Source: Saccharofermentans sp. (lineage in GTDB: Bacteria; Bacillota; Clostridia; Saccharofermentanales; Saccharofermentanaceae). From it: a DNA stretch of 64,000 bases. The notes below the pieces were generated by a model, which was not told the DNA's origin, searched no databases, and saw only the letters and a list, made by a program, of their open reading frames with translations. Positions 1 to 64,000 of this stretch are shown here, piece after piece. The DNA is taken from NCBI GenBank assembly GCA_024691325.1, contig JAILNR010000011.1, forward strand, positions 1-64,000, given 5' to 3'. Position numbers and translations under genes: made by a program. Position 1 is the stretch's first letter; each line of letters opens with the position of its first letter.

Positions 1-82
1 TTAAGTTCTGCATTCTATTCAATTTTCAAGATCCGCGCCCTCGTTTGAAGTGCTTTTGCAAGCGTCCTTCTCGCGAAGTGCT
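1..82 (-). other. Probable rRNA operon leader (transcribed leftwards out of the window)
   Basis: Minus strand reads ...GGATCTTGAAAATTGAATAGAATGC..., resembling the TTTGAAAACTGAATA element common in Firmicute rRNA leaders/spacers, immediately downstream of a strong promoter. The rRNA gene itself is not in the window. Confidence 0.55.
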
Positions 83-87
83 TAGTA

Positions 88-116
88 AGAATACAACGCA
101 AGGTCTATAAAGTCAA
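88..116 (-). promoter_or_regulatory. Strong sigma-A-type promoter, probably rrn
   Basis: Minus strand TTGACT (116-111), 17-nt spacer, TATTCT (93-88); A/T-tract-rich UP-like region at 117-150. Confidence 0.65.
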
Positions 117-158
117 GCGCTTTTTTTCGAATTTTGAAAAAAGTTTTCGAGAAGTGTT

Positions 159-653
159 TCAGCAGGTTTCCACACGGACCAGATCGTTGCCGTGATATAT
201 AAGTTTTATCTCGAATATCCTGTCAGTTTCTTCTGCAAATAGAAGCCTGAATATCTCACGGTCACCTTCCCATACAGGAATGGTGTTAAGTTGCTTTTTA
301 TTCACCCAGGTAAGCACACCCTCATCACAGTTTCCGGGGCAGGGATCTTTATCAGATATATACTCACCTTTGTATATATACATCATCTCGTTATCGCACA
401 TGTCGTTAATGAATGTCGCGACACCTTTAAGTTTCATGTCTTTGATATCGTGCTTTTCAATCCCGGTCTCCTCAAAAATCTCACGGAATGCACACTCATA
501 CGGAGCCTCACCGTCTTCCATGTGTCCACCGACGCCCAAGTACTTACCGGCATTCATGTTCTGAAGGTTCTTACCGGTGTTGCCTTTTATGATGAATAAT
601 ATATCTTCGCCTTTTGTCAGATAGCAAAGAGTTGTCTGCTTATACTCACTCAT
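159..653 (-). CDS. NUDIX hydrolase (MutT-like, 8-oxo-dGTP diphosphatase family)
   Basis: Complete Nudix box GHMEDGEAPYECAFREIFEETGI (Gx5Ex7REUxEExGU). Confidence 0.9.
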   Translation of the reverse strand: MSEYKQTTLCYLTKGEDILFIIKGNTGKNLQNMNAGKYLGVGGHMEDGEAPYECAFREIFEETGIEKHDIKDMKLKGVATFINDMCDNEMMYIYKGEYISDKDPCPGNCDEGVLTWVNKKQLNTIPVWEGDREIFRLLFAEETDRIFEIKLIYHGNDLVRVETC

Positions 654-1215
654 TGCGCGACCAGGGTTTCTTAAAAGTGATGCCGCCCTTTACGAGTTCA
701 TAGTGGAAATTGACTCTATAGATAATATAAGAAGAAACATCTACCTTGAATGTCTCGCATATCGCACACCACTTATCCGCAAAACAGACTAGCCAGCCCT
801 CGATGGACTGCGGCCATATAGCAGTAAGAGGGAACATATGATGCTTGATAATATCCTGTTCGATGGGGGAGATATCAAAGTCACGCACCGCATTCTCACA
901 GGCTATGGACGGATGGGTAAATCCGTGAAGCCCTCTTCTTTTCTCACTTGGCTTGTGCCAGTCGTACAGAAAGTAGTCGTGAAGAAGAGCACCTCTTACA
1001 AGTGATTTGTGATTGACCTTTATGCCGAATAAACTCTCGAGGTTTATGGCAAACAATAAACTGAACTTGGCAACGGCAATAACATGCTCAAAGACAGATG
1101 TGGTTCCGTGTTGAGTGAACTGCTTCATCCGCTGTGCTTCATCTGTAAGGATTATGTCGCGGCCCAAAGAAAATATCTCCTTGGCAACCTTATATTCTGT
1201 TACTGCCTTCCCCAT
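646..1215 (-). CDS. HD-domain phosphohydrolase
   Basis: HxxxRG...LLHDYFLYDW, HGFTHPSIACENA and HHMFPL motifs; overlaps the Nudix gene by 8 nt. Confidence 0.8.
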   Translation of the reverse strand: MGKAVTEYKVAKEIFSLGRDIILTDEAQRMKQFTQHGTTSVFEHVIAVAKFSLLFAINLESLFGIKVNHKSLVRGALLHDYFLYDWHKPSEKRRGLHGFTHPSIACENAVRDFDISPIEQDIIKHHMFPLTAIWPQSIEGWLVCFADKWCAICETFKVDVSSYIIYRVNFHYELVKGGITFKKPWSRNE

Positions 1216-1297
1216 AGGCTTATTTTATTACGAATCTGATAAATTACAACGAAATGTGATATAAAAGACATTGCTTTCAAATAAAATACATTAGCGT

Positions 1298-2653
1298 ATG
1301 GCAAAGAGTTCTGGAACAACCGATCTGACACACGGAAATCCCCTTAAGATGACGATTATGTTCGCCATCCCTATTTTTCTGAGCAATATTTTGCAGCAGT
1401 TATATAACCTTGCGGACATCTCCATTATCGGTCACTCCCTCGGAGATGATGCACTTTCAGCAATCGGTTCGGTATCCACCATATATATGTTCTTCAATTC
1501 TTTAATGTTCGGCATGGCAAGCGGATTTGCCGTAGTCATATCGAGATTCTTCGGAGCTAAAGATGAAAAGCTTCTTAGAAGAGCTGTTGCCAACACAATC
1601 GTCATAGCTGCCGTATGGGGTATCGTGGTTCCGGTTACGGGAGTACTGTCTTTAAGAAAGCTTATGATGATGCTTAACACGCCGGAGGAGATCTTCGAGA
1701 CAGCTTACAGTTACGGATCAATCGTCATTGCGTTGTCCTCTTTCATGTTTTTATACAATGTCTTAAGAGGAATGCTTCAGGCGATCGGCAACTCGAAGGC
1801 ACCGCTTTTCTTCCTGATGATATCCGTTACAGTCAACATCGTGCTCGACCTTCTTTTCGTAAGGCGTCTGGGATGGGGACTTCCCGGAGCAGCTTATGCC
1901 ACGGTAATATCGCAGGCACTATCCTCCCTTTTGACCTTAATTTATATTGCGGTTAAGGTGCCCGAGCTTCGCGTCACGCGCAAGGACTTTGTTATCCAAG
2001 GAAGCATGCTCCTTGATATCTTTACTTCAGGTATATCCTTCGCACTCATGTTCACTGTTGTTAATCTGGGTTCCATGATCTTGCAGGGTGCCATCAACTC
2101 GTTCGGCAAGGTTACTATCGCGGCGCATACGACGGCAAGAAAGATATCGGAAGTTTGTATGATGACTTTATCCACGCTTGCAAATGCGATGGCAACATTC
2201 GCAGGACAGAATCACGGTGCCGGAAGATACGACAGGATCAAGTCGGGACTTAGAAGTGTAATTCTGTGCTCGTTCGGAATAGCAACGGTTCTCATCTTTA
2301 TCATATACACATTCGGAAGTGTCCTTGTAAAAGCGATCTCCGGATCTGCAACACCCGAGCTTATCAATACAGCGAACTTCTATCTGCGCATTGATCTGCC
2401 GTTCTACTTTGTTCTTGCGATCCTTCTTATCACCAGAACCACACTTCAAGGTATGGGGGCCAAGTTTGTTCCGATAGTTGCAAGCATTATGGAATTGGTG
2501 TTGAAGATATTTACGGCAAAACGTCTTGCCGTCAGGTTAGGATATCTGGGCATAGCAATCTGCGAACCAATAATATGGGTCGTTTGCGCCATCTACATTA
2601 TTATCGTTTTCCTGTACAGGGTAAAAAGAATAGAGATCAAAAATCAGACGTGA
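1298..2653 (+). CDS. MATE family efflux transporter
   Basis: 451 aa, 12-TM-like; N-terminus GNPLKMTIMFAIPIFLSNILQQLYNLADISIIGHSLG typical of Firmicute MATE proteins. Confidence 0.9.
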   Translation: MAKSSGTTDLTHGNPLKMTIMFAIPIFLSNILQQLYNLADISIIGHSLGDDALSAIGSVSTIYMFFNSLMFGMASGFAVVISRFFGAKDEKLLRRAVANTIVIAAVWGIVVPVTGVLSLRKLMMMLNTPEEIFETAYSYGSIVIALSSFMFLYNVLRGMLQAIGNSKAPLFFLMISVTVNIVLDLLFVRRLGWGLPGAAYATVISQALSSLLTLIYIAVKVPELRVTRKDFVIQGSMLLDIFTSGISFALMFTVVNLGSMILQGAINSFGKVTIAAHTTARKISEVCMMTLSTLANAMATFAGQNHGAGRYDRIKSGLRSVILCSFGIATVLIFIIYTFGSVLVKAISGSATPELINTANFYLRIDLPFYFVLAILLITRTTLQGMGAKFVPIVASIMELVLKIFTAKRLAVRLGYLGIAICEPIIWVVCAIYIIIVFLYRVKRIEIKNQT

Positions 2654-4953
2654 CACATCAGGACCTGCATAGAACCTGAAAGCACGATCGGATCCTTCGA
2701 TGCAGGAAGGAATACGGACTCTCCCTTTGATAAAGACACTTCTGAATCGGCACAAGTAATCTTGCCGCTTCCTTCGATACAAACTGCGGCATCAAACTTA
2801 CTGTCGTCGGCAGGCACCGTAATCTGTCCGTCGACATCATAGACCAAAGCCTCAAAGTATTTGCATCTGCAAATGACATTTCCTTTCTCTTCAATGCGCT
2901 GAGGCTCATACTTGCTGTAGTCCATTACATCGAGAGCCTTATCAAGATGAAGCTCACGCGAATTACCGTATCTGTCCACACGTCCGTAGTCGTAGAGCCT
3001 GTATGTACAGTTGCTTGACTGCTGAACCTCGCATATAAGATTGCCGGCACCGATCGCATGCACGGTACCCGCGGGGATAAAGAACACATCGCCCTTCTTT
3101 GTCGGAACGAAGTTAAGAAGTTCAGTAATGGTGCCGTCTTTGACAGAGGCCTCCACTTCATCGCGGGTTACATCTCTTTTAAATCCCGCATAAAGACCGG
3201 AACCCGGAAGAGAATCAATGACATACCACATCTCGTTCTTGCCGTATGATGACTCGTTTTCCAGTGCGTAGTCATCATCGGGATGAACCTGTACCGACAG
3301 ATCCGAGGAAGCATCTATGAGCTTTACCAACAGAGGGAAAGCCCTTAACGAAGAACACTTCCATCCGAGAGTCGCCTTTCCGACCGTCTCGATGTATTTG
3401 CCAAGATACATTCCGCGGTGCCTTCCGTTGATGACACGTGTCTGACCGTCGGGATGTGCCGAGAGCACCCATGCCTCAGCTATCTTGTCCATATCACTTA
3501 CCATGCCAAAGTCAGTCTTAAGGCGCGATCCGCCCCAGATATATTCCTTATAGGCAGGGCGCAGTTTAAGTATCGGATCCACCTTAACGCCGAGTTCGAT
3601 CTCGCCGACATTAGTTGCAGTACGCTCCTGTCTGTCGTCAGACAGTATCTCATCGCCATTTGCAGTTGCAATAAACTCAAGCACGGTATCACCGGGATTT
3701 GAAAGCTGGTGCTTAACTCCCGGTTTAACTTCTATAACACCATTGTTCTCATATTCGGTGGTAACTCCGTCGAGAGCCACCAGAGCCTTGCCCGACAGGA
3801 TGATCCAGTTCTCGGTTCTCGTCTCATGGGAATGCTCATATATAGTTCTTCCCGGACGCACATAATTATGTCTTACATAGTGACCGGGGGTCTGCTCAAG
3901 TTCCTTATAGTATCCCCACTGTCTGAAGTGGATGTCACTTGAATCAATATACTTGCCGATCTTATCCGTACCGTTCTCACCGGAATTTAGAAGTTCCTTA
4001 AGGTCGTTGGCACTGCTTTGTCCGCGGCTGCCTACGAAGACGGCATCATCCGTGTTGACAACGACAGCATCCTTAATGCCGCTGACTACGACTGCTTTTC
4101 GAGAGGATTTATTGATGATGAGTGTTCCATCTGAATTGACTGCCGCTGACGGGCCGAGGTTCTTATAGGAGAACTTCTCAAGATCCTCGAGCGATGTTAA
4201 GTCTTTCCAGTCAAATTCGGACTTAACCAAAGAAAGCTTATCTGTGTTCTGGAGCACGAGCCTTTCGACCGAGATGCGCTCGATAAGATCTAACGCATCC
4301 TTGCCAAAGACAAGATCTCCGTCTTTCTCCTGCCTTAAGGCATAAGCTTTTTTGCATGAATCATAAACATCGGGGGAAACCCTCTTAAGCTCGTTAAGGA
4401 AGATACCGGCCCTTACAAGTATCATGCCAAGATTCCTGTACCGGGGCGCAGGGATCACGGACGGATCCTCCGGCTTTTCCCTAAATACAACAGGATCTCC
4501 GTAGATGTAGCCGTAACGGGGATTAATATCGGTTTCTTCCTTGCCGAACACGACAATCTTCTGATCGGCGGCAACCGATTTTGCTTCAACGATAGCTTCG
4601 GCATATCCCTTGGTATCGTCTATCATAATGTCGGATGAAACCACGAGAACAAATTCTGAAGGCTCAAGTGACATCATAGCCATGGTAACTGAAGCCGTCG
4701 TTCTTCTCGGGACATCCTCATAGAAGGACCTGTATGACAAGCCCTGGAAAGCTCTTAACTGATCCTCGATAACATGCCTGTGCTCGCTTCCTGCCGCGAT
4801 AAGAAATTCATCGCAGTAGGGCATATTACGTGCTATCGTATCCTGAAAGACAGAATGGTACTGTGTGAGCTCGATAAACTGCTTAGGATAACTTCTTCTC
4901 GATAAGGGCCAGAGCCTCTCACCACGTCCTCCCGCAAGAATCAAACACTTCAC
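2644..4953 (-). CDS. Mannose-1-phosphate guanylyltransferase / type II PMI cupin / type I mannose-6-phosphate isomerase fusion
   Basis: N-term LILAGGRGERLWPLSRRSYPKQFIEL (ManC); central cupin VRPGRTIYEHSHETRTENWIILSG; C-term YIWGG...VQVHPDDDYA...FFIPAGTVHAIG (ManA). GTG start overlapping the upstream stop (GTGA). Confidence 0.9.
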   Translation of the reverse strand: MKCLILAGGRGERLWPLSRRSYPKQFIELTQYHSVFQDTIARNMPYCDEFLIAAGSEHRHVIEDQLRAFQGLSYRSFYEDVPRRTTASVTMAMMSLEPSEFVLVVSSDIMIDDTKGYAEAIVEAKSVAADQKIVVFGKEETDINPRYGYIYGDPVVFREKPEDPSVIPAPRYRNLGMILVRAGIFLNELKRVSPDVYDSCKKAYALRQEKDGDLVFGKDALDLIERISVERLVLQNTDKLSLVKSEFDWKDLTSLEDLEKFSYKNLGPSAAVNSDGTLIINKSSRKAVVVSGIKDAVVVNTDDAVFVGSRGQSSANDLKELLNSGENGTDKIGKYIDSSDIHFRQWGYYKELEQTPGHYVRHNYVRPGRTIYEHSHETRTENWIILSGKALVALDGVTTEYENNGVIEVKPGVKHQLSNPGDTVLEFIATANGDEILSDDRQERTATNVGEIELGVKVDPILKLRPAYKEYIWGGSRLKTDFGMVSDMDKIAEAWVLSAHPDGQTRVINGRHRGMYLGKYIETVGKATLGWKCSSLRAFPLLVKLIDASSDLSVQVHPDDDYALENESSYGKNEMWYVIDSLPGSGLYAGFKRDVTRDEVEASVKDGTITELLNFVPTKKGDVFFIPAGTVHAIGAGNLICEVQQSSNCTYRLYDYGRVDRYGNSRELHLDKALDVMDYSKYEPQRIEEKGNVICRCKYFEALVYDVDGQITVPADDSKFDAAVCIEGSGKITCADSEVSLSKGESVFLPASKDPIVLSGSMQVLMCHV

Positions 4954-5678
4954 TTAAAATAGCTCCTTCGTACCCTTAAGTTCCACCAGATTCCGATGGT
5001 ATCAAAGAACATCCTGAAGATGTCGGATATCCTTATTCTACCAAAAGACTTGTCCCTTCTGTATATGATCTCGACAGGAAGCTCCTCTATCTTCGCGCCG
5101 TCACGTGCACAAAGAGCGAGAAGTTCAATATCAAAAGCATACCCCTTCACGCGGAGCACCGGAGCCGCTTTCTTTATGAATCCCGCTTTGTAGATCTTTA
5201 TTCCTGTTTGTGTGTCTTTAAGGTTCATACCGAACAGGATCTTAAGAATTACGAAGTAACCCCACGAGACGAATCTTCTTAAGGGGGGATAATCAAGCTT
5301 GGATTCCTTATGCATCTTGGAGCCGATAACTATATCGCAGCCTGACTCATCCATATGCTTTAAGTAAGTCACCAGGTGGTGCGGGGCTATATCAAGGTCG
5401 GCATCTATAAATCCGATAAGCTCTCCTGAAGCAACCTCAACGCCATGCTTGATTGCGCTGCCTTTGCCGCGGTTCTGATCGTAGCCTGCATACTTGATAT
5501 CAGGATCTTCTTCGCAGGCTTTAAGTATCTGTTCCTTGGTGTTATCCGAGCTCCCGTCGTTGACGGCAAGTATCTCGAAGTCACCGGTATTTCCTTTCAA
5601 GGTCTGACTTATCTCAAGAAGATTCTCCCTGATTCTGTCACCTTCGTTATATGCGGGTACGATAACCGATAATCTCAT
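4950..5678 (-). CDS. GT2 family glycosyltransferase, DPM1-like (polyprenyl-phosphate sugar synthase type)
   Basis: LSVIVPAYNEGDRIRENL...VNDGSSDNT...GKGSAIKHGV...GFIDADLDIAP; TAATG overlap with the upstream gene. Confidence 0.85.
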   Translation of the reverse strand: MRLSVIVPAYNEGDRIRENLLEISQTLKGNTGDFEILAVNDGSSDNTKEQILKACEEDPDIKYAGYDQNRGKGSAIKHGVEVASGELIGFIDADLDIAPHHLVTYLKHMDESGCDIVIGSKMHKESKLDYPPLRRFVSWGYFVILKILFGMNLKDTQTGIKIYKAGFIKKAAPVLRVKGYAFDIELLALCARDGAKIEELPVEIIYRRDKSFGRIRISDIFRMFFDTIGIWWNLRVRRSYFK

Positions 5679-8473
5679 TACCTTATTCCGTCAAACTCCC
5701 ATGCTTCAGTATCTATTACTTGTGTCCCGTCAAAGCGGTACCACTCACTCTCGCAGAAACGAAGTGCATCAGCCCCTGCCAAAGTATCAGAAGAATTTAC
5801 ATTCCAATCCTCAGAATTTATAACATACATCGGCATATTATGCATCCCCTCCATCGTTATGGGGTTACCCGTAAACGGATTTACGGGATTCTCGATAATG
5901 CCGTTAGCGGCAAGATAAGGAACATCCGCATTCGTCATGAACTCGTCGCTTATCTCAAAACCCGTCGCCCCAAAATCCTTAACCATGAGAACGGGATTGT
6001 ATGCATCGATTCCCATCATGCCCATCCTGAGTTGTCCGTAAAACATGTCACAATCGCGGTACATGATACCGTGATCCGCAACTATTATTATCCTTGTGTT
6101 ATCCCAAACACCCTGCTGCCTTAAGTAATCAAAATAGCGGCCAAGCTGCAAGTATGCGCCCGCATTGCTTGTATAGTGCTCCATGGCGGAATACTGATCC
6201 ATGTTAAGAGCATATCCGTTAACGCCTTCGCTGAATCTGTCAGCATGTGCCGCATCATACTCGGTGTTGTCAACAGACTGCGCGGGAACATAGTCGGGAG
6301 CCTGCAGGAGCATGACAAAGTGTGTGGCATCGTTATCAAGATACATGAATGTGCCCGGAACATCATCTTCGATCACCGTTATATCTGAAAGCTGCGTTAA
6401 GACATCGTAAGACTGCATGAATTCTCCGATAACACCCCATGACGAAGACGGTCCGAATGACACCTGCGGGATAGTTAACTCCCATTCGTAACTCATTCCC
6501 ACATCAGCCTCGTTATAAAGACCGTTGTTGTAAACCGATTCCTGAACCAAAAGCGGGCTTACCTTAAACAGTGAGTAACAAAAATAGTTTCTCTCCCAAA
6601 GCTTTTCCTGGATCATATTAAAGTTAAAGAAATCCTGCGCCACCACACCCTGGGCATGGTAAGCATGAATACCGCTAAGGCCGAGCTGCTCGAAAATATC
6701 AAGATCCGGATCATCGAGATACCCCGCATAAGGAGGATCAAGAACGGTTACCTCGAATCCTTCCTCGCTGAAGATAGCAGGCATTACTGCAAGAGCCTCA
6801 TCATGCTTCTGCCTTAATGTCCTTGTATCGTCTTCGCAGATCGCGCGTGAAGTATAGTCATAGCCTCCAAACAAAGCGGGTGCTCCAAACTTTGTATGAT
6901 TACCGAATGACAGTGTGTTGGGATAAACCGTAAAACCATCGAACTGCTCCTGAAGCTGCGGAATCTCATTAAAGATAATAGGAGCCATGAATCCCGGTGC
7001 CCTGTCGAGCATCAGCACCATAACATTTTGGCCTGTAGATGACAGGGGAATCTGCGGAATCTCAATGTCCCTTTTTAAAAGCATCTCATGGTATGACTTG
7101 TTTATAGTCATCATGTAAGACCCGCTCATAACACAGGATACGATTACAAAGATGATGGAGATTCCTTCCGTGATCTTAGGCAGCTTACGGAACATAAAAA
7201 ACATCACTATGAATACTATAGCTAAAACAACAAGGTTAATAAGCTTGGATGATATAGAGAAATAAAGAGGCTGGTAATAAACAAAGTTAACCGATATCTC
7301 TCCAAGATCAGTGCCGAAGAACAGGTAAGTAATCAGGAATGACGGGCACAAAGCACACCAGATGTAACTTATAATCACCCTGCTCTTTTTACCCGCAAGA
7401 CTATAGAACACCCCTCCCCATATGACAAAGAAACCTGCCGCTATAAGTACTGAGTGAACCACGAAATAGTTCGGGGAACGAAGATTCATTATGTCCATGA
7501 ACTCTGAAGGCGACACCTTAACAACTGAGGCAGGGATCATTGCACCGGTAAGAGCGGTCAGAAACAATCCGCTTAGAAGAAATATATTCCTGTGTGTGCC
7601 CGAATACTCCGGGAAACGAAGGGATGCGGGAACCGCAATGATCTTCTTTTGCTTAATAAAATGAATTATCAAAGGAATAATAAGTGCCAAAGCAAGGACA
7701 GTTAAGCGAACCTTCCTTGAGCCGTAAGGAGTCTTATAGAGAGTATTTACATATAAAGCTGCAAAGACGCCCGTGACCGCACAGATTATAGAGAATACAA
7801 ATCCGGGCCTTTTAAGTTTGTAAAGGGCATTCTTTACCAATGAGAATACATTGTTCAAGGTCCAGTAGAAAGCAAGTCCCGACGGCGAGTTATAAAGAAG
7901 GACCAGGAACAAAAGCGCCATGCCGTACAGCTGTATCTTACTCTTAAGAGGCATTCCCCTTGTGTAGATATATCCGGATACTATGTTAATGACCGTCATT
8001 ATTATCGGGAGGATATTGATGTTTGCTCCCATCAAATGCATAAGCGAGTCAGGAGATCCCAGATCGTTAATCGGACCGAACGCAGCTCCTCTTAACAAAA
8101 GAAGGTGCGAGAGGAAATTATATGCCGCCATAAAGAAAGGAATCTGCAAAAGAAGAGATACTGAACTTCTCAGAATAAATACGGGAGAATAGTTATTCTC
8201 CCTGTAGTAAGCCTGAAGCATCATCATTCTCTCGTCGCCTTTGAATGCCTTCTTTACTCTGGCAATTCCGGCTTCCAAAGACTGTTCGAGTTCCCTCTCC
8301 TGTTTTTGAACTTCATCTGCCCTGTTATAAAGAGGAAGTACCAGAAAGTTCACAACCAGGCTCAGGATAATAATAGCCCATCCCGGGTTTCCTACGATCC
8401 TGTTTGCAATCGTGAAAACTATCTCGAAGAACAGCTCGAGAGGATATATGAGGACCGTGTATAAAGCACTCAT
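5678..8473 (-). CDS. YidC/Oxa1-like domain fused to sulfatase/LtaS-like domain (array copy 1 by coordinate, last transcribed)
   Basis: 931 aa; NPGWAIIILSLVVNFLVLPLY...SPSGLAFYWTLNNVFSL (YidC fold); NVMVLMLDRAPGF...NHTKFGAPALFGGYDYT...TRIIIVADHGIMYRDCDMF (alkaline phosphatase superfamily). Confidence 0.85.
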   Translation of the reverse strand: MSALYTVLIYPLELFFEIVFTIANRIVGNPGWAIIILSLVVNFLVLPLYNRADEVQKQERELEQSLEAGIARVKKAFKGDERMMMLQAYYRENNYSPVFILRSSVSLLLQIPFFMAAYNFLSHLLLLRGAAFGPINDLGSPDSLMHLMGANINILPIIMTVINIVSGYIYTRGMPLKSKIQLYGMALLFLVLLYNSPSGLAFYWTLNNVFSLVKNALYKLKRPGFVFSIICAVTGVFAALYVNTLYKTPYGSRKVRLTVLALALIIPLIIHFIKQKKIIAVPASLRFPEYSGTHRNIFLLSGLFLTALTGAMIPASVVKVSPSEFMDIMNLRSPNYFVVHSVLIAAGFFVIWGGVFYSLAGKKSRVIISYIWCALCPSFLITYLFFGTDLGEISVNFVYYQPLYFSISSKLINLVVLAIVFIVMFFMFRKLPKITEGISIIFVIVSCVMSGSYMMTINKSYHEMLLKRDIEIPQIPLSSTGQNVMVLMLDRAPGFMAPIIFNEIPQLQEQFDGFTVYPNTLSFGNHTKFGAPALFGGYDYTSRAICEDDTRTLRQKHDEALAVMPAIFSEEGFEVTVLDPPYAGYLDDPDLDIFEQLGLSGIHAYHAQGVVAQDFFNFNMIQEKLWERNYFCYSLFKVSPLLVQESVYNNGLYNEADVGMSYEWELTIPQVSFGPSSSWGVIGEFMQSYDVLTQLSDITVIEDDVPGTFMYLDNDATHFVMLLQAPDYVPAQSVDNTEYDAAHADRFSEGVNGYALNMDQYSAMEHYTSNAGAYLQLGRYFDYLRQQGVWDNTRIIIVADHGIMYRDCDMFYGQLRMGMMGIDAYNPVLMVKDFGATGFEISDEFMTNADVPYLAANGIIENPVNPFTGNPITMEGMHNMPMYVINSEDWNVNSSDTLAGADALRFCESEWYRFDGTQVIDTEAWEFDGIR

Positions 8474-11253
8474 CTTACTCCTTCATACTCCCATGAGTCT
8501 GTGTCGAAGATATTATCACCTGTAAATGTGTACCAGTCTCCGGGGAGGAATCTCAACGCATCAGCGCCGGCCTCAGTATCAGTTACATTCCAGTCAGGAG
8601 TGTCATATACAGTGATAGGGCCGCTGTGTCCGCTCATATTTATCGGATTTCCGGTAAACGGATTAACAGGATCGTTCACGATACCGTTTAAGGCGATGTA
8701 AGGGACATCTGCATTGGTCATGAGATCATTGCAGACCGTAAAGCCCGTTGAATCAAAATCCTTAACCATTAGAACCGGATTGTAGGCCTCGATCGTTACG
8801 TTTCCTATCAGCATCTGACTTGCAAACATATCCGCATCAAGATGGAGGATAGCATGGTCGGCAACAACAATTATCCTTGTGTTATCCCATACGCCCTGTT
8901 CTCTTAAGTAGTCGAAGTACTGTCCGAGCTGGATATAGGCCGCGACATTACTCTGGTAGTGTCTCATGGTCTGATAGGAACTCATATCAAGATAGTATCC
9001 GTTAACAGACTCATCGAACCTGTCCGCATGATCAGCGTCATATTCCGTATTATCAACTGTCTGGGAAGGCTCATACTCAGGCTCCTGCAAAAGCATAGTG
9101 CTGTGAGGCGTCTCATTATCTATATACATGAATGTACCGGGAATACCGGATTCAATATCCGTAATAGCATCAAGATTTGAAAGGACTGAGTATGCCCCCA
9201 TAAACTCCTCATTAACGCCTGTTGATTCTGACACGTTTATACCGATCTGGGGAATCGTAAATGCGCCTTCATCGGCATATCCGATATCTGCCTGATTATA
9301 CTGACCTCTGTTGTAGACCGTGTTTTGAATTACAAGAGGACTTATCTTCAATATCGAATAGCAGAAGAAATTCCTCTGCCACAGGTTCTCCTGAATCTGA
9401 TCAAAGTTGAAAGAATTCTCCAGGCTGCTTCCCGCGGTTATATATGCGTTGATGCCGTCGTACTCCTCCCCTGCGAAAACAGAAATATCCGGAGGAGATG
9501 CATATCCCGCATAAGGAGGATTGATAAGCGATACTTCAAAACCCTCGTCATGAAAAAGGAAAGGCATCACGGATAATGCTTCGTTCTGCTTCTGTTCCAA
9601 AGTCCTGCTAAGGTCTTCATTGATAGCCTGCGGAGTATAGTCGTAACCGCCGAACAATGCAGGAGCACCAAACTTCGTGTGATTTCCGTATGACAATGTA
9701 TTAGGGTAGAAAGTAAATCCGTCAAACTGATCCTGAAGTTCCGGAATCTCTTCAAAGATATAAGGAACCAGGTATCCGGGTGCCCTGTCTATCATGAGCA
9801 CCATTACATTCTTTCCATCCGAAGATAAGGGTATCTTCGGATTGTCACTTACCCACTTGGCAAGATTGACCTCATATTCGCGGTGAATGGAAGTCATGTA
9901 CGTTCCTGTCATTACAACCAGGGCCGCTATGATGATAACCGCGATTCCTTCTGAGATCTTCTTGCTTAACTTGAATAAACCTATAAAAACAGCCGCTCCG
10001 AATAAAACAAGGAAGAGATTCAAAAGCTGTAATGTGTGCGAATATGTGAAAGGCTTATCATAGATAAAATTAATGGATATCGTACCGAGATTCGTTCCAA
10101 AGAACAGATAAGTAATCATGGCTGCCGGACAAAGACCCCACCATAAAAGGCTGATGATAACTCTGCCCTTCTTCCCTGCGAGGAAGAAGAAAACGCTTCC
10201 CCAAACGATGAAGTATCCTGCGGCGATAAGACCCGCATGAATAACATAGATGTTAGGAGACTTAAGATCGAGGAAACTCATAAACTCCGAAGGAGAAGTC
10301 TTGATTACTGATGAAGGAATCAGAAAACCTGTTAATGCCGTTAAGAACAATCCGCTTAACAGGAATATATTTCTGTTGGAACTTGTGTATTCCGGAGTCT
10401 TGACTCTGATAAGATTCTCACTTGTTATCTTTTGCTTTATAAGAGCTATGACCAAAGGAAGGATGAGAAGAACTCCCACCACCGTAAGTCTTAACTGCCT
10501 TGCAAGATAAGTATCATAGACCGTATTTACAAACAGGATGATGTACACGCCGGCTGCACAGGAAACGCAGGACAAAACAAAGCCCGGACGCTTAAACCTC
10601 ATAAAGACATTCTTAAGCATCGAGAACACATTATTAAGTGTCCAGTAAAATGCCAGTCCCGACGGCGAGTTATAAAGAAGCACCAGGAACAAAAGAGCCA
10701 TACCGTAAAGCTGAACCTTGCTCTTTAAGGGCATGTCCTTTGTGTAGATGTATCCTGAGATAAAGTTGATCAATGTCATTAGTATAGGAAGAACATTAAC
10801 ACCTATACCTGCTATAACGAACATCCTGTCCGGAGATCCGAGGTCATGTATCGGTCCGAATGAAACTCCCTTCAAAAGCATGAGATTCGACAGGAATCTG
10901 TATGCCGCCATAAAGAAAGGGATCTGAAGAAGAAGTGATACCGAACCTTTAAGAACAAATAACGGTGAATAGTTATTCTGATTGTAATAGGTCTGGAGCA
11001 TCATCATTCGCTCGTCGCCCTTAAATGTCTTCTTTATATGAGCGATACCGTCTGCGAGTGAAGCTTCAAGATCTCTTTCTTCTCTTTGAACCTCATCAGC
11101 ACGCTTATAAAGAGGAAGGACCAGGAAATTTACTGCGAGGCTTAATATGATGATAGCCCAACCAGGATTGCCGACAATCCTGTTTGCAATCGAGAACACC
11201 ACTTCGAAGAATAATTCAAGCGGATAAATTAAGATTGTATATAAAGCACTCAT
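8470..11253 (-). CDS. YidC/Oxa1-like domain fused to sulfatase/LtaS-like domain (array copy 2)
   Basis: 927 aa; same architecture; catalytic motif reads ADHA rather than ADHG; ATGA overlap with the next gene. Confidence 0.85.
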   Translation of the reverse strand: MSALYTILIYPLELFFEVVFSIANRIVGNPGWAIIILSLAVNFLVLPLYKRADEVQREERDLEASLADGIAHIKKTFKGDERMMMLQTYYNQNNYSPLFVLKGSVSLLLQIPFFMAAYRFLSNLMLLKGVSFGPIHDLGSPDRMFVIAGIGVNVLPILMTLINFISGYIYTKDMPLKSKVQLYGMALLFLVLLYNSPSGLAFYWTLNNVFSMLKNVFMRFKRPGFVLSCVSCAAGVYIILFVNTVYDTYLARQLRLTVVGVLLILPLVIALIKQKITSENLIRVKTPEYTSSNRNIFLLSGLFLTALTGFLIPSSVIKTSPSEFMSFLDLKSPNIYVIHAGLIAAGYFIVWGSVFFFLAGKKGRVIISLLWWGLCPAAMITYLFFGTNLGTISINFIYDKPFTYSHTLQLLNLFLVLFGAAVFIGLFKLSKKISEGIAVIIIAALVVMTGTYMTSIHREYEVNLAKWVSDNPKIPLSSDGKNVMVLMIDRAPGYLVPYIFEEIPELQDQFDGFTFYPNTLSYGNHTKFGAPALFGGYDYTPQAINEDLSRTLEQKQNEALSVMPFLFHDEGFEVSLINPPYAGYASPPDISVFAGEEYDGINAYITAGSSLENSFNFDQIQENLWQRNFFCYSILKISPLVIQNTVYNRGQYNQADIGYADEGAFTIPQIGINVSESTGVNEEFMGAYSVLSNLDAITDIESGIPGTFMYIDNETPHSTMLLQEPEYEPSQTVDNTEYDADHADRFDESVNGYYLDMSSYQTMRHYQSNVAAYIQLGQYFDYLREQGVWDNTRIIVVADHAILHLDADMFASQMLIGNVTIEAYNPVLMVKDFDSTGFTVCNDLMTNADVPYIALNGIVNDPVNPFTGNPINMSGHSGPITVYDTPDWNVTDTEAGADALRFLPGDWYTFTGDNIFDTDSWEYEGVR
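10654..11150. repeat. Near-identical DNA segment shared with about 13419-13915
   Basis: Read by eye: about 500 bp with roughly a dozen scattered substitutions at a constant 2765-bp offset, encoding the YidC-like domain of copies 2 and 3. Confidence 0.85.
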
Positions 11254-14018
11254 CTTACTCCGTCAAACTCCCATGAGTCTGTATTATAAACCTCATTACC
11301 GTTAAATACATACCAGTCGTCTTCCGCAAATCTTAAAGCGTCGGGTCCTGCCACTGTCCAATCATCAGAATTCAGAACATAGAACGGCATCTCATGATTC
11401 ATAACGAGAGGGTTGCCTGTAAACGGATTCACAGGATTCTCGATGATACCGTTAGTCGCAATATATGGCACATCTGCGTTAGTCATTATACTTTCATCAA
11501 TACTAAAGCCGCTTGCTCCAAAATCCTTTACCATCAGGACGGGATTGAAAGCATCAATATTCATCGCGCCGATATCAAGCTGCCCGCCAAACATATTAGC
11601 ATACTGATTCATAATTCCGTGATCCGCAACTATTATTATCCTCGTGTTATCCCACACTCCCTGTGCCCTTAAGTAATCAAAATAGGAGCCAAGCTGTATG
11701 TATGCAGCAGCGTTACTTGCGTAATGGCTCATCGAAGTATAGCTGTTCATATCAAGAGAATAACCATTCACCGTACTGTCAAATCTTCCTGTATGAGCTG
11801 CATCATATTCAGTATTATCGACATACTGAAGCGGTCTGTATTCAGGGGCATGGAGAAGGATAGCATCGTGTGCCGTGTCGTTATCCATATACATAAACGT
11901 ATCCGTTGAGTCATTAACTATGGTTGTAATATCATCAAGTTCGTTAAGTGTCTCATACGCTGACATAAAATCCCTGTTAACGCCGCTGCTTATCGACGGA
12001 CCGAATCCTATCTGGGGAAGTGTGAAATCCGTCTCGTAATTAACAGGCTCTTCCGTACGGTTATATCTTCCCTCGTTATATACGGTAGCCTGTATATAAA
12101 GCGGGGAAATCTTAAAGACTGAGTAGCAGAAGAAATTACGAAGCCATATGCGCTCCTGATATTCCTCGAATTTGTAGAAGTCATCAACGATCACGCTCTT
12201 GGCATTGTATGCATTGATGCCTTCATATAAAGGCCCTGAAAAAACACTGATATCCCCGGGCGATACACCACCTGCATACGGAGGATCTATTATCGTTACT
12301 TCAAAACCATCGTCTCTGAACAATACCGGCATGACTGAAAGAGCTTCATTCTGTGTCTGCCCCAAAGTTCTGGTTGTATCACTGTTTATAGCTTCAGGAG
12401 TGTAGTCATATCCTCCAAAAAGAGCACCCGCTGCAAACTTGGTGCTGCTTCCAAAAGAAACTGTATTGGGGTAGAAGGTAAAGCCGTCATACTGCTCTTG
12501 AAGCTGCGGTATCTCATCGAAAATATAGGGAACAACAAAACCGGGGGCTCTGTCGAGCATAATAACCATTACATTTCTTCCCTGCGTCGATAACGTGATC
12601 TGGGGGAACTCGCTCTGAACTCTTTTAAGGTTTTCCTTGTACGCATCATTGATAGGTCCGATGTTGATAAAGCTCATAACTGCGGCTACTGCAACTATGA
12701 TAATGATCAAACCTTCACAGATCCTCGGAATGAAACGGTATATGAGTAAAATGCTTACAACCGCCAAGACAACCAGAATACCGTTAATAAGTTTTTGTGA
12801 GGATGTAAATTCAAAAGGCATTACATACACGAGGTTAACGGAAATATCTCCGAGGTCCGTACCGAAGAACAGATACGAGATCAGGGAAGCTGGACACAAG
12901 ATCAGCCATACCCTGCTCATCACCGCTCTTGTCTTCTCCCTTGCAAGTGCAAAGAACACGCCTCCCCACAATACAAAGAAACCGGTTGCTATAAAGAAAG
13001 CATGCCAGACATATATGATGGGGTTTTTAAGATTCATAAGATCCATGAACTCGGAAGGAGATGTTTTAATTACCGAGGACGGGATAAGGAAGCCCGTAAG
13101 GATAGCCATGAACAGTCCGCTTAAGATAAATATGTTCCTGTCCTGCTTACTGTATCCTCGGATCTTTATCTTAAGACTGTTTCCGATTCCCTTGCTCTTC
13201 GCGATTATAAAGCACAAAGGAAGCACAAGCATCAATGCGATAAGTGTAAGTCTTACCTTTCTTGTCGCATACGGTGTGTCATATAAGGTATTAACATAGA
13301 CCGCCATTACGACTCCCGTTACGGCGCAGAACAAAGAGAAAACAAGTCCCGGCTTTTTAAGCTTGTAAAGTGCGTTCTTGCAAAGAGAGAACACATTATT
13401 AAGCGTCCAGTAGAATGCAAGTCCCGACGGCGAGTTATAAAGAAGCACCAGGAACAAAAGAGCCATACCATAAAGCTGAACCTTGCTCTTTAAGGGCATG
13501 TCCTTTGTGTAGATGTATCCTGAGATAAAGTTGATCAATGTCATTAGTATAGGAAGAACATTAATACCTATACCTGCTATCACGAACATCCTGTCCGGAG
13601 ATCCGAGGTCATGTATCGGACCGAATGAAACTCCCTTCAAAAGCATGAGATTCGACAGGAATCTGTATGCCGCCATAAAGAAAGGGATCTGAAGAAGAAG
13701 TGATACCGAACCTTTAAGAACAAATAACGGTGAATAGTTATTCTGATCGTAATAGGTCTGGAGCATCATCATTCGCTCGTCGCCCTTAAATGTCTTCTTT
13801 ATGTGTGCGATACCGTCTGCAAGTGAAGCTTCAAGATCTCTTTCTTCTCTTTGAACCTCATCAGCACGCTTATAAAGAGGAAGGACCAGGAAATTTACTG
13901 CGAGGCTTAATATGATTATGGCAAGTCCGGGATTACCGACTACCCTGTTTGCAACCGAGAATACGACTTCAAAGAACAGTTCAAGCGGATATATAAAGAT
14001 TGTATATAATGCGCTCAT
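11250..14018 (-). CDS. YidC/Oxa1-like domain fused to sulfatase/LtaS-like domain (array copy 3)
   Basis: 922 aa; same architecture; long near-identical DNA tracts shared with copies 2 and 4. Confidence 0.85.
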   Translation of the reverse strand: MSALYTIFIYPLELFFEVVFSVANRVVGNPGLAIIILSLAVNFLVLPLYKRADEVQREERDLEASLADGIAHIKKTFKGDERMMMLQTYYDQNNYSPLFVLKGSVSLLLQIPFFMAAYRFLSNLMLLKGVSFGPIHDLGSPDRMFVIAGIGINVLPILMTLINFISGYIYTKDMPLKSKVQLYGMALLFLVLLYNSPSGLAFYWTLNNVFSLCKNALYKLKKPGLVFSLFCAVTGVVMAVYVNTLYDTPYATRKVRLTLIALMLVLPLCFIIAKSKGIGNSLKIKIRGYSKQDRNIFILSGLFMAILTGFLIPSSVIKTSPSEFMDLMNLKNPIIYVWHAFFIATGFFVLWGGVFFALAREKTRAVMSRVWLILCPASLISYLFFGTDLGDISVNLVYVMPFEFTSSQKLINGILVVLAVVSILLIYRFIPRICEGLIIIIVAVAAVMSFINIGPINDAYKENLKRVQSEFPQITLSTQGRNVMVIMLDRAPGFVVPYIFDEIPQLQEQYDGFTFYPNTVSFGSSTKFAAGALFGGYDYTPEAINSDTTRTLGQTQNEALSVMPVLFRDDGFEVTIIDPPYAGGVSPGDISVFSGPLYEGINAYNAKSVIVDDFYKFEEYQERIWLRNFFCYSVFKISPLYIQATVYNEGRYNRTEEPVNYETDFTLPQIGFGPSISSGVNRDFMSAYETLNELDDITTIVNDSTDTFMYMDNDTAHDAILLHAPEYRPLQYVDNTEYDAAHTGRFDSTVNGYSLDMNSYTSMSHYASNAAAYIQLGSYFDYLRAQGVWDNTRIIIVADHGIMNQYANMFGGQLDIGAMNIDAFNPVLMVKDFGASGFSIDESIMTNADVPYIATNGIIENPVNPFTGNPLVMNHEMPFYVLNSDDWTVAGPDALRFAEDDWYVFNGNEVYNTDSWEFDGVR
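13021..13425. repeat. Near-identical DNA segment shared with about 15783-16187
   Basis: Constant 2762-bp offset; encodes the linker/TM region FSLCKNALYKLKKPGLVFSLFCAVTG...SPSEFMDLMNLKNP in copies 3 and 4. Confidence 0.85.
13885..13980. repeat. Near-identical DNA segment shared with about 16647-16742
   Basis: Same 2762-bp offset; encodes the N-terminal VVGNPGLAIIILSLAVNF region of copies 3 and 4. Confidence 0.75.
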
Positions 14019-16780
14019 CTTACTCCGTCATACTCCCATGAATCCAAATCCAGAACCGAAGTTCCGTTAAAAGAATACCAATCATCTTCAGCGAAACGCA
14101 ATTGATCCCTGTCCGCTGTTGAAGAATCATTGGAATTATATACTAATAAAGGCATCTCGTGCTGCATAATAATCGGATTGCCGGTAAAAGGATTTATGGG
14201 ATTATTGATAATCCCATAAGTTGCAAGGTACGGCACATCCGCATTGGTCATTAAACTGTCGTCTATGTTAAATCCGCTTGCACCAAAATCCTTTACCATC
14301 AAAAGCGGATTAAAGGAATCAACATTGACACCGTTTATATCAGCCTGTCCGCCAAACATATCTGCGAAGCTATCGGCTATTCCGTGATCCGCAACTATTA
14401 TTATCCTCGTGTTATCCCACACGCCCTGTGCCCTTAAGTAATCAAAATAATCTCCGAGCAAAATGAATGCAGCCGCATTGCACTGATAATGACTCATACT
14501 TAAGTGATTTGTCATATCAAGATACAGTTCTCCGTTAACAGGCTCCTCGAAGCGGTCCTGATGCGCCTCATCATAAGCCGTGTTATCAACAAACTGGAAC
14601 GGTGCATAATCAGGCTCTCTTAGCATAATGACATCATGCGTTGTATTGTTTGCCATATACATGAATGACCCGCTTATTTCCTCCACCAAAGTTATATCAT
14701 CAAGCTTGGTAAGCTCTTCATAAGCGAACATAAAGTTCTGATTAACACCAAAGCAGGTGGTCTCATCCGTAATAACCTGGGGAAGACTGAATTCGACTTC
14801 ATAGGACATACTGTCAGGCTGATTATAGCGGCCGAGATTGTAGATAATATCCTGAAACATAAGAGGTGATACCTTAAGTATTGAGAAGCAGAAGAAATTA
14901 CGAAGCCAGATCTTCTCCTGATACTGCTCAAAACTGTAGAAATCATCTGTAAGGATTCCCTCTGCGTCGTAAGCCGTTATCCCTTCATACTCAGGTCCTG
15001 AGAAAATACTGATATCACCGAATTCATCATATCCCGCATACGGGGGATCCATAACAGTTACATTAAAACCCTCATCCCTGAACAGAACCGGCATAACGGA
15101 AAGAGCCTCATTGTTCATCTGTACCAGAGTTCTTGTTGTATCGGCATTAACAGCAGCAGGAGTGTAATCGTAACCGCCGAACATAGCGGGAGCACCATAC
15201 TTGGTGTATTTACCAAAAGATAAGGTGTTCGGATACAAAGTAAACCCGTCGAACTGTGCCTCGAGTTCAGGCATCTCATTAAAGATGTAAGGAACAAGAT
15301 ATCCCGGAGCCCTGTCGAGCATGATCACCATAACGTTCCTGCCGTCAGATGATAATGTAATTTGGGGAAGATCGCTTTGAACCCTGTTAAGATTGTCTTT
15401 ATAGGCTGCGTTTACAGGTATGACATTAACAACACACATGATCGCGGAAACTACAACAAGCGTCATGATTATGAACTCGCATATTCTCGGGACAAACCTG
15501 TACAAAACAACCACGGTCAAAACCGTAAACAGCACAGCAAGAAGATTGATTGCTTTTTGCGGGAAAGAGAACTCAAGCCTTCGAAAATACATTAAGCTTA
15601 CATTAAGGTCTCCGAGGTCAGTTCCAAAGAAAAGGTAACTGACGAGTGACGCAGGGCACATCGCAAACCACAGTCTGCTCATCAGGGCCTTGACCTTGTC
15701 GCTTGCAAGTCCGAAGAAAACTCCTCCCCACACAATGAAGAATCCCAAAGCAATGAGGGAAGAATTAAGAACATATATCACCGGGTTTTTAAGATTCATA
15801 AGATCCATAAACTCTGAAGGAGATGATTTAATTACCGAGGACGGGATAAGGAAGCCCGTAAGGATAGCCATGAACAGCCCGCTTAAGATAAATATGTTCC
15901 TGTCCTGCTTACTGTATCCGCGGATCTTTATCTTAAGGCTGTTTCCAATCCCCTTGCTCTTCGCAATCATAAAGCACAAAGGAAGCACAAGCATCAATGC
16001 GATAAATGTAAGTCTTACCTTTCTTGTCGCATACGGTGTGTCATATAAGGTATTAACATAGACCGCCATTACGACTCCCGTTACGGCACAGAACAAAGAG
16101 AAAACAAGTCCCGGCTTTTTAAGTTTGTATAGCGCGTTCTTGCAAAGAGAGAACACATTATTAAGCGTCCAGTAAAATGCAAGTCCCGAAGGTGAGTTAT
16201 AAAGCAATACCAAAAACAAAAGAGCCATACCGTAAAGCTGTACCTTGCTTTTGAGCGGCATACCTCTTGTGTATATATATCCCGAGATGACATTTATTAA
16301 TGTCATTACGACAGGAAGCAGATTGATCGTGATCCCGCCTATAGGAAGCATCCTGTCGGGAGACCCCAGGTCACTTATAGGTCCGAATGATGCACCGTTT
16401 AAAAGTGCAAGGTTCGACAGAAAACTATACGCCGCCATGAAGAACGGAATCTGAAGAAGAAGTGATACCGAACCTTTGAGCACATACAAAGGAGAATAAT
16501 TATTCTCCCTGTAAAATGCCTGAAGCATCATCATTCTCTCGTCGCCTTTAAAGGCTTTCCTGATACGGGCTATACCGCTTTGTAAGGATTCCTCGAGTTC
16601 TCTTTCCTGCTTTTGAACTTCATCTGCTCTGTTATAAAGCGGAAGCACCAGGAAATTTACTGCGAGGCTTAATATGATTATGGCAAGTCCGGGATTACCG
16701 ACTACCCTGTTTGCAATCGAGAATACGACTTCAAAGAACAGTCTCAAGGGAAATATGAAAACCGTATAAAGAGCATTCAT
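14015..16780 (-). CDS. YidC/Oxa1-like domain fused to sulfatase/LtaS-like domain (array copy 4)
   Basis: 921 aa; same architecture; ATGA overlaps on both sides. Confidence 0.85.
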   Translation of the reverse strand: MNALYTVFIFPLRLFFEVVFSIANRVVGNPGLAIIILSLAVNFLVLPLYNRADEVQKQERELEESLQSGIARIRKAFKGDERMMMLQAFYRENNYSPLYVLKGSVSLLLQIPFFMAAYSFLSNLALLNGASFGPISDLGSPDRMLPIGGITINLLPVVMTLINVISGYIYTRGMPLKSKVQLYGMALLFLVLLYNSPSGLAFYWTLNNVFSLCKNALYKLKKPGLVFSLFCAVTGVVMAVYVNTLYDTPYATRKVRLTFIALMLVLPLCFMIAKSKGIGNSLKIKIRGYSKQDRNIFILSGLFMAILTGFLIPSSVIKSSPSEFMDLMNLKNPVIYVLNSSLIALGFFIVWGGVFFGLASDKVKALMSRLWFAMCPASLVSYLFFGTDLGDLNVSLMYFRRLEFSFPQKAINLLAVLFTVLTVVVLYRFVPRICEFIIMTLVVVSAIMCVVNVIPVNAAYKDNLNRVQSDLPQITLSSDGRNVMVIMLDRAPGYLVPYIFNEMPELEAQFDGFTLYPNTLSFGKYTKYGAPAMFGGYDYTPAAVNADTTRTLVQMNNEALSVMPVLFRDEGFNVTVMDPPYAGYDEFGDISIFSGPEYEGITAYDAEGILTDDFYSFEQYQEKIWLRNFFCFSILKVSPLMFQDIIYNLGRYNQPDSMSYEVEFSLPQVITDETTCFGVNQNFMFAYEELTKLDDITLVEEISGSFMYMANNTTHDVIMLREPDYAPFQFVDNTAYDEAHQDRFEEPVNGELYLDMTNHLSMSHYQCNAAAFILLGDYFDYLRAQGVWDNTRIIIVADHGIADSFADMFGGQADINGVNVDSFNPLLMVKDFGASGFNIDDSLMTNADVPYLATYGIINNPINPFTGNPIIMQHEMPLLVYNSNDSSTADRDQLRFAEDDWYSFNGTSVLDLDSWEYDGVR

Positions 16781-19587
16781 CGTGTCCCATCAAACTCCCA
16801 TGCACTCCTGTTGAAGATTCTGTCGCCGTCAAATGCATACCAGTCTCCCTCAGAGAATGCGTAAGCATCTGCACCTGCAATGGCATCGCCTTCCTCAACA
16901 TTCCAGTCTTCAGAATCGTATATGAGCATAGGCATATCTACTTTGCCATCCATGGTAAGAGGATTACCGGTGAACGGATTTACCGGATTATCTATAACAC
17001 CCTGCGTAACCAGATACGGCACATCCGCATTGGTCATAAAGTCATCGCAGATATGAAAACCTGTAGCTCCGAAGTCCTTAACCATAAGAAGGCAGTTATA
17101 ACTTTCCATATTAATATCACGAACGATCGTCTGTCCTCCGAACATATCGGCAGTAGGACCGTGATCCGAGACGATAAAGATCCTTGTATTATCCCAGACT
17201 CCCTGTTCTCTTAAATAATCAAAATACAGGCCGAGCTGGATATAAGATGCAGCGTTGCACTGGTAGTGTGCCATCGCAGTTGATGAGTTCATCTGCAGAG
17301 GATAACCATAGACAGGAGATGCGAATCTGTCCGCATGATCCCTGTCATACGCTACATTATTAACTATCTGTGCGGGAGCATACGAAGGCTCATCGAGCAT
17401 CATTGTGTTGTGAGCAGTAACGTTATTTATATACATGAAAGTATCCGTGCTCTCATCGTTTATATCCGTTATAAGATCAAGATTGGTAAGAACGGTATAA
17501 GCATTCATAAATACCTGGGATACTCCCACAGCCTCAGACTTGTTTGACACGGTTTGGGGCATTGTGAACTCAACATCCGAACCGGAACCCGTGAAACCGG
17601 GGTCAGCCATATTGTAGTTTCCCTGATTATAGATACTGTTCTGCATAAAGAGCGGACTTACTTTGAACAGGCTGTAACAGAAGAAGTTCCTCTCCCATAT
17701 CGCACTTTGCTGCTCGATAAAATCTGCATTAACATTCACAAAGCGTCCCTTGGTGATATATGCATTAATACCCTCATATCCTTCACCCTCGAACACACCG
17801 AGGTTAGGAACCCACTCGTAACCTGCAAAGGGAGGGTCACAAACCGTAACCTCAAAGCCGTTATCCCTGAACAGCACAGGAAGGACCGAGAGTGCCTCGT
17901 CATGCTTTTCGACCAGGGTCTGATCTGTGATGTTGCATATCTGAGCGGGGGTATACTCGTAACCTCCGAACAAAGCCGGAGCAGCAAACTTCGTGTGAGA
18001 ACCGAACGAGAGCGTGTTGGGATAGTAGGTAAAACCGTCGAACTGCTCCTCAAGCCCTGAAATCTCGTCGAAAATATAAGGAACAAGATAGCCCGGAGCG
18101 CGGTCAAGCATGATAACCATAACGTTGCGTCCGTTAGTTGAAAGAGGGATGCGCGCAAGCTCACTTACACTGCCCATCGATACGCGGATGAATGCCCTCT
18201 GAATAATATTCATGTTGTAAACACTCATTCCCACTGCAGCGATAACGAGTGAAAGAGCAAGTGCTTCAGTCGCCTTCTTAAATGTGCTCGCCACGAGTAC
18301 AAAGAGGACAACTATAGTGAAAACGGCAAGCATATTTACGATCTGCTGCATGACCGTGTAAGTAAACGGGTCATCATAGATCAGATCAGTAGAGAGATTG
18401 CCGAGCTTCGTTCCGAAGAAAAGATAAGTTACGGCGGCCGCAGGACAAGCTGCCCACCAGATGTAACTCATTAACGATCTTGTGTGCTCACGGGACAAAC
18501 TGAAGAAGATTCCGCCCCAAACAAGGAACACGCCTGCAGCAAGCAAAGTCGCAATAACGATATAGTAGTTAGGCGTCCTGTAGCTTACGGCATCTATGAA
18601 CTCTGAAGGTGATGTCTTTATTACCGTGGAAGGAATCAGAAGTCCGGTAAGAGCCGTAAGGAATGCACCGCTTAAGATAAACAGGATCTTGTTATGCTTA
18701 GTGTATTTAAGTTTCCTTGCAAGGCCCATAAGATATGACGGTTTTCTTCCCTTAATTATCGCTATGATCAAAGGAAGGATAAGAGCCGCTCCAAGAAGAG
18801 TGAGGCGGAATTGTCTTGCGGGGTAAGGTGAATCGTAAGCTGTATTAACAAACAGCATGATCACTGCACCGCTTATCGCAGAGACGACCGACAGAACAAA
18901 TCCCGGGCGCTTAAATCTCATGAAGATGTTCTTAACCATCGAGAACAGGTTGTTTAAAGTCCAGTAGAAAGCAAGACCTGACGGTGAATTGTAAAGGATT
19001 ACCAGGAACAAAAGAGCCATACCGTAAAGCTGAACCTTGTTCCTTAAAGGCATGTCCTTCGTGTAGATGTATCCTGAGATAAAGTTGATGAGTGTCATTA
19101 ATACAGGAAGAACATTAATAGTAACTCCTGCAAGAACGATCATCTTGTCAGGTGAACCCAGATCATCGATAGGACCGAAGCTTACGCCTCTTATGATCAT
19201 GAGGTTCGACAGGAACCTGTAGGCCGCCATAAAGAAAGGAATCTGCAAAAGCAGGGATACAGAACCCTTAAGAACATACAGCGGAGAATAATTATTCTGA
19301 TTGTAAAAGGTCTGGAGCATCATCATGCGCTCGTCGCCCTTAAAAGTCTTCTTTATGTGTGCGATACCGTCAGCTAATTGGGCCTCGAGATCTCTTTCCT
19401 GCTTTTGCACCTCATCAGCTCTCTTATAAAGAGGCAGAACAAGGAAATTAACTGCAAGACTTAAGATGATGATCGCCCAGCCCGGATTCGGAACGATCCT
19501 GTTTGCCACGGTAAAAACAACCTCGAAGAACAATTCGAGAGGCTTAATAATCAGGTCAAACAGAATTGTAGTCAAAGACGGTATCAA
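16777..19587 (-). CDS. YidC/Oxa1-like domain fused to sulfatase/LtaS-like domain (array copy 5, first transcribed)
   Basis: 936 aa; apparent TTG start and a distinct N-terminus (MIPSLTTILFDLIIKPLELFFE); motif SDHGPTADMFGG is shortened relative to the other copies. Confidence 0.82.
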   Translation of the reverse strand: MIPSLTTILFDLIIKPLELFFEVVFTVANRIVPNPGWAIIILSLAVNFLVLPLYKRADEVQKQERDLEAQLADGIAHIKKTFKGDERMMMLQTFYNQNNYSPLYVLKGSVSLLLQIPFFMAAYRFLSNLMIIRGVSFGPIDDLGSPDKMIVLAGVTINVLPVLMTLINFISGYIYTKDMPLRNKVQLYGMALLFLVILYNSPSGLAFYWTLNNLFSMVKNIFMRFKRPGFVLSVVSAISGAVIMLFVNTAYDSPYPARQFRLTLLGAALILPLIIAIIKGRKPSYLMGLARKLKYTKHNKILFILSGAFLTALTGLLIPSTVIKTSPSEFIDAVSYRTPNYYIVIATLLAAGVFLVWGGIFFSLSREHTRSLMSYIWWAACPAAAVTYLFFGTKLGNLSTDLIYDDPFTYTVMQQIVNMLAVFTIVVLFVLVASTFKKATEALALSLVIAAVGMSVYNMNIIQRAFIRVSMGSVSELARIPLSTNGRNVMVIMLDRAPGYLVPYIFDEISGLEEQFDGFTYYPNTLSFGSHTKFAAPALFGGYEYTPAQICNITDQTLVEKHDEALSVLPVLFRDNGFEVTVCDPPFAGYEWVPNLGVFEGEGYEGINAYITKGRFVNVNADFIEQQSAIWERNFFCYSLFKVSPLFMQNSIYNQGNYNMADPGFTGSGSDVEFTMPQTVSNKSEAVGVSQVFMNAYTVLTNLDLITDINDESTDTFMYINNVTAHNTMMLDEPSYAPAQIVNNVAYDRDHADRFASPVYGYPLQMNSSTAMAHYQCNAASYIQLGLYFDYLREQGVWDNTRIFIVSDHGPTADMFGGQTIVRDINMESYNCLLMVKDFGATGFHICDDFMTNADVPYLVTQGVIDNPVNPFTGNPLTMDGKVDMPMLIYDSEDWNVEEGDAIAGADAYAFSEGDWYAFDGDRIFNRSAWEFDGTR

Positions 19588-19596
19588 TTAAAACAC

Positions 19597-20853
19597 TCAA
19601 CCTTCTTTTGCATCGTCACTGCTAAGGCTCTTAAGATTATCAATAAGATAATCGCACACGGAAGATGTCGCATTCCCTATATTCTTCCATGCAGTGCTTC
19701 GAACCTCACGGCGTGCTGATTCATAGGCGGGATCGTTAATACATTCATCTATCATTCCCTTAAGGTTGCCCTTATAGTCGTCTGTAATTTCCTTTCCCAC
19801 CTTAGGAAGGATCTCGAACGTCCACGGAGTTTCATTGAGCCACCATGCATCATAAGGATCCTTGGAGAAGCCTGCGTTAGCATACATAACTGGCTTATCA
19901 AATACCAAAAGGAAATCGAAGATAACTCCGGAGAAATCGGAGATCATTATGTCAGTCCTTGCAAGAACGTCGAAGTTATCGTTATCCCTGTTCCATTCAA
20001 AATTCTCATTATCTGGATATTGGGCCATCAGTTTATCAAGAAGGTCCTTCTCAGAAGAAAAAGACTGGGGGTGAGGCCTTACGATTACATGATATCCGGT
20101 ATTGATAAGCTCATCGATAAATGGAGCTCCGTACTTTGTAAGGATACCTGAAGGACCCCATGAAGGAGCAAGTAAAACCACCGGCTTACCGTTTCCGCTC
20201 TTGGAAACAGTATGATTCTCAAGGCGCTTCTTCATCTCATCGAGATATGTAAGTCCAACCAGCTTTATCTCTTTCGCGGGGAGTTTTCTTAACGTCTCAA
20301 GCTGTCTTGTCTGCTCCACCTGATGGTCACCGGACAAAAGGAGTGCATCATAGTAATCGGTACCGAACATACGGTACAAAGAGATGTTTCCGGGAGCATG
20401 AAGTATATGTACATATTTATTTACTGTCTTTGAACGCTTCCACTGGTAAACCTGAAGTCCCGGCGTTGTCGACAGAAGTATGTATGCATTAAGGATATTA
20501 AGTCTGGAGAATGCCTTATTGCCTTCACCTATGAACTCGCAGACTACATTTTTATAGTCTTTGCCTGCCTCGAGAGCAGGATCATCGGGGGAAGCCGTGT
20601 AGAAGTAAGCCTTCTGTCCCCTTTTCTCAAGCTCATCACATATAGGCTTAAAAACATTCCAATAACGCTTATGATCTGAAAAGATAACTATAGGGAGTTT
20701 GTTCTTATCTATCTTGGCCTTCTTACCGCCTGACAGAATGAACTTTATCTTTACTATTGCAGATCTCAAAAAGAATACAACGACACCGATGATTCCAATC
20801 AATATCGAGAAAAGCATGCTTCCCGTACCGGGATCGATATAAAGAACTACCAT
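19597..20853 (-). CDS. CDP-glycerol glycerophosphotransferase family protein (TagB/TagF-like) with N-terminal membrane segment
   Basis: VVLLAPSWGPSGILTKYG...YHVIVRPHPQS...DIMISDFSGVIFDFLLVFDKPVMYAN. The listed ORF starts at 20964, but ATG at 20853 has a GGGAGG SD and avoids overlap with the upstream gene. Confidence 0.85.
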   Translation of the reverse strand: MVVLYIDPGTGSMLFSILIGIIGVVVFFLRSAIVKIKFILSGGKKAKIDKNKLPIVIFSDHKRYWNVFKPICDELEKRGQKAYFYTASPDDPALEAGKDYKNVVCEFIGEGNKAFSRLNILNAYILLSTTPGLQVYQWKRSKTVNKYVHILHAPGNISLYRMFGTDYYDALLLSGDHQVEQTRQLETLRKLPAKEIKLVGLTYLDEMKKRLENHTVSKSGNGKPVVLLAPSWGPSGILTKYGAPFIDELINTGYHVIVRPHPQSFSSEKDLLDKLMAQYPDNENFEWNRDNDNFDVLARTDIMISDFSGVIFDFLLVFDKPVMYANAGFSKDPYDAWWLNETPWTFEILPKVGKEITDDYKGNLKGMIDECINDPAYESARREVRSTAWKNIGNATSSVCDYLIDNLKSLSSDDAKEG

Positions 20854-20899
20854 GTTTTTACCTCCCGATAGGACATTATATAGTGTTAAAAGGAAAAAA

Positions 20900-22564
20900 T
20901 CACCTGAAACTGATTCCAAAGTTATGCCAAATATTCTGATAATCAGGAGACTCGGATATGGCACTTATGACATCTGACCTTGAAGAACCCGTCTCAAGAG
21001 CACCTATCCAGACCTCAAGTTCACCGCGGCTTCCGTTTCTTAACAGCATAAGTCTGTAGACCACTTCCATAAAAGCGGCGTTGCTGTGACCGTCAAGAAC
21101 ATCATTCCAGTAAAGTTCCCAAACTACGGAGTCAGGTGTCCTGTCGCCATCGATGAGTATCTGTGACATTATCTCCAGTTCCTCAACAGACGGGAATCTC
21201 AAATATGCCATTCTGTATGTCCTTACGACATAATCGGCCGTGCTTCTGTAGGTGGAAAGATCGAGGTTACTGCCATAGACGATTTCATAACTAACGCCGC
21301 AGGAACCTGTATAATCTCCGGTTCCCGTAACAGTTATGTAAGCGGTGCCCGGAATGTAGTTATTCCAAAATGACAATTCATAGTCCTCGCCGGGCTTAAG
21401 CTCTCTTCCGTTTAAAACGACCGTGACATTATCCGGAATTGCAGCGCCGCCCGTATAAGCCACTTCACTGCTGCATACCACGGAGGCGTTATGAAGATCT
21501 GTTGCCTCATATCCGGCAATGCCTTCATAATAGTCTATATTCTCGTCTCCGATTCTGAAGAAGCAGTTCTCGTTGCCGGTTCCCTCAGCAATTAGCGCAA
21601 TAGAATTATCGTCCACAGATATCTCGAGACCTGTCTCAACATTAACGACCGTAAAGTAAGGTGTTCCTGCCACAGCCTCGATATCCCATGTGTGCGCGGC
21701 AGCGGACTGATCAAAGTTGCCAAGATACAGCTCTCCGTCTATGACACAAAGTGTCTTGGCAACACCATAAGAATCAAATGTGATCGTGTAATAGTTGCCG
21801 TCAGGAGTAATGGTAAATTCTGAAGGAGCTGTGCTGCCCAGTGCGATATTAAAGTTCTCGAAGCCTTTCATCTGAGCCTCGATTCCCAGTATGCTCTCCC
21901 CCGCATAGAACTCATATTCTCCCTGTTCCACTGCAGCCGACAGGTTAAGAGCCTTGATCGGCAAAACCACAACAACAGATGCCACGAGCGAACCGAAGAA
22001 CAGATAAGAAACAGTCCTCTTTATATCTTTCTTCTTTACCAGAAGATGTATTATCCAGACAATGAAGAAGGCGATCAGAATAAGGGTAAGATAATAGTAA
22101 CCGAGCATCCTGAACCCAAATGCTTCATGATCATAGAAGTAATAATCTCTTATGAATCCTTTGCGTGAGCAAATCATCGTTGCGCCCGTCACGCAAGACA
22201 TCAGCGTCGATGCCGATATGAATGCATTTTTAAGATCAGCTGCCGATATAAGCAAAACAAGAATAGCTATATCAAGAAGATATAATGAACCTTTCTCGAG
22301 GAATACCAGAAGTCCGGCACCGCATATAAGGGACGCACTCACAATGAAGACCTTGCTCAATTTATTCCTGTTTCTTACCATCCCGATGAAAGACAAAACC
22401 ACAGCGGTCATTCTCGCGATACCGTCAAACTCGGAAGGAAGTGCATCAAATACAGGTGTGATGTCCTTTATAAGTGCTGTCAAAAACAAAGCAAAAACCG
22501 GCATGAACAAAATATCATACCAATTCTCTTTTATAAGGCTTCCTGTCTTCTTAACAATACTCAT
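20900..22564 (-). CDS. Multi-TM membrane protein with extracellular lectin-like/Ig-like region and C-terminal DUF4214-like domain
   Basis: N-terminal hydrophobic helices; GELYLGNFDQSAAAHTWDIE...; AVAYTGGAAIPDNVTVVLNGRELKPGEDYELSF-type repeat; C-term TADYVVRTYRMAYLRFPSVEELEIMSQILIDG...SRSDVISAISESPDYQ. Confidence 0.6.
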   Translation of the reverse strand: MSIVKKTGSLIKENWYDILFMPVFALFLTALIKDITPVFDALPSEFDGIARMTAVVLSFIGMVRNRNKLSKVFIVSASLICGAGLLVFLEKGSLYLLDIAILVLLISAADLKNAFISASTLMSCVTGATMICSRKGFIRDYYFYDHEAFGFRMLGYYYLTLILIAFFIVWIIHLLVKKKDIKRTVSYLFFGSLVASVVVVLPIKALNLSAAVEQGEYEFYAGESILGIEAQMKGFENFNIALGSTAPSEFTITPDGNYYTITFDSYGVAKTLCVIDGELYLGNFDQSAAAHTWDIEAVAGTPYFTVVNVETGLEISVDDNSIALIAEGTGNENCFFRIGDENIDYYEGIAGYEATDLHNASVVCSSEVAYTGGAAIPDNVTVVLNGRELKPGEDYELSFWNNYIPGTAYITVTGTGDYTGSCGVSYEIVYGSNLDLSTYRSTADYVVRTYRMAYLRFPSVEELEIMSQILIDGDRTPDSVVWELYWNDVLDGHSNAAFMEVVYRLMLLRNGSRGELEVWIGALETGSSRSDVISAISESPDYQNIWHNFGISFR

Positions 22565-23082
22565 TGAAGCCTCATAAGTAAGCTGTCATTGTGCTCGTCA
22601 TAAGGAATGAGCTGCGCATAAAGTCCGTCACCCTCACACAAAACAAGACCGTTATCGATGTTGGTAATGAAGTAGTACATCGAATTACCGTCTCTGTTGA
22701 CTATCCATCTGCACGACCCCTCATCAGGGGAATTGCTCATAAAGATCTCATTATTCTCATTTGATGCAAGGTATAAAACTGTTCCCCTGATATCTATGGA
22801 AATAAGATATGAATCCGATTCTTCATCATAATCGAAAGTGAATTCATCATCATGATGAGTATCGTTCCTGAACAGCATCAGCTGATAGTTATCCTCATAA
22901 TCTGACGTAAGAAGGCGGAATGAATCATGCACATAAATCCGTGTCGTATATGTGTCACCGAGAGTTTTGTTGTTAACGGGCCACCTTATTGAGAACACAA
23001 CGATCAGTGCGAGAAGAAACGCGGGCACAATAAGCCGCAGAATAACAGAGCTTTTCGCAAGTCCTGAGCCCTTGTTTCCCAT
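22561..23082 (-). CDS. Single-TM protein with extracellular beta-trefoil/ricin-like domain (tentative)
   Basis: One N-terminal TM; YLISIDIRGTVLYLASNENNEIFMSNSPDEGSCRWIVNRDGNSMYYFITNIDNGLVLCEGDG resembles QxW-type lectin repeats and the adjacent ORF. Confidence 0.45.
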   Translation of the reverse strand: MGNKGSGLAKSSVILRLIVPAFLLALIVVFSIRWPVNNKTLGDTYTTRIYVHDSFRLLTSDYEDNYQLMLFRNDTHHDDEFTFDYDEESDSYLISIDIRGTVLYLASNENNEIFMSNSPDEGSCRWIVNRDGNSMYYFITNIDNGLVLCEGDGLYAQLIPYDEHNDSLLMRLQ

Positions 23083-24143
23083 CAGTAAACAAAGCGCCTC
23101 TGCACGTAGTAACTTAGCAGGAACAGTATCACATCAACCGGAATCTTAAAGGCAAGCTCCGGCACCCCGGTAAAAAGCATGACCAGAAGCGTAACTATGC
23201 CTGCGGACAGACTCATCTGCACTATAGCAAGAACGACATACTTCGGAAATGAAGAGGTGTGACTCTTCCCGCTTTTAAAAACGAGCTTGTAATTAACAAG
23301 ATAGTTGTAGGTTGCGGATATTACTCTTGCAAGCACGGTAGCGACCGTAACATAAAATGCCGATCCGATGACAGACGAGAACACTTTGCAGAACAGTGCA
23401 AACAATAAAAGGTCTATCACGCATGATGACAACGAAGAGAATATGAACTTCGCGAACATCTTTCCGAACAGTTTATATATTCTTATAGAGTCTTTGACGG
23501 GATTAAAATGAGTCTGATGGTTCTCCTTGGAGTCATAGATAGTCTCTATCGGTACCTCGAATATCGGGTACTTATCTTTGCTCTCGATAAGCATCTGAGT
23601 CTCAAACTCAAATCTCTCACCTTCCACATCGAGAAGCTCCTTCATAAAAGCCTTCGGGATAGCACGAAGTCCTGTCTGCGTGTCAGAGACTTTAACCCCG
23701 CACAGGAAACTGCAGACTTTAATGGTGATGGTGTTTCCCGCTCTCGATTTGAAGGGAACATCTTCTCCGGAGAAATCCCTTACACCCAATACAAGATCAT
23801 CGGGATGCTCCGTTAAAGCACTCATGCATTTTTTTATGCAGTTAACAGAATGCTGTCCGTCGGAATCAGCCGTTACACAGCCTATAGACTCCGGCATATT
23901 ATCAAGTATGTAGCTGAAAGCTGTCTTTAATGCTCTTCCCTTGCCTTTGTTGCCGTCATGATGAAGAACAACTCCGCCCAGATCTTTTACAAGATCTTCG
24001 GCTTCGTTAAAGAAGGAAATATAATCATCGCCGCTTCCGTCATCAACAACTATGACAGGACCTAATCCCGCCTGCTTCAGATCTTTAAGTATCGCCGGAA
24101 ATCTTTCATCCGGCTCATAGGACGGAATGACTATCGGGATCAT
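23082..24143 (-). CDS. GT2 glycosyltransferase fused to a GtrA-like membrane domain
   Basis: IPIVIPSYEPDERFPAIL...VVDDGSGDDY...VTADSDGQHS; C-terminal FAKFIFSSLSSCVIDLLLFALF...VNYKLVFK (GtrA/GtcA family). Confidence 0.85.
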   Translation of the reverse strand: MIPIVIPSYEPDERFPAILKDLKQAGLGPVIVVDDGSGDDYISFFNEAEDLVKDLGGVVLHHDGNKGKGRALKTAFSYILDNMPESIGCVTADSDGQHSVNCIKKCMSALTEHPDDLVLGVRDFSGEDVPFKSRAGNTITIKVCSFLCGVKVSDTQTGLRAIPKAFMKELLDVEGERFEFETQMLIESKDKYPIFEVPIETIYDSKENHQTHFNPVKDSIRIYKLFGKMFAKFIFSSLSSCVIDLLLFALFCKVFSSVIGSAFYVTVATVLARVISATYNYLVNYKLVFKSGKSHTSSFPKYVVLAIVQMSLSAGIVTLLVMLFTGVPELAFKIPVDVILFLLSYYVQRRFVY

Positions 24144-24170
24144 ATCAAAACTTAACCCTGATCTGCCCCA

Positions 24171-25064
24171 TTATGACTGCTCTAATTCCTTAAGATATCT
24201 GGAAAGAGCGTCCTGCCATGTGGGGAGCGGTTCAAATCCGTTCTGGACAAGCTTGCTCTTATCGAGTCTGGAATTGAAAGGTCTTGCAGCTTTGGAAAGG
24301 CCGTATTCAGCGGTGGTTACGGGTGTAACCTTGGTAGTAAGACCTGCCTGACGGTATATCTCACATGTAAAGTCATACCAGGAAATATATCCGCCTTCAT
24401 TAGTTGCATGATAGTAACCGTACTTATCTGTAAGCGCCATATCAACAAGCAGTCTTGCAAGATCGAAGGTATAGGTGGGAGTTCCGACCTGGTCGTTTAC
24501 TACTCTTACCTCATCGTGAGTCTTACCGACATTAAGCATCGTCTTAATGAAGTTCTTACCGTTCTTACCGAAGACCCATGCAATTCTGACGATAAAATAC
24601 TTGTCCAGAAGACCTGAAACAGCCATCTCGCCATCAAGCTTGCTCTGTCCGTAAACGTTAAGCGGAGCATAGTTCCTGTCGTCAGGCTGCCACGGTCTTT
24701 CACCCTTGCCGTCAAACACATAATCGGTACTTATGTATATCATCTTCGCGTCTGCGATCCTTGCAGCCTGAGCGATATATCTTGTACCGTTGCTGTTGAT
24801 GGCAGTTACCTTGGCCTTGTTCTCCTCATCTTCAGCGGCATCAACTGCAGTCCAGGCCGCACAGTGGACGATAACATCAGGTTTTATAGTTGCAACAGCC
24901 TTTGAAACTTCTGATTCATTCGTAATATCGAGCTTCACATACGGAAACGGAAGTTCAACAGAATCGAGGATATCGGTTCCGACCGCCTCGAATCCTCTTT
25001 TGTCCAATTCATTCATTACATCATGGCCTAACTGGCCGCCGACTCCCGTTACTAAGAATCTCAT
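24171..25064 (-). CDS. rfbD: dTDP-4-dehydrorhamnose reductase
   Basis: RFLVTGVGGQLGHDVMNEL...YISTDYVFDGKGERPW...VRIAWVFGKNGKNF. ATG at 25064 preferred over GTG at 25070 (GGAG upstream). Confidence 0.92.
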   Translation of the reverse strand: MRFLVTGVGGQLGHDVMNELDKRGFEAVGTDILDSVELPFPYVKLDITNESEVSKAVATIKPDVIVHCAAWTAVDAAEDEENKAKVTAINSNGTRYIAQAARIADAKMIYISTDYVFDGKGERPWQPDDRNYAPLNVYGQSKLDGEMAVSGLLDKYFIVRIAWVFGKNGKNFIKTMLNVGKTHDEVRVVNDQVGTPTYTFDLARLLVDMALTDKYGYYHATNEGGYISWYDFTCEIYRQAGLTTKVTPVTTAEYGLSKAARPFNSRLDKSKLVQNGFEPLPTWQDALSRYLKELEQS

Positions 25065-25066
25065 TA

Positions 25067-26086
25067 TCACTTATCTCCGTACATCTTCTCGTAGTAATTC
25101 TGGTATTCGCCGCTGATGATGGGCTGCCACCATGCCTCGTTATCAAGATACCACTTGATGGTCTTTACGATACCGTCGGCAAACTTCGTCTCAGGAAGCC
25201 ATCCCAGGTCATTGTGGATCTTTGTAGGATCGATAGCATATCTTCTGTCGTGACCTGCACGGTCAGTAACATATGTGATCAGATCCTCGGACTTTCCGAG
25301 TTCCTTCAGGATAAGCTTAACGATATCGATGTTAGCCATCTCGTTGTGACCGCCGACATTATAAACTTCACCGACTTTGCCCTTGTGGATGATGAGGTCG
25401 ATAGCCTTGCAGTGATCCTCAACATAAAGCCAGTCTCTTACATTTAATCCGTCACCGTAAACCGGCAGGGACTCGTCGTGCAAAGCACGGATGATCATCA
25501 AAGGAATAAGCTTCTCGGGGAAGTGATAAGGACCATAGTTATTCGAACATCTTGAGATGGTTACAGGAAGACCGAATGTTCTGTGGTAAGCAAGAACAAG
25601 AAGATCGGCACCTGCCTTCGATGATGAATAAGGTGAGCTCGTGTGAATAGGAGTCTGCTCAGTAAAGAACAGGTCAGGCCTGTCGAGAGGAAGATCTCCG
25701 TAAACCTCATCCGTCGATACCTGATGATATCTCTTGATACCGTGCTTTCTGCATGCATCCATAAGAACCGAGGTACCGATAATATTAGTCTCGAGGAAAA
25801 CCTGAGGATTCTCGATAGAGCGGTCAACGTGAGACTCTGCGGCGAAGTTAACTACAACATCCGGCTTCTCCTCTTCGAAAAGCTTGTCGACAGCTTCCTT
25901 ATCGCAGATATCAGCCTTAACAAATCTGAAATTCGGGTTGTCCATAACAGGCTCAAGTGTGGAAAGGTTGCCTGCGTATGTAAGTTTATCAAGGCAGATG
26001 ATCCTGTAATCAGGATGTGCCTTTAACATATGGAATACAAAATTGCTTCCGATAAAACCAGCTCCGCCAGTAACAATAATGTTCAT
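25067..26086 (-). CDS. rfbB: dTDP-glucose 4,6-dehydratase
   Basis: MNIIVTGGAGFIGSNFVFHML...NFAAESHVDRSIENP...RCSNNYGPYHFPEKLIPLMI. Confidence 0.95.
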   Translation of the reverse strand: MNIIVTGGAGFIGSNFVFHMLKAHPDYRIICLDKLTYAGNLSTLEPVMDNPNFRFVKADICDKEAVDKLFEEEKPDVVVNFAAESHVDRSIENPQVFLETNIIGTSVLMDACRKHGIKRYHQVSTDEVYGDLPLDRPDLFFTEQTPIHTSSPYSSSKAGADLLVLAYHRTFGLPVTISRCSNNYGPYHFPEKLIPLMIIRALHDESLPVYGDGLNVRDWLYVEDHCKAIDLIIHKGKVGEVYNVGGHNEMANIDIVKLILKELGKSEDLITYVTDRAGHDRRYAIDPTKIHNDLGWLPETKFADGIVKTIKWYLDNEAWWQPIISGEYQNYYEKMYGDK

Positions 26087-26122
26087 AATAATGTCCTCAC
26101 TTTATAAACTCTGTTTTCACTG

Positions 26123-26941
26123 TTAATGATATAAAAGAAATAATGTCTTTGCCAAAGAATTAATCTTTATAACAAACCAGAAAATAAAATAGTCAAATCT
26201 GTTGAGACCAAGTATACCCGATTTCATATGTTTTATAAACATCTGGTAACTGTCGTTATTAACAAAAGCCTCGGATTTTGAGAATACTTTTGATGTTGTC
26301 TGTGTCGAAGAAAGGCGGAATCTCATTACTTCCGTATCCGTACAAACGATGTCGCCTATCTCGGATAAAGTCAGGCACATATCCCAGTCGGGGCAATAAG
26401 CAAGACTGTCATCATACGGTCCGTACTTATCAAAATCGGCCTTTCTAAACAGGTGATTAGGCGGTTCACAGAAGATATTGCGGCCTCTAAGTGACCGCTT
26501 TGCATATCTTTTGCCATTGATCACACGCTCTTTCTTGTAGCGGAATCTTTTTACGATTGTCTTGTCTTCTTCGTTGATTATGGATGTATTCCCCACCGCC
26601 AAAGAAGCTTCCGGGTGCGCCTCCATAAGTGACACCTGCTTGGACAAAGCGCCCTGACACAGGATATCATCCTGCATCATGATCTTTATGTATTTGCCTT
26701 TTGCAAAAGAAATAGAGTGATTCCAGTTGCCTGCCAACCCATAATTATGGTCATTACGGTGCAAAATGATCCTCGGATCATCATATGATTCAATAATCTT
26801 TACAGAATCATCCGTTGAACAGTCATCACATATGATCAGCTCGAAGTCGGTAAAGTCCTGTGCCAATACTGAATCAATAGCTTTGCGCAAGAATCTCTCG
26901 CCGTTATATATCGGCATGCAAATACTGGCGATTGGTTGCAT
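26123..26941 (-). CDS. GT2 family glycosyltransferase
   Basis: MQPIASICMPIYNGERFLRKAIDSVLAQDFTDFELIICDDCSTD...DDILC. Start set to ATG 26941, just after the rfbA stop. Confidence 0.85.
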   Translation of the reverse strand: MQPIASICMPIYNGERFLRKAIDSVLAQDFTDFELIICDDCSTDDSVKIIESYDDPRIILHRNDHNYGLAGNWNHSISFAKGKYIKIMMQDDILCQGALSKQVSLMEAHPEASLAVGNTSIINEEDKTIVKRFRYKKERVINGKRYAKRSLRGRNIFCEPPNHLFRKADFDKYGPYDDSLAYCPDWDMCLTLSEIGDIVCTDTEVMRFRLSSTQTTSKVFSKSEAFVNNDSYQMFIKHMKSGILGLNRFDYFIFWFVIKINSLAKTLFLLYH

Positions 26942-26942
26942 A

Positions 26943-27836
26943 TCAGTTCTTGTTGATATACTTGCCCTCAAGGACATCTCTTAAGTACTGACCATACTGG
27001 CTCTTGCCCATTATCTCTATGGTCTTCTCTACCTGTTCTCTTGTTATCCAGCCTTTCACATAAGCGATATCTTCGAGACATCCGATCTTTCTGTGCTGAT
27101 GCTGTTCAACTGTCTTAATGAAGTTTCCCGCATCAAACAAGCTCTCGTGAGTACCTGTATCAAGCCAGGTGAATCCCTGTCCCAATATCTCGACATTAAG
27201 ATTGCCCTTTTCAAGATAAATCCTGTTAAGGTCGGTTATCTCAAGCTCGCCTCTGGCGGAAGGCTTCAGATTCTTTGCATATTCAACTACATTGTTATCG
27301 TAGAAATAAAGACCGGTAACACAGTAATTACTCTTGGGCTTCTGAGGCTTCTCCTCGATAGATATTGCTCTCCAGTTCTCATCAAACTCTACGATTCCGA
27401 ATCTTTCCGGATCTTCGACATAGTAACCGAACACAGTTGCTCCGCGTCCCTGCTCGGCGTTCTTAACAGCCGCTTCGAGCTTAAGGCCGATACCGTGACC
27501 TGTGAAAATATTGTCACCCAAAACCATGGCAACCGTATCGTCACCTATGAATTCCTCACCGAGGATAAAAGCCTGTGCGAGTCCGTCAGGAGAAGGCTGT
27601 ACCTTGTACTGCAAAGAGATACCAAACTGTGATCCGTCACCTAGCAAAGCCTCGAATCTGGGTGTATCCGTAGGTGTGGATATAATGAGTATCTCTCTTA
27701 TCCCTGCACTCATAAGTACCGACAGGGGGTAATAGATCATCGGCTTGTCATAAACCGGGAGAAGCTGTTTACTTGTTACTCTCGTCAGCGGATAAAGTCT
27801 TGTTCCTGAACCGCCTGCTAGAACTATACCTTTCAT
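26943..27836 (-). CDS. rfbA: Glucose-1-phosphate thymidylyltransferase
   Basis: [55 protein letters not shown] upstream. Confidence 0.96.
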
Positions 27837-27845
27837 ATGTACCTC

Positions 27846-29408
27846 CTATCTGTACTGCTCCGGTATTGTATCTATCATATCATTCCTGACATAAACTCTG
27901 GTGCCTGCCTCCCTGCAGGAAAGCATCGTGTAGTGCTCGCGTACATAATTGATCATGTTGGCACCGTATTCATCAACTTTATATGCACCCCATACATCGT
28001 ATCCGACATCAAGGATACAGATTCTGGGAGGTTCTTCACCAATCTCATTAAACACTCTTTCCTCATGGGCCTCATACCACCACGGCGAGAGTGATATTCC
28101 GTAGATCGGTGCTCTGTCAGCCTGCTGGAAAAGATCATTGTCCGTGGTGCAGATCCATATCCCCTCATCCTCGTCGGTTATTTCCTTGAGAAGCCCGACA
28201 ATAGGCTTCTCGATGGGTACTTCTACTCTTGTAAGATACATAAGACAATCGGCAAATGGGCCTAATATAACAAGGCAGCACAAACCGGTTACTATGAGAG
28301 GCAGCATCTTCGCCTTCGATGTGTCCTTAAGATAATCAAAGCAGCATTCGAAGAAGAACATACTTCCCATAAGACACATAAGCTCGATACAGTGAGAACC
28401 GTGGAAAGTAAAGAAGCCTCTTGAACCGCACATGATTACGAGAGCCAGGGAGAACACGGATTCAACAAGTCTTCCCTTCCTGTAAAGGACAGCAAGGAAT
28501 CCGATAAATCCTACAATGATGATCGCATTCTCCATGACAGACAGATCCGTAAGAGCGGCAAAGCCTACCGATATAGCGGAAGCGATAGACCACAAAGGTC
28601 CGTCACCGAAGCCGCCAAGGTACTTCGGATAAATAGTTCTGTTTATCGTATATGCTGAATAGATAAATACATCGAATGTACCGGATGCCAACAGATAGAT
28701 GCAGTATACGGCCCACGGAGCAAGCACGATGCCAATAAGCTTGGCTATGTTAAGGATCCTCTTGTTCATATGAAGATCCGCGTGGCTGCTCTTCGATCTT
28801 ACGATGTCGGTTATCTCCTTAACAAGAACCGCAACAAAGATAACTGCCACACCGAAAGCCGCGACAAAGATAGTTCCGAATGTGAAAAGCAAAGCCACAC
28901 TTATAAGCACACACTGCTGCCATGTAAGGTCCCTGAAGCTTTTGAACCGTAAGTACTCGAGGAAAAGGATCACGAATCCGATACCTGCAAGATGCTCCGA
29001 GAGGATGCATGTTCCGTACTCATAAGAGCATGTAACGAGCGTAAACAGAACAGGATAAAAAGCAAGTGCCTTCGGGTTAAAGTCCTTGCGGTAGATCCTG
29101 TAGATAATAACCCACATCAGCGCGAAAAGAAGATAGAACATGAATCTTTGTGCATAGATAGAATGTGCTCCAAAGAATTCAAACACCGCACTTACATAGT
29201 AAGAAAACGGCATGTGCTGTGATGTGTATTCCTTATAGAGGACAAAACCCCTGGCAATGGCCTTGCCGCCAACGGTAATATCCTCCTCGTCTGTATCAAA
29301 TGTCGGTCCCCAAAGAAATATGAGGTGGATCAGTGTATAGAATAAAAACAGCAATACTGACGTTACTGCCAGCTTCCTGTCTTTAATAAGCTTCGATGAA
29401 GAACTCAT
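27846..29408 (-). CDS. GT39/ArnT-like GT-C membrane glycosyltransferase (tentative)
   Basis: Multi-TM; first loop GPTFDTDEEDITVGGKAIARGFVLYKEYTSQHMPFSYY is GT-C-like. Confidence 0.6.
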   Translation of the reverse strand: MSSSSKLIKDRKLAVTSVLLFLFYTLIHLIFLWGPTFDTDEEDITVGGKAIARGFVLYKEYTSQHMPFSYYVSAVFEFFGAHSIYAQRFMFYLLFALMWVIIYRIYRKDFNPKALAFYPVLFTLVTCSYEYGTCILSEHLAGIGFVILFLEYLRFKSFRDLTWQQCVLISVALLFTFGTIFVAAFGVAVIFVAVLVKEITDIVRSKSSHADLHMNKRILNIAKLIGIVLAPWAVYCIYLLASGTFDVFIYSAYTINRTIYPKYLGGFGDGPLWSIASAISVGFAALTDLSVMENAIIIVGFIGFLAVLYRKGRLVESVFSLALVIMCGSRGFFTFHGSHCIELMCLMGSMFFFECCFDYLKDTSKAKMLPLIVTGLCCLVILGPFADCLMYLTRVEVPIEKPIVGLLKEITDEDEGIWICTTDNDLFQQADRAPIYGISLSPWWYEAHEERVFNEIGEEPPRICILDVGYDVWGAYKVDEYGANMINYVREHYTMLSCREAGTRVYVRNDMIDTIPEQYR

Positions 29409-29442
29409 GTATTAAAAACTCCTATGATTTCTCAACCCACTT

Positions 29443-29495
29443 ATTATACTATACGCGCGCAGCATATTGAAAATAAAAGATATAAATATTATCAT
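29443..29495. promoter_or_regulatory. Divergent promoter region between the GT-C gene (-) and the DUF2142-like gene (+)
   Basis: Minus -10 TATAAT at 29448-29443; plus TTGAAA (29467-29472), 17 nt, TATCAT (29490-29495). Confidence 0.55.
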
Positions 29496-29503
29496 CTTCG
29501 CAT

Positions 29504-31699
29504 ATGAGTAGAATTGATAAAAAACAACTGTTTTCGAAAGAAAACATCCTCATTTTGGCTCTTTGCCTTGTAGTTGCGGTTATCGCGCTCTGCTTCATAT
29601 ACATGAACACGCTCTCGGTATCGACGGAGCAGCTGCCCGCCATGGTGCCTCTTACCGATATCGCCCAAGGCGATCTTTATTCGCAGGAAATCCTTTGCAC
29701 AGAAGACGGCCTAACAGGCATCCGCATTCTTTTCGCGACGTTTGCAAGAGAGAATAAAGGTACTGTTACGGTAACTTTCTCGGATCTTGAAGGCAATCTG
29801 ATACAGTCATGGCAAAGAGATGCCTCTTCTTTCATGGATAACACTTATGTTGACTTTAATCTTGATGAGAAGATTGAGGACAGCGCAGACAAAAGATATA
29901 TCATCGGAATTACTTCTGATTCCGTTATCGGCGAATCCATTACGATCTACACCACCAATTACGGAGGATCTTCAGGCCTTGATTATAACGGCTCCCCCCT
30001 TAATTGCTCGGTCTGCTTCAGATTAAGTTACGACAGACCTGCCTCGGCACTTTTAACACCGAAGATCGTATTAATAACCATCCTGATGCTTCTTTTGCTG
30101 CCGGCTATGATGTTTACAGCATGCCGTTTCTTCCCCAAGGATAAGATACTTCTTCTTGTCTTCCCTGAACTTGCAGCAATAATCGGATGTCACAGGATCA
30201 TAAGAAGTGCCATGTTCGCGGTTTTCCCTGCGTGGTTTATGGCGGTCGTTTTCTTATCGTTCTGCCTGCTGTGGTTATTCTGTGCAGTCATCTTTTACAG
30301 GCTTATTTATGTAAAGAAGATCTCCGTGCAAAAGCTCGCGGTTATCGTTCTTTCTATCTTCTCGGCTTTCACTATAGTGTTCCTCACGCCGGGCACAGTT
30401 AACGATGAGCAGTATCATTACGCTTTTGCTTACAAGTATTCAAATGCGATGACCTTCACCGACATGCCCCTTCTAGGACATAATGAGAATAAAACACTCA
30501 TACGCATGAGGCCTTCTGACGCTGAGCTTCTTTCGAGCATAAGTAATGTCCCCGTTTATATAACCGAGGTTTCATATAAGAATGTGATCAAGAACTTCAA
30601 TCTTATAGAACCCGATAACACTTACTGCGAATACGATATAAACGACCTTGCCAATATCGGATCTTTCAGGCACAACAATGTTCCGTTAGCTTACATAGCC
30701 TCAGGCGCAGGTATCGCACTCGGACGCACACTTCATCTTGGAACCATGCCGACATTCTATCTGGGCAGGATCTTCAATGCGGCACTTTTCATATTACTTG
30801 TTTACCTTGCGATCAAGATAATACCCGTAGGCAAGGAAACGCTGTTTGTTATATCGCTTTTCCCTATGCTTTTACAACTGGCGGCATCCTACTCTTACGA
30901 CAGCATCATATTAGGATTGATGTTCCTGTTTACGGCAAAGCTCATATCGGTCTTCTACAGTGATAAGAAGGTGACAAAGAAGCAGCTTATCGCATTCGCT
31001 GTTCTTGCTGTGGCGATAGCTATAAGCAAGTATGTTTACGCACCCGTTATACTTTGTCTTCTTGTTATCCCTTCAGATAAGATTGATGTCAAAAAGCCGA
31101 AGCTGTTAAAGGGGATTGTCGTTGCCTGCCTTGCTTTATGCACAATAACCGCAGTCGCGGTTCTTCAGAACTCCATATCAGTTCTTGATTACCTTGTTCC
31201 GTCATATTCCACGGCCGAGGACCAGTCGGTCTTCAATGTCATCGTCAGCTATATCGGAATGTTTGCAATGACAATGATCGAGATCATGGATTTCTATATC
31301 CGTTCTCTTGTAGCATACCCGGGATGGTATCAGATCTATGTTCCGACTTCTATCATCTCCGCTTACTACCTGCTCCTTATCTTCTCCACGGTAAGGAACA
31401 CCGGTGACAAGAAATACTTAAGCACGGGAACTAAGATATGGTTTGCAGTATTCATGGGAATGAGCTGTATTCTCATGACATTCCCCATGGCAGCAAAATT
31501 CACGAGCCTTGGAAGCGAGACCATCGAGGGCATACAGGGAAGATATTTCCTGCCTTTGGTTCCTTTGTTCTGCTTGGGGTTCAGAATGAAACTCGTAAAT
31601 GCGGACAGCGCATTCTTCAAAAAGATACTCTGGGGAGGAGCTTACATCAGCTTCCTGTTCTTCGGATTCTGCTTCCTGGATCTTTTCTCCGCTATCTGA
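29504..31699 (+). CDS. DUF2142-like multi-TM membrane protein (putative GT-C enzyme)
   Basis: 731 aa, many TM helices; FLTPGTVNDEQYHYAFAYKYSNAM resembles the DUF2142 DE.HY motif. Confidence 0.6.
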   Translation: MSRIDKKQLFSKENILILALCLVVAVIALCFIYMNTLSVSTEQLPAMVPLTDIAQGDLYSQEILCTEDGLTGIRILFATFARENKGTVTVTFSDLEGNLIQSWQRDASSFMDNTYVDFNLDEKIEDSADKRYIIGITSDSVIGESITIYTTNYGGSSGLDYNGSPLNCSVCFRLSYDRPASALLTPKIVLITILMLLLLPAMMFTACRFFPKDKILLLVFPELAAIIGCHRIIRSAMFAVFPAWFMAVVFLSFCLLWLFCAVIFYRLIYVKKISVQKLAVIVLSIFSAFTIVFLTPGTVNDEQYHYAFAYKYSNAMTFTDMPLLGHNENKTLIRMRPSDAELLSSISNVPVYITEVSYKNVIKNFNLIEPDNTYCEYDINDLANIGSFRHNNVPLAYIASGAGIALGRTLHLGTMPTFYLGRIFNAALFILLVYLAIKIIPVGKETLFVISLFPMLLQLAASYSYDSIILGLMFLFTAKLISVFYSDKKVTKKQLIAFAVLAVAIAISKYVYAPVILCLLVIPSDKIDVKKPKLLKGIVVACLALCTITAVAVLQNSISVLDYLVPSYSTAEDQSVFNVIVSYIGMFAMTMIEIMDFYIRSLVAYPGWYQIYVPTSIISAYYLLLIFSTVRNTGDKKYLSTGTKIWFAVFMGMSCILMTFPMAAKFTSLGSETIEGIQGRYFLPLVPLFCLGFRMKLVNADSAFFKKILWGGAYISFLFFGFCFLDLFSAI

Positions 31700-33067
31700 T
31701 CAGCGGACGTAGTAGAAGGAGACCTTATCTGCTCCCGGCAGCACTACAAATGCCAGCGTCGGCAGCATAACGGTATAAAACAGCACTGCGAAAAGCACCA
31801 CCACAACAGCCGTGGCGACAACAGGAACTGCCTTTCCGAGCTTCTTGTGCTTGACCTCAACCGACTTCGCAAACTCATCAAGACCGATAGAAGTAAAGAG
31901 TGCTATCGCAGGAATGATAGCAATAAGATATCTTCCCTGCGGCTGGAAATCTCTCGTATAAGAACTGTAGATCGATAATGCTGTCGGGAATATAATCTCG
32001 AACAAAAGTATAAGAAGGAAAGGTGTGCTCATCTTTTCCTTGGTCTTTTCCCTGTAGCGGATGAACATGCATACCAACACGATGAATGAGAGGAAGTAGA
32101 AGTCATAGAACTTCCCGTCGAGACAGATTATCATGCCTCCGAACAAGCCTATGAAGCTTTGTATGGTTATCTCTATCCACTTGGCATTAAAAAGCATCTC
32201 TCTTAAATGCATATTGATCCTTGCAGGATAATCGACCGGCATAAGCCATGTATCCTGTGTATAGATCTCGGTACAGATATCCTGCTGCTTATAACCTAAG
32301 AAATCCCCGTGATAGATTATTCCGTTTCTGATAAAGTACCAGCCTGCCACCGCGAAGACCATCAGGACAACAATACCCGTTTTCCTGACAAGAACATTGC
32401 GCTCCATTTTCTGTCTTGCACTCGTATAGAAGAAACCTGCCACTGCGAATAAGATCCACCCGTAAGCAAAATAATAAGTCAGTGCTGCGATACCTGTGCC
32501 AACCGAAAGATATATCATGCTCTTAAGGCTCCACTTGTCACGGCTGCCGTCAAGAATGGCATCGAGTATCATGAAGGCTGACATCAGAGTCATTACATCG
32601 TTATTAAGATAACCGCACAGGAAAACAAACTGCGGAAGAAATGCAACTGTCGATGCCATAAAGTAGACAGACCACTTCTTATCGAGCATCTTATCCCCTA
32701 CTCTGAAAGCCGTAAACACCGTGATGACACCGGCAAACACATTTACAAATCTGCATGCAATGCGCAAAGTCTGAGGGTCGCTTGTAAATATGGAAGCGAT
32801 CTTGGCAAGAAGCGCACCGATCATGGAAGGAAGATAAGGCGTAAAAGCATAGGAGTATCCCCACAGCGGAATTATGATCTCTTTCTCGTATCCGATGGGG
32901 AGCTTGTTGTTCTTAAGGATCCAGTCCACAACGAGATATCTCATGGACTCGTCAGGTCCCGCATTATTGTCCATCATGATGGCAAAAACCGCATAGCAGA
33001 TACCCGCTATGATGATCATAGGCAACGCGAGCTTATACTTTGTAAATATAGACTTACTCCTGTCCAT
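31700..33067 (-). CDS. GT39/DUF2142-like GT-C membrane protein
   Basis: Multi-TM; DNNAGPDESMRYLVVDWILKNNKLPIG...YSYAFTPYLPSMIGALL. Confidence 0.6.
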   Translation of the reverse strand: MDRSKSIFTKYKLALPMIIIAGICYAVFAIMMDNNAGPDESMRYLVVDWILKNNKLPIGYEKEIIIPLWGYSYAFTPYLPSMIGALLAKIASIFTSDPQTLRIACRFVNVFAGVITVFTAFRVGDKMLDKKWSVYFMASTVAFLPQFVFLCGYLNNDVMTLMSAFMILDAILDGSRDKWSLKSMIYLSVGTGIAALTYYFAYGWILFAVAGFFYTSARQKMERNVLVRKTGIVVLMVFAVAGWYFIRNGIIYHGDFLGYKQQDICTEIYTQDTWLMPVDYPARINMHLREMLFNAKWIEITIQSFIGLFGGMIICLDGKFYDFYFLSFIVLVCMFIRYREKTKEKMSTPFLLILLFEIIFPTALSIYSSYTRDFQPQGRYLIAIIPAIALFTSIGLDEFAKSVEVKHKKLGKAVPVVATAVVVVLFAVLFYTVMLPTLAFVVLPGADKVSFYYVR

Positions 33068-34592
33068 ATCCGAGCTTTCCTTTAACTTTATCTAATGCCC
33101 ATTTTACAGCAACGCGGTGCTCGTTCGAAGGTATAAATGCAACACCTACGATGACAATACAGATTATTTCGCACAGGATTCCTCTTACGACAAACGTAAG
33201 GATCTTCCATTCGAATGCAACGAGAGAGCAGACTTTGAAGCATGCAAGAACACATACAACAAAGACTCCAAGATATACAAGCATACGGATCCAGTAACGG
33301 GCAAAAAGGGCCTTACTCTTAAAGCATCTGGCATATACGACGCAGCTTCTGCTTGTCCAGTAAAGACACTGTGCAATTACGGTGCCTATAAGCACACCGG
33401 GAAGTCCGATGCGGTACGCAAGATAGATGGACGTTCCGAGATTAACAACTGCGCCTGCAAGACTTATCCATTTCTCATAGTTGAAAAGTCCCGATCCATT
33501 CATGAAATCAACAAGAGAACTGTGAACGAGACTTATATAAAGATCGGCACAAACAAGAATAACTATAATGCTCTCCATGACAAATTCAGGACCGAGCCAT
33601 ATCTCCACGAATAAATCCACAAGAACAACAGTCGGAACAAGGAGAACAACAGCTACAATGTATCTTACATACGTATACATACGGAAGGATTTTTCCTGAC
33701 TTACAGGATCCTTATCAGCCGCAAGACTTCTGCCGATGAATGGAGCCAAAGGCCCTACGAGACTTGCAGAAAGCTGCTTTATGATCGTAATAACATTCAA
33801 ATAGTTATAGTAATATCCTGCAACAACGGTACTTATGATCTTGGATATCAGAATCATATCCGTACAGCCGTAGACATAACCCGATATCTTGCCGAGGCAT
33901 ATGTCCTTGATCTTAGAAAGCAGATCGCCTACCACTTTCTTATCAGTCTTAATCTTGCTGTCGAGATAAGGATAGACCTTGTAACACTTCATATAGATAT
34001 AGATGTTGGTCACAAAGGCCTGCACGACTGAACACAATACATAGATCAGATAGCTCTTAAATACGACAAGGACCACGATCTTCAGGATACTGAAGATGAA
34101 CATTGCGACCGTATCCACGGTCTTTGTTACATACTCCTTCTTGTCCGCCACCAGAAGCGTTCTTCTGTAAGCAAAGAAATATGTGGATGCGCTCGCCAGT
34201 GCCTGTGCCAGGAAATAGACATAATAGATGTCCTTGAATTCCATATCCGTAATGAAGAACTTAAGGAATGGCAAAGCTGCGAATGACAGGAAGATAAACG
34301 CGATTCCGACGACATTATATATGCTCTTAAGAGCCCTCATGATCGCGTTGATCTTCTGCTCATCCCCTTCATTCAAAGGCTTATAAAGAGCATAAGTAAC
34401 TGCTATGTCAAACCCTAAGTCCGCCAGAGCAAGAGTCGACAGAACCTGCGAATAAGTTCCGCTCAAACCGAGGATGTCCGTACCTATATATACGATAAAG
34501 AGCTTTCTCGAGACGAACCCGAGCAAAGCGAAGATCATCTGGTTAATGACACCGATAAGGCCGGTCTTAGCTATCGTTCTCTTGTCACTCAT
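33054..34592 (-). CDS. Polysaccharide flippase (Wzx-like, MOP superfamily)
   Basis: 512 aa, multi-TM; KTGLIGVINQMIFALLGFVSRKLFIVYIGTDILGLSGTYSQVLSTLALADLGFD. Confidence 0.8.
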   Translation of the reverse strand: MSDKRTIAKTGLIGVINQMIFALLGFVSRKLFIVYIGTDILGLSGTYSQVLSTLALADLGFDIAVTYALYKPLNEGDEQKINAIMRALKSIYNVVGIAFIFLSFAALPFLKFFITDMEFKDIYYVYFLAQALASASTYFFAYRRTLLVADKKEYVTKTVDTVAMFIFSILKIVVLVVFKSYLIYVLCSVVQAFVTNIYIYMKCYKVYPYLDSKIKTDKKVVGDLLSKIKDICLGKISGYVYGCTDMILISKIISTVVAGYYYNYLNVITIIKQLSASLVGPLAPFIGRSLAADKDPVSQEKSFRMYTYVRYIVAVVLLVPTVVLVDLFVEIWLGPEFVMESIIVILVCADLYISLVHSSLVDFMNGSGLFNYEKWISLAGAVVNLGTSIYLAYRIGLPGVLIGTVIAQCLYWTSRSCVVYARCFKSKALFARYWIRMLVYLGVFVVCVLACFKVCSLVAFEWKILTFVVRGILCEIICIVIVGVAFIPSNEHRVAVKWALDKVKGKLGYGQE

Positions 34593-34593
34593 A

Positions 34594-35847
34594 TTAAGAA
34601 CCGGCCACCCTGTTTACGATCTTTATAAAGTGATCCACGAAGACTTCCTTGCCGTAACGGGAAGCGATAACATCATGTATATGATTACTGTCAAAGGTAA
34701 TCCTTCCCTCAAGATAATCATTAAGATATGAGGCAAGCTGTTCGTGATCAAGTATTCCGACGATCCTTCCGACAGAGTCATCAACATAATCCTCTACGCC
34801 GCCGCATCTCGTTGAGAAGATTGGAAGACCGCAGCTGGCAGCTTCAAGGGGAGCGACCGGCTGACCTTCCTGAATGGAAGTCATTACAAACGCATCCGCT
34901 CTGTTATAAAGTGAAGATATCTCATCACGCGATACAACAGGTATCATCTCGACGATATCATGGATCGTAGAATCATTAATCTGCTTGACGAATTCATCCA
35001 CTCCCAGACTGTAACCTTTATTAGCCCCATATCCCGCGATAATGATCTTAAAGGGCTTAACAGCCATCTTCTTAAGATCCTCCATGGTCTGAACGAACAG
35101 GTCATAGTTCTTATAAAAAGAGTGGGCGGCAACAATAAGGAAAGTCATCTGATCATGAGCCACGGGCTCACACTTAAACTTATCAACATCGATTATATTG
35201 CCGATATACTCAATCGACTTAAGGTGAATATTCTGCATTAACACCTGTCTGATCTTGTCATTACTTATTGCAAGGAAGGCAGATGCACCTTCGAACGCCT
35301 CTTTGAAAGAATCATTAAGTGATGTTCCGGGGATCATGACCGGTGAATGCTCGGACAGAATATAGGGAACACCATAATAATCGGCAAACAGCTTCGCATA
35401 GACTGCCGTTCCCTGCGCTGATATCCCGTAAACAAGATCAAACTTATCGCCGAGTTTCTTTGCAAGTCTTGATATATGCTTTCTCCAGAACTTACGGTCT
35501 GCTTCGGTATCAACAGAACCGATTCCCGCAAGACCTTTCTTCTTTATGGTCATCCTGCTGTACATGTTATTAAGTACAGCAAGCTCAACAGGACGGGAAA
35601 CTATGCTTTTAAACTCGTGCAGGCTCTCCTGCTGTCCTAAGGATTCAAGATAAATATCCTTACCGGTTATCCTCTTTGCCAGGTACTTTAAGCCGAGTGT
35701 CGTGGCAGGATTTAACATCACAACCGTAATGTCATACTCGCGCGAAAGAAGCTCGCATTGTTCCTTAAAGAAAGTACCCGATATAGGATTCTCCTTAGTC
35801 GGGTACCAGGATGCGGTAACAAGAATTCGTTTCTTTGAAGACGGCAT
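34594..35847 (-). CDS. GT4 family glycosyltransferase
   Basis: SWYPTKENPISGTFFKEQCELL...FVMTSIQEGQPVAPLEAASCGLPIFSTRCGGVEDYV. Confidence 0.85.
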   Translation of the reverse strand: MPSSKKRILVTASWYPTKENPISGTFFKEQCELLSREYDITVVMLNPATTLGLKYLAKRITGKDIYLESLGQQESLHEFKSIVSRPVELAVLNNMYSRMTIKKKGLAGIGSVDTEADRKFWRKHISRLAKKLGDKFDLVYGISAQGTAVYAKLFADYYGVPYILSEHSPVMIPGTSLNDSFKEAFEGASAFLAISNDKIRQVLMQNIHLKSIEYIGNIIDVDKFKCEPVAHDQMTFLIVAAHSFYKNYDLFVQTMEDLKKMAVKPFKIIIAGYGANKGYSLGVDEFVKQINDSTIHDIVEMIPVVSRDEISSLYNRADAFVMTSIQEGQPVAPLEAASCGLPIFSTRCGGVEDYVDDSVGRIVGILDHEQLASYLNDYLEGRITFDSNHIHDVIASRYGKEVFVDHFIKIVNRVAGS

Positions 35848-35855
35848 AAATCCCC

Positions 35856-36800
35856 TTAACGTTCAGCTCTCATGGGATTCTCGAGGAAGTCCTTGTATGT
35901 AAGTCTGATTCCATCCTCAAGTTCGGTCTTATAGGTCCAGCCTAATCCTGCGGCCTTGGAAACATCAAGGAGCTTACGCGGTGTGCCGTTGGGCTTTGAA
36001 GGATCCCAAAGGATTTCTCCTTCGTAACCTACCACCTTCGCAACAAGCTCGGTCAATTCCTTGATCGTAAGTTCCTTACCGGTACCTGCATTGACTGTCT
36101 CGTTGCCGCTGTAGTTGTTCATAAGGAATACGCAAAGATCCGCTAAGTCATCAACATACATGAACTCGCGAAGAGGAGATCCGTCACCCCAGCAGGTTAC
36201 GCTCTTTATCCCGTTCTCCTTTGCTTCATGGAATCTTCTTATAAGGGCCGGAAGCACATGTGAATGCTCCGGGTGATAGTTATCATTAGGTCCGTAAAGA
36301 TTCGTAGGCATAACGCTTATATAATCTGTTCCATACTGTGTATTAAGATACTCGCAGTATTTAAGACCTGATATCTTAGCTAATGCATAAGCTTCATTGG
36401 TTGACTCAAGAGAACTTGTAAGGAGGCAGTCCTCCTTCATAGGCTGAGGTGCAAACTTGGGGTAGATGCAGCTCGAACCTAAGAACTCGAGCTTCTTACA
36501 GCCGTTCTTCCATGCAGCATGAATTACATTCATCTCAAGGATCATGTTGTCGTACATGAAGTCAGCCTTAGCTGTTGCATTACCCATAATGCCTCCGACC
36601 TTGGCTGCGGCAAGAAAAACATACTCGGGCTTTTCTGATTCAAAGAAGGCCTCAACCTGATCCTGTCTTGTAAGATCAAGTTCCTTATGTGTTCTAGTAA
36701 TTATATTGGTATAGCCGTCCTTCTCAAGTGCACGAACTATTGCACTTCCGACCATTCCTCTATGTCCTGCGACGTATATCTTCGCATCTTTTTCCATCAT
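35856..36800 (-). CDS. fcl: GDP-L-fucose synthase
   Basis: [24 protein letters not shown]...[12 protein letters not shown]...[19 protein letters not shown]. Confidence 0.93.
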
Positions 36801-36820
36801 ATATACAACTTCCTCCGACC

Positions 36821-37228
36821 TTATCCGATAGAATATCCCGTACTACCGTCACTGTAGTAGTCCTGCTTAAGGTCATAAACGATCTTGTCATCGGCTGAAG
36901 TATTGCCGATCTGAACTTCAATAAGCTTAAGTTCACTTCCGGCGATCACAGTGTGACGAACCTCTCTGGGGATCTGAACAACATCACCGGTATGCACATA
37001 TCTTTCTTCTTCATTCATAATGACACGGCCGCTGCCGCTTGCAACAACCCACATCTCTCTTCTGCCGCTATGGCTATGGTACTTCATTCTGCTTCCCTCG
37101 GTAAGCACAACGAGTATAGTGAGGTGATCCTTCTCTTCGTGAAGGACTGTATAACTTCCCCAATCCTTCTTTACTGTCAAAGGCTGAGGGTTCTCAGATA
37201 CTGATTTTATTATTGTTTTGTTTTCCAT
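36821..37228 (-). CDS. Stand-alone cupin, type II mannose-6-phosphate isomerase-like
   Basis: [50 protein letters not shown]...[14 protein letters not shown]. Confidence 0.75.
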
Positions 37229-37256
37229 AGCTAAAACCTCTCTTAGAAAGATTATT

Positions 37257-38171
37257 TTAACATGTTATCTTGTGATAGTCATAGACGGACTTGATTCCTT
37301 CCTCAAGACCTCTTAATGACCGGTTATATCCTGACTCCATGATCCTCGAGTTATCAAGGATTATCTTTCTTACATCCACGCTTCTTGCCGGCTTGTATTC
37401 ATATTTAACATTGCTGTCTATAGATTTAACTATCTCAAGTATCCTGTTCTGGGATGTTCCGGTACCTGAACTTATGTTGAACAGATTGTATCCGCCCTCA
37501 TAAGAAGCCAGTCCCACAAGCATAGAGCAGACGTCATCTATGTATATGTAGTCACGTATGATCTCACCGTCTCCCCATACTTCAATGGTCTGACCCGCCA
37601 ATGTCTTCTTAATTACTGCATCTATGAATCCCACGCCCTTGTTATAGTCCTGCCCCGGGCCGTACGGATTAGATATCCTCGCTATCATCATCTTGGACTT
37701 AGCCTGGATGTCGAACACGCGAAGAGTATTCTCGATGCAAAGCTTAACGTTGCCATAGTGGTTGATAGGTCTTGCCAATGTGTCCTCTTTAATAGGCTGT
37801 ATCTCCTGATCGCCATACACGGTTCCGCCCGATGACAGGAAGATCAGCTTGGTGTCCGTGTCCTTGATCATATTAAACAGCTTAACGGTCTGGATAAAAT
37901 CCCTTCCGTATCCCATCATGTACTTCTCATTCGAATTACCGGGATTGATCGTGGATAAAGCATGGTAGATAATGTCCTGCCCTTTGATTACACCGGCAAG
38001 AACATTATCGTCAAAGAAATCCCCCATAATATATCTGACTCTGTCATCTCTTCTGGGCGGCTCGACAATATCAAAACTGGTAACGCTGTACCCGCTGTCT
38101 GCGAGCATGCGTGCAAGGTTCGATCCGATAAACCCGTTACCGCCTATAATCAATGCTTTCTTCTGAGCCAT
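37257..38171 (-). CDS. NAD-dependent epimerase/dehydratase (UDP-glucose 4-epimerase-like)
   Basis: ALIIGGNGFIGSNLARMLADSGYSVTSFD...SSGGTVYGD...ARISNPYGPGQ. Confidence 0.82.
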   Translation of the reverse strand: MAQKKALIIGGNGFIGSNLARMLADSGYSVTSFDIVEPPRRDDRVRYIMGDFFDDNVLAGVIKGQDIIYHALSTINPGNSNEKYMMGYGRDFIQTVKLFNMIKDTDTKLIFLSSGGTVYGDQEIQPIKEDTLARPINHYGNVKLCIENTLRVFDIQAKSKMMIARISNPYGPGQDYNKGVGFIDAVIKKTLAGQTIEVWGDGEIIRDYIYIDDVCSMLVGLASYEGGYNLFNISSGTGTSQNRILEIVKSIDSNVKYEYKPARSVDVRKIILDNSRIMESGYNRSLRGLEEGIKSVYDYHKITC

Positions 38172-38201
38172 GTTATCTTAAGCCTCCACTTATCACGTAT
38201 C

Positions 38202-39059
38202 TTAAGAAGATACCCTTATCCACTCTTTACAGTATACACTGCCGTTATCATAACCGTTAAGGAGCGTGGTCGGACAGATAACGGTCTTATCCTTGTTGTC
38301 ATTAAGCCATGCACCCCACCAACTGAATGTGCTGTTCGCGATGATATTGTGCTTGCACTTGCTCATAAGATACATATCAAGATATGACTTATCATCGGTG
38401 TTGCCGTCAACGGGCACAGAACCTTCTATACCGAGCATCTGTGACGCCGCCTTCACATCGTTCGAAAATATAAAGAACGTGGCATCAGGCATCTTGGCTT
38501 TGATAGTCTCTATTGCCTTGCGGTAGTATTCAGGAGTACAGATTCCTCCGTAAAGACTGTTGTTATTAAGATAATCACCAAGCCTTACATGCACGGAAAC
38601 GGATTGGGTACCTGTTATCTTTTCTTCCATATCTTTTATGTATCCGGAATCCGTGTCTTTGAAAGATATGCTTGCGCGAAGCTCATCTTTACAGGTCGGT
38701 ATATATTCATCACCTATGAAGCTTCCGCCCGTCACGTAACCCTTATTCACATCAAGAAGCGACGGAGTGAACTTATATCCTTCTTCAAGATATGTGTGTC
38801 CGACAAATGCTCTTCTTATATATCTTCTGATACCGGCGCCTTTTCCGTAGAATTCGTATATGGAAGGACACTCATCAACTTTAAGACCGAGAAGCCCGAT
38901 CTCAATCTCTCTCATATCGATCTTGCCGTCATCGACCTGACCTTTCTTGTACCAGCTAAGATCTGCACAGGTCTTAAACCCGCGCGCCTTATACTCCGAA
39001 TAGAGTCCATACTGACCTAGCTGATTGCCGAGTCCTCCTGAGAATTGAACTATTATCAT
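38202..39059 (-). CDS. GT11 alpha-1,2-fucosyltransferase-like
   Basis: IVQFSGGLGNQLGQYGLYSEY; SVSVHVRLGDYL; NSTFSWWGAWL. Confidence 0.85.
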   Translation of the reverse strand: MIIVQFSGGLGNQLGQYGLYSEYKARGFKTCADLSWYKKGQVDDGKIDMREIEIGLLGLKVDECPSIYEFYGKGAGIRRYIRRAFVGHTYLEEGYKFTPSLLDVNKGYVTGGSFIGDEYIPTCKDELRASISFKDTDSGYIKDMEEKITGTQSVSVHVRLGDYLNNNSLYGGICTPEYYRKAIETIKAKMPDATFFIFSNDVKAASQMLGIEGSVPVDGNTDDKSYLDMYLMSKCKHNIIANSTFSWWGAWLNDNKDKTVICPTTLLNGYDNGSVYCKEWIRVSS

Positions 39060-40024
39060 CAGGCGTTCCCCTTCTTAACTTTGTAATACAACTTGCGGGC
39101 AAGTCCGGGCATAAGCTTTGCTGCAGTTACAGTCACAGTATACTTAAACCTGTCAGCGGCACTTCCGCCGCACGATCCGCGAAGCATTTTCTCATATCTT
39201 CTAAGATCATCCCTGTCGCGTTCGCCCTTAATCTCAAGGCTTGCAAGTGCCTTGGAAAAATCACGGTACTTCATGTTGCCCCAGCTTTTCTTTTCTCTTA
39301 ACATCGGGCCATAATAATCATCTTTAACAAGAAAATCATAAAGCTCGATATGCATCGTAAAGTAGTTCATGGTGCTGTCCTGTCCCTTATGTCTTCTTGT
39401 GTACATAAGACACTTATTAACAGTCATTACTCCGTCACCATATCTTTCAATATCAAACAGGAGCTTGATATCGCAGCATGGACCGACATTAGGATCAAAT
39501 ATCAAATCATGCGCATCAAGAACTTTCTTCCTGTACATGATCGACGGACAGACAGTGTTGTGCCTTCCTTCAAAGTAAGCATCAAACAGTTCTCTGCCTG
39601 TAAAGATCTTATACTCGCCTTCAAAGTCTGTTATTGTATCTGCTTCGCTTCCGTCTTCAAAGAAATTCGTGTTAAGACAGGAAACACACCCCACTTGCGG
39701 GAATCTTTCCAGATACTCATACTCAGTCTTAAGCATATCGTGGTGCATCTTATCGTCATCATGGAACAGCACGATATAATCAGCCGCAGCCATCTTGATA
39801 GCCGAATTGATATTGCCTATTCCTCCGATATTTTGATCGTGTTTTACATACTTTAATCTCGGGTCGGCGAAGCTTTCCACGACCTGTCTCGTGTTATCCG
39901 TAGAACAGTTATCAACAACAGTAAGCGTGAAATCCTTAAACGAAGAAGCGAGAACACTCTCTATGCTCTCGCGAAGGTAATCAGCTCTGTTATATGTAAG
40001 GATGTAGACTTCAAGTGAACTCAT
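39059..40024 (-). CDS. GT2 family glycosyltransferase
   Basis: [42 protein letters not shown]...FHDDDKMH. Confidence 0.85.
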
Positions 40025-41108
40025 TTATCTTATTGATCACATAATCTATCTGTTCGTCAGTCATTCCGTAGTACATAGGAATCGAGATTTCAGTTCTCGA
40101 TATAAGCTCTGCAACAGGGAAGTCGCCTTCCTTAAATCCCAGATCCTTATAGCATTCCTGAAGATGCATCGGGATGGGATAGTGGTTATTCGTTCCGATT
40201 CCGGCATCACGCAGGAACTTCTGAAGTTCATCCTTCCGGTCGCATCTTATGGCAAAGATATGCCAGACAGGGTCCGCATAATCAGGTACAAACGGCAGCG
40301 TGATAAGCGGGTTCTTTATGCCCTCGAGGTATTTCCTGGCGATAGCTTTTCGCGCAGTGTTCATGCGGTCGAGGTGCTTAAGCTTTGCTGACAGGAATGC
40401 AGCCTGGAACTCATCGAGTCTGCTGTTGTTGCCTTTATAGATGTGATGGTATTTGTAGTCGCATCCGTAGTTGCCGTATGCCCTTATCTTATCCGCGATC
40501 TGCTTGTCACCGGTAACGGTGGCACCCGCATCACCCAAAGCTCCGAGGTTCTTTCCGGGGTAGAAAGAGAAGCCGGCGGCAATTCCGAATGTACCGATCT
40601 TTCTTCCTTTGTACGTCGCACCGTGAGCCTGCGCGCAATCCTCGATAACATAAAGGTTATGCTCCCCGGCAATCTTCATGATGGGGTCCATGTCGCACGC
40701 CTGGCCATAGAGGTGCACTGGCATTATCGCCTTGGTCTTTCCCGTAATAGAAGCTTCAATAAGTGCGGGGTCTATGTTGTATGTCTTGATGTCAGGCTCA
40801 ACAAAAACCACATCCGCACCAGCATAAGTAACAGCCAAAGCGGTTGCAATGTATGTGTTGCTCGGAACTATTACCTCGTCACCTGCACCTATTCCCAATG
40901 CTTTTAAAGCAAGTACCAGAGCATCAAGTCCGTTGCCGCAGCCGACACAGTAATCCATGCCGATATATTCCGCGAAAGCTTTCTCGAATTTCCCGTCTTC
41001 CTCGCCTTCGATATACCACGAATTTGAATATACGGTCTCAAAAGCCGCACGTATTTCTTTATCCAGTTCCTTTTCCATCGGGCGGAATGTAACAAAAGGC
41101 ACTTCCAT
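40011..41108 (-). CDS. DegT/DnrJ/EryC1/StrS sugar aminotransferase (FdtB/QdtB-like)
   Basis: [41 protein letters not shown]...[20 protein letters not shown]...[16 protein letters not shown]. Confidence 0.9.
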
Positions 41109-41521
41109 TATGCTTCACTCTCCTTAGCTTTTATAAACTTAAGGAATTCATCGTAATCTCTTATATAGTCTGTTTCGTCATAAAGCTCTGATGCAAGCAC
41201 AAGAAGGACCGCATCAGGTGAGAAATCATACATCTCTCTCCACATATCGTTCTCGATATAAAGACCCTTGGTGGGCTTATCAAGAGCGACTTCGCATGTC
41301 TCGTGACCATTATCAAGATGGATCATGCAGCTGCCGTGAACGCAGATGAGAACCTGCTTTAAGCACTTGTGTGCATGATGTCCGCGGACTACATCACTAA
41401 GAGTGTCATATATGTAGTAGACTCTCTTTACCGCGAAAGGAAAATCCTTTTGCTCCTCAAGGGCAACGAGTTGTCCTCTGTTATCGCCGTGCGGCTCGTA
41501 ATCAAAAGTTCTAATCTCCAT
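41108..41521 (-). CDS. FdtA/QdtA-family dTDP-4-keto-6-deoxyglucose 3,4-ketoisomerase
   Basis: [53 protein letters not shown]...[12 protein letters not shown]. Confidence 0.88.
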
Positions 41522-41532
41522 ATCGGGTTACC

Positions 41533-43005
41533 TTAATTGAGCTTCTCTTTCTTTACTATCTTGTTATAGGTCTTCTGCACGAACAGCCCCGGGAAGTCGC
41601 CTATGAGCGTCTTCTTATTACCGGATGCTATTACCTGTCTGAAGATCTGATCCTTAAACCTTATTATATATTGTTTTCTGAATTCAGTCGTGTCTATCTT
41701 TTGTATCTTAAGTTCATAAGATGTCTTGTGAACTGTGAGCGCTTTTTGAAGTTCCTCTTCGAATCTTGAAGGTGAGATAAGATCCTCCTTCAAAGCAGCG
41801 CCTCTTTGCTCCCTGTAATCCTCATCAGAAAGGAGCTTGTCCGCCTCTGCCACAAGCGAATCGACATCCCCGTACTCGACGGTCTCCTGGTGAAGAAGAT
41901 TCTCTTTATTAACATCATTGCTGCTGCCTTCTTTTATAAGCGTCAACGGTACCTTGCGGGCATCTGCCGCGAACTGCATCATGAGGCCGCCTACCATCGG
42001 GAAGGTATTAAGATACAAGGTGCAGTGCTCCATGAGTTCAAACAGATCCTTCCTTTCGTCTATCCTGTAGACTCTGCCGGGGAACTTGTTTTGAAGCTTA
42101 ATGATCTCACTATCATCACCTGTTCCTGCATAGAGGAATACTGTATCGTCATGGCCTTCGAGAAGTCTTTCAACAATAACATAGAAACGGTTTCCGGGAT
42201 CTCCTAATGTCTTATAGATAGATCCGCCGCTGAATATGATCTTTTTGCCTTCGGAATCAAAGGGCAGACCTTGGAAATCAGCAGGTCTGTGATACGGATA
42301 AAAAGGCATCAGTATCTCCTTTTGCTCCGGTATACCTCTGTAGGTTACAGATACGCAAGCGCCGTAGTTACGGAACTCCAGGTTATAGTCAAAAGCATCG
42401 TGGCCTAACCAGAACGCGTGGTCCGTAAGATTGATCTTAAATCTCTCGACTATCCCCTCATATGCCTTGAACACGGCCATAGCCGATGCATCATCAGGAG
42501 TTGAGTACAGGAAAGCCTTGGAGGGCTTGTACTTCTCGAACAGCGACGCTATATCGAGCACTTCCGTGTGTCTGTTGTCATAGGAAACATAATTCCAGAT
42601 AACATTCCCGTCCTTTACCGCGTTATGAAGCTCGGGCTGACTGTCCTTCGACTCTATCTTGGTGATATAGATTATCTTATAACCGAGGTTTGATAAAGCA
42701 TGCATATAGATAAGGGCAAGTGCTCTCGTATCAAAGCCGAAGCTGTCATAAAACAGCACACAATTCTGCTCCGTCTCACCCTTGTTAAATCCTGGCTTAA
42801 CAAGATCCTTGGATATAGTGCTCAAGTACTTCTCGAGATCATCATCAACATAGTACTGGTTATATTCTTCGAGTATGAAAGCTGCTGCCGTCATGGCATC
42901 TAATGCCTTACGGTAGTTCTTCTTCGCGATTGAAGTCCCGGTAATGCTCTTAAGCTTGCCTAATACTTTCTCTATCTTATTTATCTTGTCAGAGTACTCT
43001 TCCAT
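41533..43005 (-). CDS. Putative GT-B-type glycosyltransferase
   Basis: C-terminal KKIIFSGGSIYKTLGD...TVFLYAGTGDDSEIIKLQNKFPGRVYRIDERKDLFELMEHCTLYLNTFPMVGGLMMQFAADARKVPLT. ATG at 43005 preferred over TTG at 43008. Confidence 0.6.
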   Translation of the reverse strand: MEEYSDKINKIEKVLGKLKSITGTSIAKKNYRKALDAMTAAAFILEEYNQYYVDDDLEKYLSTISKDLVKPGFNKGETEQNCVLFYDSFGFDTRALALIYMHALSNLGYKIIYITKIESKDSQPELHNAVKDGNVIWNYVSYDNRHTEVLDIASLFEKYKPSKAFLYSTPDDASAMAVFKAYEGIVERFKINLTDHAFWLGHDAFDYNLEFRNYGACVSVTYRGIPEQKEILMPFYPYHRPADFQGLPFDSEGKKIIFSGGSIYKTLGDPGNRFYVIVERLLEGHDDTVFLYAGTGDDSEIIKLQNKFPGRVYRIDERKDLFELMEHCTLYLNTFPMVGGLMMQFAADARKVPLTLIKEGSSNDVNKENLLHQETVEYGDVDSLVAEADKLLSDEDYREQRGAALKEDLISPSRFEEELQKALTVHKTSYELKIQKIDTTEFRKQYIIRFKDQIFRQVIASGNKKTLIGDFPGLFVQKTYNKIVKKEKLN

Positions 43006-43844
43006 CAAATCTCCAACTTGCCGAACTTCCCCTTACGGGCATCGGCTTTGCCTCTTCTCATAAACTTGATCTTGTTCCATTTGTCATCCTCAACGAGTAT
43101 GGTCTTAACAAACTGTGTAAACAGGAAATACCTGTACGCCTTCCTCGTCTGAGGATAGTTTTGCATAACATAAGTGCAGTTTCTGAAGATATAGTATTTT
43201 CTTATCTTGCTGTGTCCCATAGCCTCGAAGCTTCTTCCCAGAATCTTCCCCTTGATGGGAGCTCCCAGGTTATGCTGCATCGTAAGATCGAGAACTCTCC
43301 TGAACTTATATCCTTCACGTGCCGCCCTGTAATTAAACTCGCGGTCAACCTCGTCTATAAACAGTTTCTCAAGAAATCCGCCAACCTCAAGCGAAGCTTC
43401 AACATCCATGATGGAACCCGAAGTTATAAGCCAGTCAGCGTCCTCTTTATTGGTAACGGGATCGTCTTCCTTATCTCCGGAATTATGAATACCTACCTGT
43501 ATTATCTTCTCGTCGGATTCAAACACATCCTGCGCTTTTTCTATGTACCTGGGAAGAGTACCGCCGTCAAAATACGAATCCTGATCCATCGTAAGAAGAT
43601 ACTTAAACCCTCTTTTTGATGCTTCGTTAAGCCCTTTGTTCAAGGCAGCTGCGATGCCCATATTGCCGTTCATGGAAATTACTTCAACATTCTCAAGTGC
43701 CATGATCTTATTGGTGATGTCTTCGTTCCCGGCATCCGAATTATCGACAGCAAACACAACATCCACATCCTTCGAATAAGTGGCAATGTTTCTTACCACA
43801 CTGTCATCGGGATTATAAAGAACTACACAGCAAGCAAGTTTCAT
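43005..43844 (-). CDS. GT2 family, rhamnosyltransferase-like
   Basis: LACCVVLYNPDDSVVRNI...VDNSDAGNEDITNKI...GIAAALNKGL...LLTMDQDSYF. Confidence 0.82.
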   Translation of the reverse strand: MKLACCVVLYNPDDSVVRNIATYSKDVDVVFAVDNSDAGNEDITNKIMALENVEVISMNGNMGIAAALNKGLNEASKRGFKYLLTMDQDSYFDGGTLPRYIEKAQDVFESDEKIIQVGIHNSGDKEDDPVTNKEDADWLITSGSIMDVEASLEVGGFLEKLFIDEVDREFNYRAAREGYKFRRVLDLTMQHNLGAPIKGKILGRSFEAMGHSKIRKYYIFRNCTYVMQNYPQTRKAYRYFLFTQFVKTILVEDDKWNKIKFMRRGKADARKGKFGKLEI

Positions 43845-44953
43845 GACTGCCTCTTTAACGCGTTCTTAACAGCCTGAAGATAACTTGTCCCGTTAACATC
43901 ATCAGGCTCAAGGTATGCGCCTTCGCTCCACTCATTCCACGCAGTTATAAACAGGAATTCCTTGCCTTGCTCATTTGATATCTTTATAAGTTCGGTAAGA
44001 TAATCCTCGAACTTGCGCGGCGTCTGACCTTTAATAATACGGGCCTTATTTCCGCGCCTCGGAGTATCATCAAAACCTACGATTCCGCTGTAGAAAGTGT
44101 TCCTGCGCTTGCAGTGTCTTGCCGAATAAAGAATACTCTTCCACTCCTTATCGTAATCGGCAAAACGAAGCCTCGGCTTCTTGTTTATCTTTCTTAAGTA
44201 GATCTCCTCCAAGCCTTTTCGCATAAGCTCGTGAGTGTCGTTGAACTGGAAAGGCTCATAGTAGAAACGGTAGTCGAGGCCGACACCCTTCCACGTGCAC
44301 TTGCTCATGCAGCACACTCCCGGAAAGCCTGCCTCACGGCCAAGTTCATCCCAGTAAGACGCCATCGCCGTAATTATCTCGGGGTCCGCATTCATCCTCA
44401 TGAAGGAGAACACGGGCTTGCCGTCGATCTTTATGTATCTGTCATCCTTAAAAAACGGCAGGAGCCAGTCGAAATGCGCCTTCCACTCATCTTTGCCGCC
44501 ATACTCGAGCTTGGCGAGGATCTCGGGACCGCTTTGCTTCTCACCTTCAAACGATGGAGCCCAGTTGTTACCCTTGACTGCACTCCAGGAACGGATCCAG
44601 GAAGTGTTGTCCCAGATAAACATAAAGTGTGTATCAAGTTCCTTATGGCTCAAGAATATGTTCGCGGGCGTCTCCATAAAATGCTGTTTGGAAGAGAACC
44701 AGTAGTGGTAGATTCCAAAGCCGTATATGCCGTACTCGTTGGCAAGTTTAACCTGGCGTGCGATGTCCTCCGGCTTATCGAGGCTGTAGTAATACCCGTC
44801 AGCAGGAACTCTCGGCTGGTTATGGCCCTCATACTGGGGCTTCGCCTTCCTGACTGCAACCCAGTCCGTGAATCCCTCTCCCCACCACTTGTCGTTCTCG
44901 GGCATGCGGTGATACTGGGGTAAGTAGTTTGCAATTATCTTCGTTGCTGACAT
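43841..44953 (-). CDS. WbsX-like / GH99-like glycan biosynthesis protein
   Basis: IIANYLPQYHRMPENDKWWGEGFTDWVAVRKAKPQYEGHNQPRVP...YGFGIYHYWFSSKQ...FITAWNEWSEGAYLEPD. Confidence 0.85.
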   Translation of the reverse strand: MSATKIIANYLPQYHRMPENDKWWGEGFTDWVAVRKAKPQYEGHNQPRVPADGYYYSLDKPEDIARQVKLANEYGIYGFGIYHYWFSSKQHFMETPANIFLSHKELDTHFMFIWDNTSWIRSWSAVKGNNWAPSFEGEKQSGPEILAKLEYGGKDEWKAHFDWLLPFFKDDRYIKIDGKPVFSFMRMNADPEIITAMASYWDELGREAGFPGVCCMSKCTWKGVGLDYRFYYEPFQFNDTHELMRKGLEEIYLRKINKKPRLRFADYDKEWKSILYSARHCKRRNTFYSGIVGFDDTPRRGNKARIIKGQTPRKFEDYLTELIKISNEQGKEFLFITAWNEWSEGAYLEPDDVNGTSYLQAVKNALKRQS

Positions 44954-44955
44954 GA

Positions 44956-46284
44956 TTATTCTGCCTCAGTCTTATTCATGTAGTACTTATGCGAATCTCT
45001 AAGGTAGATTTGCAGAACGGTGGATACGAGAGCGATATGGACCCAGAAAGGAGGTCTTAATACATTCTGATTAAGCTGCAGGATAACGAACTCGAAGAAA
45101 AGAGCGATGAGCATTGCATAGACAGGCTCACGGTCCTTCTTGTCACCGGGTCTCTTCTTAGCCTTGAGATAACCGCCGACTGTAAGATCCCACATATACT
45201 TAAAGAAGAAGAACGCTCCGAAGATTCCGTATGCCGCAAGTGCCTCAAGCGAGATACACATACTCGCACCGCCGTTGTTCGCAACAGTATAGTTTCTGGC
45301 CTTATACTCGATGATTCCTGCATCGATACCACCCAGGCTGCAGCCTAAGAAGGGACTGTCGAGGAACAGTTTCCACGTGTCGACAAAACCGCTCATTCTC
45401 GCATCGGCGGAGTGTGATGTCGTGCCTCCGATACCAAGTCCGCTTAGATAGTGCATTACAAAATCAACTTCGAACTCGATAGCGATGATAAGGAATATCA
45501 GAGCAATGCCTACCATGATCGGCATAAGCGTAAACAGTATTCTTATAAGTGAGGCTCTCATGTGGATATAGATCCTCAATGACATGAAACCTCTGTACAC
45601 GATATAGACAAGAAGGATAAGTATACCCATTCTGGATGTCGATATTACTACGGCACCGCAGTTAAGCAGAGTCGATATGATGAGGGCGCTCTTTCTCATG
45701 CACTTATAGTTGCGTCGCTCAAGCAGGTAAAGGCAGATGATGGAACCCATGATCATATAAGTCGCGTAGAATGAGGGCTCATATGAGAAGCCGTTACTTC
45801 TGTGAAGATCGTTGTACTGGGTAACAAAGAAATTGATGCCGACAAACTGGAGCGCGAACTGTACGAAGCCCACGACAGCAAGTGCATTAAAGCACATGAT
45901 GTACTTTCTAACGATTGAATGAACACTCTCCTGCTTGCTCAAAAAGTAAGTAAACGCAAGCACCTGTATACAGTCGAATATAAGCCAGAGATCGTATCCG
46001 ACGGCATTGAAGATGGTCTTGGAATTAAAGATACATATCGTGTTAAAAACGATTACTATCAACAGATTATAGTACGGCGTCAGGATCTTAACATTTCCGA
46101 ATTTAATGATCCTTAAAAGGAACAGGAACATGACGGACATTGAGACGAGCTGGGATATTCTTACCGTAAGTCCCGCGACTTCAAAAGCAAGAACGATATC
46201 GCATGATGCGATCAATATGCTTATCCAGATAAGCGTATTGATTATCGAAGAGCCCTTGTTCATCCTTACCAGTGTGAGATTCAT
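44956..46284 (-). CDS. O-antigen polymerase/ligase-like membrane protein (Wzy candidate 1)
   Basis: Multi-TM; RSNGFSYEPSFYATYMIMGSIICLYLLE; ISTSRMGILILLVYIVYRG; large polar loop. Confidence 0.72.
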   Translation of the reverse strand: MNLTLVRMNKGSSIINTLIWISILIASCDIVLAFEVAGLTVRISQLVSMSVMFLFLLRIIKFGNVKILTPYYNLLIVIVFNTICIFNSKTIFNAVGYDLWLIFDCIQVLAFTYFLSKQESVHSIVRKYIMCFNALAVVGFVQFALQFVGINFFVTQYNDLHRSNGFSYEPSFYATYMIMGSIICLYLLERRNYKCMRKSALIISTLLNCGAVVISTSRMGILILLVYIVYRGFMSLRIYIHMRASLIRILFTLMPIMVGIALIFLIIAIEFEVDFVMHYLSGLGIGGTTSHSADARMSGFVDTWKLFLDSPFLGCSLGGIDAGIIEYKARNYTVANNGGASMCISLEALAAYGIFGAFFFFKYMWDLTVGGYLKAKKRPGDKKDREPVYAMLIALFFEFVILQLNQNVLRPPFWVHIALVSTVLQIYLRDSHKYYMNKTEAE

Positions 46285-46285
46285 A

Positions 46286-47434
46286 TTACAGAGCCTCCAC
46301 CAGTTTCTTTATGTTCTCTTTGAATGAAGCAAAAGTAAAATTCTCTGCCACACGTTCCCTTGCAGCCTTACCGTACTTAGAGGAAAGCTCCCTGTCATCA
46401 GCAAGCTTTATCAAAGCCTCGGCATACGCCTTGCTGTCAGAATTCGGGCACTCGATTCCCGTTACCTTGTCAGGGCTTACGTAATTAACACCTGATCCTT
46501 CGATGGTGAATGTAACCGCGGGGTGACCGAAGTACATTCCCTCGGCAAGAGCCAGACCGAACGCCTCGTTCTTGGTGATAGAAGGGAAACAGAAAATATC
46601 GCACGACAGAAGTCTTGCGCGAAGCTCGGCATCGCTTACAAGGCCCAAGAACTGAACCTTCTTGTCTCCTGCCGCCTGTGCCTTAAGCTCATCCGTAAGC
46701 GGTCCTTTGCCCGTTATTCCGATAATGAACCTGTCATCGAGATGCCTGGACGCTTCGATGAGATACTTGAAGCCCTTGTACTCGACATGGCGTCCGACTG
46801 CAAGACAGAGGATCTTTCCTTCGTTTTCTTCTCTTATCTTCCTTGCAAGATCCTCAACCTCGGAATCGACCACGAGTCTGTTCTCATCAATACAATTGGG
46901 AACGACCACACATTTGTCACGTGCCGAAGAAAGCCACTCGCTTCCCTCAACATAGTTGGGGCTGGTTGCAACGATCTTATCCGATCTTGCGATAAGTCTT
47001 TTGTTCTGGCCTTTAAAGAAAGTGCGCAGTACCTTCTGCTTAACGATATCGAGGTGCCAGTAGTTGATAAGCTTAACCTCAGGATACTTCTTAAGCATCT
47101 TAAGAAGATAGTGCGTTCCAAACGGATTGGGATAGTGCAAAACCACGACATCCGGCCTAAACTCCTCGAAAGCAGCCTTAAGCCTCTTCCCGTAAGTTAA
47201 GGAAAGAGACTGCGAAGATATCTTTGCAAAGCATCTGCAGCGGATAACACCTACGCCGTCAACGCTGTCACGGGAGTCAACAGACTCCTTCGGCTGCTCG
47301 TGATCGAACGCGAACACCAACTGCTCGCATCCGGGCAACTCCTTCAAAGACAGAACAACGTCACGCGCAATCTGTTCCGTTCCCCCCGAGAAGGGATAGT
47401 AATACTTGGATATATGTAAGACCTTAAGTCCCAT
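46286..47434 (-). CDS. GT4 family glycosyltransferase
   Basis: VLHISKYYYPFSGGTEQIARDVV...GRHVEYKGFKYLIEAS...FCFPSITKNEAFGLALAEGMYFGHPAVTF. Confidence 0.88.
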   Translation of the reverse strand: MGLKVLHISKYYYPFSGGTEQIARDVVLSLKELPGCEQLVFAFDHEQPKESVDSRDSVDGVGVIRCRCFAKISSQSLSLTYGKRLKAAFEEFRPDVVVLHYPNPFGTHYLLKMLKKYPEVKLINYWHLDIVKQKVLRTFFKGQNKRLIARSDKIVATSPNYVEGSEWLSSARDKCVVVPNCIDENRLVVDSEVEDLARKIREENEGKILCLAVGRHVEYKGFKYLIEASRHLDDRFIIGITGKGPLTDELKAQAAGDKKVQFLGLVSDAELRARLLSCDIFCFPSITKNEAFGLALAEGMYFGHPAVTFTIEGSGVNYVSPDKVTGIECPNSDSKAYAEALIKLADDRELSSKYGKAARERVAENFTFASFKENIKKLVEAL

Positions 47435-47438
47435 GTTA

Positions 47439-49019
47439 TCAGTCTGCGATGTAACCTGTGATCGGCTTATTAGCGAGCATTATGAGCTTGATCTGCTCTT
47501 TAATGTCCTCGAACTTGGTCTCGCCGTATCTTACCTCGAGGATAACGCTGTCTACCTCAGGAAGAAGCTTTCTTGCCTGGGGATCGGTTATAAGGTTAGG
47601 TGCATTATAGATCTTAATGTCCTTGATCTTATCCTTAAGACTCTTAACGGCATCACCTGTACCAAGTACAAGGATCGACTTAACATCCGAGCCGTAAACC
47701 GCGAGGTTTGCTGCTGCAGCCTCTGCCGCATCAACATCACCGTCATTCAATCTGCCGACTCTTCTTAACCACTTGTCAAACTTGCCGGAGTGCTTGTAAA
47801 GAGCCTTCTCTCCGTCAGTATGTGAACCCAGATCGAAAAGCGTAAATCTGTTTACGAGCTGTGACTTTGTAAGTGCAATACTGCTCAGGATGTACTTGAT
47901 GATGAGGATAAGTGCGTAGAAAAGGAAAGATGCAACAACACCCAAAGCACCGAACTTAACAGCAGACTTTGCAGCCTCAACGGGCACATTAGGCATCTCA
48001 TGCATTGTGTTAACGATGATGTCGCCATGCTGCTTCTGAAGATTCTTAAGGCTCTTGATGTACATCTCAAGATTCTCCTGAAGATCTACGAGTTCCTCAG
48101 ATGTCTGTGTCTGAAGATTCTGGATCTTATCATCATGGAGCATATTGAAGAAGTAGTTAACGGTTGTTGTCTCGTTGGGGAACATCGATTCTGATGTTGC
48201 ATCCCTGTAAACATCTACTTCCTGTACAACTCTTTCAAGAAGGTCAAGTGCGTCCTGTGCGGAGACACCTACAACCTTTATGATGATGAGCGCAACTCTG
48301 TCACTGTTGATATCAGTTGCGATCGAGAAATTAACGTCTGTGCTTACATTCGTATCAAGTCCGGAACCGGAAGAAGTGGATACGCTTGTTGCACCTTCGG
48401 AATTACCGAATGTTATATCGGAAACCGTAACAGCTTCCTTAAGATACTTGGGATCAACACCAATCTCCTGTGCGTACTCATCGAGGTAGTTACCATTCTT
48501 AAGGTAATCAACATAAGAAGCTGCGATTACACTTGCTGAATTGGCAGGAGCTCCCTCGGGTACTGTGATCATGATATCTGCTTCCGCAGTCGGAACGGAC
48601 TGGGGATCGACTCTCATGAGAATGGAATCGTTATAGTAGTCAGTCATTGACATGAGGTCACGTCTGCTCTGAGAGATGATATCGTTCAAGTTGTTGATAC
48701 TGTCCAAAGTGGCAACCTGCTCAAGGATCAGCTGCTCCTCATCTGTAAGGATCTCGTCCTCGGGAAGCTCGATACCGTTCTTCAAAGCGTAGTTTGTGTT
48801 AGCCTGCTTGGCAAGAAGTGCTGCAGGATCATCAAGGTATTCCTGATAAGCGTAAGCAAGGTTGGAAGTTCTGATAGCTTCCTTTGCTCCCATTACACCG
48901 CCTAAGCCTATACCGACGATAAGCACCAGTGCGAGTGCCTTCCTCCAGTGAAGGAAGCAGTATGTCAGCATGTCCTTGATATTTATCTCGGTCTCGTCTT
49001 CGTTGATGATGTAATTCAT
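47439..49019 (-). CDS. Wzz/polysaccharide co-polymerase family protein with degenerate BY-kinase-like C-terminus
   Basis: EINIKDMLTYCFLHWRKALALVLIVGIGLGGVMGAK (Wzz N-term), second TM near VVASFLFYALILIIKYIL, then AAAANLAVYGSDVKSILVLGTGD...SVILEVRYGETKFEDIKEQIKLIMLANKPITGYIAD. Confidence 0.75.
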   Translation of the reverse strand: MNYIINEDETEINIKDMLTYCFLHWRKALALVLIVGIGLGGVMGAKEAIRTSNLAYAYQEYLDDPAALLAKQANTNYALKNGIELPEDEILTDEEQLILEQVATLDSINNLNDIISQSRRDLMSMTDYYNDSILMRVDPQSVPTAEADIMITVPEGAPANSASVIAASYVDYLKNGNYLDEYAQEIGVDPKYLKEAVTVSDITFGNSEGATSVSTSSGSGLDTNVSTDVNFSIATDINSDRVALIIIKVVGVSAQDALDLLERVVQEVDVYRDATSESMFPNETTTVNYFFNMLHDDKIQNLQTQTSEELVDLQENLEMYIKSLKNLQKQHGDIIVNTMHEMPNVPVEAAKSAVKFGALGVVASFLFYALILIIKYILSSIALTKSQLVNRFTLFDLGSHTDGEKALYKHSGKFDKWLRRVGRLNDGDVDAAEAAAANLAVYGSDVKSILVLGTGDAVKSLKDKIKDIKIYNAPNLITDPQARKLLPEVDSVILEVRYGETKFEDIKEQIKLIMLANKPITGYIAD

Positions 49020-49038
49020 GTGTTTCCTCCAAAGGGGG

Positions 49039-50265
49039 TTAAGTAGTCTTTGCCATTATATCATTCTTATTATTTATATATATAGGGGCGCCGGAATGTA
49101 AAATCGTTGAAATATCGGCCGTAAGCAGCAACAAAGTTATGTTATATGATAGTTCGAGCATGTGGTGCTCGATCATGAAAGTCATAGTGATTATCCCGAC
49201 AAATATCATGCCGTACAGCATATCCTTCCTTATAAGCCTTATTCCGATCAGGGCATATGCAACAAAAAGTACAGCAAGAAGTATTATGCCGTACTTGAAC
49301 AGATACTTGATATAAGCCGAATCGTAGAACACATACGCATAGTTTCTTACACCGCCGTTAGCGTTACCGTTCTCGGCGAAGTTCGGATTGCCCAGAAACT
49401 TAAACCCGTAAAGGCCCATACCTATCTTTCCCAGACTTAATCTGTAACTCATCTTGGCATCAAGAGAATACATAAAGGGCTTCGTCTCATCATAAATATA
49501 TGTGACCACGAGGATGGCAGCTGCACAAAGAGGCATAAATGCGCTTACAAGTACAGCTTTTATCTTCTTACCGATCTTAAGCGGCCTGAACTTGCAAAGT
49601 TTACATATGAGGACCACCGCGAGCATGATCCCGGCACTTATCATGTCAACTCGTGCGCTCGTGAAAATGAATACGGCAAATAAAGCCGCACCGGCACCGA
49701 TGATCTCCACATAAGTGATGCGCTTCCACCTCAGAATAAAATACGTAACCGCAAGATAGAAAATGTGTGCAAAGCAGTCCGTCGGATAGATAATTCCGAA
49801 CGAATGCCTGACGCTCTCATTAATGCCGTAATTTGTATTAAAGACATAGTCAGGGATAATTCCCGTACGTGAGCAGATAAACGCTGTAAAACTTATAAGA
49901 ACGCCGATATACACATACAGGACACCTATCCTCTTGAATGACACGCACGACGCTGCGCATGTGATCAAGCCCGCATCGAGCACAAAAGTGTCACCGCGGC
50001 TTACGGCAAAGAATATACCCAGTCCCACAAAAACGGAGAACACAGTTATGACCGGTATACCGAGTTCATCTTTAAACACATACATACGGTAAACAGCGCA
50101 TGCCATAAGCACGCCTCTTAACACGCTGTAGTACTCACCCTGGATATTAAGTTCAAATGTCGTCGTCTGAAGGTAGAAGAATATCACATAGAAAGAAAAG
50201 GCCGTGAGGAATAAAGCCTCCGTTAATACCTTTCCGTCCGTGATAAGTTTCTTTGCTGTCGTCAC
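49039..50265 (-). CDS. Multi-TM O-antigen polymerase-like protein (Wzy candidate 2)
   Basis: About 10 hydrophobic segments; SVRHSFGIIYPTDCFAHIFYLAVTYFILRWK; GTG start overlapping the upstream stop. Confidence 0.6.
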   Translation of the reverse strand: MTTAKKLITDGKVLTEALFLTAFSFYVIFFYLQTTTFELNIQGEYYSVLRGVLMACAVYRMYVFKDELGIPVITVFSVFVGLGIFFAVSRGDTFVLDAGLITCAASCVSFKRIGVLYVYIGVLISFTAFICSRTGIIPDYVFNTNYGINESVRHSFGIIYPTDCFAHIFYLAVTYFILRWKRITYVEIIGAGAALFAVFIFTSARVDMISAGIMLAVVLICKLCKFRPLKIGKKIKAVLVSAFMPLCAAAILVVTYIYDETKPFMYSLDAKMSYRLSLGKIGMGLYGFKFLGNPNFAENGNANGGVRNYAYVFYDSAYIKYLFKYGIILLAVLFVAYALIGIRLIRKDMLYGMIFVGIITMTFMIEHHMLELSYNITLLLLTADISTILHSGAPIYINNKNDIMAKTT

Positions 50266-51680
50266 TTCGATCCCTTCATACCGAATACGGTACCGATGGT
50301 CTTGACGAATATCTTGATATCAAGACCGATGCTGAAGTTTCTTATGTATTCATTATCAAGTCTTACGATCTCTTCAAAATCCTTGATATCGGATCTGCCC
50401 GACACCTGCCACATTCCCGTAAGTCCGGGCTTCATGGCAAGACGGCTCATGTGATGTCTCTTATAGTTCTCATACTCATCGAGCGTGGGAGGTCTTGTTC
50501 CTATCAGGGACATATCACCCTTCAGAATATTCCAGAACTGGGGGAACTCATCTATGCTCGCCTTACGCATAAACTTTCCTGCCGGGAATATTCTCGGGTC
50601 ATTCTCCATCTTGAACATGAGACCTTTCATCTCGTTCTGGCTCATAAGTTCCTTCTTGCGTTCCTCGGCATCAACATACATGGAACGGAATTTATACATC
50701 GTAAAGAGCTTACCGTTCTTACCTACTCGGGTCTGCTTGAAGAAAACGGGACCCGGTGCCTGTATCTTGATGACAGGAATAAGTACGAGCGTAAGTATTG
50801 CCGTTACCGCCATTCCTATGATAGAGAACAGGATATCAAATACTCTCTTAACAAGAAGCTCACCCATCGTAGCCTTGCTTATAGTCGATGTGATGACAGT
50901 ATAGTTGCCGATCTGATTGATCGATGCATTGACCATATTCGGTGTCTCGAGATTCATTGCTCTGTGTACGGTGATACCCATGTTAATGAATGTGGTCGCA
51001 AGACGTCCGCCTGTCTTCGTCAGCATAAACACATCGTTTATAGGATTCTCTTTAACGTAATCGAGCATATCCTTTTGCTTGATTACAGGTATACCCATGT
51101 ACTCCGTGCCCTGATATGCATCAGTAAAGATGATTCCCTTGAAGTGGTAAAAACCGCTGTTGTTCTTAATCAGAGTGGTTATAAATTCCTCTGCCGTGTC
51201 AGTCTGCATTACAAGCAAAACACCGGCCGATTCCGAACCATCCATAAACTTTATCCTCAGGATAAGTTTCCTGAAGGTTCTGAACATCATCATTATCGCG
51301 ATATCGAATATGAAGAAATATCCGATCATAAGTCGCGAATAGATAGCTGAAGTCTTGATAACATACAGGAACGCGAAGAGCGTAAAGAGCATCTCCACAT
51401 TCAGTATGAATACGCTCCATCCTTCCACGATATGTCCACGCTTTACGATACCGGTATGAGGCCCCGTGAAAAGCATGAATACTATATACGACAAGAGCAG
51501 GACAACATTAACTATCCTGAAAGCGCGCGACGCCTCCGAATTACCGTCAGAAAAAATCGTCAGAAACTCTGCGATCCCGAACCTGGTAATGATCGCAAGC
51601 AAAAAGGAGACCTCAATGCTTATGAGATCAAGCAGTATAAAATCTATATGCTTTACTCTTGAATCGGATTTGGCGTCCAT
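50262..51680 (-). CDS. Polyprenyl glycosylphosphotransferase (initiating sugar transferase)
   Basis: KRVFDILFSIIGMAV...GPVFFKQTRVGKNGKLFTMYKFRSMYVDAEERK...RKASIDEFPQFWNILKGDMSLIGTRPP...KPGLTGMWQVSGRSD. Confidence 0.93.
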   Translation of the reverse strand: MDAKSDSRVKHIDFILLDLISIEVSFLLAIITRFGIAEFLTIFSDGNSEASRAFRIVNVVLLLSYIVFMLFTGPHTGIVKRGHIVEGWSVFILNVEMLFTLFAFLYVIKTSAIYSRLMIGYFFIFDIAIMMMFRTFRKLILRIKFMDGSESAGVLLVMQTDTAEEFITTLIKNNSGFYHFKGIIFTDAYQGTEYMGIPVIKQKDMLDYVKENPINDVFMLTKTGGRLATTFINMGITVHRAMNLETPNMVNASINQIGNYTVITSTISKATMGELLVKRVFDILFSIIGMAVTAILTLVLIPVIKIQAPGPVFFKQTRVGKNGKLFTMYKFRSMYVDAEERKKELMSQNEMKGLMFKMENDPRIFPAGKFMRKASIDEFPQFWNILKGDMSLIGTRPPTLDEYENYKRHHMSRLAMKPGLTGMWQVSGRSDIKDFEEIVRLDNEYIRNFSIGLDIKIFVKTIGTVFGMKGSK

Positions 51681-51690
51681 CCGTTAAAAT

Positions 51691-52176
51691 TTACACCTCT
51701 ACGGACATGATCTCGATTACAACGGGCTCGAGGGGCTTGTCATTGTAGTCGGTCTTAACAGAAGCAATCTTATCTACTACTTCGATTCCTTCAAAAACCT
51801 TTCCGAAAGCTGCATACTCGCCGTCAAGGTGAGGTGCATCCTCATGCATGATGAAGAACTGTGATCCTGCAGAATCAGGCAGCATGGATCTTGCCATGGA
51901 CAATACGCCTCTGCTGTGGTTCAAGGTGTTCATGAAACCGTTAGAAGCGAACTCACCCTTAATTGAATATCCGGGACCACCCATACCGGTTCCCTCGGGA
52001 TCTCCGCCCTGGATCATGAAGCCCGGGATTATTCTGTGGAATGTAAGCCCGTTATAGAAACCGGAACTTGCAAGCTTGATAAAGTTCTCAACTGTAATAG
52101 GAGCGATCTGGGGATAAAGCTCAGCCTTGATATCGCCCATTCCCTTGATCTTGATTGTTACGATAGGATTTGCCAT
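51691..52176 (-). CDS. Peptidyl-prolyl cis-trans isomerase, cyclophilin type
   Basis: AELYPQIAPITVENFIKLASSGFYNGLTFHRIIPGFMIQGGDPEGTGMGGPGY. Confidence 0.95.
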   Translation of the reverse strand: MANPIVTIKIKGMGDIKAELYPQIAPITVENFIKLASSGFYNGLTFHRIIPGFMIQGGDPEGTGMGGPGYSIKGEFASNGFMNTLNHSRGVLSMARSMLPDSAGSQFFIMHEDAPHLDGEYAAFGKVFEGIEVVDKIASVKTDYNDKPLEPVVIEIMSVEV

Positions 52177-52188
52177 TATTCTTACCTC

Positions 52189-53646
52189 TTATCTGGTTTT
52201 TCTGTATCCTCTTAAAATGTCATCTCTGATCTTCCAAAGTTCTGGTGACAGATCAACATAATAATTATGAGGATTCTCGAATCTCTTTACGGAATCCCAA
52301 AGAGTATCGAGCTGCTTTGTGCAGTAATTTCTTATCTCGCTTATAGTGGGCACATTATAGACCAACTCACCGTGTCTGAAAACCTCTACAAGGATCTTCT
52401 TTGCAGTGTAATTAGTTAATGTCTTTGCCTTCCATGTCTCAACGGGGTCAAAGATCTCATAAGGCTCGCCTTCAGGTATCTTCTCGCCCTTTACAAACAG
52501 GACATCAGCCAAAGCCTTGCCTGTCTCATTATCATAGAATCTTACGATTTCTTTATCGCAAGGTGTTGTTACCTTTGCTGTTGTCTCCGATATCTTCATC
52601 TTCGGGATAACATTACCGTTCTCATCCTCTACGGCAGCAATCTTATAAACCCCTCCGAAAACAGGCTCAGCCTTGGATGTGATGAGTCTCTCGCCCACAC
52701 CGAAGGAATCGATGCACGCGCCCTGCGAGATCAGGTCTCTTATCAGGTACTCGTCAAGAGCATTGGAGACTGTGATCTTACAGTCGGTAAGGCCGGCCTC
52801 ATCAAGCATCTTTCTTGCTTTCTGAGTCATATATGTAAGGTCGCCGGAATCGATTCTGATACCCAGAAGCCTCTTGCCCATCGGCTCGAGCACCTCATGT
52901 GCACATCTGATCGCATTCGGAATACCTGACTTTAAAACATCATATGTATCAACAAGCAAAAGACACTTATCGGGATATGACTCGGCGTAAGCCTTAAAAG
53001 CTTCAAACTCATCGTCGTAGAGCATTACCCAGGAATGCGCCATAGTTCCGGACAAAGGTATATCAAACTGCTGTCCGCAGATAGTACAGGAAGTTCCTGC
53101 CGCACCTGCGATATAAGCAGCACGTGCACCGAGAACGGAAGCATCAAATCCCTGTGCTCTTCTTGCACCAAACTCCATGATAGGTCTGCCCTCTGCAGCG
53201 CGGACTATTCTTGCAGTCTTGGTTGCGATCAATGTCTGGTGATTTATTGTACAAAGAAGTGCAGTCTCGAGAAGCTGTGCCTGCAATGCAGGTCCTCTTA
53301 CCTTGATAAGAGGTTCTCTCGGGAATATCGGGGTTCCTTCGGGAACGGCCCAGACATCACATGTGAACTTGAAATTTCTCAAATACTCTATGAACTTGCC
53401 ATCAAATCCATAGCCGCTGAGGAACTTAAGGTCTTCTTCGGTAAAATGCAGATTGGAAAGATAATCGATAACCTGCTCGAGTCCGGCCATAATAGCATAT
53501 CCGCCCTGCTCCGGAACATTTCTGAAGAAAGCGTCGAAATACACAATCTTCTCAGCTTTACCGTCATCAAGATAACCCTTGCCCATGGTAAGCTCATAAA
53601 AATCCGTCAACATCGTCATGTTGGTTCTATTGTTCCAGACTTCCAT
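52189..53646 (-). CDS. pncB: Nicotinate phosphoribosyltransferase
   Basis: TDFYELTMGKGYL...FDAFFRNVPEQGGYAIMAGLEQVIDYL...EFGARRAQGFDASVLGARAAYIAG; SD AAGGAGGTCGGGT. Confidence 0.95.
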   Translation of the reverse strand: MEVWNNRTNMTMLTDFYELTMGKGYLDDGKAEKIVYFDAFFRNVPEQGGYAIMAGLEQVIDYLSNLHFTEEDLKFLSGYGFDGKFIEYLRNFKFTCDVWAVPEGTPIFPREPLIKVRGPALQAQLLETALLCTINHQTLIATKTARIVRAAEGRPIMEFGARRAQGFDASVLGARAAYIAGAAGTSCTICGQQFDIPLSGTMAHSWVMLYDDEFEAFKAYAESYPDKCLLLVDTYDVLKSGIPNAIRCAHEVLEPMGKRLLGIRIDSGDLTYMTQKARKMLDEAGLTDCKITVSNALDEYLIRDLISQGACIDSFGVGERLITSKAEPVFGGVYKIAAVEDENGNVIPKMKISETTAKVTTPCDKEIVRFYDNETGKALADVLFVKGEKIPEGEPYEIFDPVETWKAKTLTNYTAKKILVEVFRHGELVYNVPTISEIRNYCTKQLDTLWDSVKRFENPHNYYVDLSPELWKIRDDILRGYRKTR

Positions 53647-53667
53647 ACCCGACCTCCTTGAATGCTC

Positions 53668-53698
53668 ATAAAAAGCTCCGGGGCATACCCCGGAGCTT
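53668..53698 (-). terminator. Intrinsic terminator downstream of the SPFH gene, immediately upstream of pncB
   Basis: Perfect 11-bp stem AAGCTCCGGGG-(4 nt)-CCCCGGAGCTT followed on the minus strand by a T run. Confidence 0.85.
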
Positions 53699-53715
53699 AT
53701 ATTTTACCATAAACA

Positions 53716-53730
53716 CAAACATCTTGTTTG
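53716..53730. promoter_or_regulatory. Operator-like 6-3-6 palindrome CAAACA-TCT-TGTTTG
   Basis: Perfect inverted repeat in the short gap between the SPFH stop and the terminator. Confidence 0.3.
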
Positions 53731-53733
53731 CTC

Positions 53734-54615
53734 TTATGACTTGATGATCTCCTTAACAGATGTAGCAAGTCCCGCAACACCCTGAAGTTCTGAAGGAATG
53801 ATGATCTTTGTTGCCTGACCGTTAGCGATCTTCTCCATAGCCTCCAAAGATCTGATCTTAACAAGACCGTCATCAGCCTGAACATTCTTGATCATCTGAA
53901 GACCCTGAGCCTTAGCCTCATTGATCTTGAGGATAGCCTCTGCCTGACCTTCTGCCTCACGGATAGCTGCCTCTTTACGAGCCTCAGCACGAAGGATTGC
54001 TGACTCCTTCTCACCCTCTGCCTCACGGATAGCTGCTTCCTTCTTACCTTCTGCAATGAGGATAGCCTCTCTCTTCTCTCGCTCAGCCTTCATCTGCTTC
54101 TCCATCGCAGCCTGAATTTCACGGGGAGGAATGATGTTCTTAAGCTCAACACGGTTAACCTTGATTCCCCAAGGGTCTGTTGCCTCGTCGAGGATCTCTC
54201 TCATTCTTGTGTTGATAATGTCACGGGATGTGAGAGTCTGGTCGAGCTCGAGGTCACCGATGATGTTACGAAGTGTTGTAGCAGAAAGGTTCTCGATAGC
54301 GATGATAGGACGCTCGATACCGTATGTATAGAGCTTAGGATCAACGATCTGATAGAAAAGAACCGTATCGATCTGCATTGTAACGTTATCCTTTGTGATA
54401 ACGGCCTGAGGAGCAAAGTCTGCAACCTTCTCCTTCAAAGAGATCCTCTTGGCGATCTTATCGATGAAAGGAACCTTGAGATGGAATCCTGTGTCGAATG
54501 TCGTCTTGTATGTACCGAAGCGCTCAATGATATGAGTTGTAGCCTGGGGTACGATATCGATCGACAGTACTGCCAAGATGATGAATACTACTGAAACGAT
54601 AATGATGATAGGCAT
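53734..54615 (-). CDS. SPFH/band 7 (stomatin-like) membrane protein
   Basis: IVPQATTHIIERFGTYKTTFDTGFHLKVPFIDKIAKRISLKEKV...Ala/Glu-rich coiled coil. ATG 54615 with AAGGAGGAG SD preferred over the listed 54657. Confidence 0.92.
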   Translation of the reverse strand: MPIIIIVSVVFIILAVLSIDIVPQATTHIIERFGTYKTTFDTGFHLKVPFIDKIAKRISLKEKVADFAPQAVITKDNVTMQIDTVLFYQIVDPKLYTYGIERPIIAIENLSATTLRNIIGDLELDQTLTSRDIINTRMREILDEATDPWGIKVNRVELKNIIPPREIQAAMEKQMKAEREKREAILIAEGKKEAAIREAEGEKESAILRAEARKEAAIREAEGQAEAILKINEAKAQGLQMIKNVQADDGLVKIRSLEAMEKIANGQATKIIIPSELQGVAGLATSVKEIIKS

Positions 54616-54619
54616 ATAT

Positions 54620-55078
54620 TTACTCCTCCTTGTAATCCTCGACCAAGAGCTTAACACCCTCGATCGCTAATACCTTAACTTTTGCGCCTTCAGGTATAAC
54701 CTGATTCTCTTCGCGGGTCTTGGCGCTCCAGACCTGTCCCTTTACTTTTACCTGACCTTTTGCTTCGAGTGTATCGATAGTCTTGATAACTACTCCTATT
54801 TCTCCAAAGAGTCTGTCAGCGTTGGTCGCATTTTCTTTCCTCTTATATCTCTCATTAAGCTGGGGCTTGATCCACTTAACGCAGATGAAGAAGAAAACTA
54901 TAGAGACTACTACCATAACCAGTATCTGTATGCCGATTGGAGCTCCGAAGTATGCACAAATCGCTGCAACTGCACTTCCTACCGCACACCAGATCGTTGT
55001 TAATCCCAACGTGATACCTTCGATGACTATAAATATAACCGCAAGTATCAACCATAATACCCACATGCTGATATCCAT
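54620..55078 (-). CDS. NfeD family protein
   Basis: WLILAVIFIVIEGITLGLTTIWCAVGSAVAAICAYFGAPIGIQ; C-terminal OB-fold GEIGVVIKTIDTLEAKGQVKVKGQVWSA. Confidence 0.9.
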   Translation of the reverse strand: MDISMWVLWLILAVIFIVIEGITLGLTTIWCAVGSAVAAICAYFGAPIGIQILVMVVVSIVFFFICVKWIKPQLNERYKRKENATNADRLFGEIGVVIKTIDTLEAKGQVKVKGQVWSAKTREENQVIPEGAKVKVLAIEGVKLLVEDYKEE

Positions 55079-55110
55079 AATCCTATCCCCCTTTCCACGA
55101 ATTTATGTAA

Positions 55111-55139
55111 ATTATAGTTAACGGAATATGGGGTTTCAA
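55111..55139 (-). promoter_or_regulatory. Sigma-A promoter for nfeD-SPFH
   Basis: Minus strand TTGAAA, 17 nt, TATAAT; SD GGAAAGGGGGA before ATG 55078. Confidence 0.75.
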
Positions 55140-55178
55140 TGAACTTACAGCCATCTTATACTTTTCTTAATCTTTGCA

Positions 55179-55823
55179 TCACCTGCTCAAAACAGTAGTT
55201 CCAAATATAATTATATCCAAAAGCAGATTCACAAGCGCACAGAATCCGATCAACATATCCTTTGCAAAATCATCCAGGGCATTTCTTTCAAAGAAATATC
55301 CCACTACTGCGATAACATTCAAAATCAGCTGAACATACGCGAATACATCTGTTCTTTCGGACGCTCCGAGCATCTTCGGATCACTTAATATTTCCTCGCT
55401 CTCAATCCCGTCTCTTACCTGCTCAAGGCGGTCGCAGTATTCTTCATATGTATATGTCTTACCCTGTAAAACGCTATAGTCTTCAGGACTTACATAATTA
55501 AGCCTGTTAACGGGGAAATCCCTGTAGGTGTTCCCATCGTGAACCACCGTACAATAACTGCCCTGCAGATTGTATGCATACACATCCGCATTGGTTTGAA
55601 GCAGAAGCATATTTCTTGAGTCAGTCATATCAAGATTGGTGTTATAGATAAGGTTAGGATCCGTGGGTTCCGTCGTCTTTGCATGTGCAAGAAAATAGTA
55701 TTCTCCCGCTTCATATTTCTCATAAGATTCTCTATAGGGATCTACCTGACTGAACAGGCTGATTAAAGACATAACTGTAGAAATGAATATGAAGCCTATG
55801 CAGGCATACTTAAACTTATTCAT
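55179..55823 (-). CDS. Hypothetical membrane protein
   Basis: 214 aa; N-terminal TM, extracellular region, two C-terminal TM segments; no family recognised. Confidence 0.6.
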   Translation of the reverse strand: MNKFKYACIGFIFISTVMSLISLFSQVDPYRESYEKYEAGEYYFLAHAKTTEPTDPNLIYNTNLDMTDSRNMLLLQTNADVYAYNLQGSYCTVVHDGNTYRDFPVNRLNYVSPEDYSVLQGKTYTYEEYCDRLEQVRDGIESEEILSDPKMLGASERTDVFAYVQLILNVIAVVGYFFERNALDDFAKDMLIGFCALVNLLLDIIIFGTTVLSR

Positions 55824-56565
55824 AATCGTAGAAAACCTCCTCGAGTGTCAGCCCTTCAGGAGGAAGAGTCTTACCTGCTTTCTCCCGGTCACATGACGCG
55901 ATAATGGAAGGTATATCCTCCACGGCAATCTTTCCCTGTCCGACATATAAAAGTGTACCTGCAATTATCCGGACCATGTTGTAAAGAAACGCCTCCCCGA
56001 CAACCTCAATCTTGATAATGCCTTCGTCATCAGGATCATATACCCTTACCCTGGACAGACGTCTTACAGTTGTATTCTGCGATCCGCCTGCCGCACAAAA
56101 AGCTTTAAAGTCGTGCTCACCTTCAAACAAAGGTGCTGCGCTTTTCATCTTATCAATATCCAGGTTTCCCGTCACCAGGTGGGAAAACCTTCTTCTCATA
56201 GGACTTTTAAAAGGGGAGTTATAAATTCTGTAGATATATCTTTTTCCTTTGTTGTCAAACCTGGCGTTAAAATCATCACGCACCCGGATTGCTCTTACAA
56301 CAGCTACATCTTCAGGAAGAAGTGCGTTACATGCAAAAGGGATCTTATCTTCAGGAATAACAAACGGGACCTTCGCCGAACAGACGAGGCCGCGTGCGTG
56401 GACCCCTGCATCTGTCCGGGATGATCCCGTTACTTTGATTTCTTCTTTATAAAGAGTAGTAAGTACTTCCTGTATCTGCCCCTGAACAGATCTGCCGTTA
56501 TCCTGATATTGCCAGCCGACAAAATCAGTGCCGTCGAATTCGATTACAAGAGCAATAGTGGGCAT
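55816..56565 (-). CDS. truA: tRNA pseudouridine(38-40) synthase
   Basis: IALVIEFDGTDFVGWQYQDNGRSVQGQI...GSSRTDAGVHARG...FLYNMVRIIAGTLL. ATG 56565 preferred over GTG 56598, which would overlap the ROK gene by 29 nt. Confidence 0.92.
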   Translation of the reverse strand: MPTIALVIEFDGTDFVGWQYQDNGRSVQGQIQEVLTTLYKEEIKVTGSSRTDAGVHARGLVCSAKVPFVIPEDKIPFACNALLPEDVAVVRAIRVRDDFNARFDNKGKRYIYRIYNSPFKSPMRRRFSHLVTGNLDIDKMKSAAPLFEGEHDFKAFCAAGGSQNTTVRRLSRVRVYDPDDEGIIKIEVVGEAFLYNMVRIIAGTLLYVGQGKIAVEDIPSIIASCDREKAGKTLPPEGLTLEEVFYDYE

Positions 56566-56569
56566 CGCC

Positions 56570-57553
56570 TTAGCAGGCTGTACCGTCGATGTTATCACGT
56601 ACGCATGTCATACCCATCATGGCAGCGCCGACGATACCTGCATCATTACCCATCTGAGCCAAAGCAATCCTGGTCTTCTTAACACCGGGACCGAAGAAAG
56701 GACGGCTCATAGTCTTCTCCTGCATAGGGATAAGGAGCGGATCACCTTCGTTACAGATACCGCCGCCTACAACGAGAACCTCAGGCATGAATGTATTGAT
56801 GGCATTAGCAAGACCGTCTGCGAGGTAATCTGTGTACATATCGATTACATCGTTCGCAGCCTTATCGCCCATTCTCTGTGCGATGAATGCGATCTTTCCG
56901 TTTACCTTGCCTTCCTTCTCGATTACTTCATTGAGCTTGGAATCAGGATTAGCCTCGGCAGCTTCCTTTGTCATTCTTACAAGAGCAGAAGCTGATGCAT
57001 AACACTCAAAGCAACCCTTGCGTCCGCATGTGCACTGCACACCGCCTGATACGAGAACTGTGTGACCGAACTCGGAACCTGCCTGATTGAAACCGGAATA
57101 GATCTTGCCGTCGATGATTACTCCGGCACCTACTCCTGTTCCAAGTGTAATTGTAACTGAATCTTTCGCGCCCTTTGCCGCACCTGCAATTGCCTCAGCC
57201 ATAGCAGCGCAGTTAGCGTCATTATCGATGTAAACAGGGAGGTCGATTACCTCTCGTATCAGCTTTCTCATAGGAGCCATGTTGAAAGGAAGGTTACCTG
57301 CATACACAAGCAGACCTGCCTTGTTATCAGGCGTTCCGGGAGAACCGATACCGATAGCGGCAATATCCTCTTTCTTAAGACCGGCTTCCTCAATTACTCT
57401 TGCAGCCAAAGATCCCATATCGTGAATGATCTCTTCCATAGGTCTTTGAGCATTCGTCTTGATGCTTGCTTTGTTTAAAAGCTTACCGTCACCGTCAACG
57501 ATGCCTGCCTTGATATTTGTACCGCCCAAATCGATGCCAACATAATATGCCAT
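56570..57553 (-). CDS. ROK family glucokinase
   Basis: VGIDLGGTNIKAGIVD; DNDANCAAMAEA; GTGVGAGVIIDGKIYSG; CTCGRKGCFECYAS. Confidence 0.92.
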   Translation of the reverse strand: MAYYVGIDLGGTNIKAGIVDGDGKLLNKASIKTNAQRPMEEIIHDMGSLAARVIEEAGLKKEDIAAIGIGSPGTPDNKAGLLVYAGNLPFNMAPMRKLIREVIDLPVYIDNDANCAAMAEAIAGAAKGAKDSVTITLGTGVGAGVIIDGKIYSGFNQAGSEFGHTVLVSGGVQCTCGRKGCFECYASASALVRMTKEAAEANPDSKLNEVIEKEGKVNGKIAFIAQRMGDKAANDVIDMYTDYLADGLANAINTFMPEVLVVGGGICNEGDPLLIPMQEKTMSRPFFGPGVKKTRIALAQMGNDAGIVGAAMMGMTCVRDNIDGTAC

Positions 57554-57620
57554 CCGATTATTCCTCCTGCTAACCTTAATAACTTGTTAATTCTATCACA
57601 TCTGTCTGATGTGTTGTAGA

Positions 57621-58433
57621 TTACTTGCCGTAAAGAAACTCCACCGCAATGAGCATCCCGGCTCCCGCCAGAAAGACGATCAAAACTGCGATGTCACGCC
57701 CGCTGATCTTCAGCGGATTAAGTTTTGTTCTTCCCTCTCCGCCTCTGTAGCATCTTGCATCCATAGCAACCGCGAGGTCCTCGGCTCTCTTAAACGAAGA
57801 GACGAACAGAGGGATAAGAACTGTTATGTATCCTTTGACTCTGTTGATAAAAGTACCCGTGTCGTAATCGGCTCCACGTGATACCTGTGCCTTCATTATC
57901 TTGTCTGTCTCCTCGATAAGAGTCGGGATAAAACGAAGTGCGATCGACATCATCATGCTCATCTCGTGAACCGGAACATGTATTACTTTAAGAGGTGCCA
58001 TAAGCGACTCAAGCGCGTCGGATATCTTAAGAGGCGTCGTCGTTAAAGTCAGAAGAACTGATGTGCATAAAATCAGGAACAGTATCCTTAGCGACATCAG
58101 AACGGCCCTTTGAACACCGTAATCCGTCACTGTAAGGAAACGCCACTGCCAGATCATCTGTCCCTGCTTTAGCGTAAAAAGGTTAAGCAGGAAGATAAAA
58201 AGAGTAAGCGGGATTATCGGCTTAAGCGTGGATAAAGTAACCTTAACGGGAATCTTCGCCGTCACAAGCTGCACCAGCGTAAGCAGTGCCAATGCTATGA
58301 GAGCAGCAGGAGAATTAACCACGAATATAGTCACGAGGTAAACGATATATAAGATCACCTTAATCCTGGGATCCGTCTTATGCAGGACCGAGCCTGTCTC
58401 GACATAACGGCCGAGGCTGATATCGTTTAACAT
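57621..58433 (-). CDS. ecfT: ECF transporter transmembrane component EcfT
   Basis: LHKTDPRIKVILYIVYLVTIF...MMMSIALRFIPTLIEETDKIMKAQVSRGADYD...ARCYRGGEGRTKLNPL. Confidence 0.92.
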   Translation of the reverse strand: MLNDISLGRYVETGSVLHKTDPRIKVILYIVYLVTIFVVNSPAALIALALLTLVQLVTAKIPVKVTLSTLKPIIPLTLFIFLLNLFTLKQGQMIWQWRFLTVTDYGVQRAVLMSLRILFLILCTSVLLTLTTTPLKISDALESLMAPLKVIHVPVHEMSMMMSIALRFIPTLIEETDKIMKAQVSRGADYDTGTFINRVKGYITVLIPLFVSSFKRAEDLAVAMDARCYRGGEGRTKLNPLKISGRDIAVLIVFLAGAGMLIAVEFLYGK

Positions 58434-60199
58434 TTCATCACGCTCCTGATTATCGAAGCAGCTTCGTTACGTGCATCAGGATACGGAGGCATAACATCGA
58501 TGCCCGGATAGTCCTTAGCAAGTGTCTGCTTAACCTTGGAAGAGAACTTGTAAAGCAAGGGCAGACTGAGCCCGTATGATTTTGCTTTTCCCTCATTCTC
58601 GAAAAGCTCCGAGGGTGCACCGCATGCAGCTTCACGCCCGTCCTTTATGCAGTAAATCCGGTCCGCATATCTTGCCGCCTCATCCATGTTGTGTGATACG
58701 AGCACGATGGTAGTCCCCGTCTCACGCAGAGCGAGAATAGTATCAAACATCTCTCTTCTTCCCACAGGATCAAGGCCTGCCGCGGGCTCATCGAGAACCA
58801 GGATCTTGGGCTTCATTACAAGCACACCCGCAAGTGCCGCTCTTCTTTTTTGTCCTCCCGACAGCTCGAAAGGACTTCTCGTGAGCAGTTCCTCGGGAAG
58901 TCCCGACAGAAGAGCCGCAGCCTTTACCCTGCCCTCGCGGTTTACACCTGGGGTATTCATTTTTATAAGGCCGTAGGCTATGTCCTTTTCGACGGTTTCC
59001 TCAAATAACTGGTACTCGGGGTACTGGAACACAAGCCCCACTTTCTGCCTTATCCTTGTGATATCTTTTTTCTTTTTTGTGGTGAGAATTTCATTATCAG
59101 ATATGACTCTCACGTCACCGCTTTGCGGTCTTATTATTCCGTTAAGGTGGGAAATGAGCGTTGTCTTGCCGCAGCCGCTCTTGCCTACTATGGCAAGTAT
59201 CTCTCCCTCGTATACATCGAGGTTGATGTGCTCTATGGCAAATGATTTCCCGTCATCATAAGAGAAAGAAAGGTCCTTAACTTCGAGGATCTTCTCACCC
59301 TTTTCCCGATGCCCGGAAAGATCCATCGCGGGAACTTCTTTTGCATTCTTCGCAAACCTTACGGCCGCTTCTATTCTGGACTTTTTATCCTTAATATCAT
59401 CGCGGGTTATCTTGCTGCCCGTCGCCTTTGCCATCTCATTAACAAGGCTTATATCGGGAGGAAGTTCGAGTCCCGCCTTTATAACTTTATCGGGATCTGC
59501 AAAAATCTGCGCCGGAGTGCCGCTCATGGTGACCTTGCCGTGCTCAACGACAAATATCTTCTCGCACCTTGCCGCCTCATTCATGTCATGGGTGATAGTT
59601 ATAACTGTTATTCCCTTGTCTTTTTGCAGCTGCTCAACAAGATCAAGGAATTCATCACGGCTTATGGGATCTAACATTGCCGTGGATTCATCTAATATCA
59701 GAACCTCCGGATGCATCGCAAGTGCACCTGCTATGGCAAGTTTCTGCTTTTGTCCTCCGGATAATGAAGCCGCCTGTCTTCCTCTTAATTCATAAAGACC
59801 GACGTACTTGAGAGCCTCATCGACTCTTTGTCTTAGTTCCGGAAGCGGTACGCCCAGATTCTCGGGTCCAAACGCAACATCTTCCTCAACTATGGTGCCT
59901 ACTATCTGGTTGTCAGGATTCTGAAATACATAAGCACACTTTTGTCTTATGTTATAGCATGTGCTGTCATCACGGGCTTCGTGCCCCAGGACGACTACGG
60001 TACCGCTGTCAGGCAGCTCAAGAACATCGATTACTTTGGCAAGAGTTGACTTTCCGGAACCGTTGGGGCCTAATACAGCGCAGTAAGAACCGGTCTCCAC
60101 TTCGAGACTTATACCGTCAAGAGCTTTTATGGATGTGGATTCACCCTCATCCGTCTTGTACGTAAAATCAACGTTTCTTACGCTTATTCCGACCGCCAT
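58427..60199 (-). CDS. ECF transporter ATPase, EcfA1-EcfA2 fused in one polypeptide
   Basis: Two full ABC domains in 590 aa: GPNGSGKST...LSGGQKQKLAIAGALAMHPEVLILDE and GKSGCGKTT...LSGGQKRRAALAGVLVMKPKILVLDE. Confidence 0.93.
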   Translation of the reverse strand: MAVGISVRNVDFTYKTDEGESTSIKALDGISLEVETGSYCAVLGPNGSGKSTLAKVIDVLELPDSGTVVVLGHEARDDSTCYNIRQKCAYVFQNPDNQIVGTIVEEDVAFGPENLGVPLPELRQRVDEALKYVGLYELRGRQAASLSGGQKQKLAIAGALAMHPEVLILDESTAMLDPISRDEFLDLVEQLQKDKGITVITITHDMNEAARCEKIFVVEHGKVTMSGTPAQIFADPDKVIKAGLELPPDISLVNEMAKATGSKITRDDIKDKKSRIEAAVRFAKNAKEVPAMDLSGHREKGEKILEVKDLSFSYDDGKSFAIEHINLDVYEGEILAIVGKSGCGKTTLISHLNGIIRPQSGDVRVISDNEILTTKKKKDITRIRQKVGLVFQYPEYQLFEETVEKDIAYGLIKMNTPGVNREGRVKAAALLSGLPEELLTRSPFELSGGQKRRAALAGVLVMKPKILVLDEPAAGLDPVGRREMFDTILALRETGTTIVLVSHNMDEAARYADRIYCIKDGREAACGAPSELFENEGKAKSYGLSLPLLYKFSSKVKQTLAKDYPGIDVMPPYPDARNEAASIIRSVMKC

Positions 60200-60212
60200 G
60201 TTAATCTTTCAT

Positions 60213-60241
60213 AAAAATCGGGGCTGCTTTGAGCAGCCCCG
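60213..60241 (-). terminator. Intrinsic terminator after rplQ, immediately upstream of ecfA
   Basis: 10-bp perfect stem CGGGGCTGCT-(3 nt)-AGCAGCCCCG followed on the minus strand by ATTTTT. Confidence 0.85.
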
Positions 60242-60284
60242 TTCAAGTTCACTTCTTCTCTATCTGATTTGACTGCCGTTCGGA

Positions 60285-60809
60285 TCAGACAAACTCGAGA
60301 ATTGCCATCTCAGAACCGTCACCTCTTCTGGCACCGATCTTGATGACTCTTGTGTATCCGCCCTGTCTGCCCTCATACTTGGGAGCGATCTCATCAAAGA
60401 GCTTGTTTACAGGGTTGATAGTGTTACCCTCTGCATCATGGCTCTTAAGAAGCCACTTTGTCATGTTCTTTCTTGCAGCGAGTCTGGATGCTGAATCCAC
60501 CTGAACTGTCTTTGTCTTAACTTCACGATCAACTGTATCGTACTTGTTACCGTTCTTGGATGTCTTGGTTACGAGAACCTTCTTACCCTTACCGTCAAGC
60601 TTAGCTGCGGAAACCGTAACGTCCTTTGTTGTGAAATTATCCTTCTCCTTGATAGCGTCTGCTACGAGCTTGTCAACGATGGAACTTACTTCCTTCGCAC
60701 GAGCTACTGTAGTCTCAACTCTGCCGTTGATAACGAGTGCAGTTGAGAGGTTACGCAGGATAGCGATCTTCTGATCAGACGCACGGCCAAGTTTTCTGTT
60801 AACTGCCAT
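60285..60809 (-). CDS. rplQ: 50S ribosomal protein L17 (long clostridial form)
   Basis: [37 protein letters not shown]...[39 protein letters not shown]. Confidence 0.95.
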
Positions 60810-60834
60810 ATCTTCTTATCCTCCTAAAGTGCTC

Positions 60835-61788
60835 TTATACATCGGCATCTGCAAGATGCAGACCCATGTCGGAAAGCTTCGCGATGACTTCATCAAGCGA
60901 CTTCTTTCCAAGATTTCTTACCTTGATCATCTCGTCCTCGGACTTGCTGATGAGATCACCAACTGTGTTGATGGCTGCTCTCTTCAAGCAGTTATATGTA
61001 CGAACTGAGAAGTCAAGATCCTCGATAGCTCTGTTAAGCTCGGAATTCTTCTCTGTCTTAGGCTCAACGGTCTTGAAGCTGATGCCGCTGTCCGTATCTG
61101 TCAAAGCCTTGAAAAGACTTAAGTGTGTGATAAGGATGTCAGCAGCAGAAGCAAATGCCTCATCAACTGCGATTGTACCGTCTGTCCAAACCTCAAGTGT
61201 CAGGCTGTCATAGTCTGTACGTGCGCCGACACGGGTATTCTCGACAACGAAGTTTGCCTTCTTGATAGGTGTGAAGATTGAGTCAATAGCGATGATGCCG
61301 ATTGCCTGACCTTCAACCTTATTCTGCTCTGCTGTGTTGTAGCCACGGCCCTTGCTTATTGTAAGTTCCATGAATACCTTTGCTTCACCGTTGAGATGAG
61401 CGATTACGAGATCGGGATTAACGATCTCAACCTCATCGTCATGAACGATATCACCGGCCTTGAGCTCGCCTGTCTTACCCTCAGGTACGCTGATGCATAC
61501 TGTCTTGGGAGTATCGCTGTGGAGCTTAACGCGGATATCCTTAACATTAAGGATGATCTCTGTCATGTCCTCGATGATGCCGGGAACAGTTGTGAACTCG
61601 TGGTAGATGTTATCGATCTTGATAGCTGTAACAGCAGCGCCTGTTAAAGAAGAAAGCAGAACACGGCGCAGGGAGTTACCAAGCGTCGTACCATATCCGC
61701 GCTCGAGCGGGGATACGACATATTTGCCGTAAGAACCATCTTCGCTTGTTTCTTTACATTCAATGGTAGGCTGTAAAATATCGTTCAT
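60835..61788 (-). CDS. rpoA: DNA-directed RNA polymerase subunit alpha
   Basis: SPLERGYGTTLGNSLRRVLLSSLTGAAVTAIKIDNIYHEFTTVPGIIEDMTEIILN; C-terminal alpha-CTD RNLGKKSLDEVIAKLSDMGL. Confidence 0.97.
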   Translation of the reverse strand: MNDILQPTIECKETSEDGSYGKYVVSPLERGYGTTLGNSLRRVLLSSLTGAAVTAIKIDNIYHEFTTVPGIIEDMTEIILNVKDIRVKLHSDTPKTVCISVPEGKTGELKAGDIVHDDEVEIVNPDLVIAHLNGEAKVFMELTISKGRGYNTAEQNKVEGQAIGIIAIDSIFTPIKKANFVVENTRVGARTDYDSLTLEVWTDGTIAVDEAFASAADILITHLSLFKALTDTDSGISFKTVEPKTEKNSELNRAIEDLDFSVRTYNCLKRAAINTVGDLISKSEDEMIKVRNLGKKSLDEVIAKLSDMGLHLADADV

Positions 61789-61813
61789 TCTTTTTCCTCC
61801 GATCTACAGGCTA

Positions 61814-62410
61814 TTACTTGCTGTACAACTCGACGATTGCAACTGCGTTTACAGGTACATCGATCTGCTCAGCTGTAGGGATAGCGTTGACCTTTCCTGC
61901 GAGCTTCTCGCGATCTGCTGATACCCACTCAGGGATGATTCTTCCGTCTGTAGACTCAAGGATCTCCTTAAATCTGGGGGAAGACTTAGCAGCTTCCTTA
62001 ACCTCGAGCTCATCACCTACTGATACGCGGTATGAGGGAATGTTAACGATCTTGCCGTTGATCTTGATGTTTCTGTGGCTGATGATCTGCTTAGCTTCGT
62101 CTCTTGTTCTTGCATAGCCCATTCTGAAAAGAACGTTATCAAGTCTTGTCTCGAGGAGGATCATAAGATTCTCACCGACTGTACCGTAGTGAAGCTTCTG
62201 AGCCTTCTCGAAATAGTTTCTGAAAGGCTTCTCAAGAACGCCATAGATAAACTTAGCCTTCTGCTTCTCCTTGAGCTGTGCGCCATACTCGGAGAGCTTT
62301 CTGGGTCTGCTGTTTCTGTTTCTTGTTGATTTCTTATCTATACCAAGGAATGCCGGCTCAATGTCAAGCGACCTGCATTTCTTGAGGACAGGTGTCATAT
62401 CTCTTGCCAT
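61814..62410 (-). CDS. rpsD: 30S ribosomal protein S4
   Basis: SRPRKLSEYGAQLKEKQKAKFIYGVLEKPFRNYFEKAQ...RMGYARTRDEAKQIISHRNIKING. ATG at 62410. Confidence 0.96.
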   Translation of the reverse strand: MARDMTPVLKKCRSLDIEPAFLGIDKKSTRNRNSRPRKLSEYGAQLKEKQKAKFIYGVLEKPFRNYFEKAQKLHYGTVGENLMILLETRLDNVLFRMGYARTRDEAKQIISHRNIKINGKIVNIPSYRVSVGDELEVKEAAKSSPRFKEILESTDGRIIPEWVSADREKLAGKVNAIPTAEQIDVPVNAVAIVELYSK

Positions 62411-62432
62411 AATCAATTACCCTTCTTTCGTA

Positions 62433-62828
62433 TTAAACTCTGCGACGCTTGGGAGGACGGCAGCCGTTATGAGGAACGGGTGTAACGTCCTTGATCATCG
62501 TAATCTCAAGACCTGCAGTAGCGAGTGCTCTTACAGCAGACTCACGACCTGCTCCGGGTCCCTTGACATAAACCTCTACTGTCTTCATACCGTGATCTAC
62601 AGCCTTCTTGGCAGCATCCTCGGCAGCGATCTGAGCCGCAAAAGCAGTACCCTTACGGGAACCTCTCATGTTCTGCATTCCTGCAGAAGACCAGGAAATA
62701 GCATTTCCTGCCTTATCAGTAATTGTGATAATGGTGTTGTTGAATGTTGCGTGAATGTGAGCAGCGCCTTCGACGATGTTCTTACGTTCACGTCTCTTAG
62801 GCCTTGAGGCCGTTTTGTTATTAGCCAT
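62433..62828 (-). CDS. rpsK: 30S ribosomal protein S11
   Basis: [35 protein letters not shown]...[13 protein letters not shown]. Confidence 0.97.
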
Positions 62829-62844
62829 TTAAATTCGCCTCCCC

Positions 62845-63216
62845 TTACTTCTTCTTACCTGCAACGGTATGCTTCGGGCCCTTACGGGTACGAGCATTCG
62901 TCTTTGTACGCTGTCCATGAACGGGAAGGCCCAATCTGTGACGACGTCCTCTGTAGCAGTTAATATCGGTAAGACGCTTAATGTCTCCCGCAATCTGTCT
63001 CTTGAGGTCACCCTCAACAACAATGTTCTCGCTCTCGATCGTTTCACGGATCTTAGCGACTTCATCCTCTGTAAGATCTTTAACCCTGGTATCAGGATTG
63101 ATTCCGGCACTCTTGATGATGCTGGATGCGCTTGTCGTACCAATGCCGTAAATGTAAGTAAGAGCAATCTCTATTCTCTTATCATTCGGCAAATCAACAC
63201 CGGCAATACGAGCCAT
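62845..63216 (-). CDS. rpsM: 30S ribosomal protein S13
   Basis: [26 protein letters not shown]...[26 protein letters not shown]. Confidence 0.97.
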
Positions 63217-63415
63217 TTTTCTACCTCCATTAGGTGTAATTCTTGCATTTCATACGACACTTCGCAGGGAATTCTCTTTACAGGGAACAGCCGCCCCCAC
63301 TTTAAAGTGTTATAAGCTTTATGCGTTGTTGTTGTTCTTTTTTGTTTGCGGTCAGAGCAGTACCGCTTAGCGACTTCACGACAGGGCTAAATCTGTCTGC
63401 AGTCGGATCTTGTTC
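63217..63415 (-). other. Unusually long non-coding leader between rpmJ and rpsM; candidate autoregulatory RNA
   Basis: About 199 nt with no ORF, short stems GACAG/CTGTC and GCGGT/ACCGC, and palindrome CACTTTAAAGTG at 63298-63309. Confidence 0.35.
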
Positions 63416-63529
63416 TTATCCCTGCACCTGCTTGTGCTTAGGATCGGAACAAATGATCATGACTTTGCCATGACGGCGAATAACCTTGCACTTCTCGCAC
63501 ATAGGCTTAACCGACGGTCTGACTTTCAT
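63416..63529 (-). CDS. rpmJ: 50S ribosomal protein L36
   Basis: [37 protein letters not shown] (37 aa); ATG 63529 preceded by GGAGGAGGA. Confidence 0.96.
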
Positions 63530-63591
63530 CTTTTTCCTCCTCCTGCATTTTATGCTACATAAACAATGCGCTTTTACGCGCATGCTAAAAT

Positions 63592-63620
63592 ATTTTATCA
63601 GATTAATTTGGTTTTGCAAG
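63592..63620 (-). promoter_or_regulatory. Possible internal promoter upstream of rpmJ
   Basis: Minus TTGCAA/CTTGCA, 16-17 nt, TAAAAT; followed by hairpin ATGCGC-(6)-GCGCAT at 63566-63583. Confidence 0.4.
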
Positions 63621-63630
63621 AGCTAATTTA

Positions 63631-63852
63631 TCAGTTCTTGCCTCTCCATGTAATTCTTCCCTTGGAAAGGTCGTACGGAGACAATTCCATAGTTACCTTA
63701 TCACCGGGCAATATCTTGATGTAGTTCTGGCGAAGCTTACCGGAAATATATGCCATTACAACATATCCGTTATCGAGCTTTACCTTGAAAGTTGCGTTGG
63801 GCAGTGCTTCTTCAACGATACCCTCTACTTCGATTACATCTTCTTTAGCCAT
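63631..63852 (-). CDS. infA: Translation initiation factor IF-1
   Basis: [73 protein letters not shown] 63852 with GAGGAGGGA SD. Confidence 0.96.
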
Positions 63853-64000
63853 TAAGTCCCTCCTCATAAGTAGTCATCTCTGGGCCATTTTCTGTAATAA
63901 TTACCGTATTTTCATAATGCGCTGTCGGAAGTCCGTCAGCAGCAGATACCTTCCAGCCGTCATTACCCAATATAACATGACGGTCGCCCATTGTAATCAT
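63845..64000 (-). CDS. map: Methionine aminopeptidase, C-terminal end (partial at window edge)
   Basis: My minus-strand translation: [51 protein letters not shown], matching MAP C-termini (DGW.V...DG...A..E.T..IT..GPE); overlaps infA by 8 nt. Confidence 0.85.

Follow-up and report, generated by a model that had tools for sequence, protein, structure and literature searches.

LtaS and EptA/MCR-type phosphotransferases consist of a five-transmembrane (TM) segment followed by an extracytoplasmic domain of the alkaline-phosphatase (AP) fold; LtaS and MCR-1/EptA use PG and PE as donors. YidC/Oxa1/Alb3 insertases have five TM helices and a cytosolic hairpin, and members of the TagF family usually act on a polymer, not on a lipid. 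Surface decoration is thought to be the purpose of most phosphonate gene clusters. In the Lic pathway and in phosphonyl-tailoring (Pnt) clusters, LicA/LicC lead to phosphocholine, and PepM, Ppd, an AEP transaminase and a cytidylyltransferase lead to phosphonates; which enzymes link phosphonates to the bacterial surface has been described as unknown (PMC6697681).

The window, by which we mean the whole 64,000-nucleotide stretch of Saccharofermentans sp. DNA analysed here, carries an array at 5678-19587 (minus strand) of five consecutive, translationally coupled ORFs of 921-936 aa, adjacent ORFs overlapping by 4 nt each. The single architecture that a preliminary description had assigned to all five is borne out by the ORF coordinates, by profile matches and by at least 567 relatives in public genomes. 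The array and its surroundings comprise the following features.

2644..4953, minus strand: mannose-1-phosphate guanylyltransferase/phosphomannose isomerase fusion, syntenic in relatives
4950..5678, minus strand: GT2 glycosyltransferase immediately following the array on its 3' side; one also lies 3' of the array in locus L092
5678..8473, minus strand: Y1 fusion, 931 aa, YidC/Oxa1-like domain (residues 31-217), TM region and AP-superfamily domain (from ORF, Pfam/NCBIfam and alignments)
8470..11253, minus strand: Y2 fusion, 927 aa, structure modelled; its D489, T526, H717, D799 and H800 are the invariant set
10650..11140, minus strand: approximate gene-conversion tract in Y2, 97-99% nucleotide identity to Y3 13415-13905 (windowed identity)
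11250..14018, minus strand: Y3 fusion, 922 aa, mosaic copy with its own catalytic domain
14015..16780, minus strand: Y4 fusion, 921 aa (from ORF, Pfam and identity comparison)
15790..16180, minus strand: approximate gene-conversion tract in Y4, 88-95% nucleotide identity to Y3 13028-13418 (windowed identity)
16777..19587, minus strand: Y5 fusion, 936 aa, TTG start
19597..20964, minus strand: TagF-like protein (PF04464) carrying a YIDPGTGSMLF membrane helix at its N-terminus, encoded 9 nt 5' of Y5 (Pfam 39.1 bits against a cut-off of 22.1)
20900..22564, minus strand: membrane protein with DUF4214, 554 aa, syntenic with the array in relatives
23082..24143, minus strand: GT2 and GtrA-type lipid-linked sugar transferase, syntenic in relatives
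24171..51680, minus strand: surface-polysaccharide cluster with dTDP-sugar genes, glycosyltransferases, Wzx- and Wzy-type proteins and an Und-P sugar transferase (Pfam)

We see about an even chance that headgroup transfer is the work of two proteins, with the fusion as the extracytoplasmic half and the TagF-like protein as its loader.

Architecture and active site of the fusion

Each copy has an N-terminal YidC/Oxa1 domain, 5-7 further TM helices and an extracytoplasmic AP-superfamily domain; the predicted topology comprises five YidC TM helices ending C-in, then five or seven TM helices that lead to the catalytic domain outside. The YidC fold first read in the N-terminus is confirmed in 5/5 copies by matches over cut-off to Pfam 60KD_IMP (residues ~31-220, E 1e-24 to 1e-25) and NCBIfam yidC_oxa1_cterm (E ~1e-24 to 1e-27 across both YidC profiles). 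Pfam Sulfatase matched the window copies weakly, below cut-off (E 3e-5 to 0.05), and exceeded its cut-off in two fusion copies elsewhere in the genome. A structure model and fold search, as the preliminary description had suggested, were run on copy 2, whose AlphaFold model (mean pLDDT 91.7) matched solved AP-superfamily structures including LtaS, MCR-1 and PbgA with E values of 1e-6 to 1e-7.

The likely metal and nucleophile residues D489, T526, H717, D799 and H800 are invariant in 117/117 relatives, their correspondence to the LtaS ligands being by motif and order. Together with the copy 2 model, this supports the earlier assignment of the C-terminus as an AP-superfamily catalytic domain with a Thr nucleophile and metal ligands; the motifs originally quoted were found in the copies, except that copy 2 has VADHA, not VADHG. 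The five-TM segment ahead of an AP-fold domain and the pattern of Asp/Glu, Thr nucleophile and Asp-His are common to the fusion and the LtaS and EptA/MCR types, and from this likeness transfer of a headgroup from a lipid donor would be expected. Unlike those enzymes, the fusion has an N-terminal YidC domain and Asp instead of Glu as first ligand, is linked to a TagF-like gene, frequently also to choline/phosphonate genes, and in no copy matches the LtaS, EptA or OpgB NCBIfam model at E up to 1. Fold and invariant active site support the proposal that it is a membrane phosphotransferase with a surface polymer as its target, a function we regard as likely.

Formylglycine sulfatases are recognised by a Cys/Ser nucleophile in a CxPxR motif. 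This motif is absent at the nucleophile place in the fusions, and an ordinary sulfatase was rejected because Thr replaces Cys/Ser in every member (117/117). That the best fold and profile matches include PbgA and phosphonate monoester hydrolases would also suit a non-catalytic or hydrolytic AP-fold protein, either a PbgA-like sensor or a polymer-trimming phosphonate/phosphodiester hydrolase. We rate this as quite improbable, since the likely metal and nucleophile residues are all invariant, unlike in a sensor, and the linked genes serve headgroup synthesis and activation, not catabolism.

The YidC-like domain

The N-terminal domain of the fusion is homologous to the YidC/Oxa1/Alb3 insertases, with five TM helices and a cytosolic hairpin that is conserved in the alignment. 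It differs from them in being fused to an enzyme, in its multiple copies and in forming a monophyletic branch apart from the insertases. The TM1 position in the membrane groove is Lys/Arg in 31/31 ordinary YidCs, whereas it is Asn in 102 and Ser in 15 of the 117 fusions; because this substitution is universal, the YidC-like domain probably does not work as an insertase. Genuine insertase or chaperone activity, serving either the protein's own C-terminal part or the TagF-like protein alone, would account for the clear YidC homology, with yidC_oxa1_cterm over cut-off, and for the conserved hairpin. Such a role is nevertheless very improbable in view of the lost groove Lys/Arg, the ordinary YidC encoded separately in each genus genome examined, and the implausibility of an insertase duplicated inside every enzyme copy. 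The YidC-like part may instead handle a lipid-linked donor, as originally proposed; we infer this from the absence of Lys/Arg in the groove, the linkage with TagF-like genes, a domain-swapped locus described below, and the scrambling of lipids by purified YidC (PMC10491306).

The TagF-like partner and the supply of headgroups

A survey of neighbouring TagB/F-type genes, also suggested at the outset, was run; of the 91 fusion runs whose immediate 5' gene could be seen, 52 have a TagF-like gene there, mostly at gaps of -1 to 18 nt. TagF-like protein and fusion co-vary (Mantel r 0.85 for the catalytic part and 0.90 for the YidC part, values that may partly reflect shared ancestry), and all four of the genome's PF04464 proteins are encoded within or next to fusion loci. 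At the domain-swapped locus, C33, an independently recruited YidC is fused to a TagF domain and adjoins a homologue of the catalytic part that lacks YidC; this was rejected as a common architecture, being present only in the host genome and one sister genome.

The modelled partner (pLDDT 85) resembles TagF/TarL-type CDP-alditol phosphotransferases in its PF04464 match over cut-off, its GT-B fold and its best PDB match, TagF (3l7k). It is unlike them in its YIDPGTGSMLF membrane helix, in its linkage to choline and phosphonate activation, and in its genome, 98% complete, where no TagD was found over cut-off (the sole match being the PepM cytidylyltransferase domain, 28 bits against a cut-off of 165). 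With TagF as the closest solved fold and the loci within surface-polymer clusters, a teichoic-acid-like polymerase module could be envisaged, the TagF-like protein polymerising an alditol phosphate chain that the fusion exports or ligates. This is quite improbable given the lack of a TagD match over cut-off, nearby precursor genes that serve choline and phosphonates, and a YidC-sized groove through which polymer export is unlikely.

Genes for phosphocholine (LicA/LicC/BCCT) and phosphonates (PepM/Ppd/PhnW) are found repeatedly near fusion loci. In the host genome, locus C21 has two copies each of the fusion and the TagF-like gene, together with BCCT, LicA/LicC, PhnW, PepM and Ppd, and thereby encodes choline uptake, kinase and cytidylyltransferase as well as AEP synthesis; its PhnW and PepM, and a same-family Ppd in locus L141, exceed NCBIfam equivalog cut-offs. 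The same precursor genes are carried by 3/3 extra-genus loci, the phosphonate-synthesis ones being 83-87% identical. Headgroup genes lie at most 5 kb away in only 24/76 loci, and none was found within 5 kb of the window locus. That phosphonate genes are always fusion-linked was rejected, as PepM is close to a fusion in only 7 of the 19 PepM-bearing genus genomes and is elsewhere in LicD-type clusters or with neither. The loci follow the precursor logic of Lic/Pnt clusters, supplying phosphocholine and phosphonate, but with the TagF-like protein and YidC-AP fusion in place of a LicD-type transferase: LicD (PF04991) had no match in the host genome, where the genome-wide search for CDP-headgroup consumers covered LicD and PF04464 proteins.

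Genes for choline/phosphonate activation turn up repeatedly next to the fusion, and no glycerol-3-phosphate cytidylyltransferase is recognisable in the genome; for these reasons the headgroups donated are probably of the phosphocholine or aminoethylphosphonate kind rather than phosphoglycerol, which refines the preliminary description. An LtaS/EptA-type enzyme with an ordinary phospholipid donor (PG or PE), its YidC-like domain a mere platform and the TagF-like protein independently building or decorating polymer in the cytosol, would fit an active-site pattern and fold that resemble LtaS and MCR-1/EptA, as well as the absence of headgroup genes near most loci. The tight, co-varying TagF-like coupling, the domain-swapped locus and the linkage of CDP-headgroup genes in all three extra-genus loci speak against it, and we consider it unlikely.

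A possible headgroup route and its diversification

In a headgroup-transfer machine of loader and fusion, the TagF-like enzyme would work at the cytosolic face, loading an activated headgroup from CDP/CMP onto a membrane lipid; phosphocholine, 2-aminoethylphosphonate and probably other aminoalcohol phosphates or hydroxyethylphosphonate would serve. By analogy, the YidC-like groove might then act as a dedicated scramblase or flippase for the lipid-linked headgroup. The invariant active site and fold suggest that the headgroup would next pass to Thr526 in an LtaS/EptA-type reaction, and from there to the surface polymer, for which the cluster at 24171..51680 is a candidate source. We advance more tentatively the idea that a YidC/Oxa1 branch left protein insertion and took over the membrane-crossing step within a headgroup transferase. 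Together with its TagF-like loader, this transferase would add to LicD and LtaS/EptA a third way of placing phosphocholine and phosphonates on bacterial surfaces. The fusion family is a concrete candidate transferase system in a genome without recognisable LicD; if the idea is true, the YidC fold here serves an enzyme instead of protein insertion, which fits lipid scrambling by purified insertases.

The five copies share 55-72% overall amino acid identity and are mosaic, with gene conversion in the YidC part: Y3 combines a Y2-like YidC part and a Y4-like TM part with a catalytic domain of its own, and dS in the Y2/Y3 conversion tract is 0.24 versus >1 for the other pairs listed. Catalytic parts of Y1, Y2 and Y4 are 89%, 87% and 82% identical at the amino acid level to orthologues in a sister genome, and the Y5 catalytic domain is 79-92% identical in three related genomes; Y3 had no clear orthologue in the sister genome, where it was possibly lost in a contig break. 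Pseudo-copies or an assembly artefact were rejected, as four of the five copies have sister-genome orthologues and dN is far below dS. Since the YidC module is shared and homogenised while the catalytic domains are distinct and conserved, the paralogues probably differ in acceptor or headgroup, and this pattern suggests a route to surface diversification in abundant rumen bacteria.

The relatives in public genomes fall nearly all in Saccharofermentans-type rumen Clostridia. Of 348 genomes of the phylum, just 2 others gave a match to a catalytic-domain profile, and in 116 genomes of the class, long YidC ORFs exceeding the cut-off were confined to the genus and a single further genome; these searches rejected a wide distribution in Clostridia, and three loci were found outside the genus. 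The preliminary description knew of no characterised function for the fusion, and our literature search, covering open-licence papers, likewise found no paper on a YidC-AP fusion. Confinement of the family to the window locus was rejected on the number of relatives and loci: the array is one of three such loci in its genome, part of a genus-wide multi-locus family that had gone unnoticed in the first reading.

Domain architecture and predicted active site

The tandem array recognized in the preliminary description was confirmed as five minus-strand ORFs, neighbouring members of which overlap by 4 nt each, and sits inside a large polysaccharide cluster with the following features.

5678-19587, minus strand: five fusion ORFs of 921-936 aa (copies Y1 to Y5)
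19597-20964, minus strand: TagF-like gene (PF04464), 5' of Y5
20900-22564: 554 aa membrane protein carrying DUF4214 at its C-terminus and keeping synteny with the array in relatives
29504-31699, plus strand: single DUF2142 membrane protein amid the minus-strand polysaccharide cluster

The YidC-like N-terminus proposed at first reading is borne out in all five copies by an over-cut-off Pfam match spanning residues ~31-220 (E about 1e-24); each copy also exceeds the cut-off of NCBIfam yidC_oxa1_cterm, and the C-terminus gives a weaker sulfatase/phosphodiesterase match than the YidC match. A family profile built from 117 members hits YidC structures (E 2.5e-13) as well as alkaline phosphatase (AP) superfamily structures, including phosphonate monoester hydrolase and LtaS. 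The AP fold claimed for the C-terminus held in an AlphaFold model of Y2 with the 117-member alignment as input (pLDDT 91.7, pTM 0.88), for which Foldseek matched sulfatases, phosphonate monoester hydrolase, VP1736, LtaS, PbgA and MCR-1. Helices and hydropathy give five YidC transmembrane (TM) segments ending inside, an optional hairpin (66/117 members) and then five TM segments; with the orientation inferred from known YidC topology, this would place the catalytic domain outside.

Residues D489, T526, H717, D799 and H800 (Y2 numbering) are invariant (117/117). Such positions are occupied by metal ligands and the nucleophile in known AP enzymes, and motif and order make these residues their likely equivalents. 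A sulfatase is disfavoured by Thr, not Cys/Ser, at the nucleophile position, which argues for phosphotransferases; the proposed chemistry is like that of LtaS and EptA. A literature search, covering few subscription journals, found no paper on a YidC-AP fusion.

Divergence and distribution of the fusions

In TM1, the groove position is occupied by Lys (24) or Arg (7) in 31 ordinary YidCs (30 from the class and this genome's own), and by Asn (102) or Ser (15) in the 117 fusions. SpoIIIJ requires its groove Arg, and the loss of this residue makes protein insertion an unlikely function for the fusions. Their YidC domains form a single clade (support 0.84) separate from ordinary YidCs, one of which is kept in each of the three genus genomes in the class survey, beside four to eight long YidC proteins.

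Y2 and Y3 share 97-99% DNA identity across most of the YidC part, and Y3 and Y4 up to 95% over the stretch after it, whereas the catalytic domains differ among copies. Gene conversion between adjacent copies was observed at 8470-16780 and does not extend beyond the YidC part and the TM region next to it. A separate orthologue of each of Y1, Y2, Y4 and Y5 is present in a sister genome; identity in the catalytic part is 82-92%, and dN is much lower than dS. The membrane module is thus homogenized and the catalytic domains are individually conserved, a pattern that fits distinct specificities better than dosage. At the 3' ends in Y2-Y5, the sequence of the upstream copy is ...CATGGGAGT...GGAGTAAG, or close to it, ahead of the next ATG; the following copy may have its ribosome-binding site within these conserved C-terminal codons.

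A second locus of the same genome (C21) holds two more fusions, and a third (C33) a related split pair. Fusion matches, many in tandem, occur in 30 of 33 same-genus genomes surveyed, and a scan of public genome contigs turned up at least 567 relatives; the loci kept from it belong to Saccharofermentans-type Clostridia of rumen and gut. In the order's other genera, just one of 24 genomes gave a match, a marginal one (E 2e-4), and two carriers outside the genus were found among 348 genomes of the phylum; across 116 class genomes, long YidC ORFs that pass the family cut-off were confined to the genus and one of these two carriers.

Headgroup genes near the fusions

Choline and aminoethylphosphonate (AEP) activation genes share the C21 locus (L010, L184): a pair of fusions and a pair of TagF-like genes flank genes for a BCCT transporter, LicA/LicC and NTP-transferases, together with PhnW, a cytidylyltransferase-PepM and Ppd (phosphonopyruvate decarboxylase); PhnW and PepM are over NCBIfam equivalog cut-offs. 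The LicC-type nucleotidyltransferases here carry a fused winged-helix domain. At least one choline or phosphonate headgroup gene lies within 5 kb in 24/76 loci. Locus L141 (8140-12476), like L138, L139 and L140, encodes an NTP-transferase/cytidylyltransferase/PepM triple fusion, an Fe-alcohol dehydrogenase and Ppd (over its equivalog cut-off in L141); since the dehydrogenase reaches no curated cut-off, a hydroxyethylphosphonate cassette is a guess. Between fusion genes at L046 (12644-14443) and L047-L054 is a 600 aa nucleotidyltransferase with a class I/II aminotransferase or CobD-like domain, which may serve CDP-aminoalcohol or CMP-AEP synthesis.

All three loci outside the genus carry a TagF-like gene with phosphonate genes or BCCT/LicA/LicC, which indicates transfer as a cassette; the extra-genus PhnW, PepM and Ppd are 83-87% identical to those of this genome. 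The genome contains no match to LicD and no glycerol-3-phosphate cytidylyltransferase over cut-off; hence CDP-choline and CMP-AEP would need another consumer, and CDP-glycerol is an unlikely headgroup source. PepM is close to a fusion in 7 of 19 PepM-bearing genomes and within 10 kb of a LicD gene in six others, the remainder having neither, so that both decoration routes seem present in the genus. The headgroup of the window array would either be supplied from elsewhere in the genome or be a different one.

The TagF-like partner and a proposed pathway

The best PDB match of the window's PF04464 partner is TagF. A TagF-like gene lies directly 5' in 52/99 fusion runs (8 of the 99 have no visible 5' gene), mostly at a gap of -1 to 18 nt, and the genome's four PF04464 proteins are all in or beside fusion loci. 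Distances between fusions are correlated with those between their partners (Mantel r 0.85 using the catalytic part and 0.90 using the YidC part; 0 of 2000 permutations), which supports coupling but, because related sequences are not independent, does not prove it. The main alternative, in which the donors are ordinary phospholipids and the TagF-like enzyme acts independently, we consider improbable. In the coupled pathway that we favor, the TagF-like protein would put a headgroup onto a lipid, the YidC-like domain would take it across the membrane, by analogy with the lipid scrambling of purified E. coli YidC in vitro (PMC10491306), and the AP domain would pass it on to the polymer. According to the literature, the steps by which phosphonates become attached to surfaces are still unknown (PMC6697681). 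If shown, such repurposing of YidC would be a new kind of system.

At C33 (L011, 3867-5945 and 5785-8160), YidC and TagF-like domains are joined in one protein, beside a TM protein without YidC that is homologous to the catalytic part of the fusion (hhalign E 2.8e-11). Apart from this genome, a single sister genome showed this arrangement, and its YidC at C33 groups with ordinary YidCs in the tree; YidC therefore seems to have been recruited twice to partnership with a TagF-like protein.
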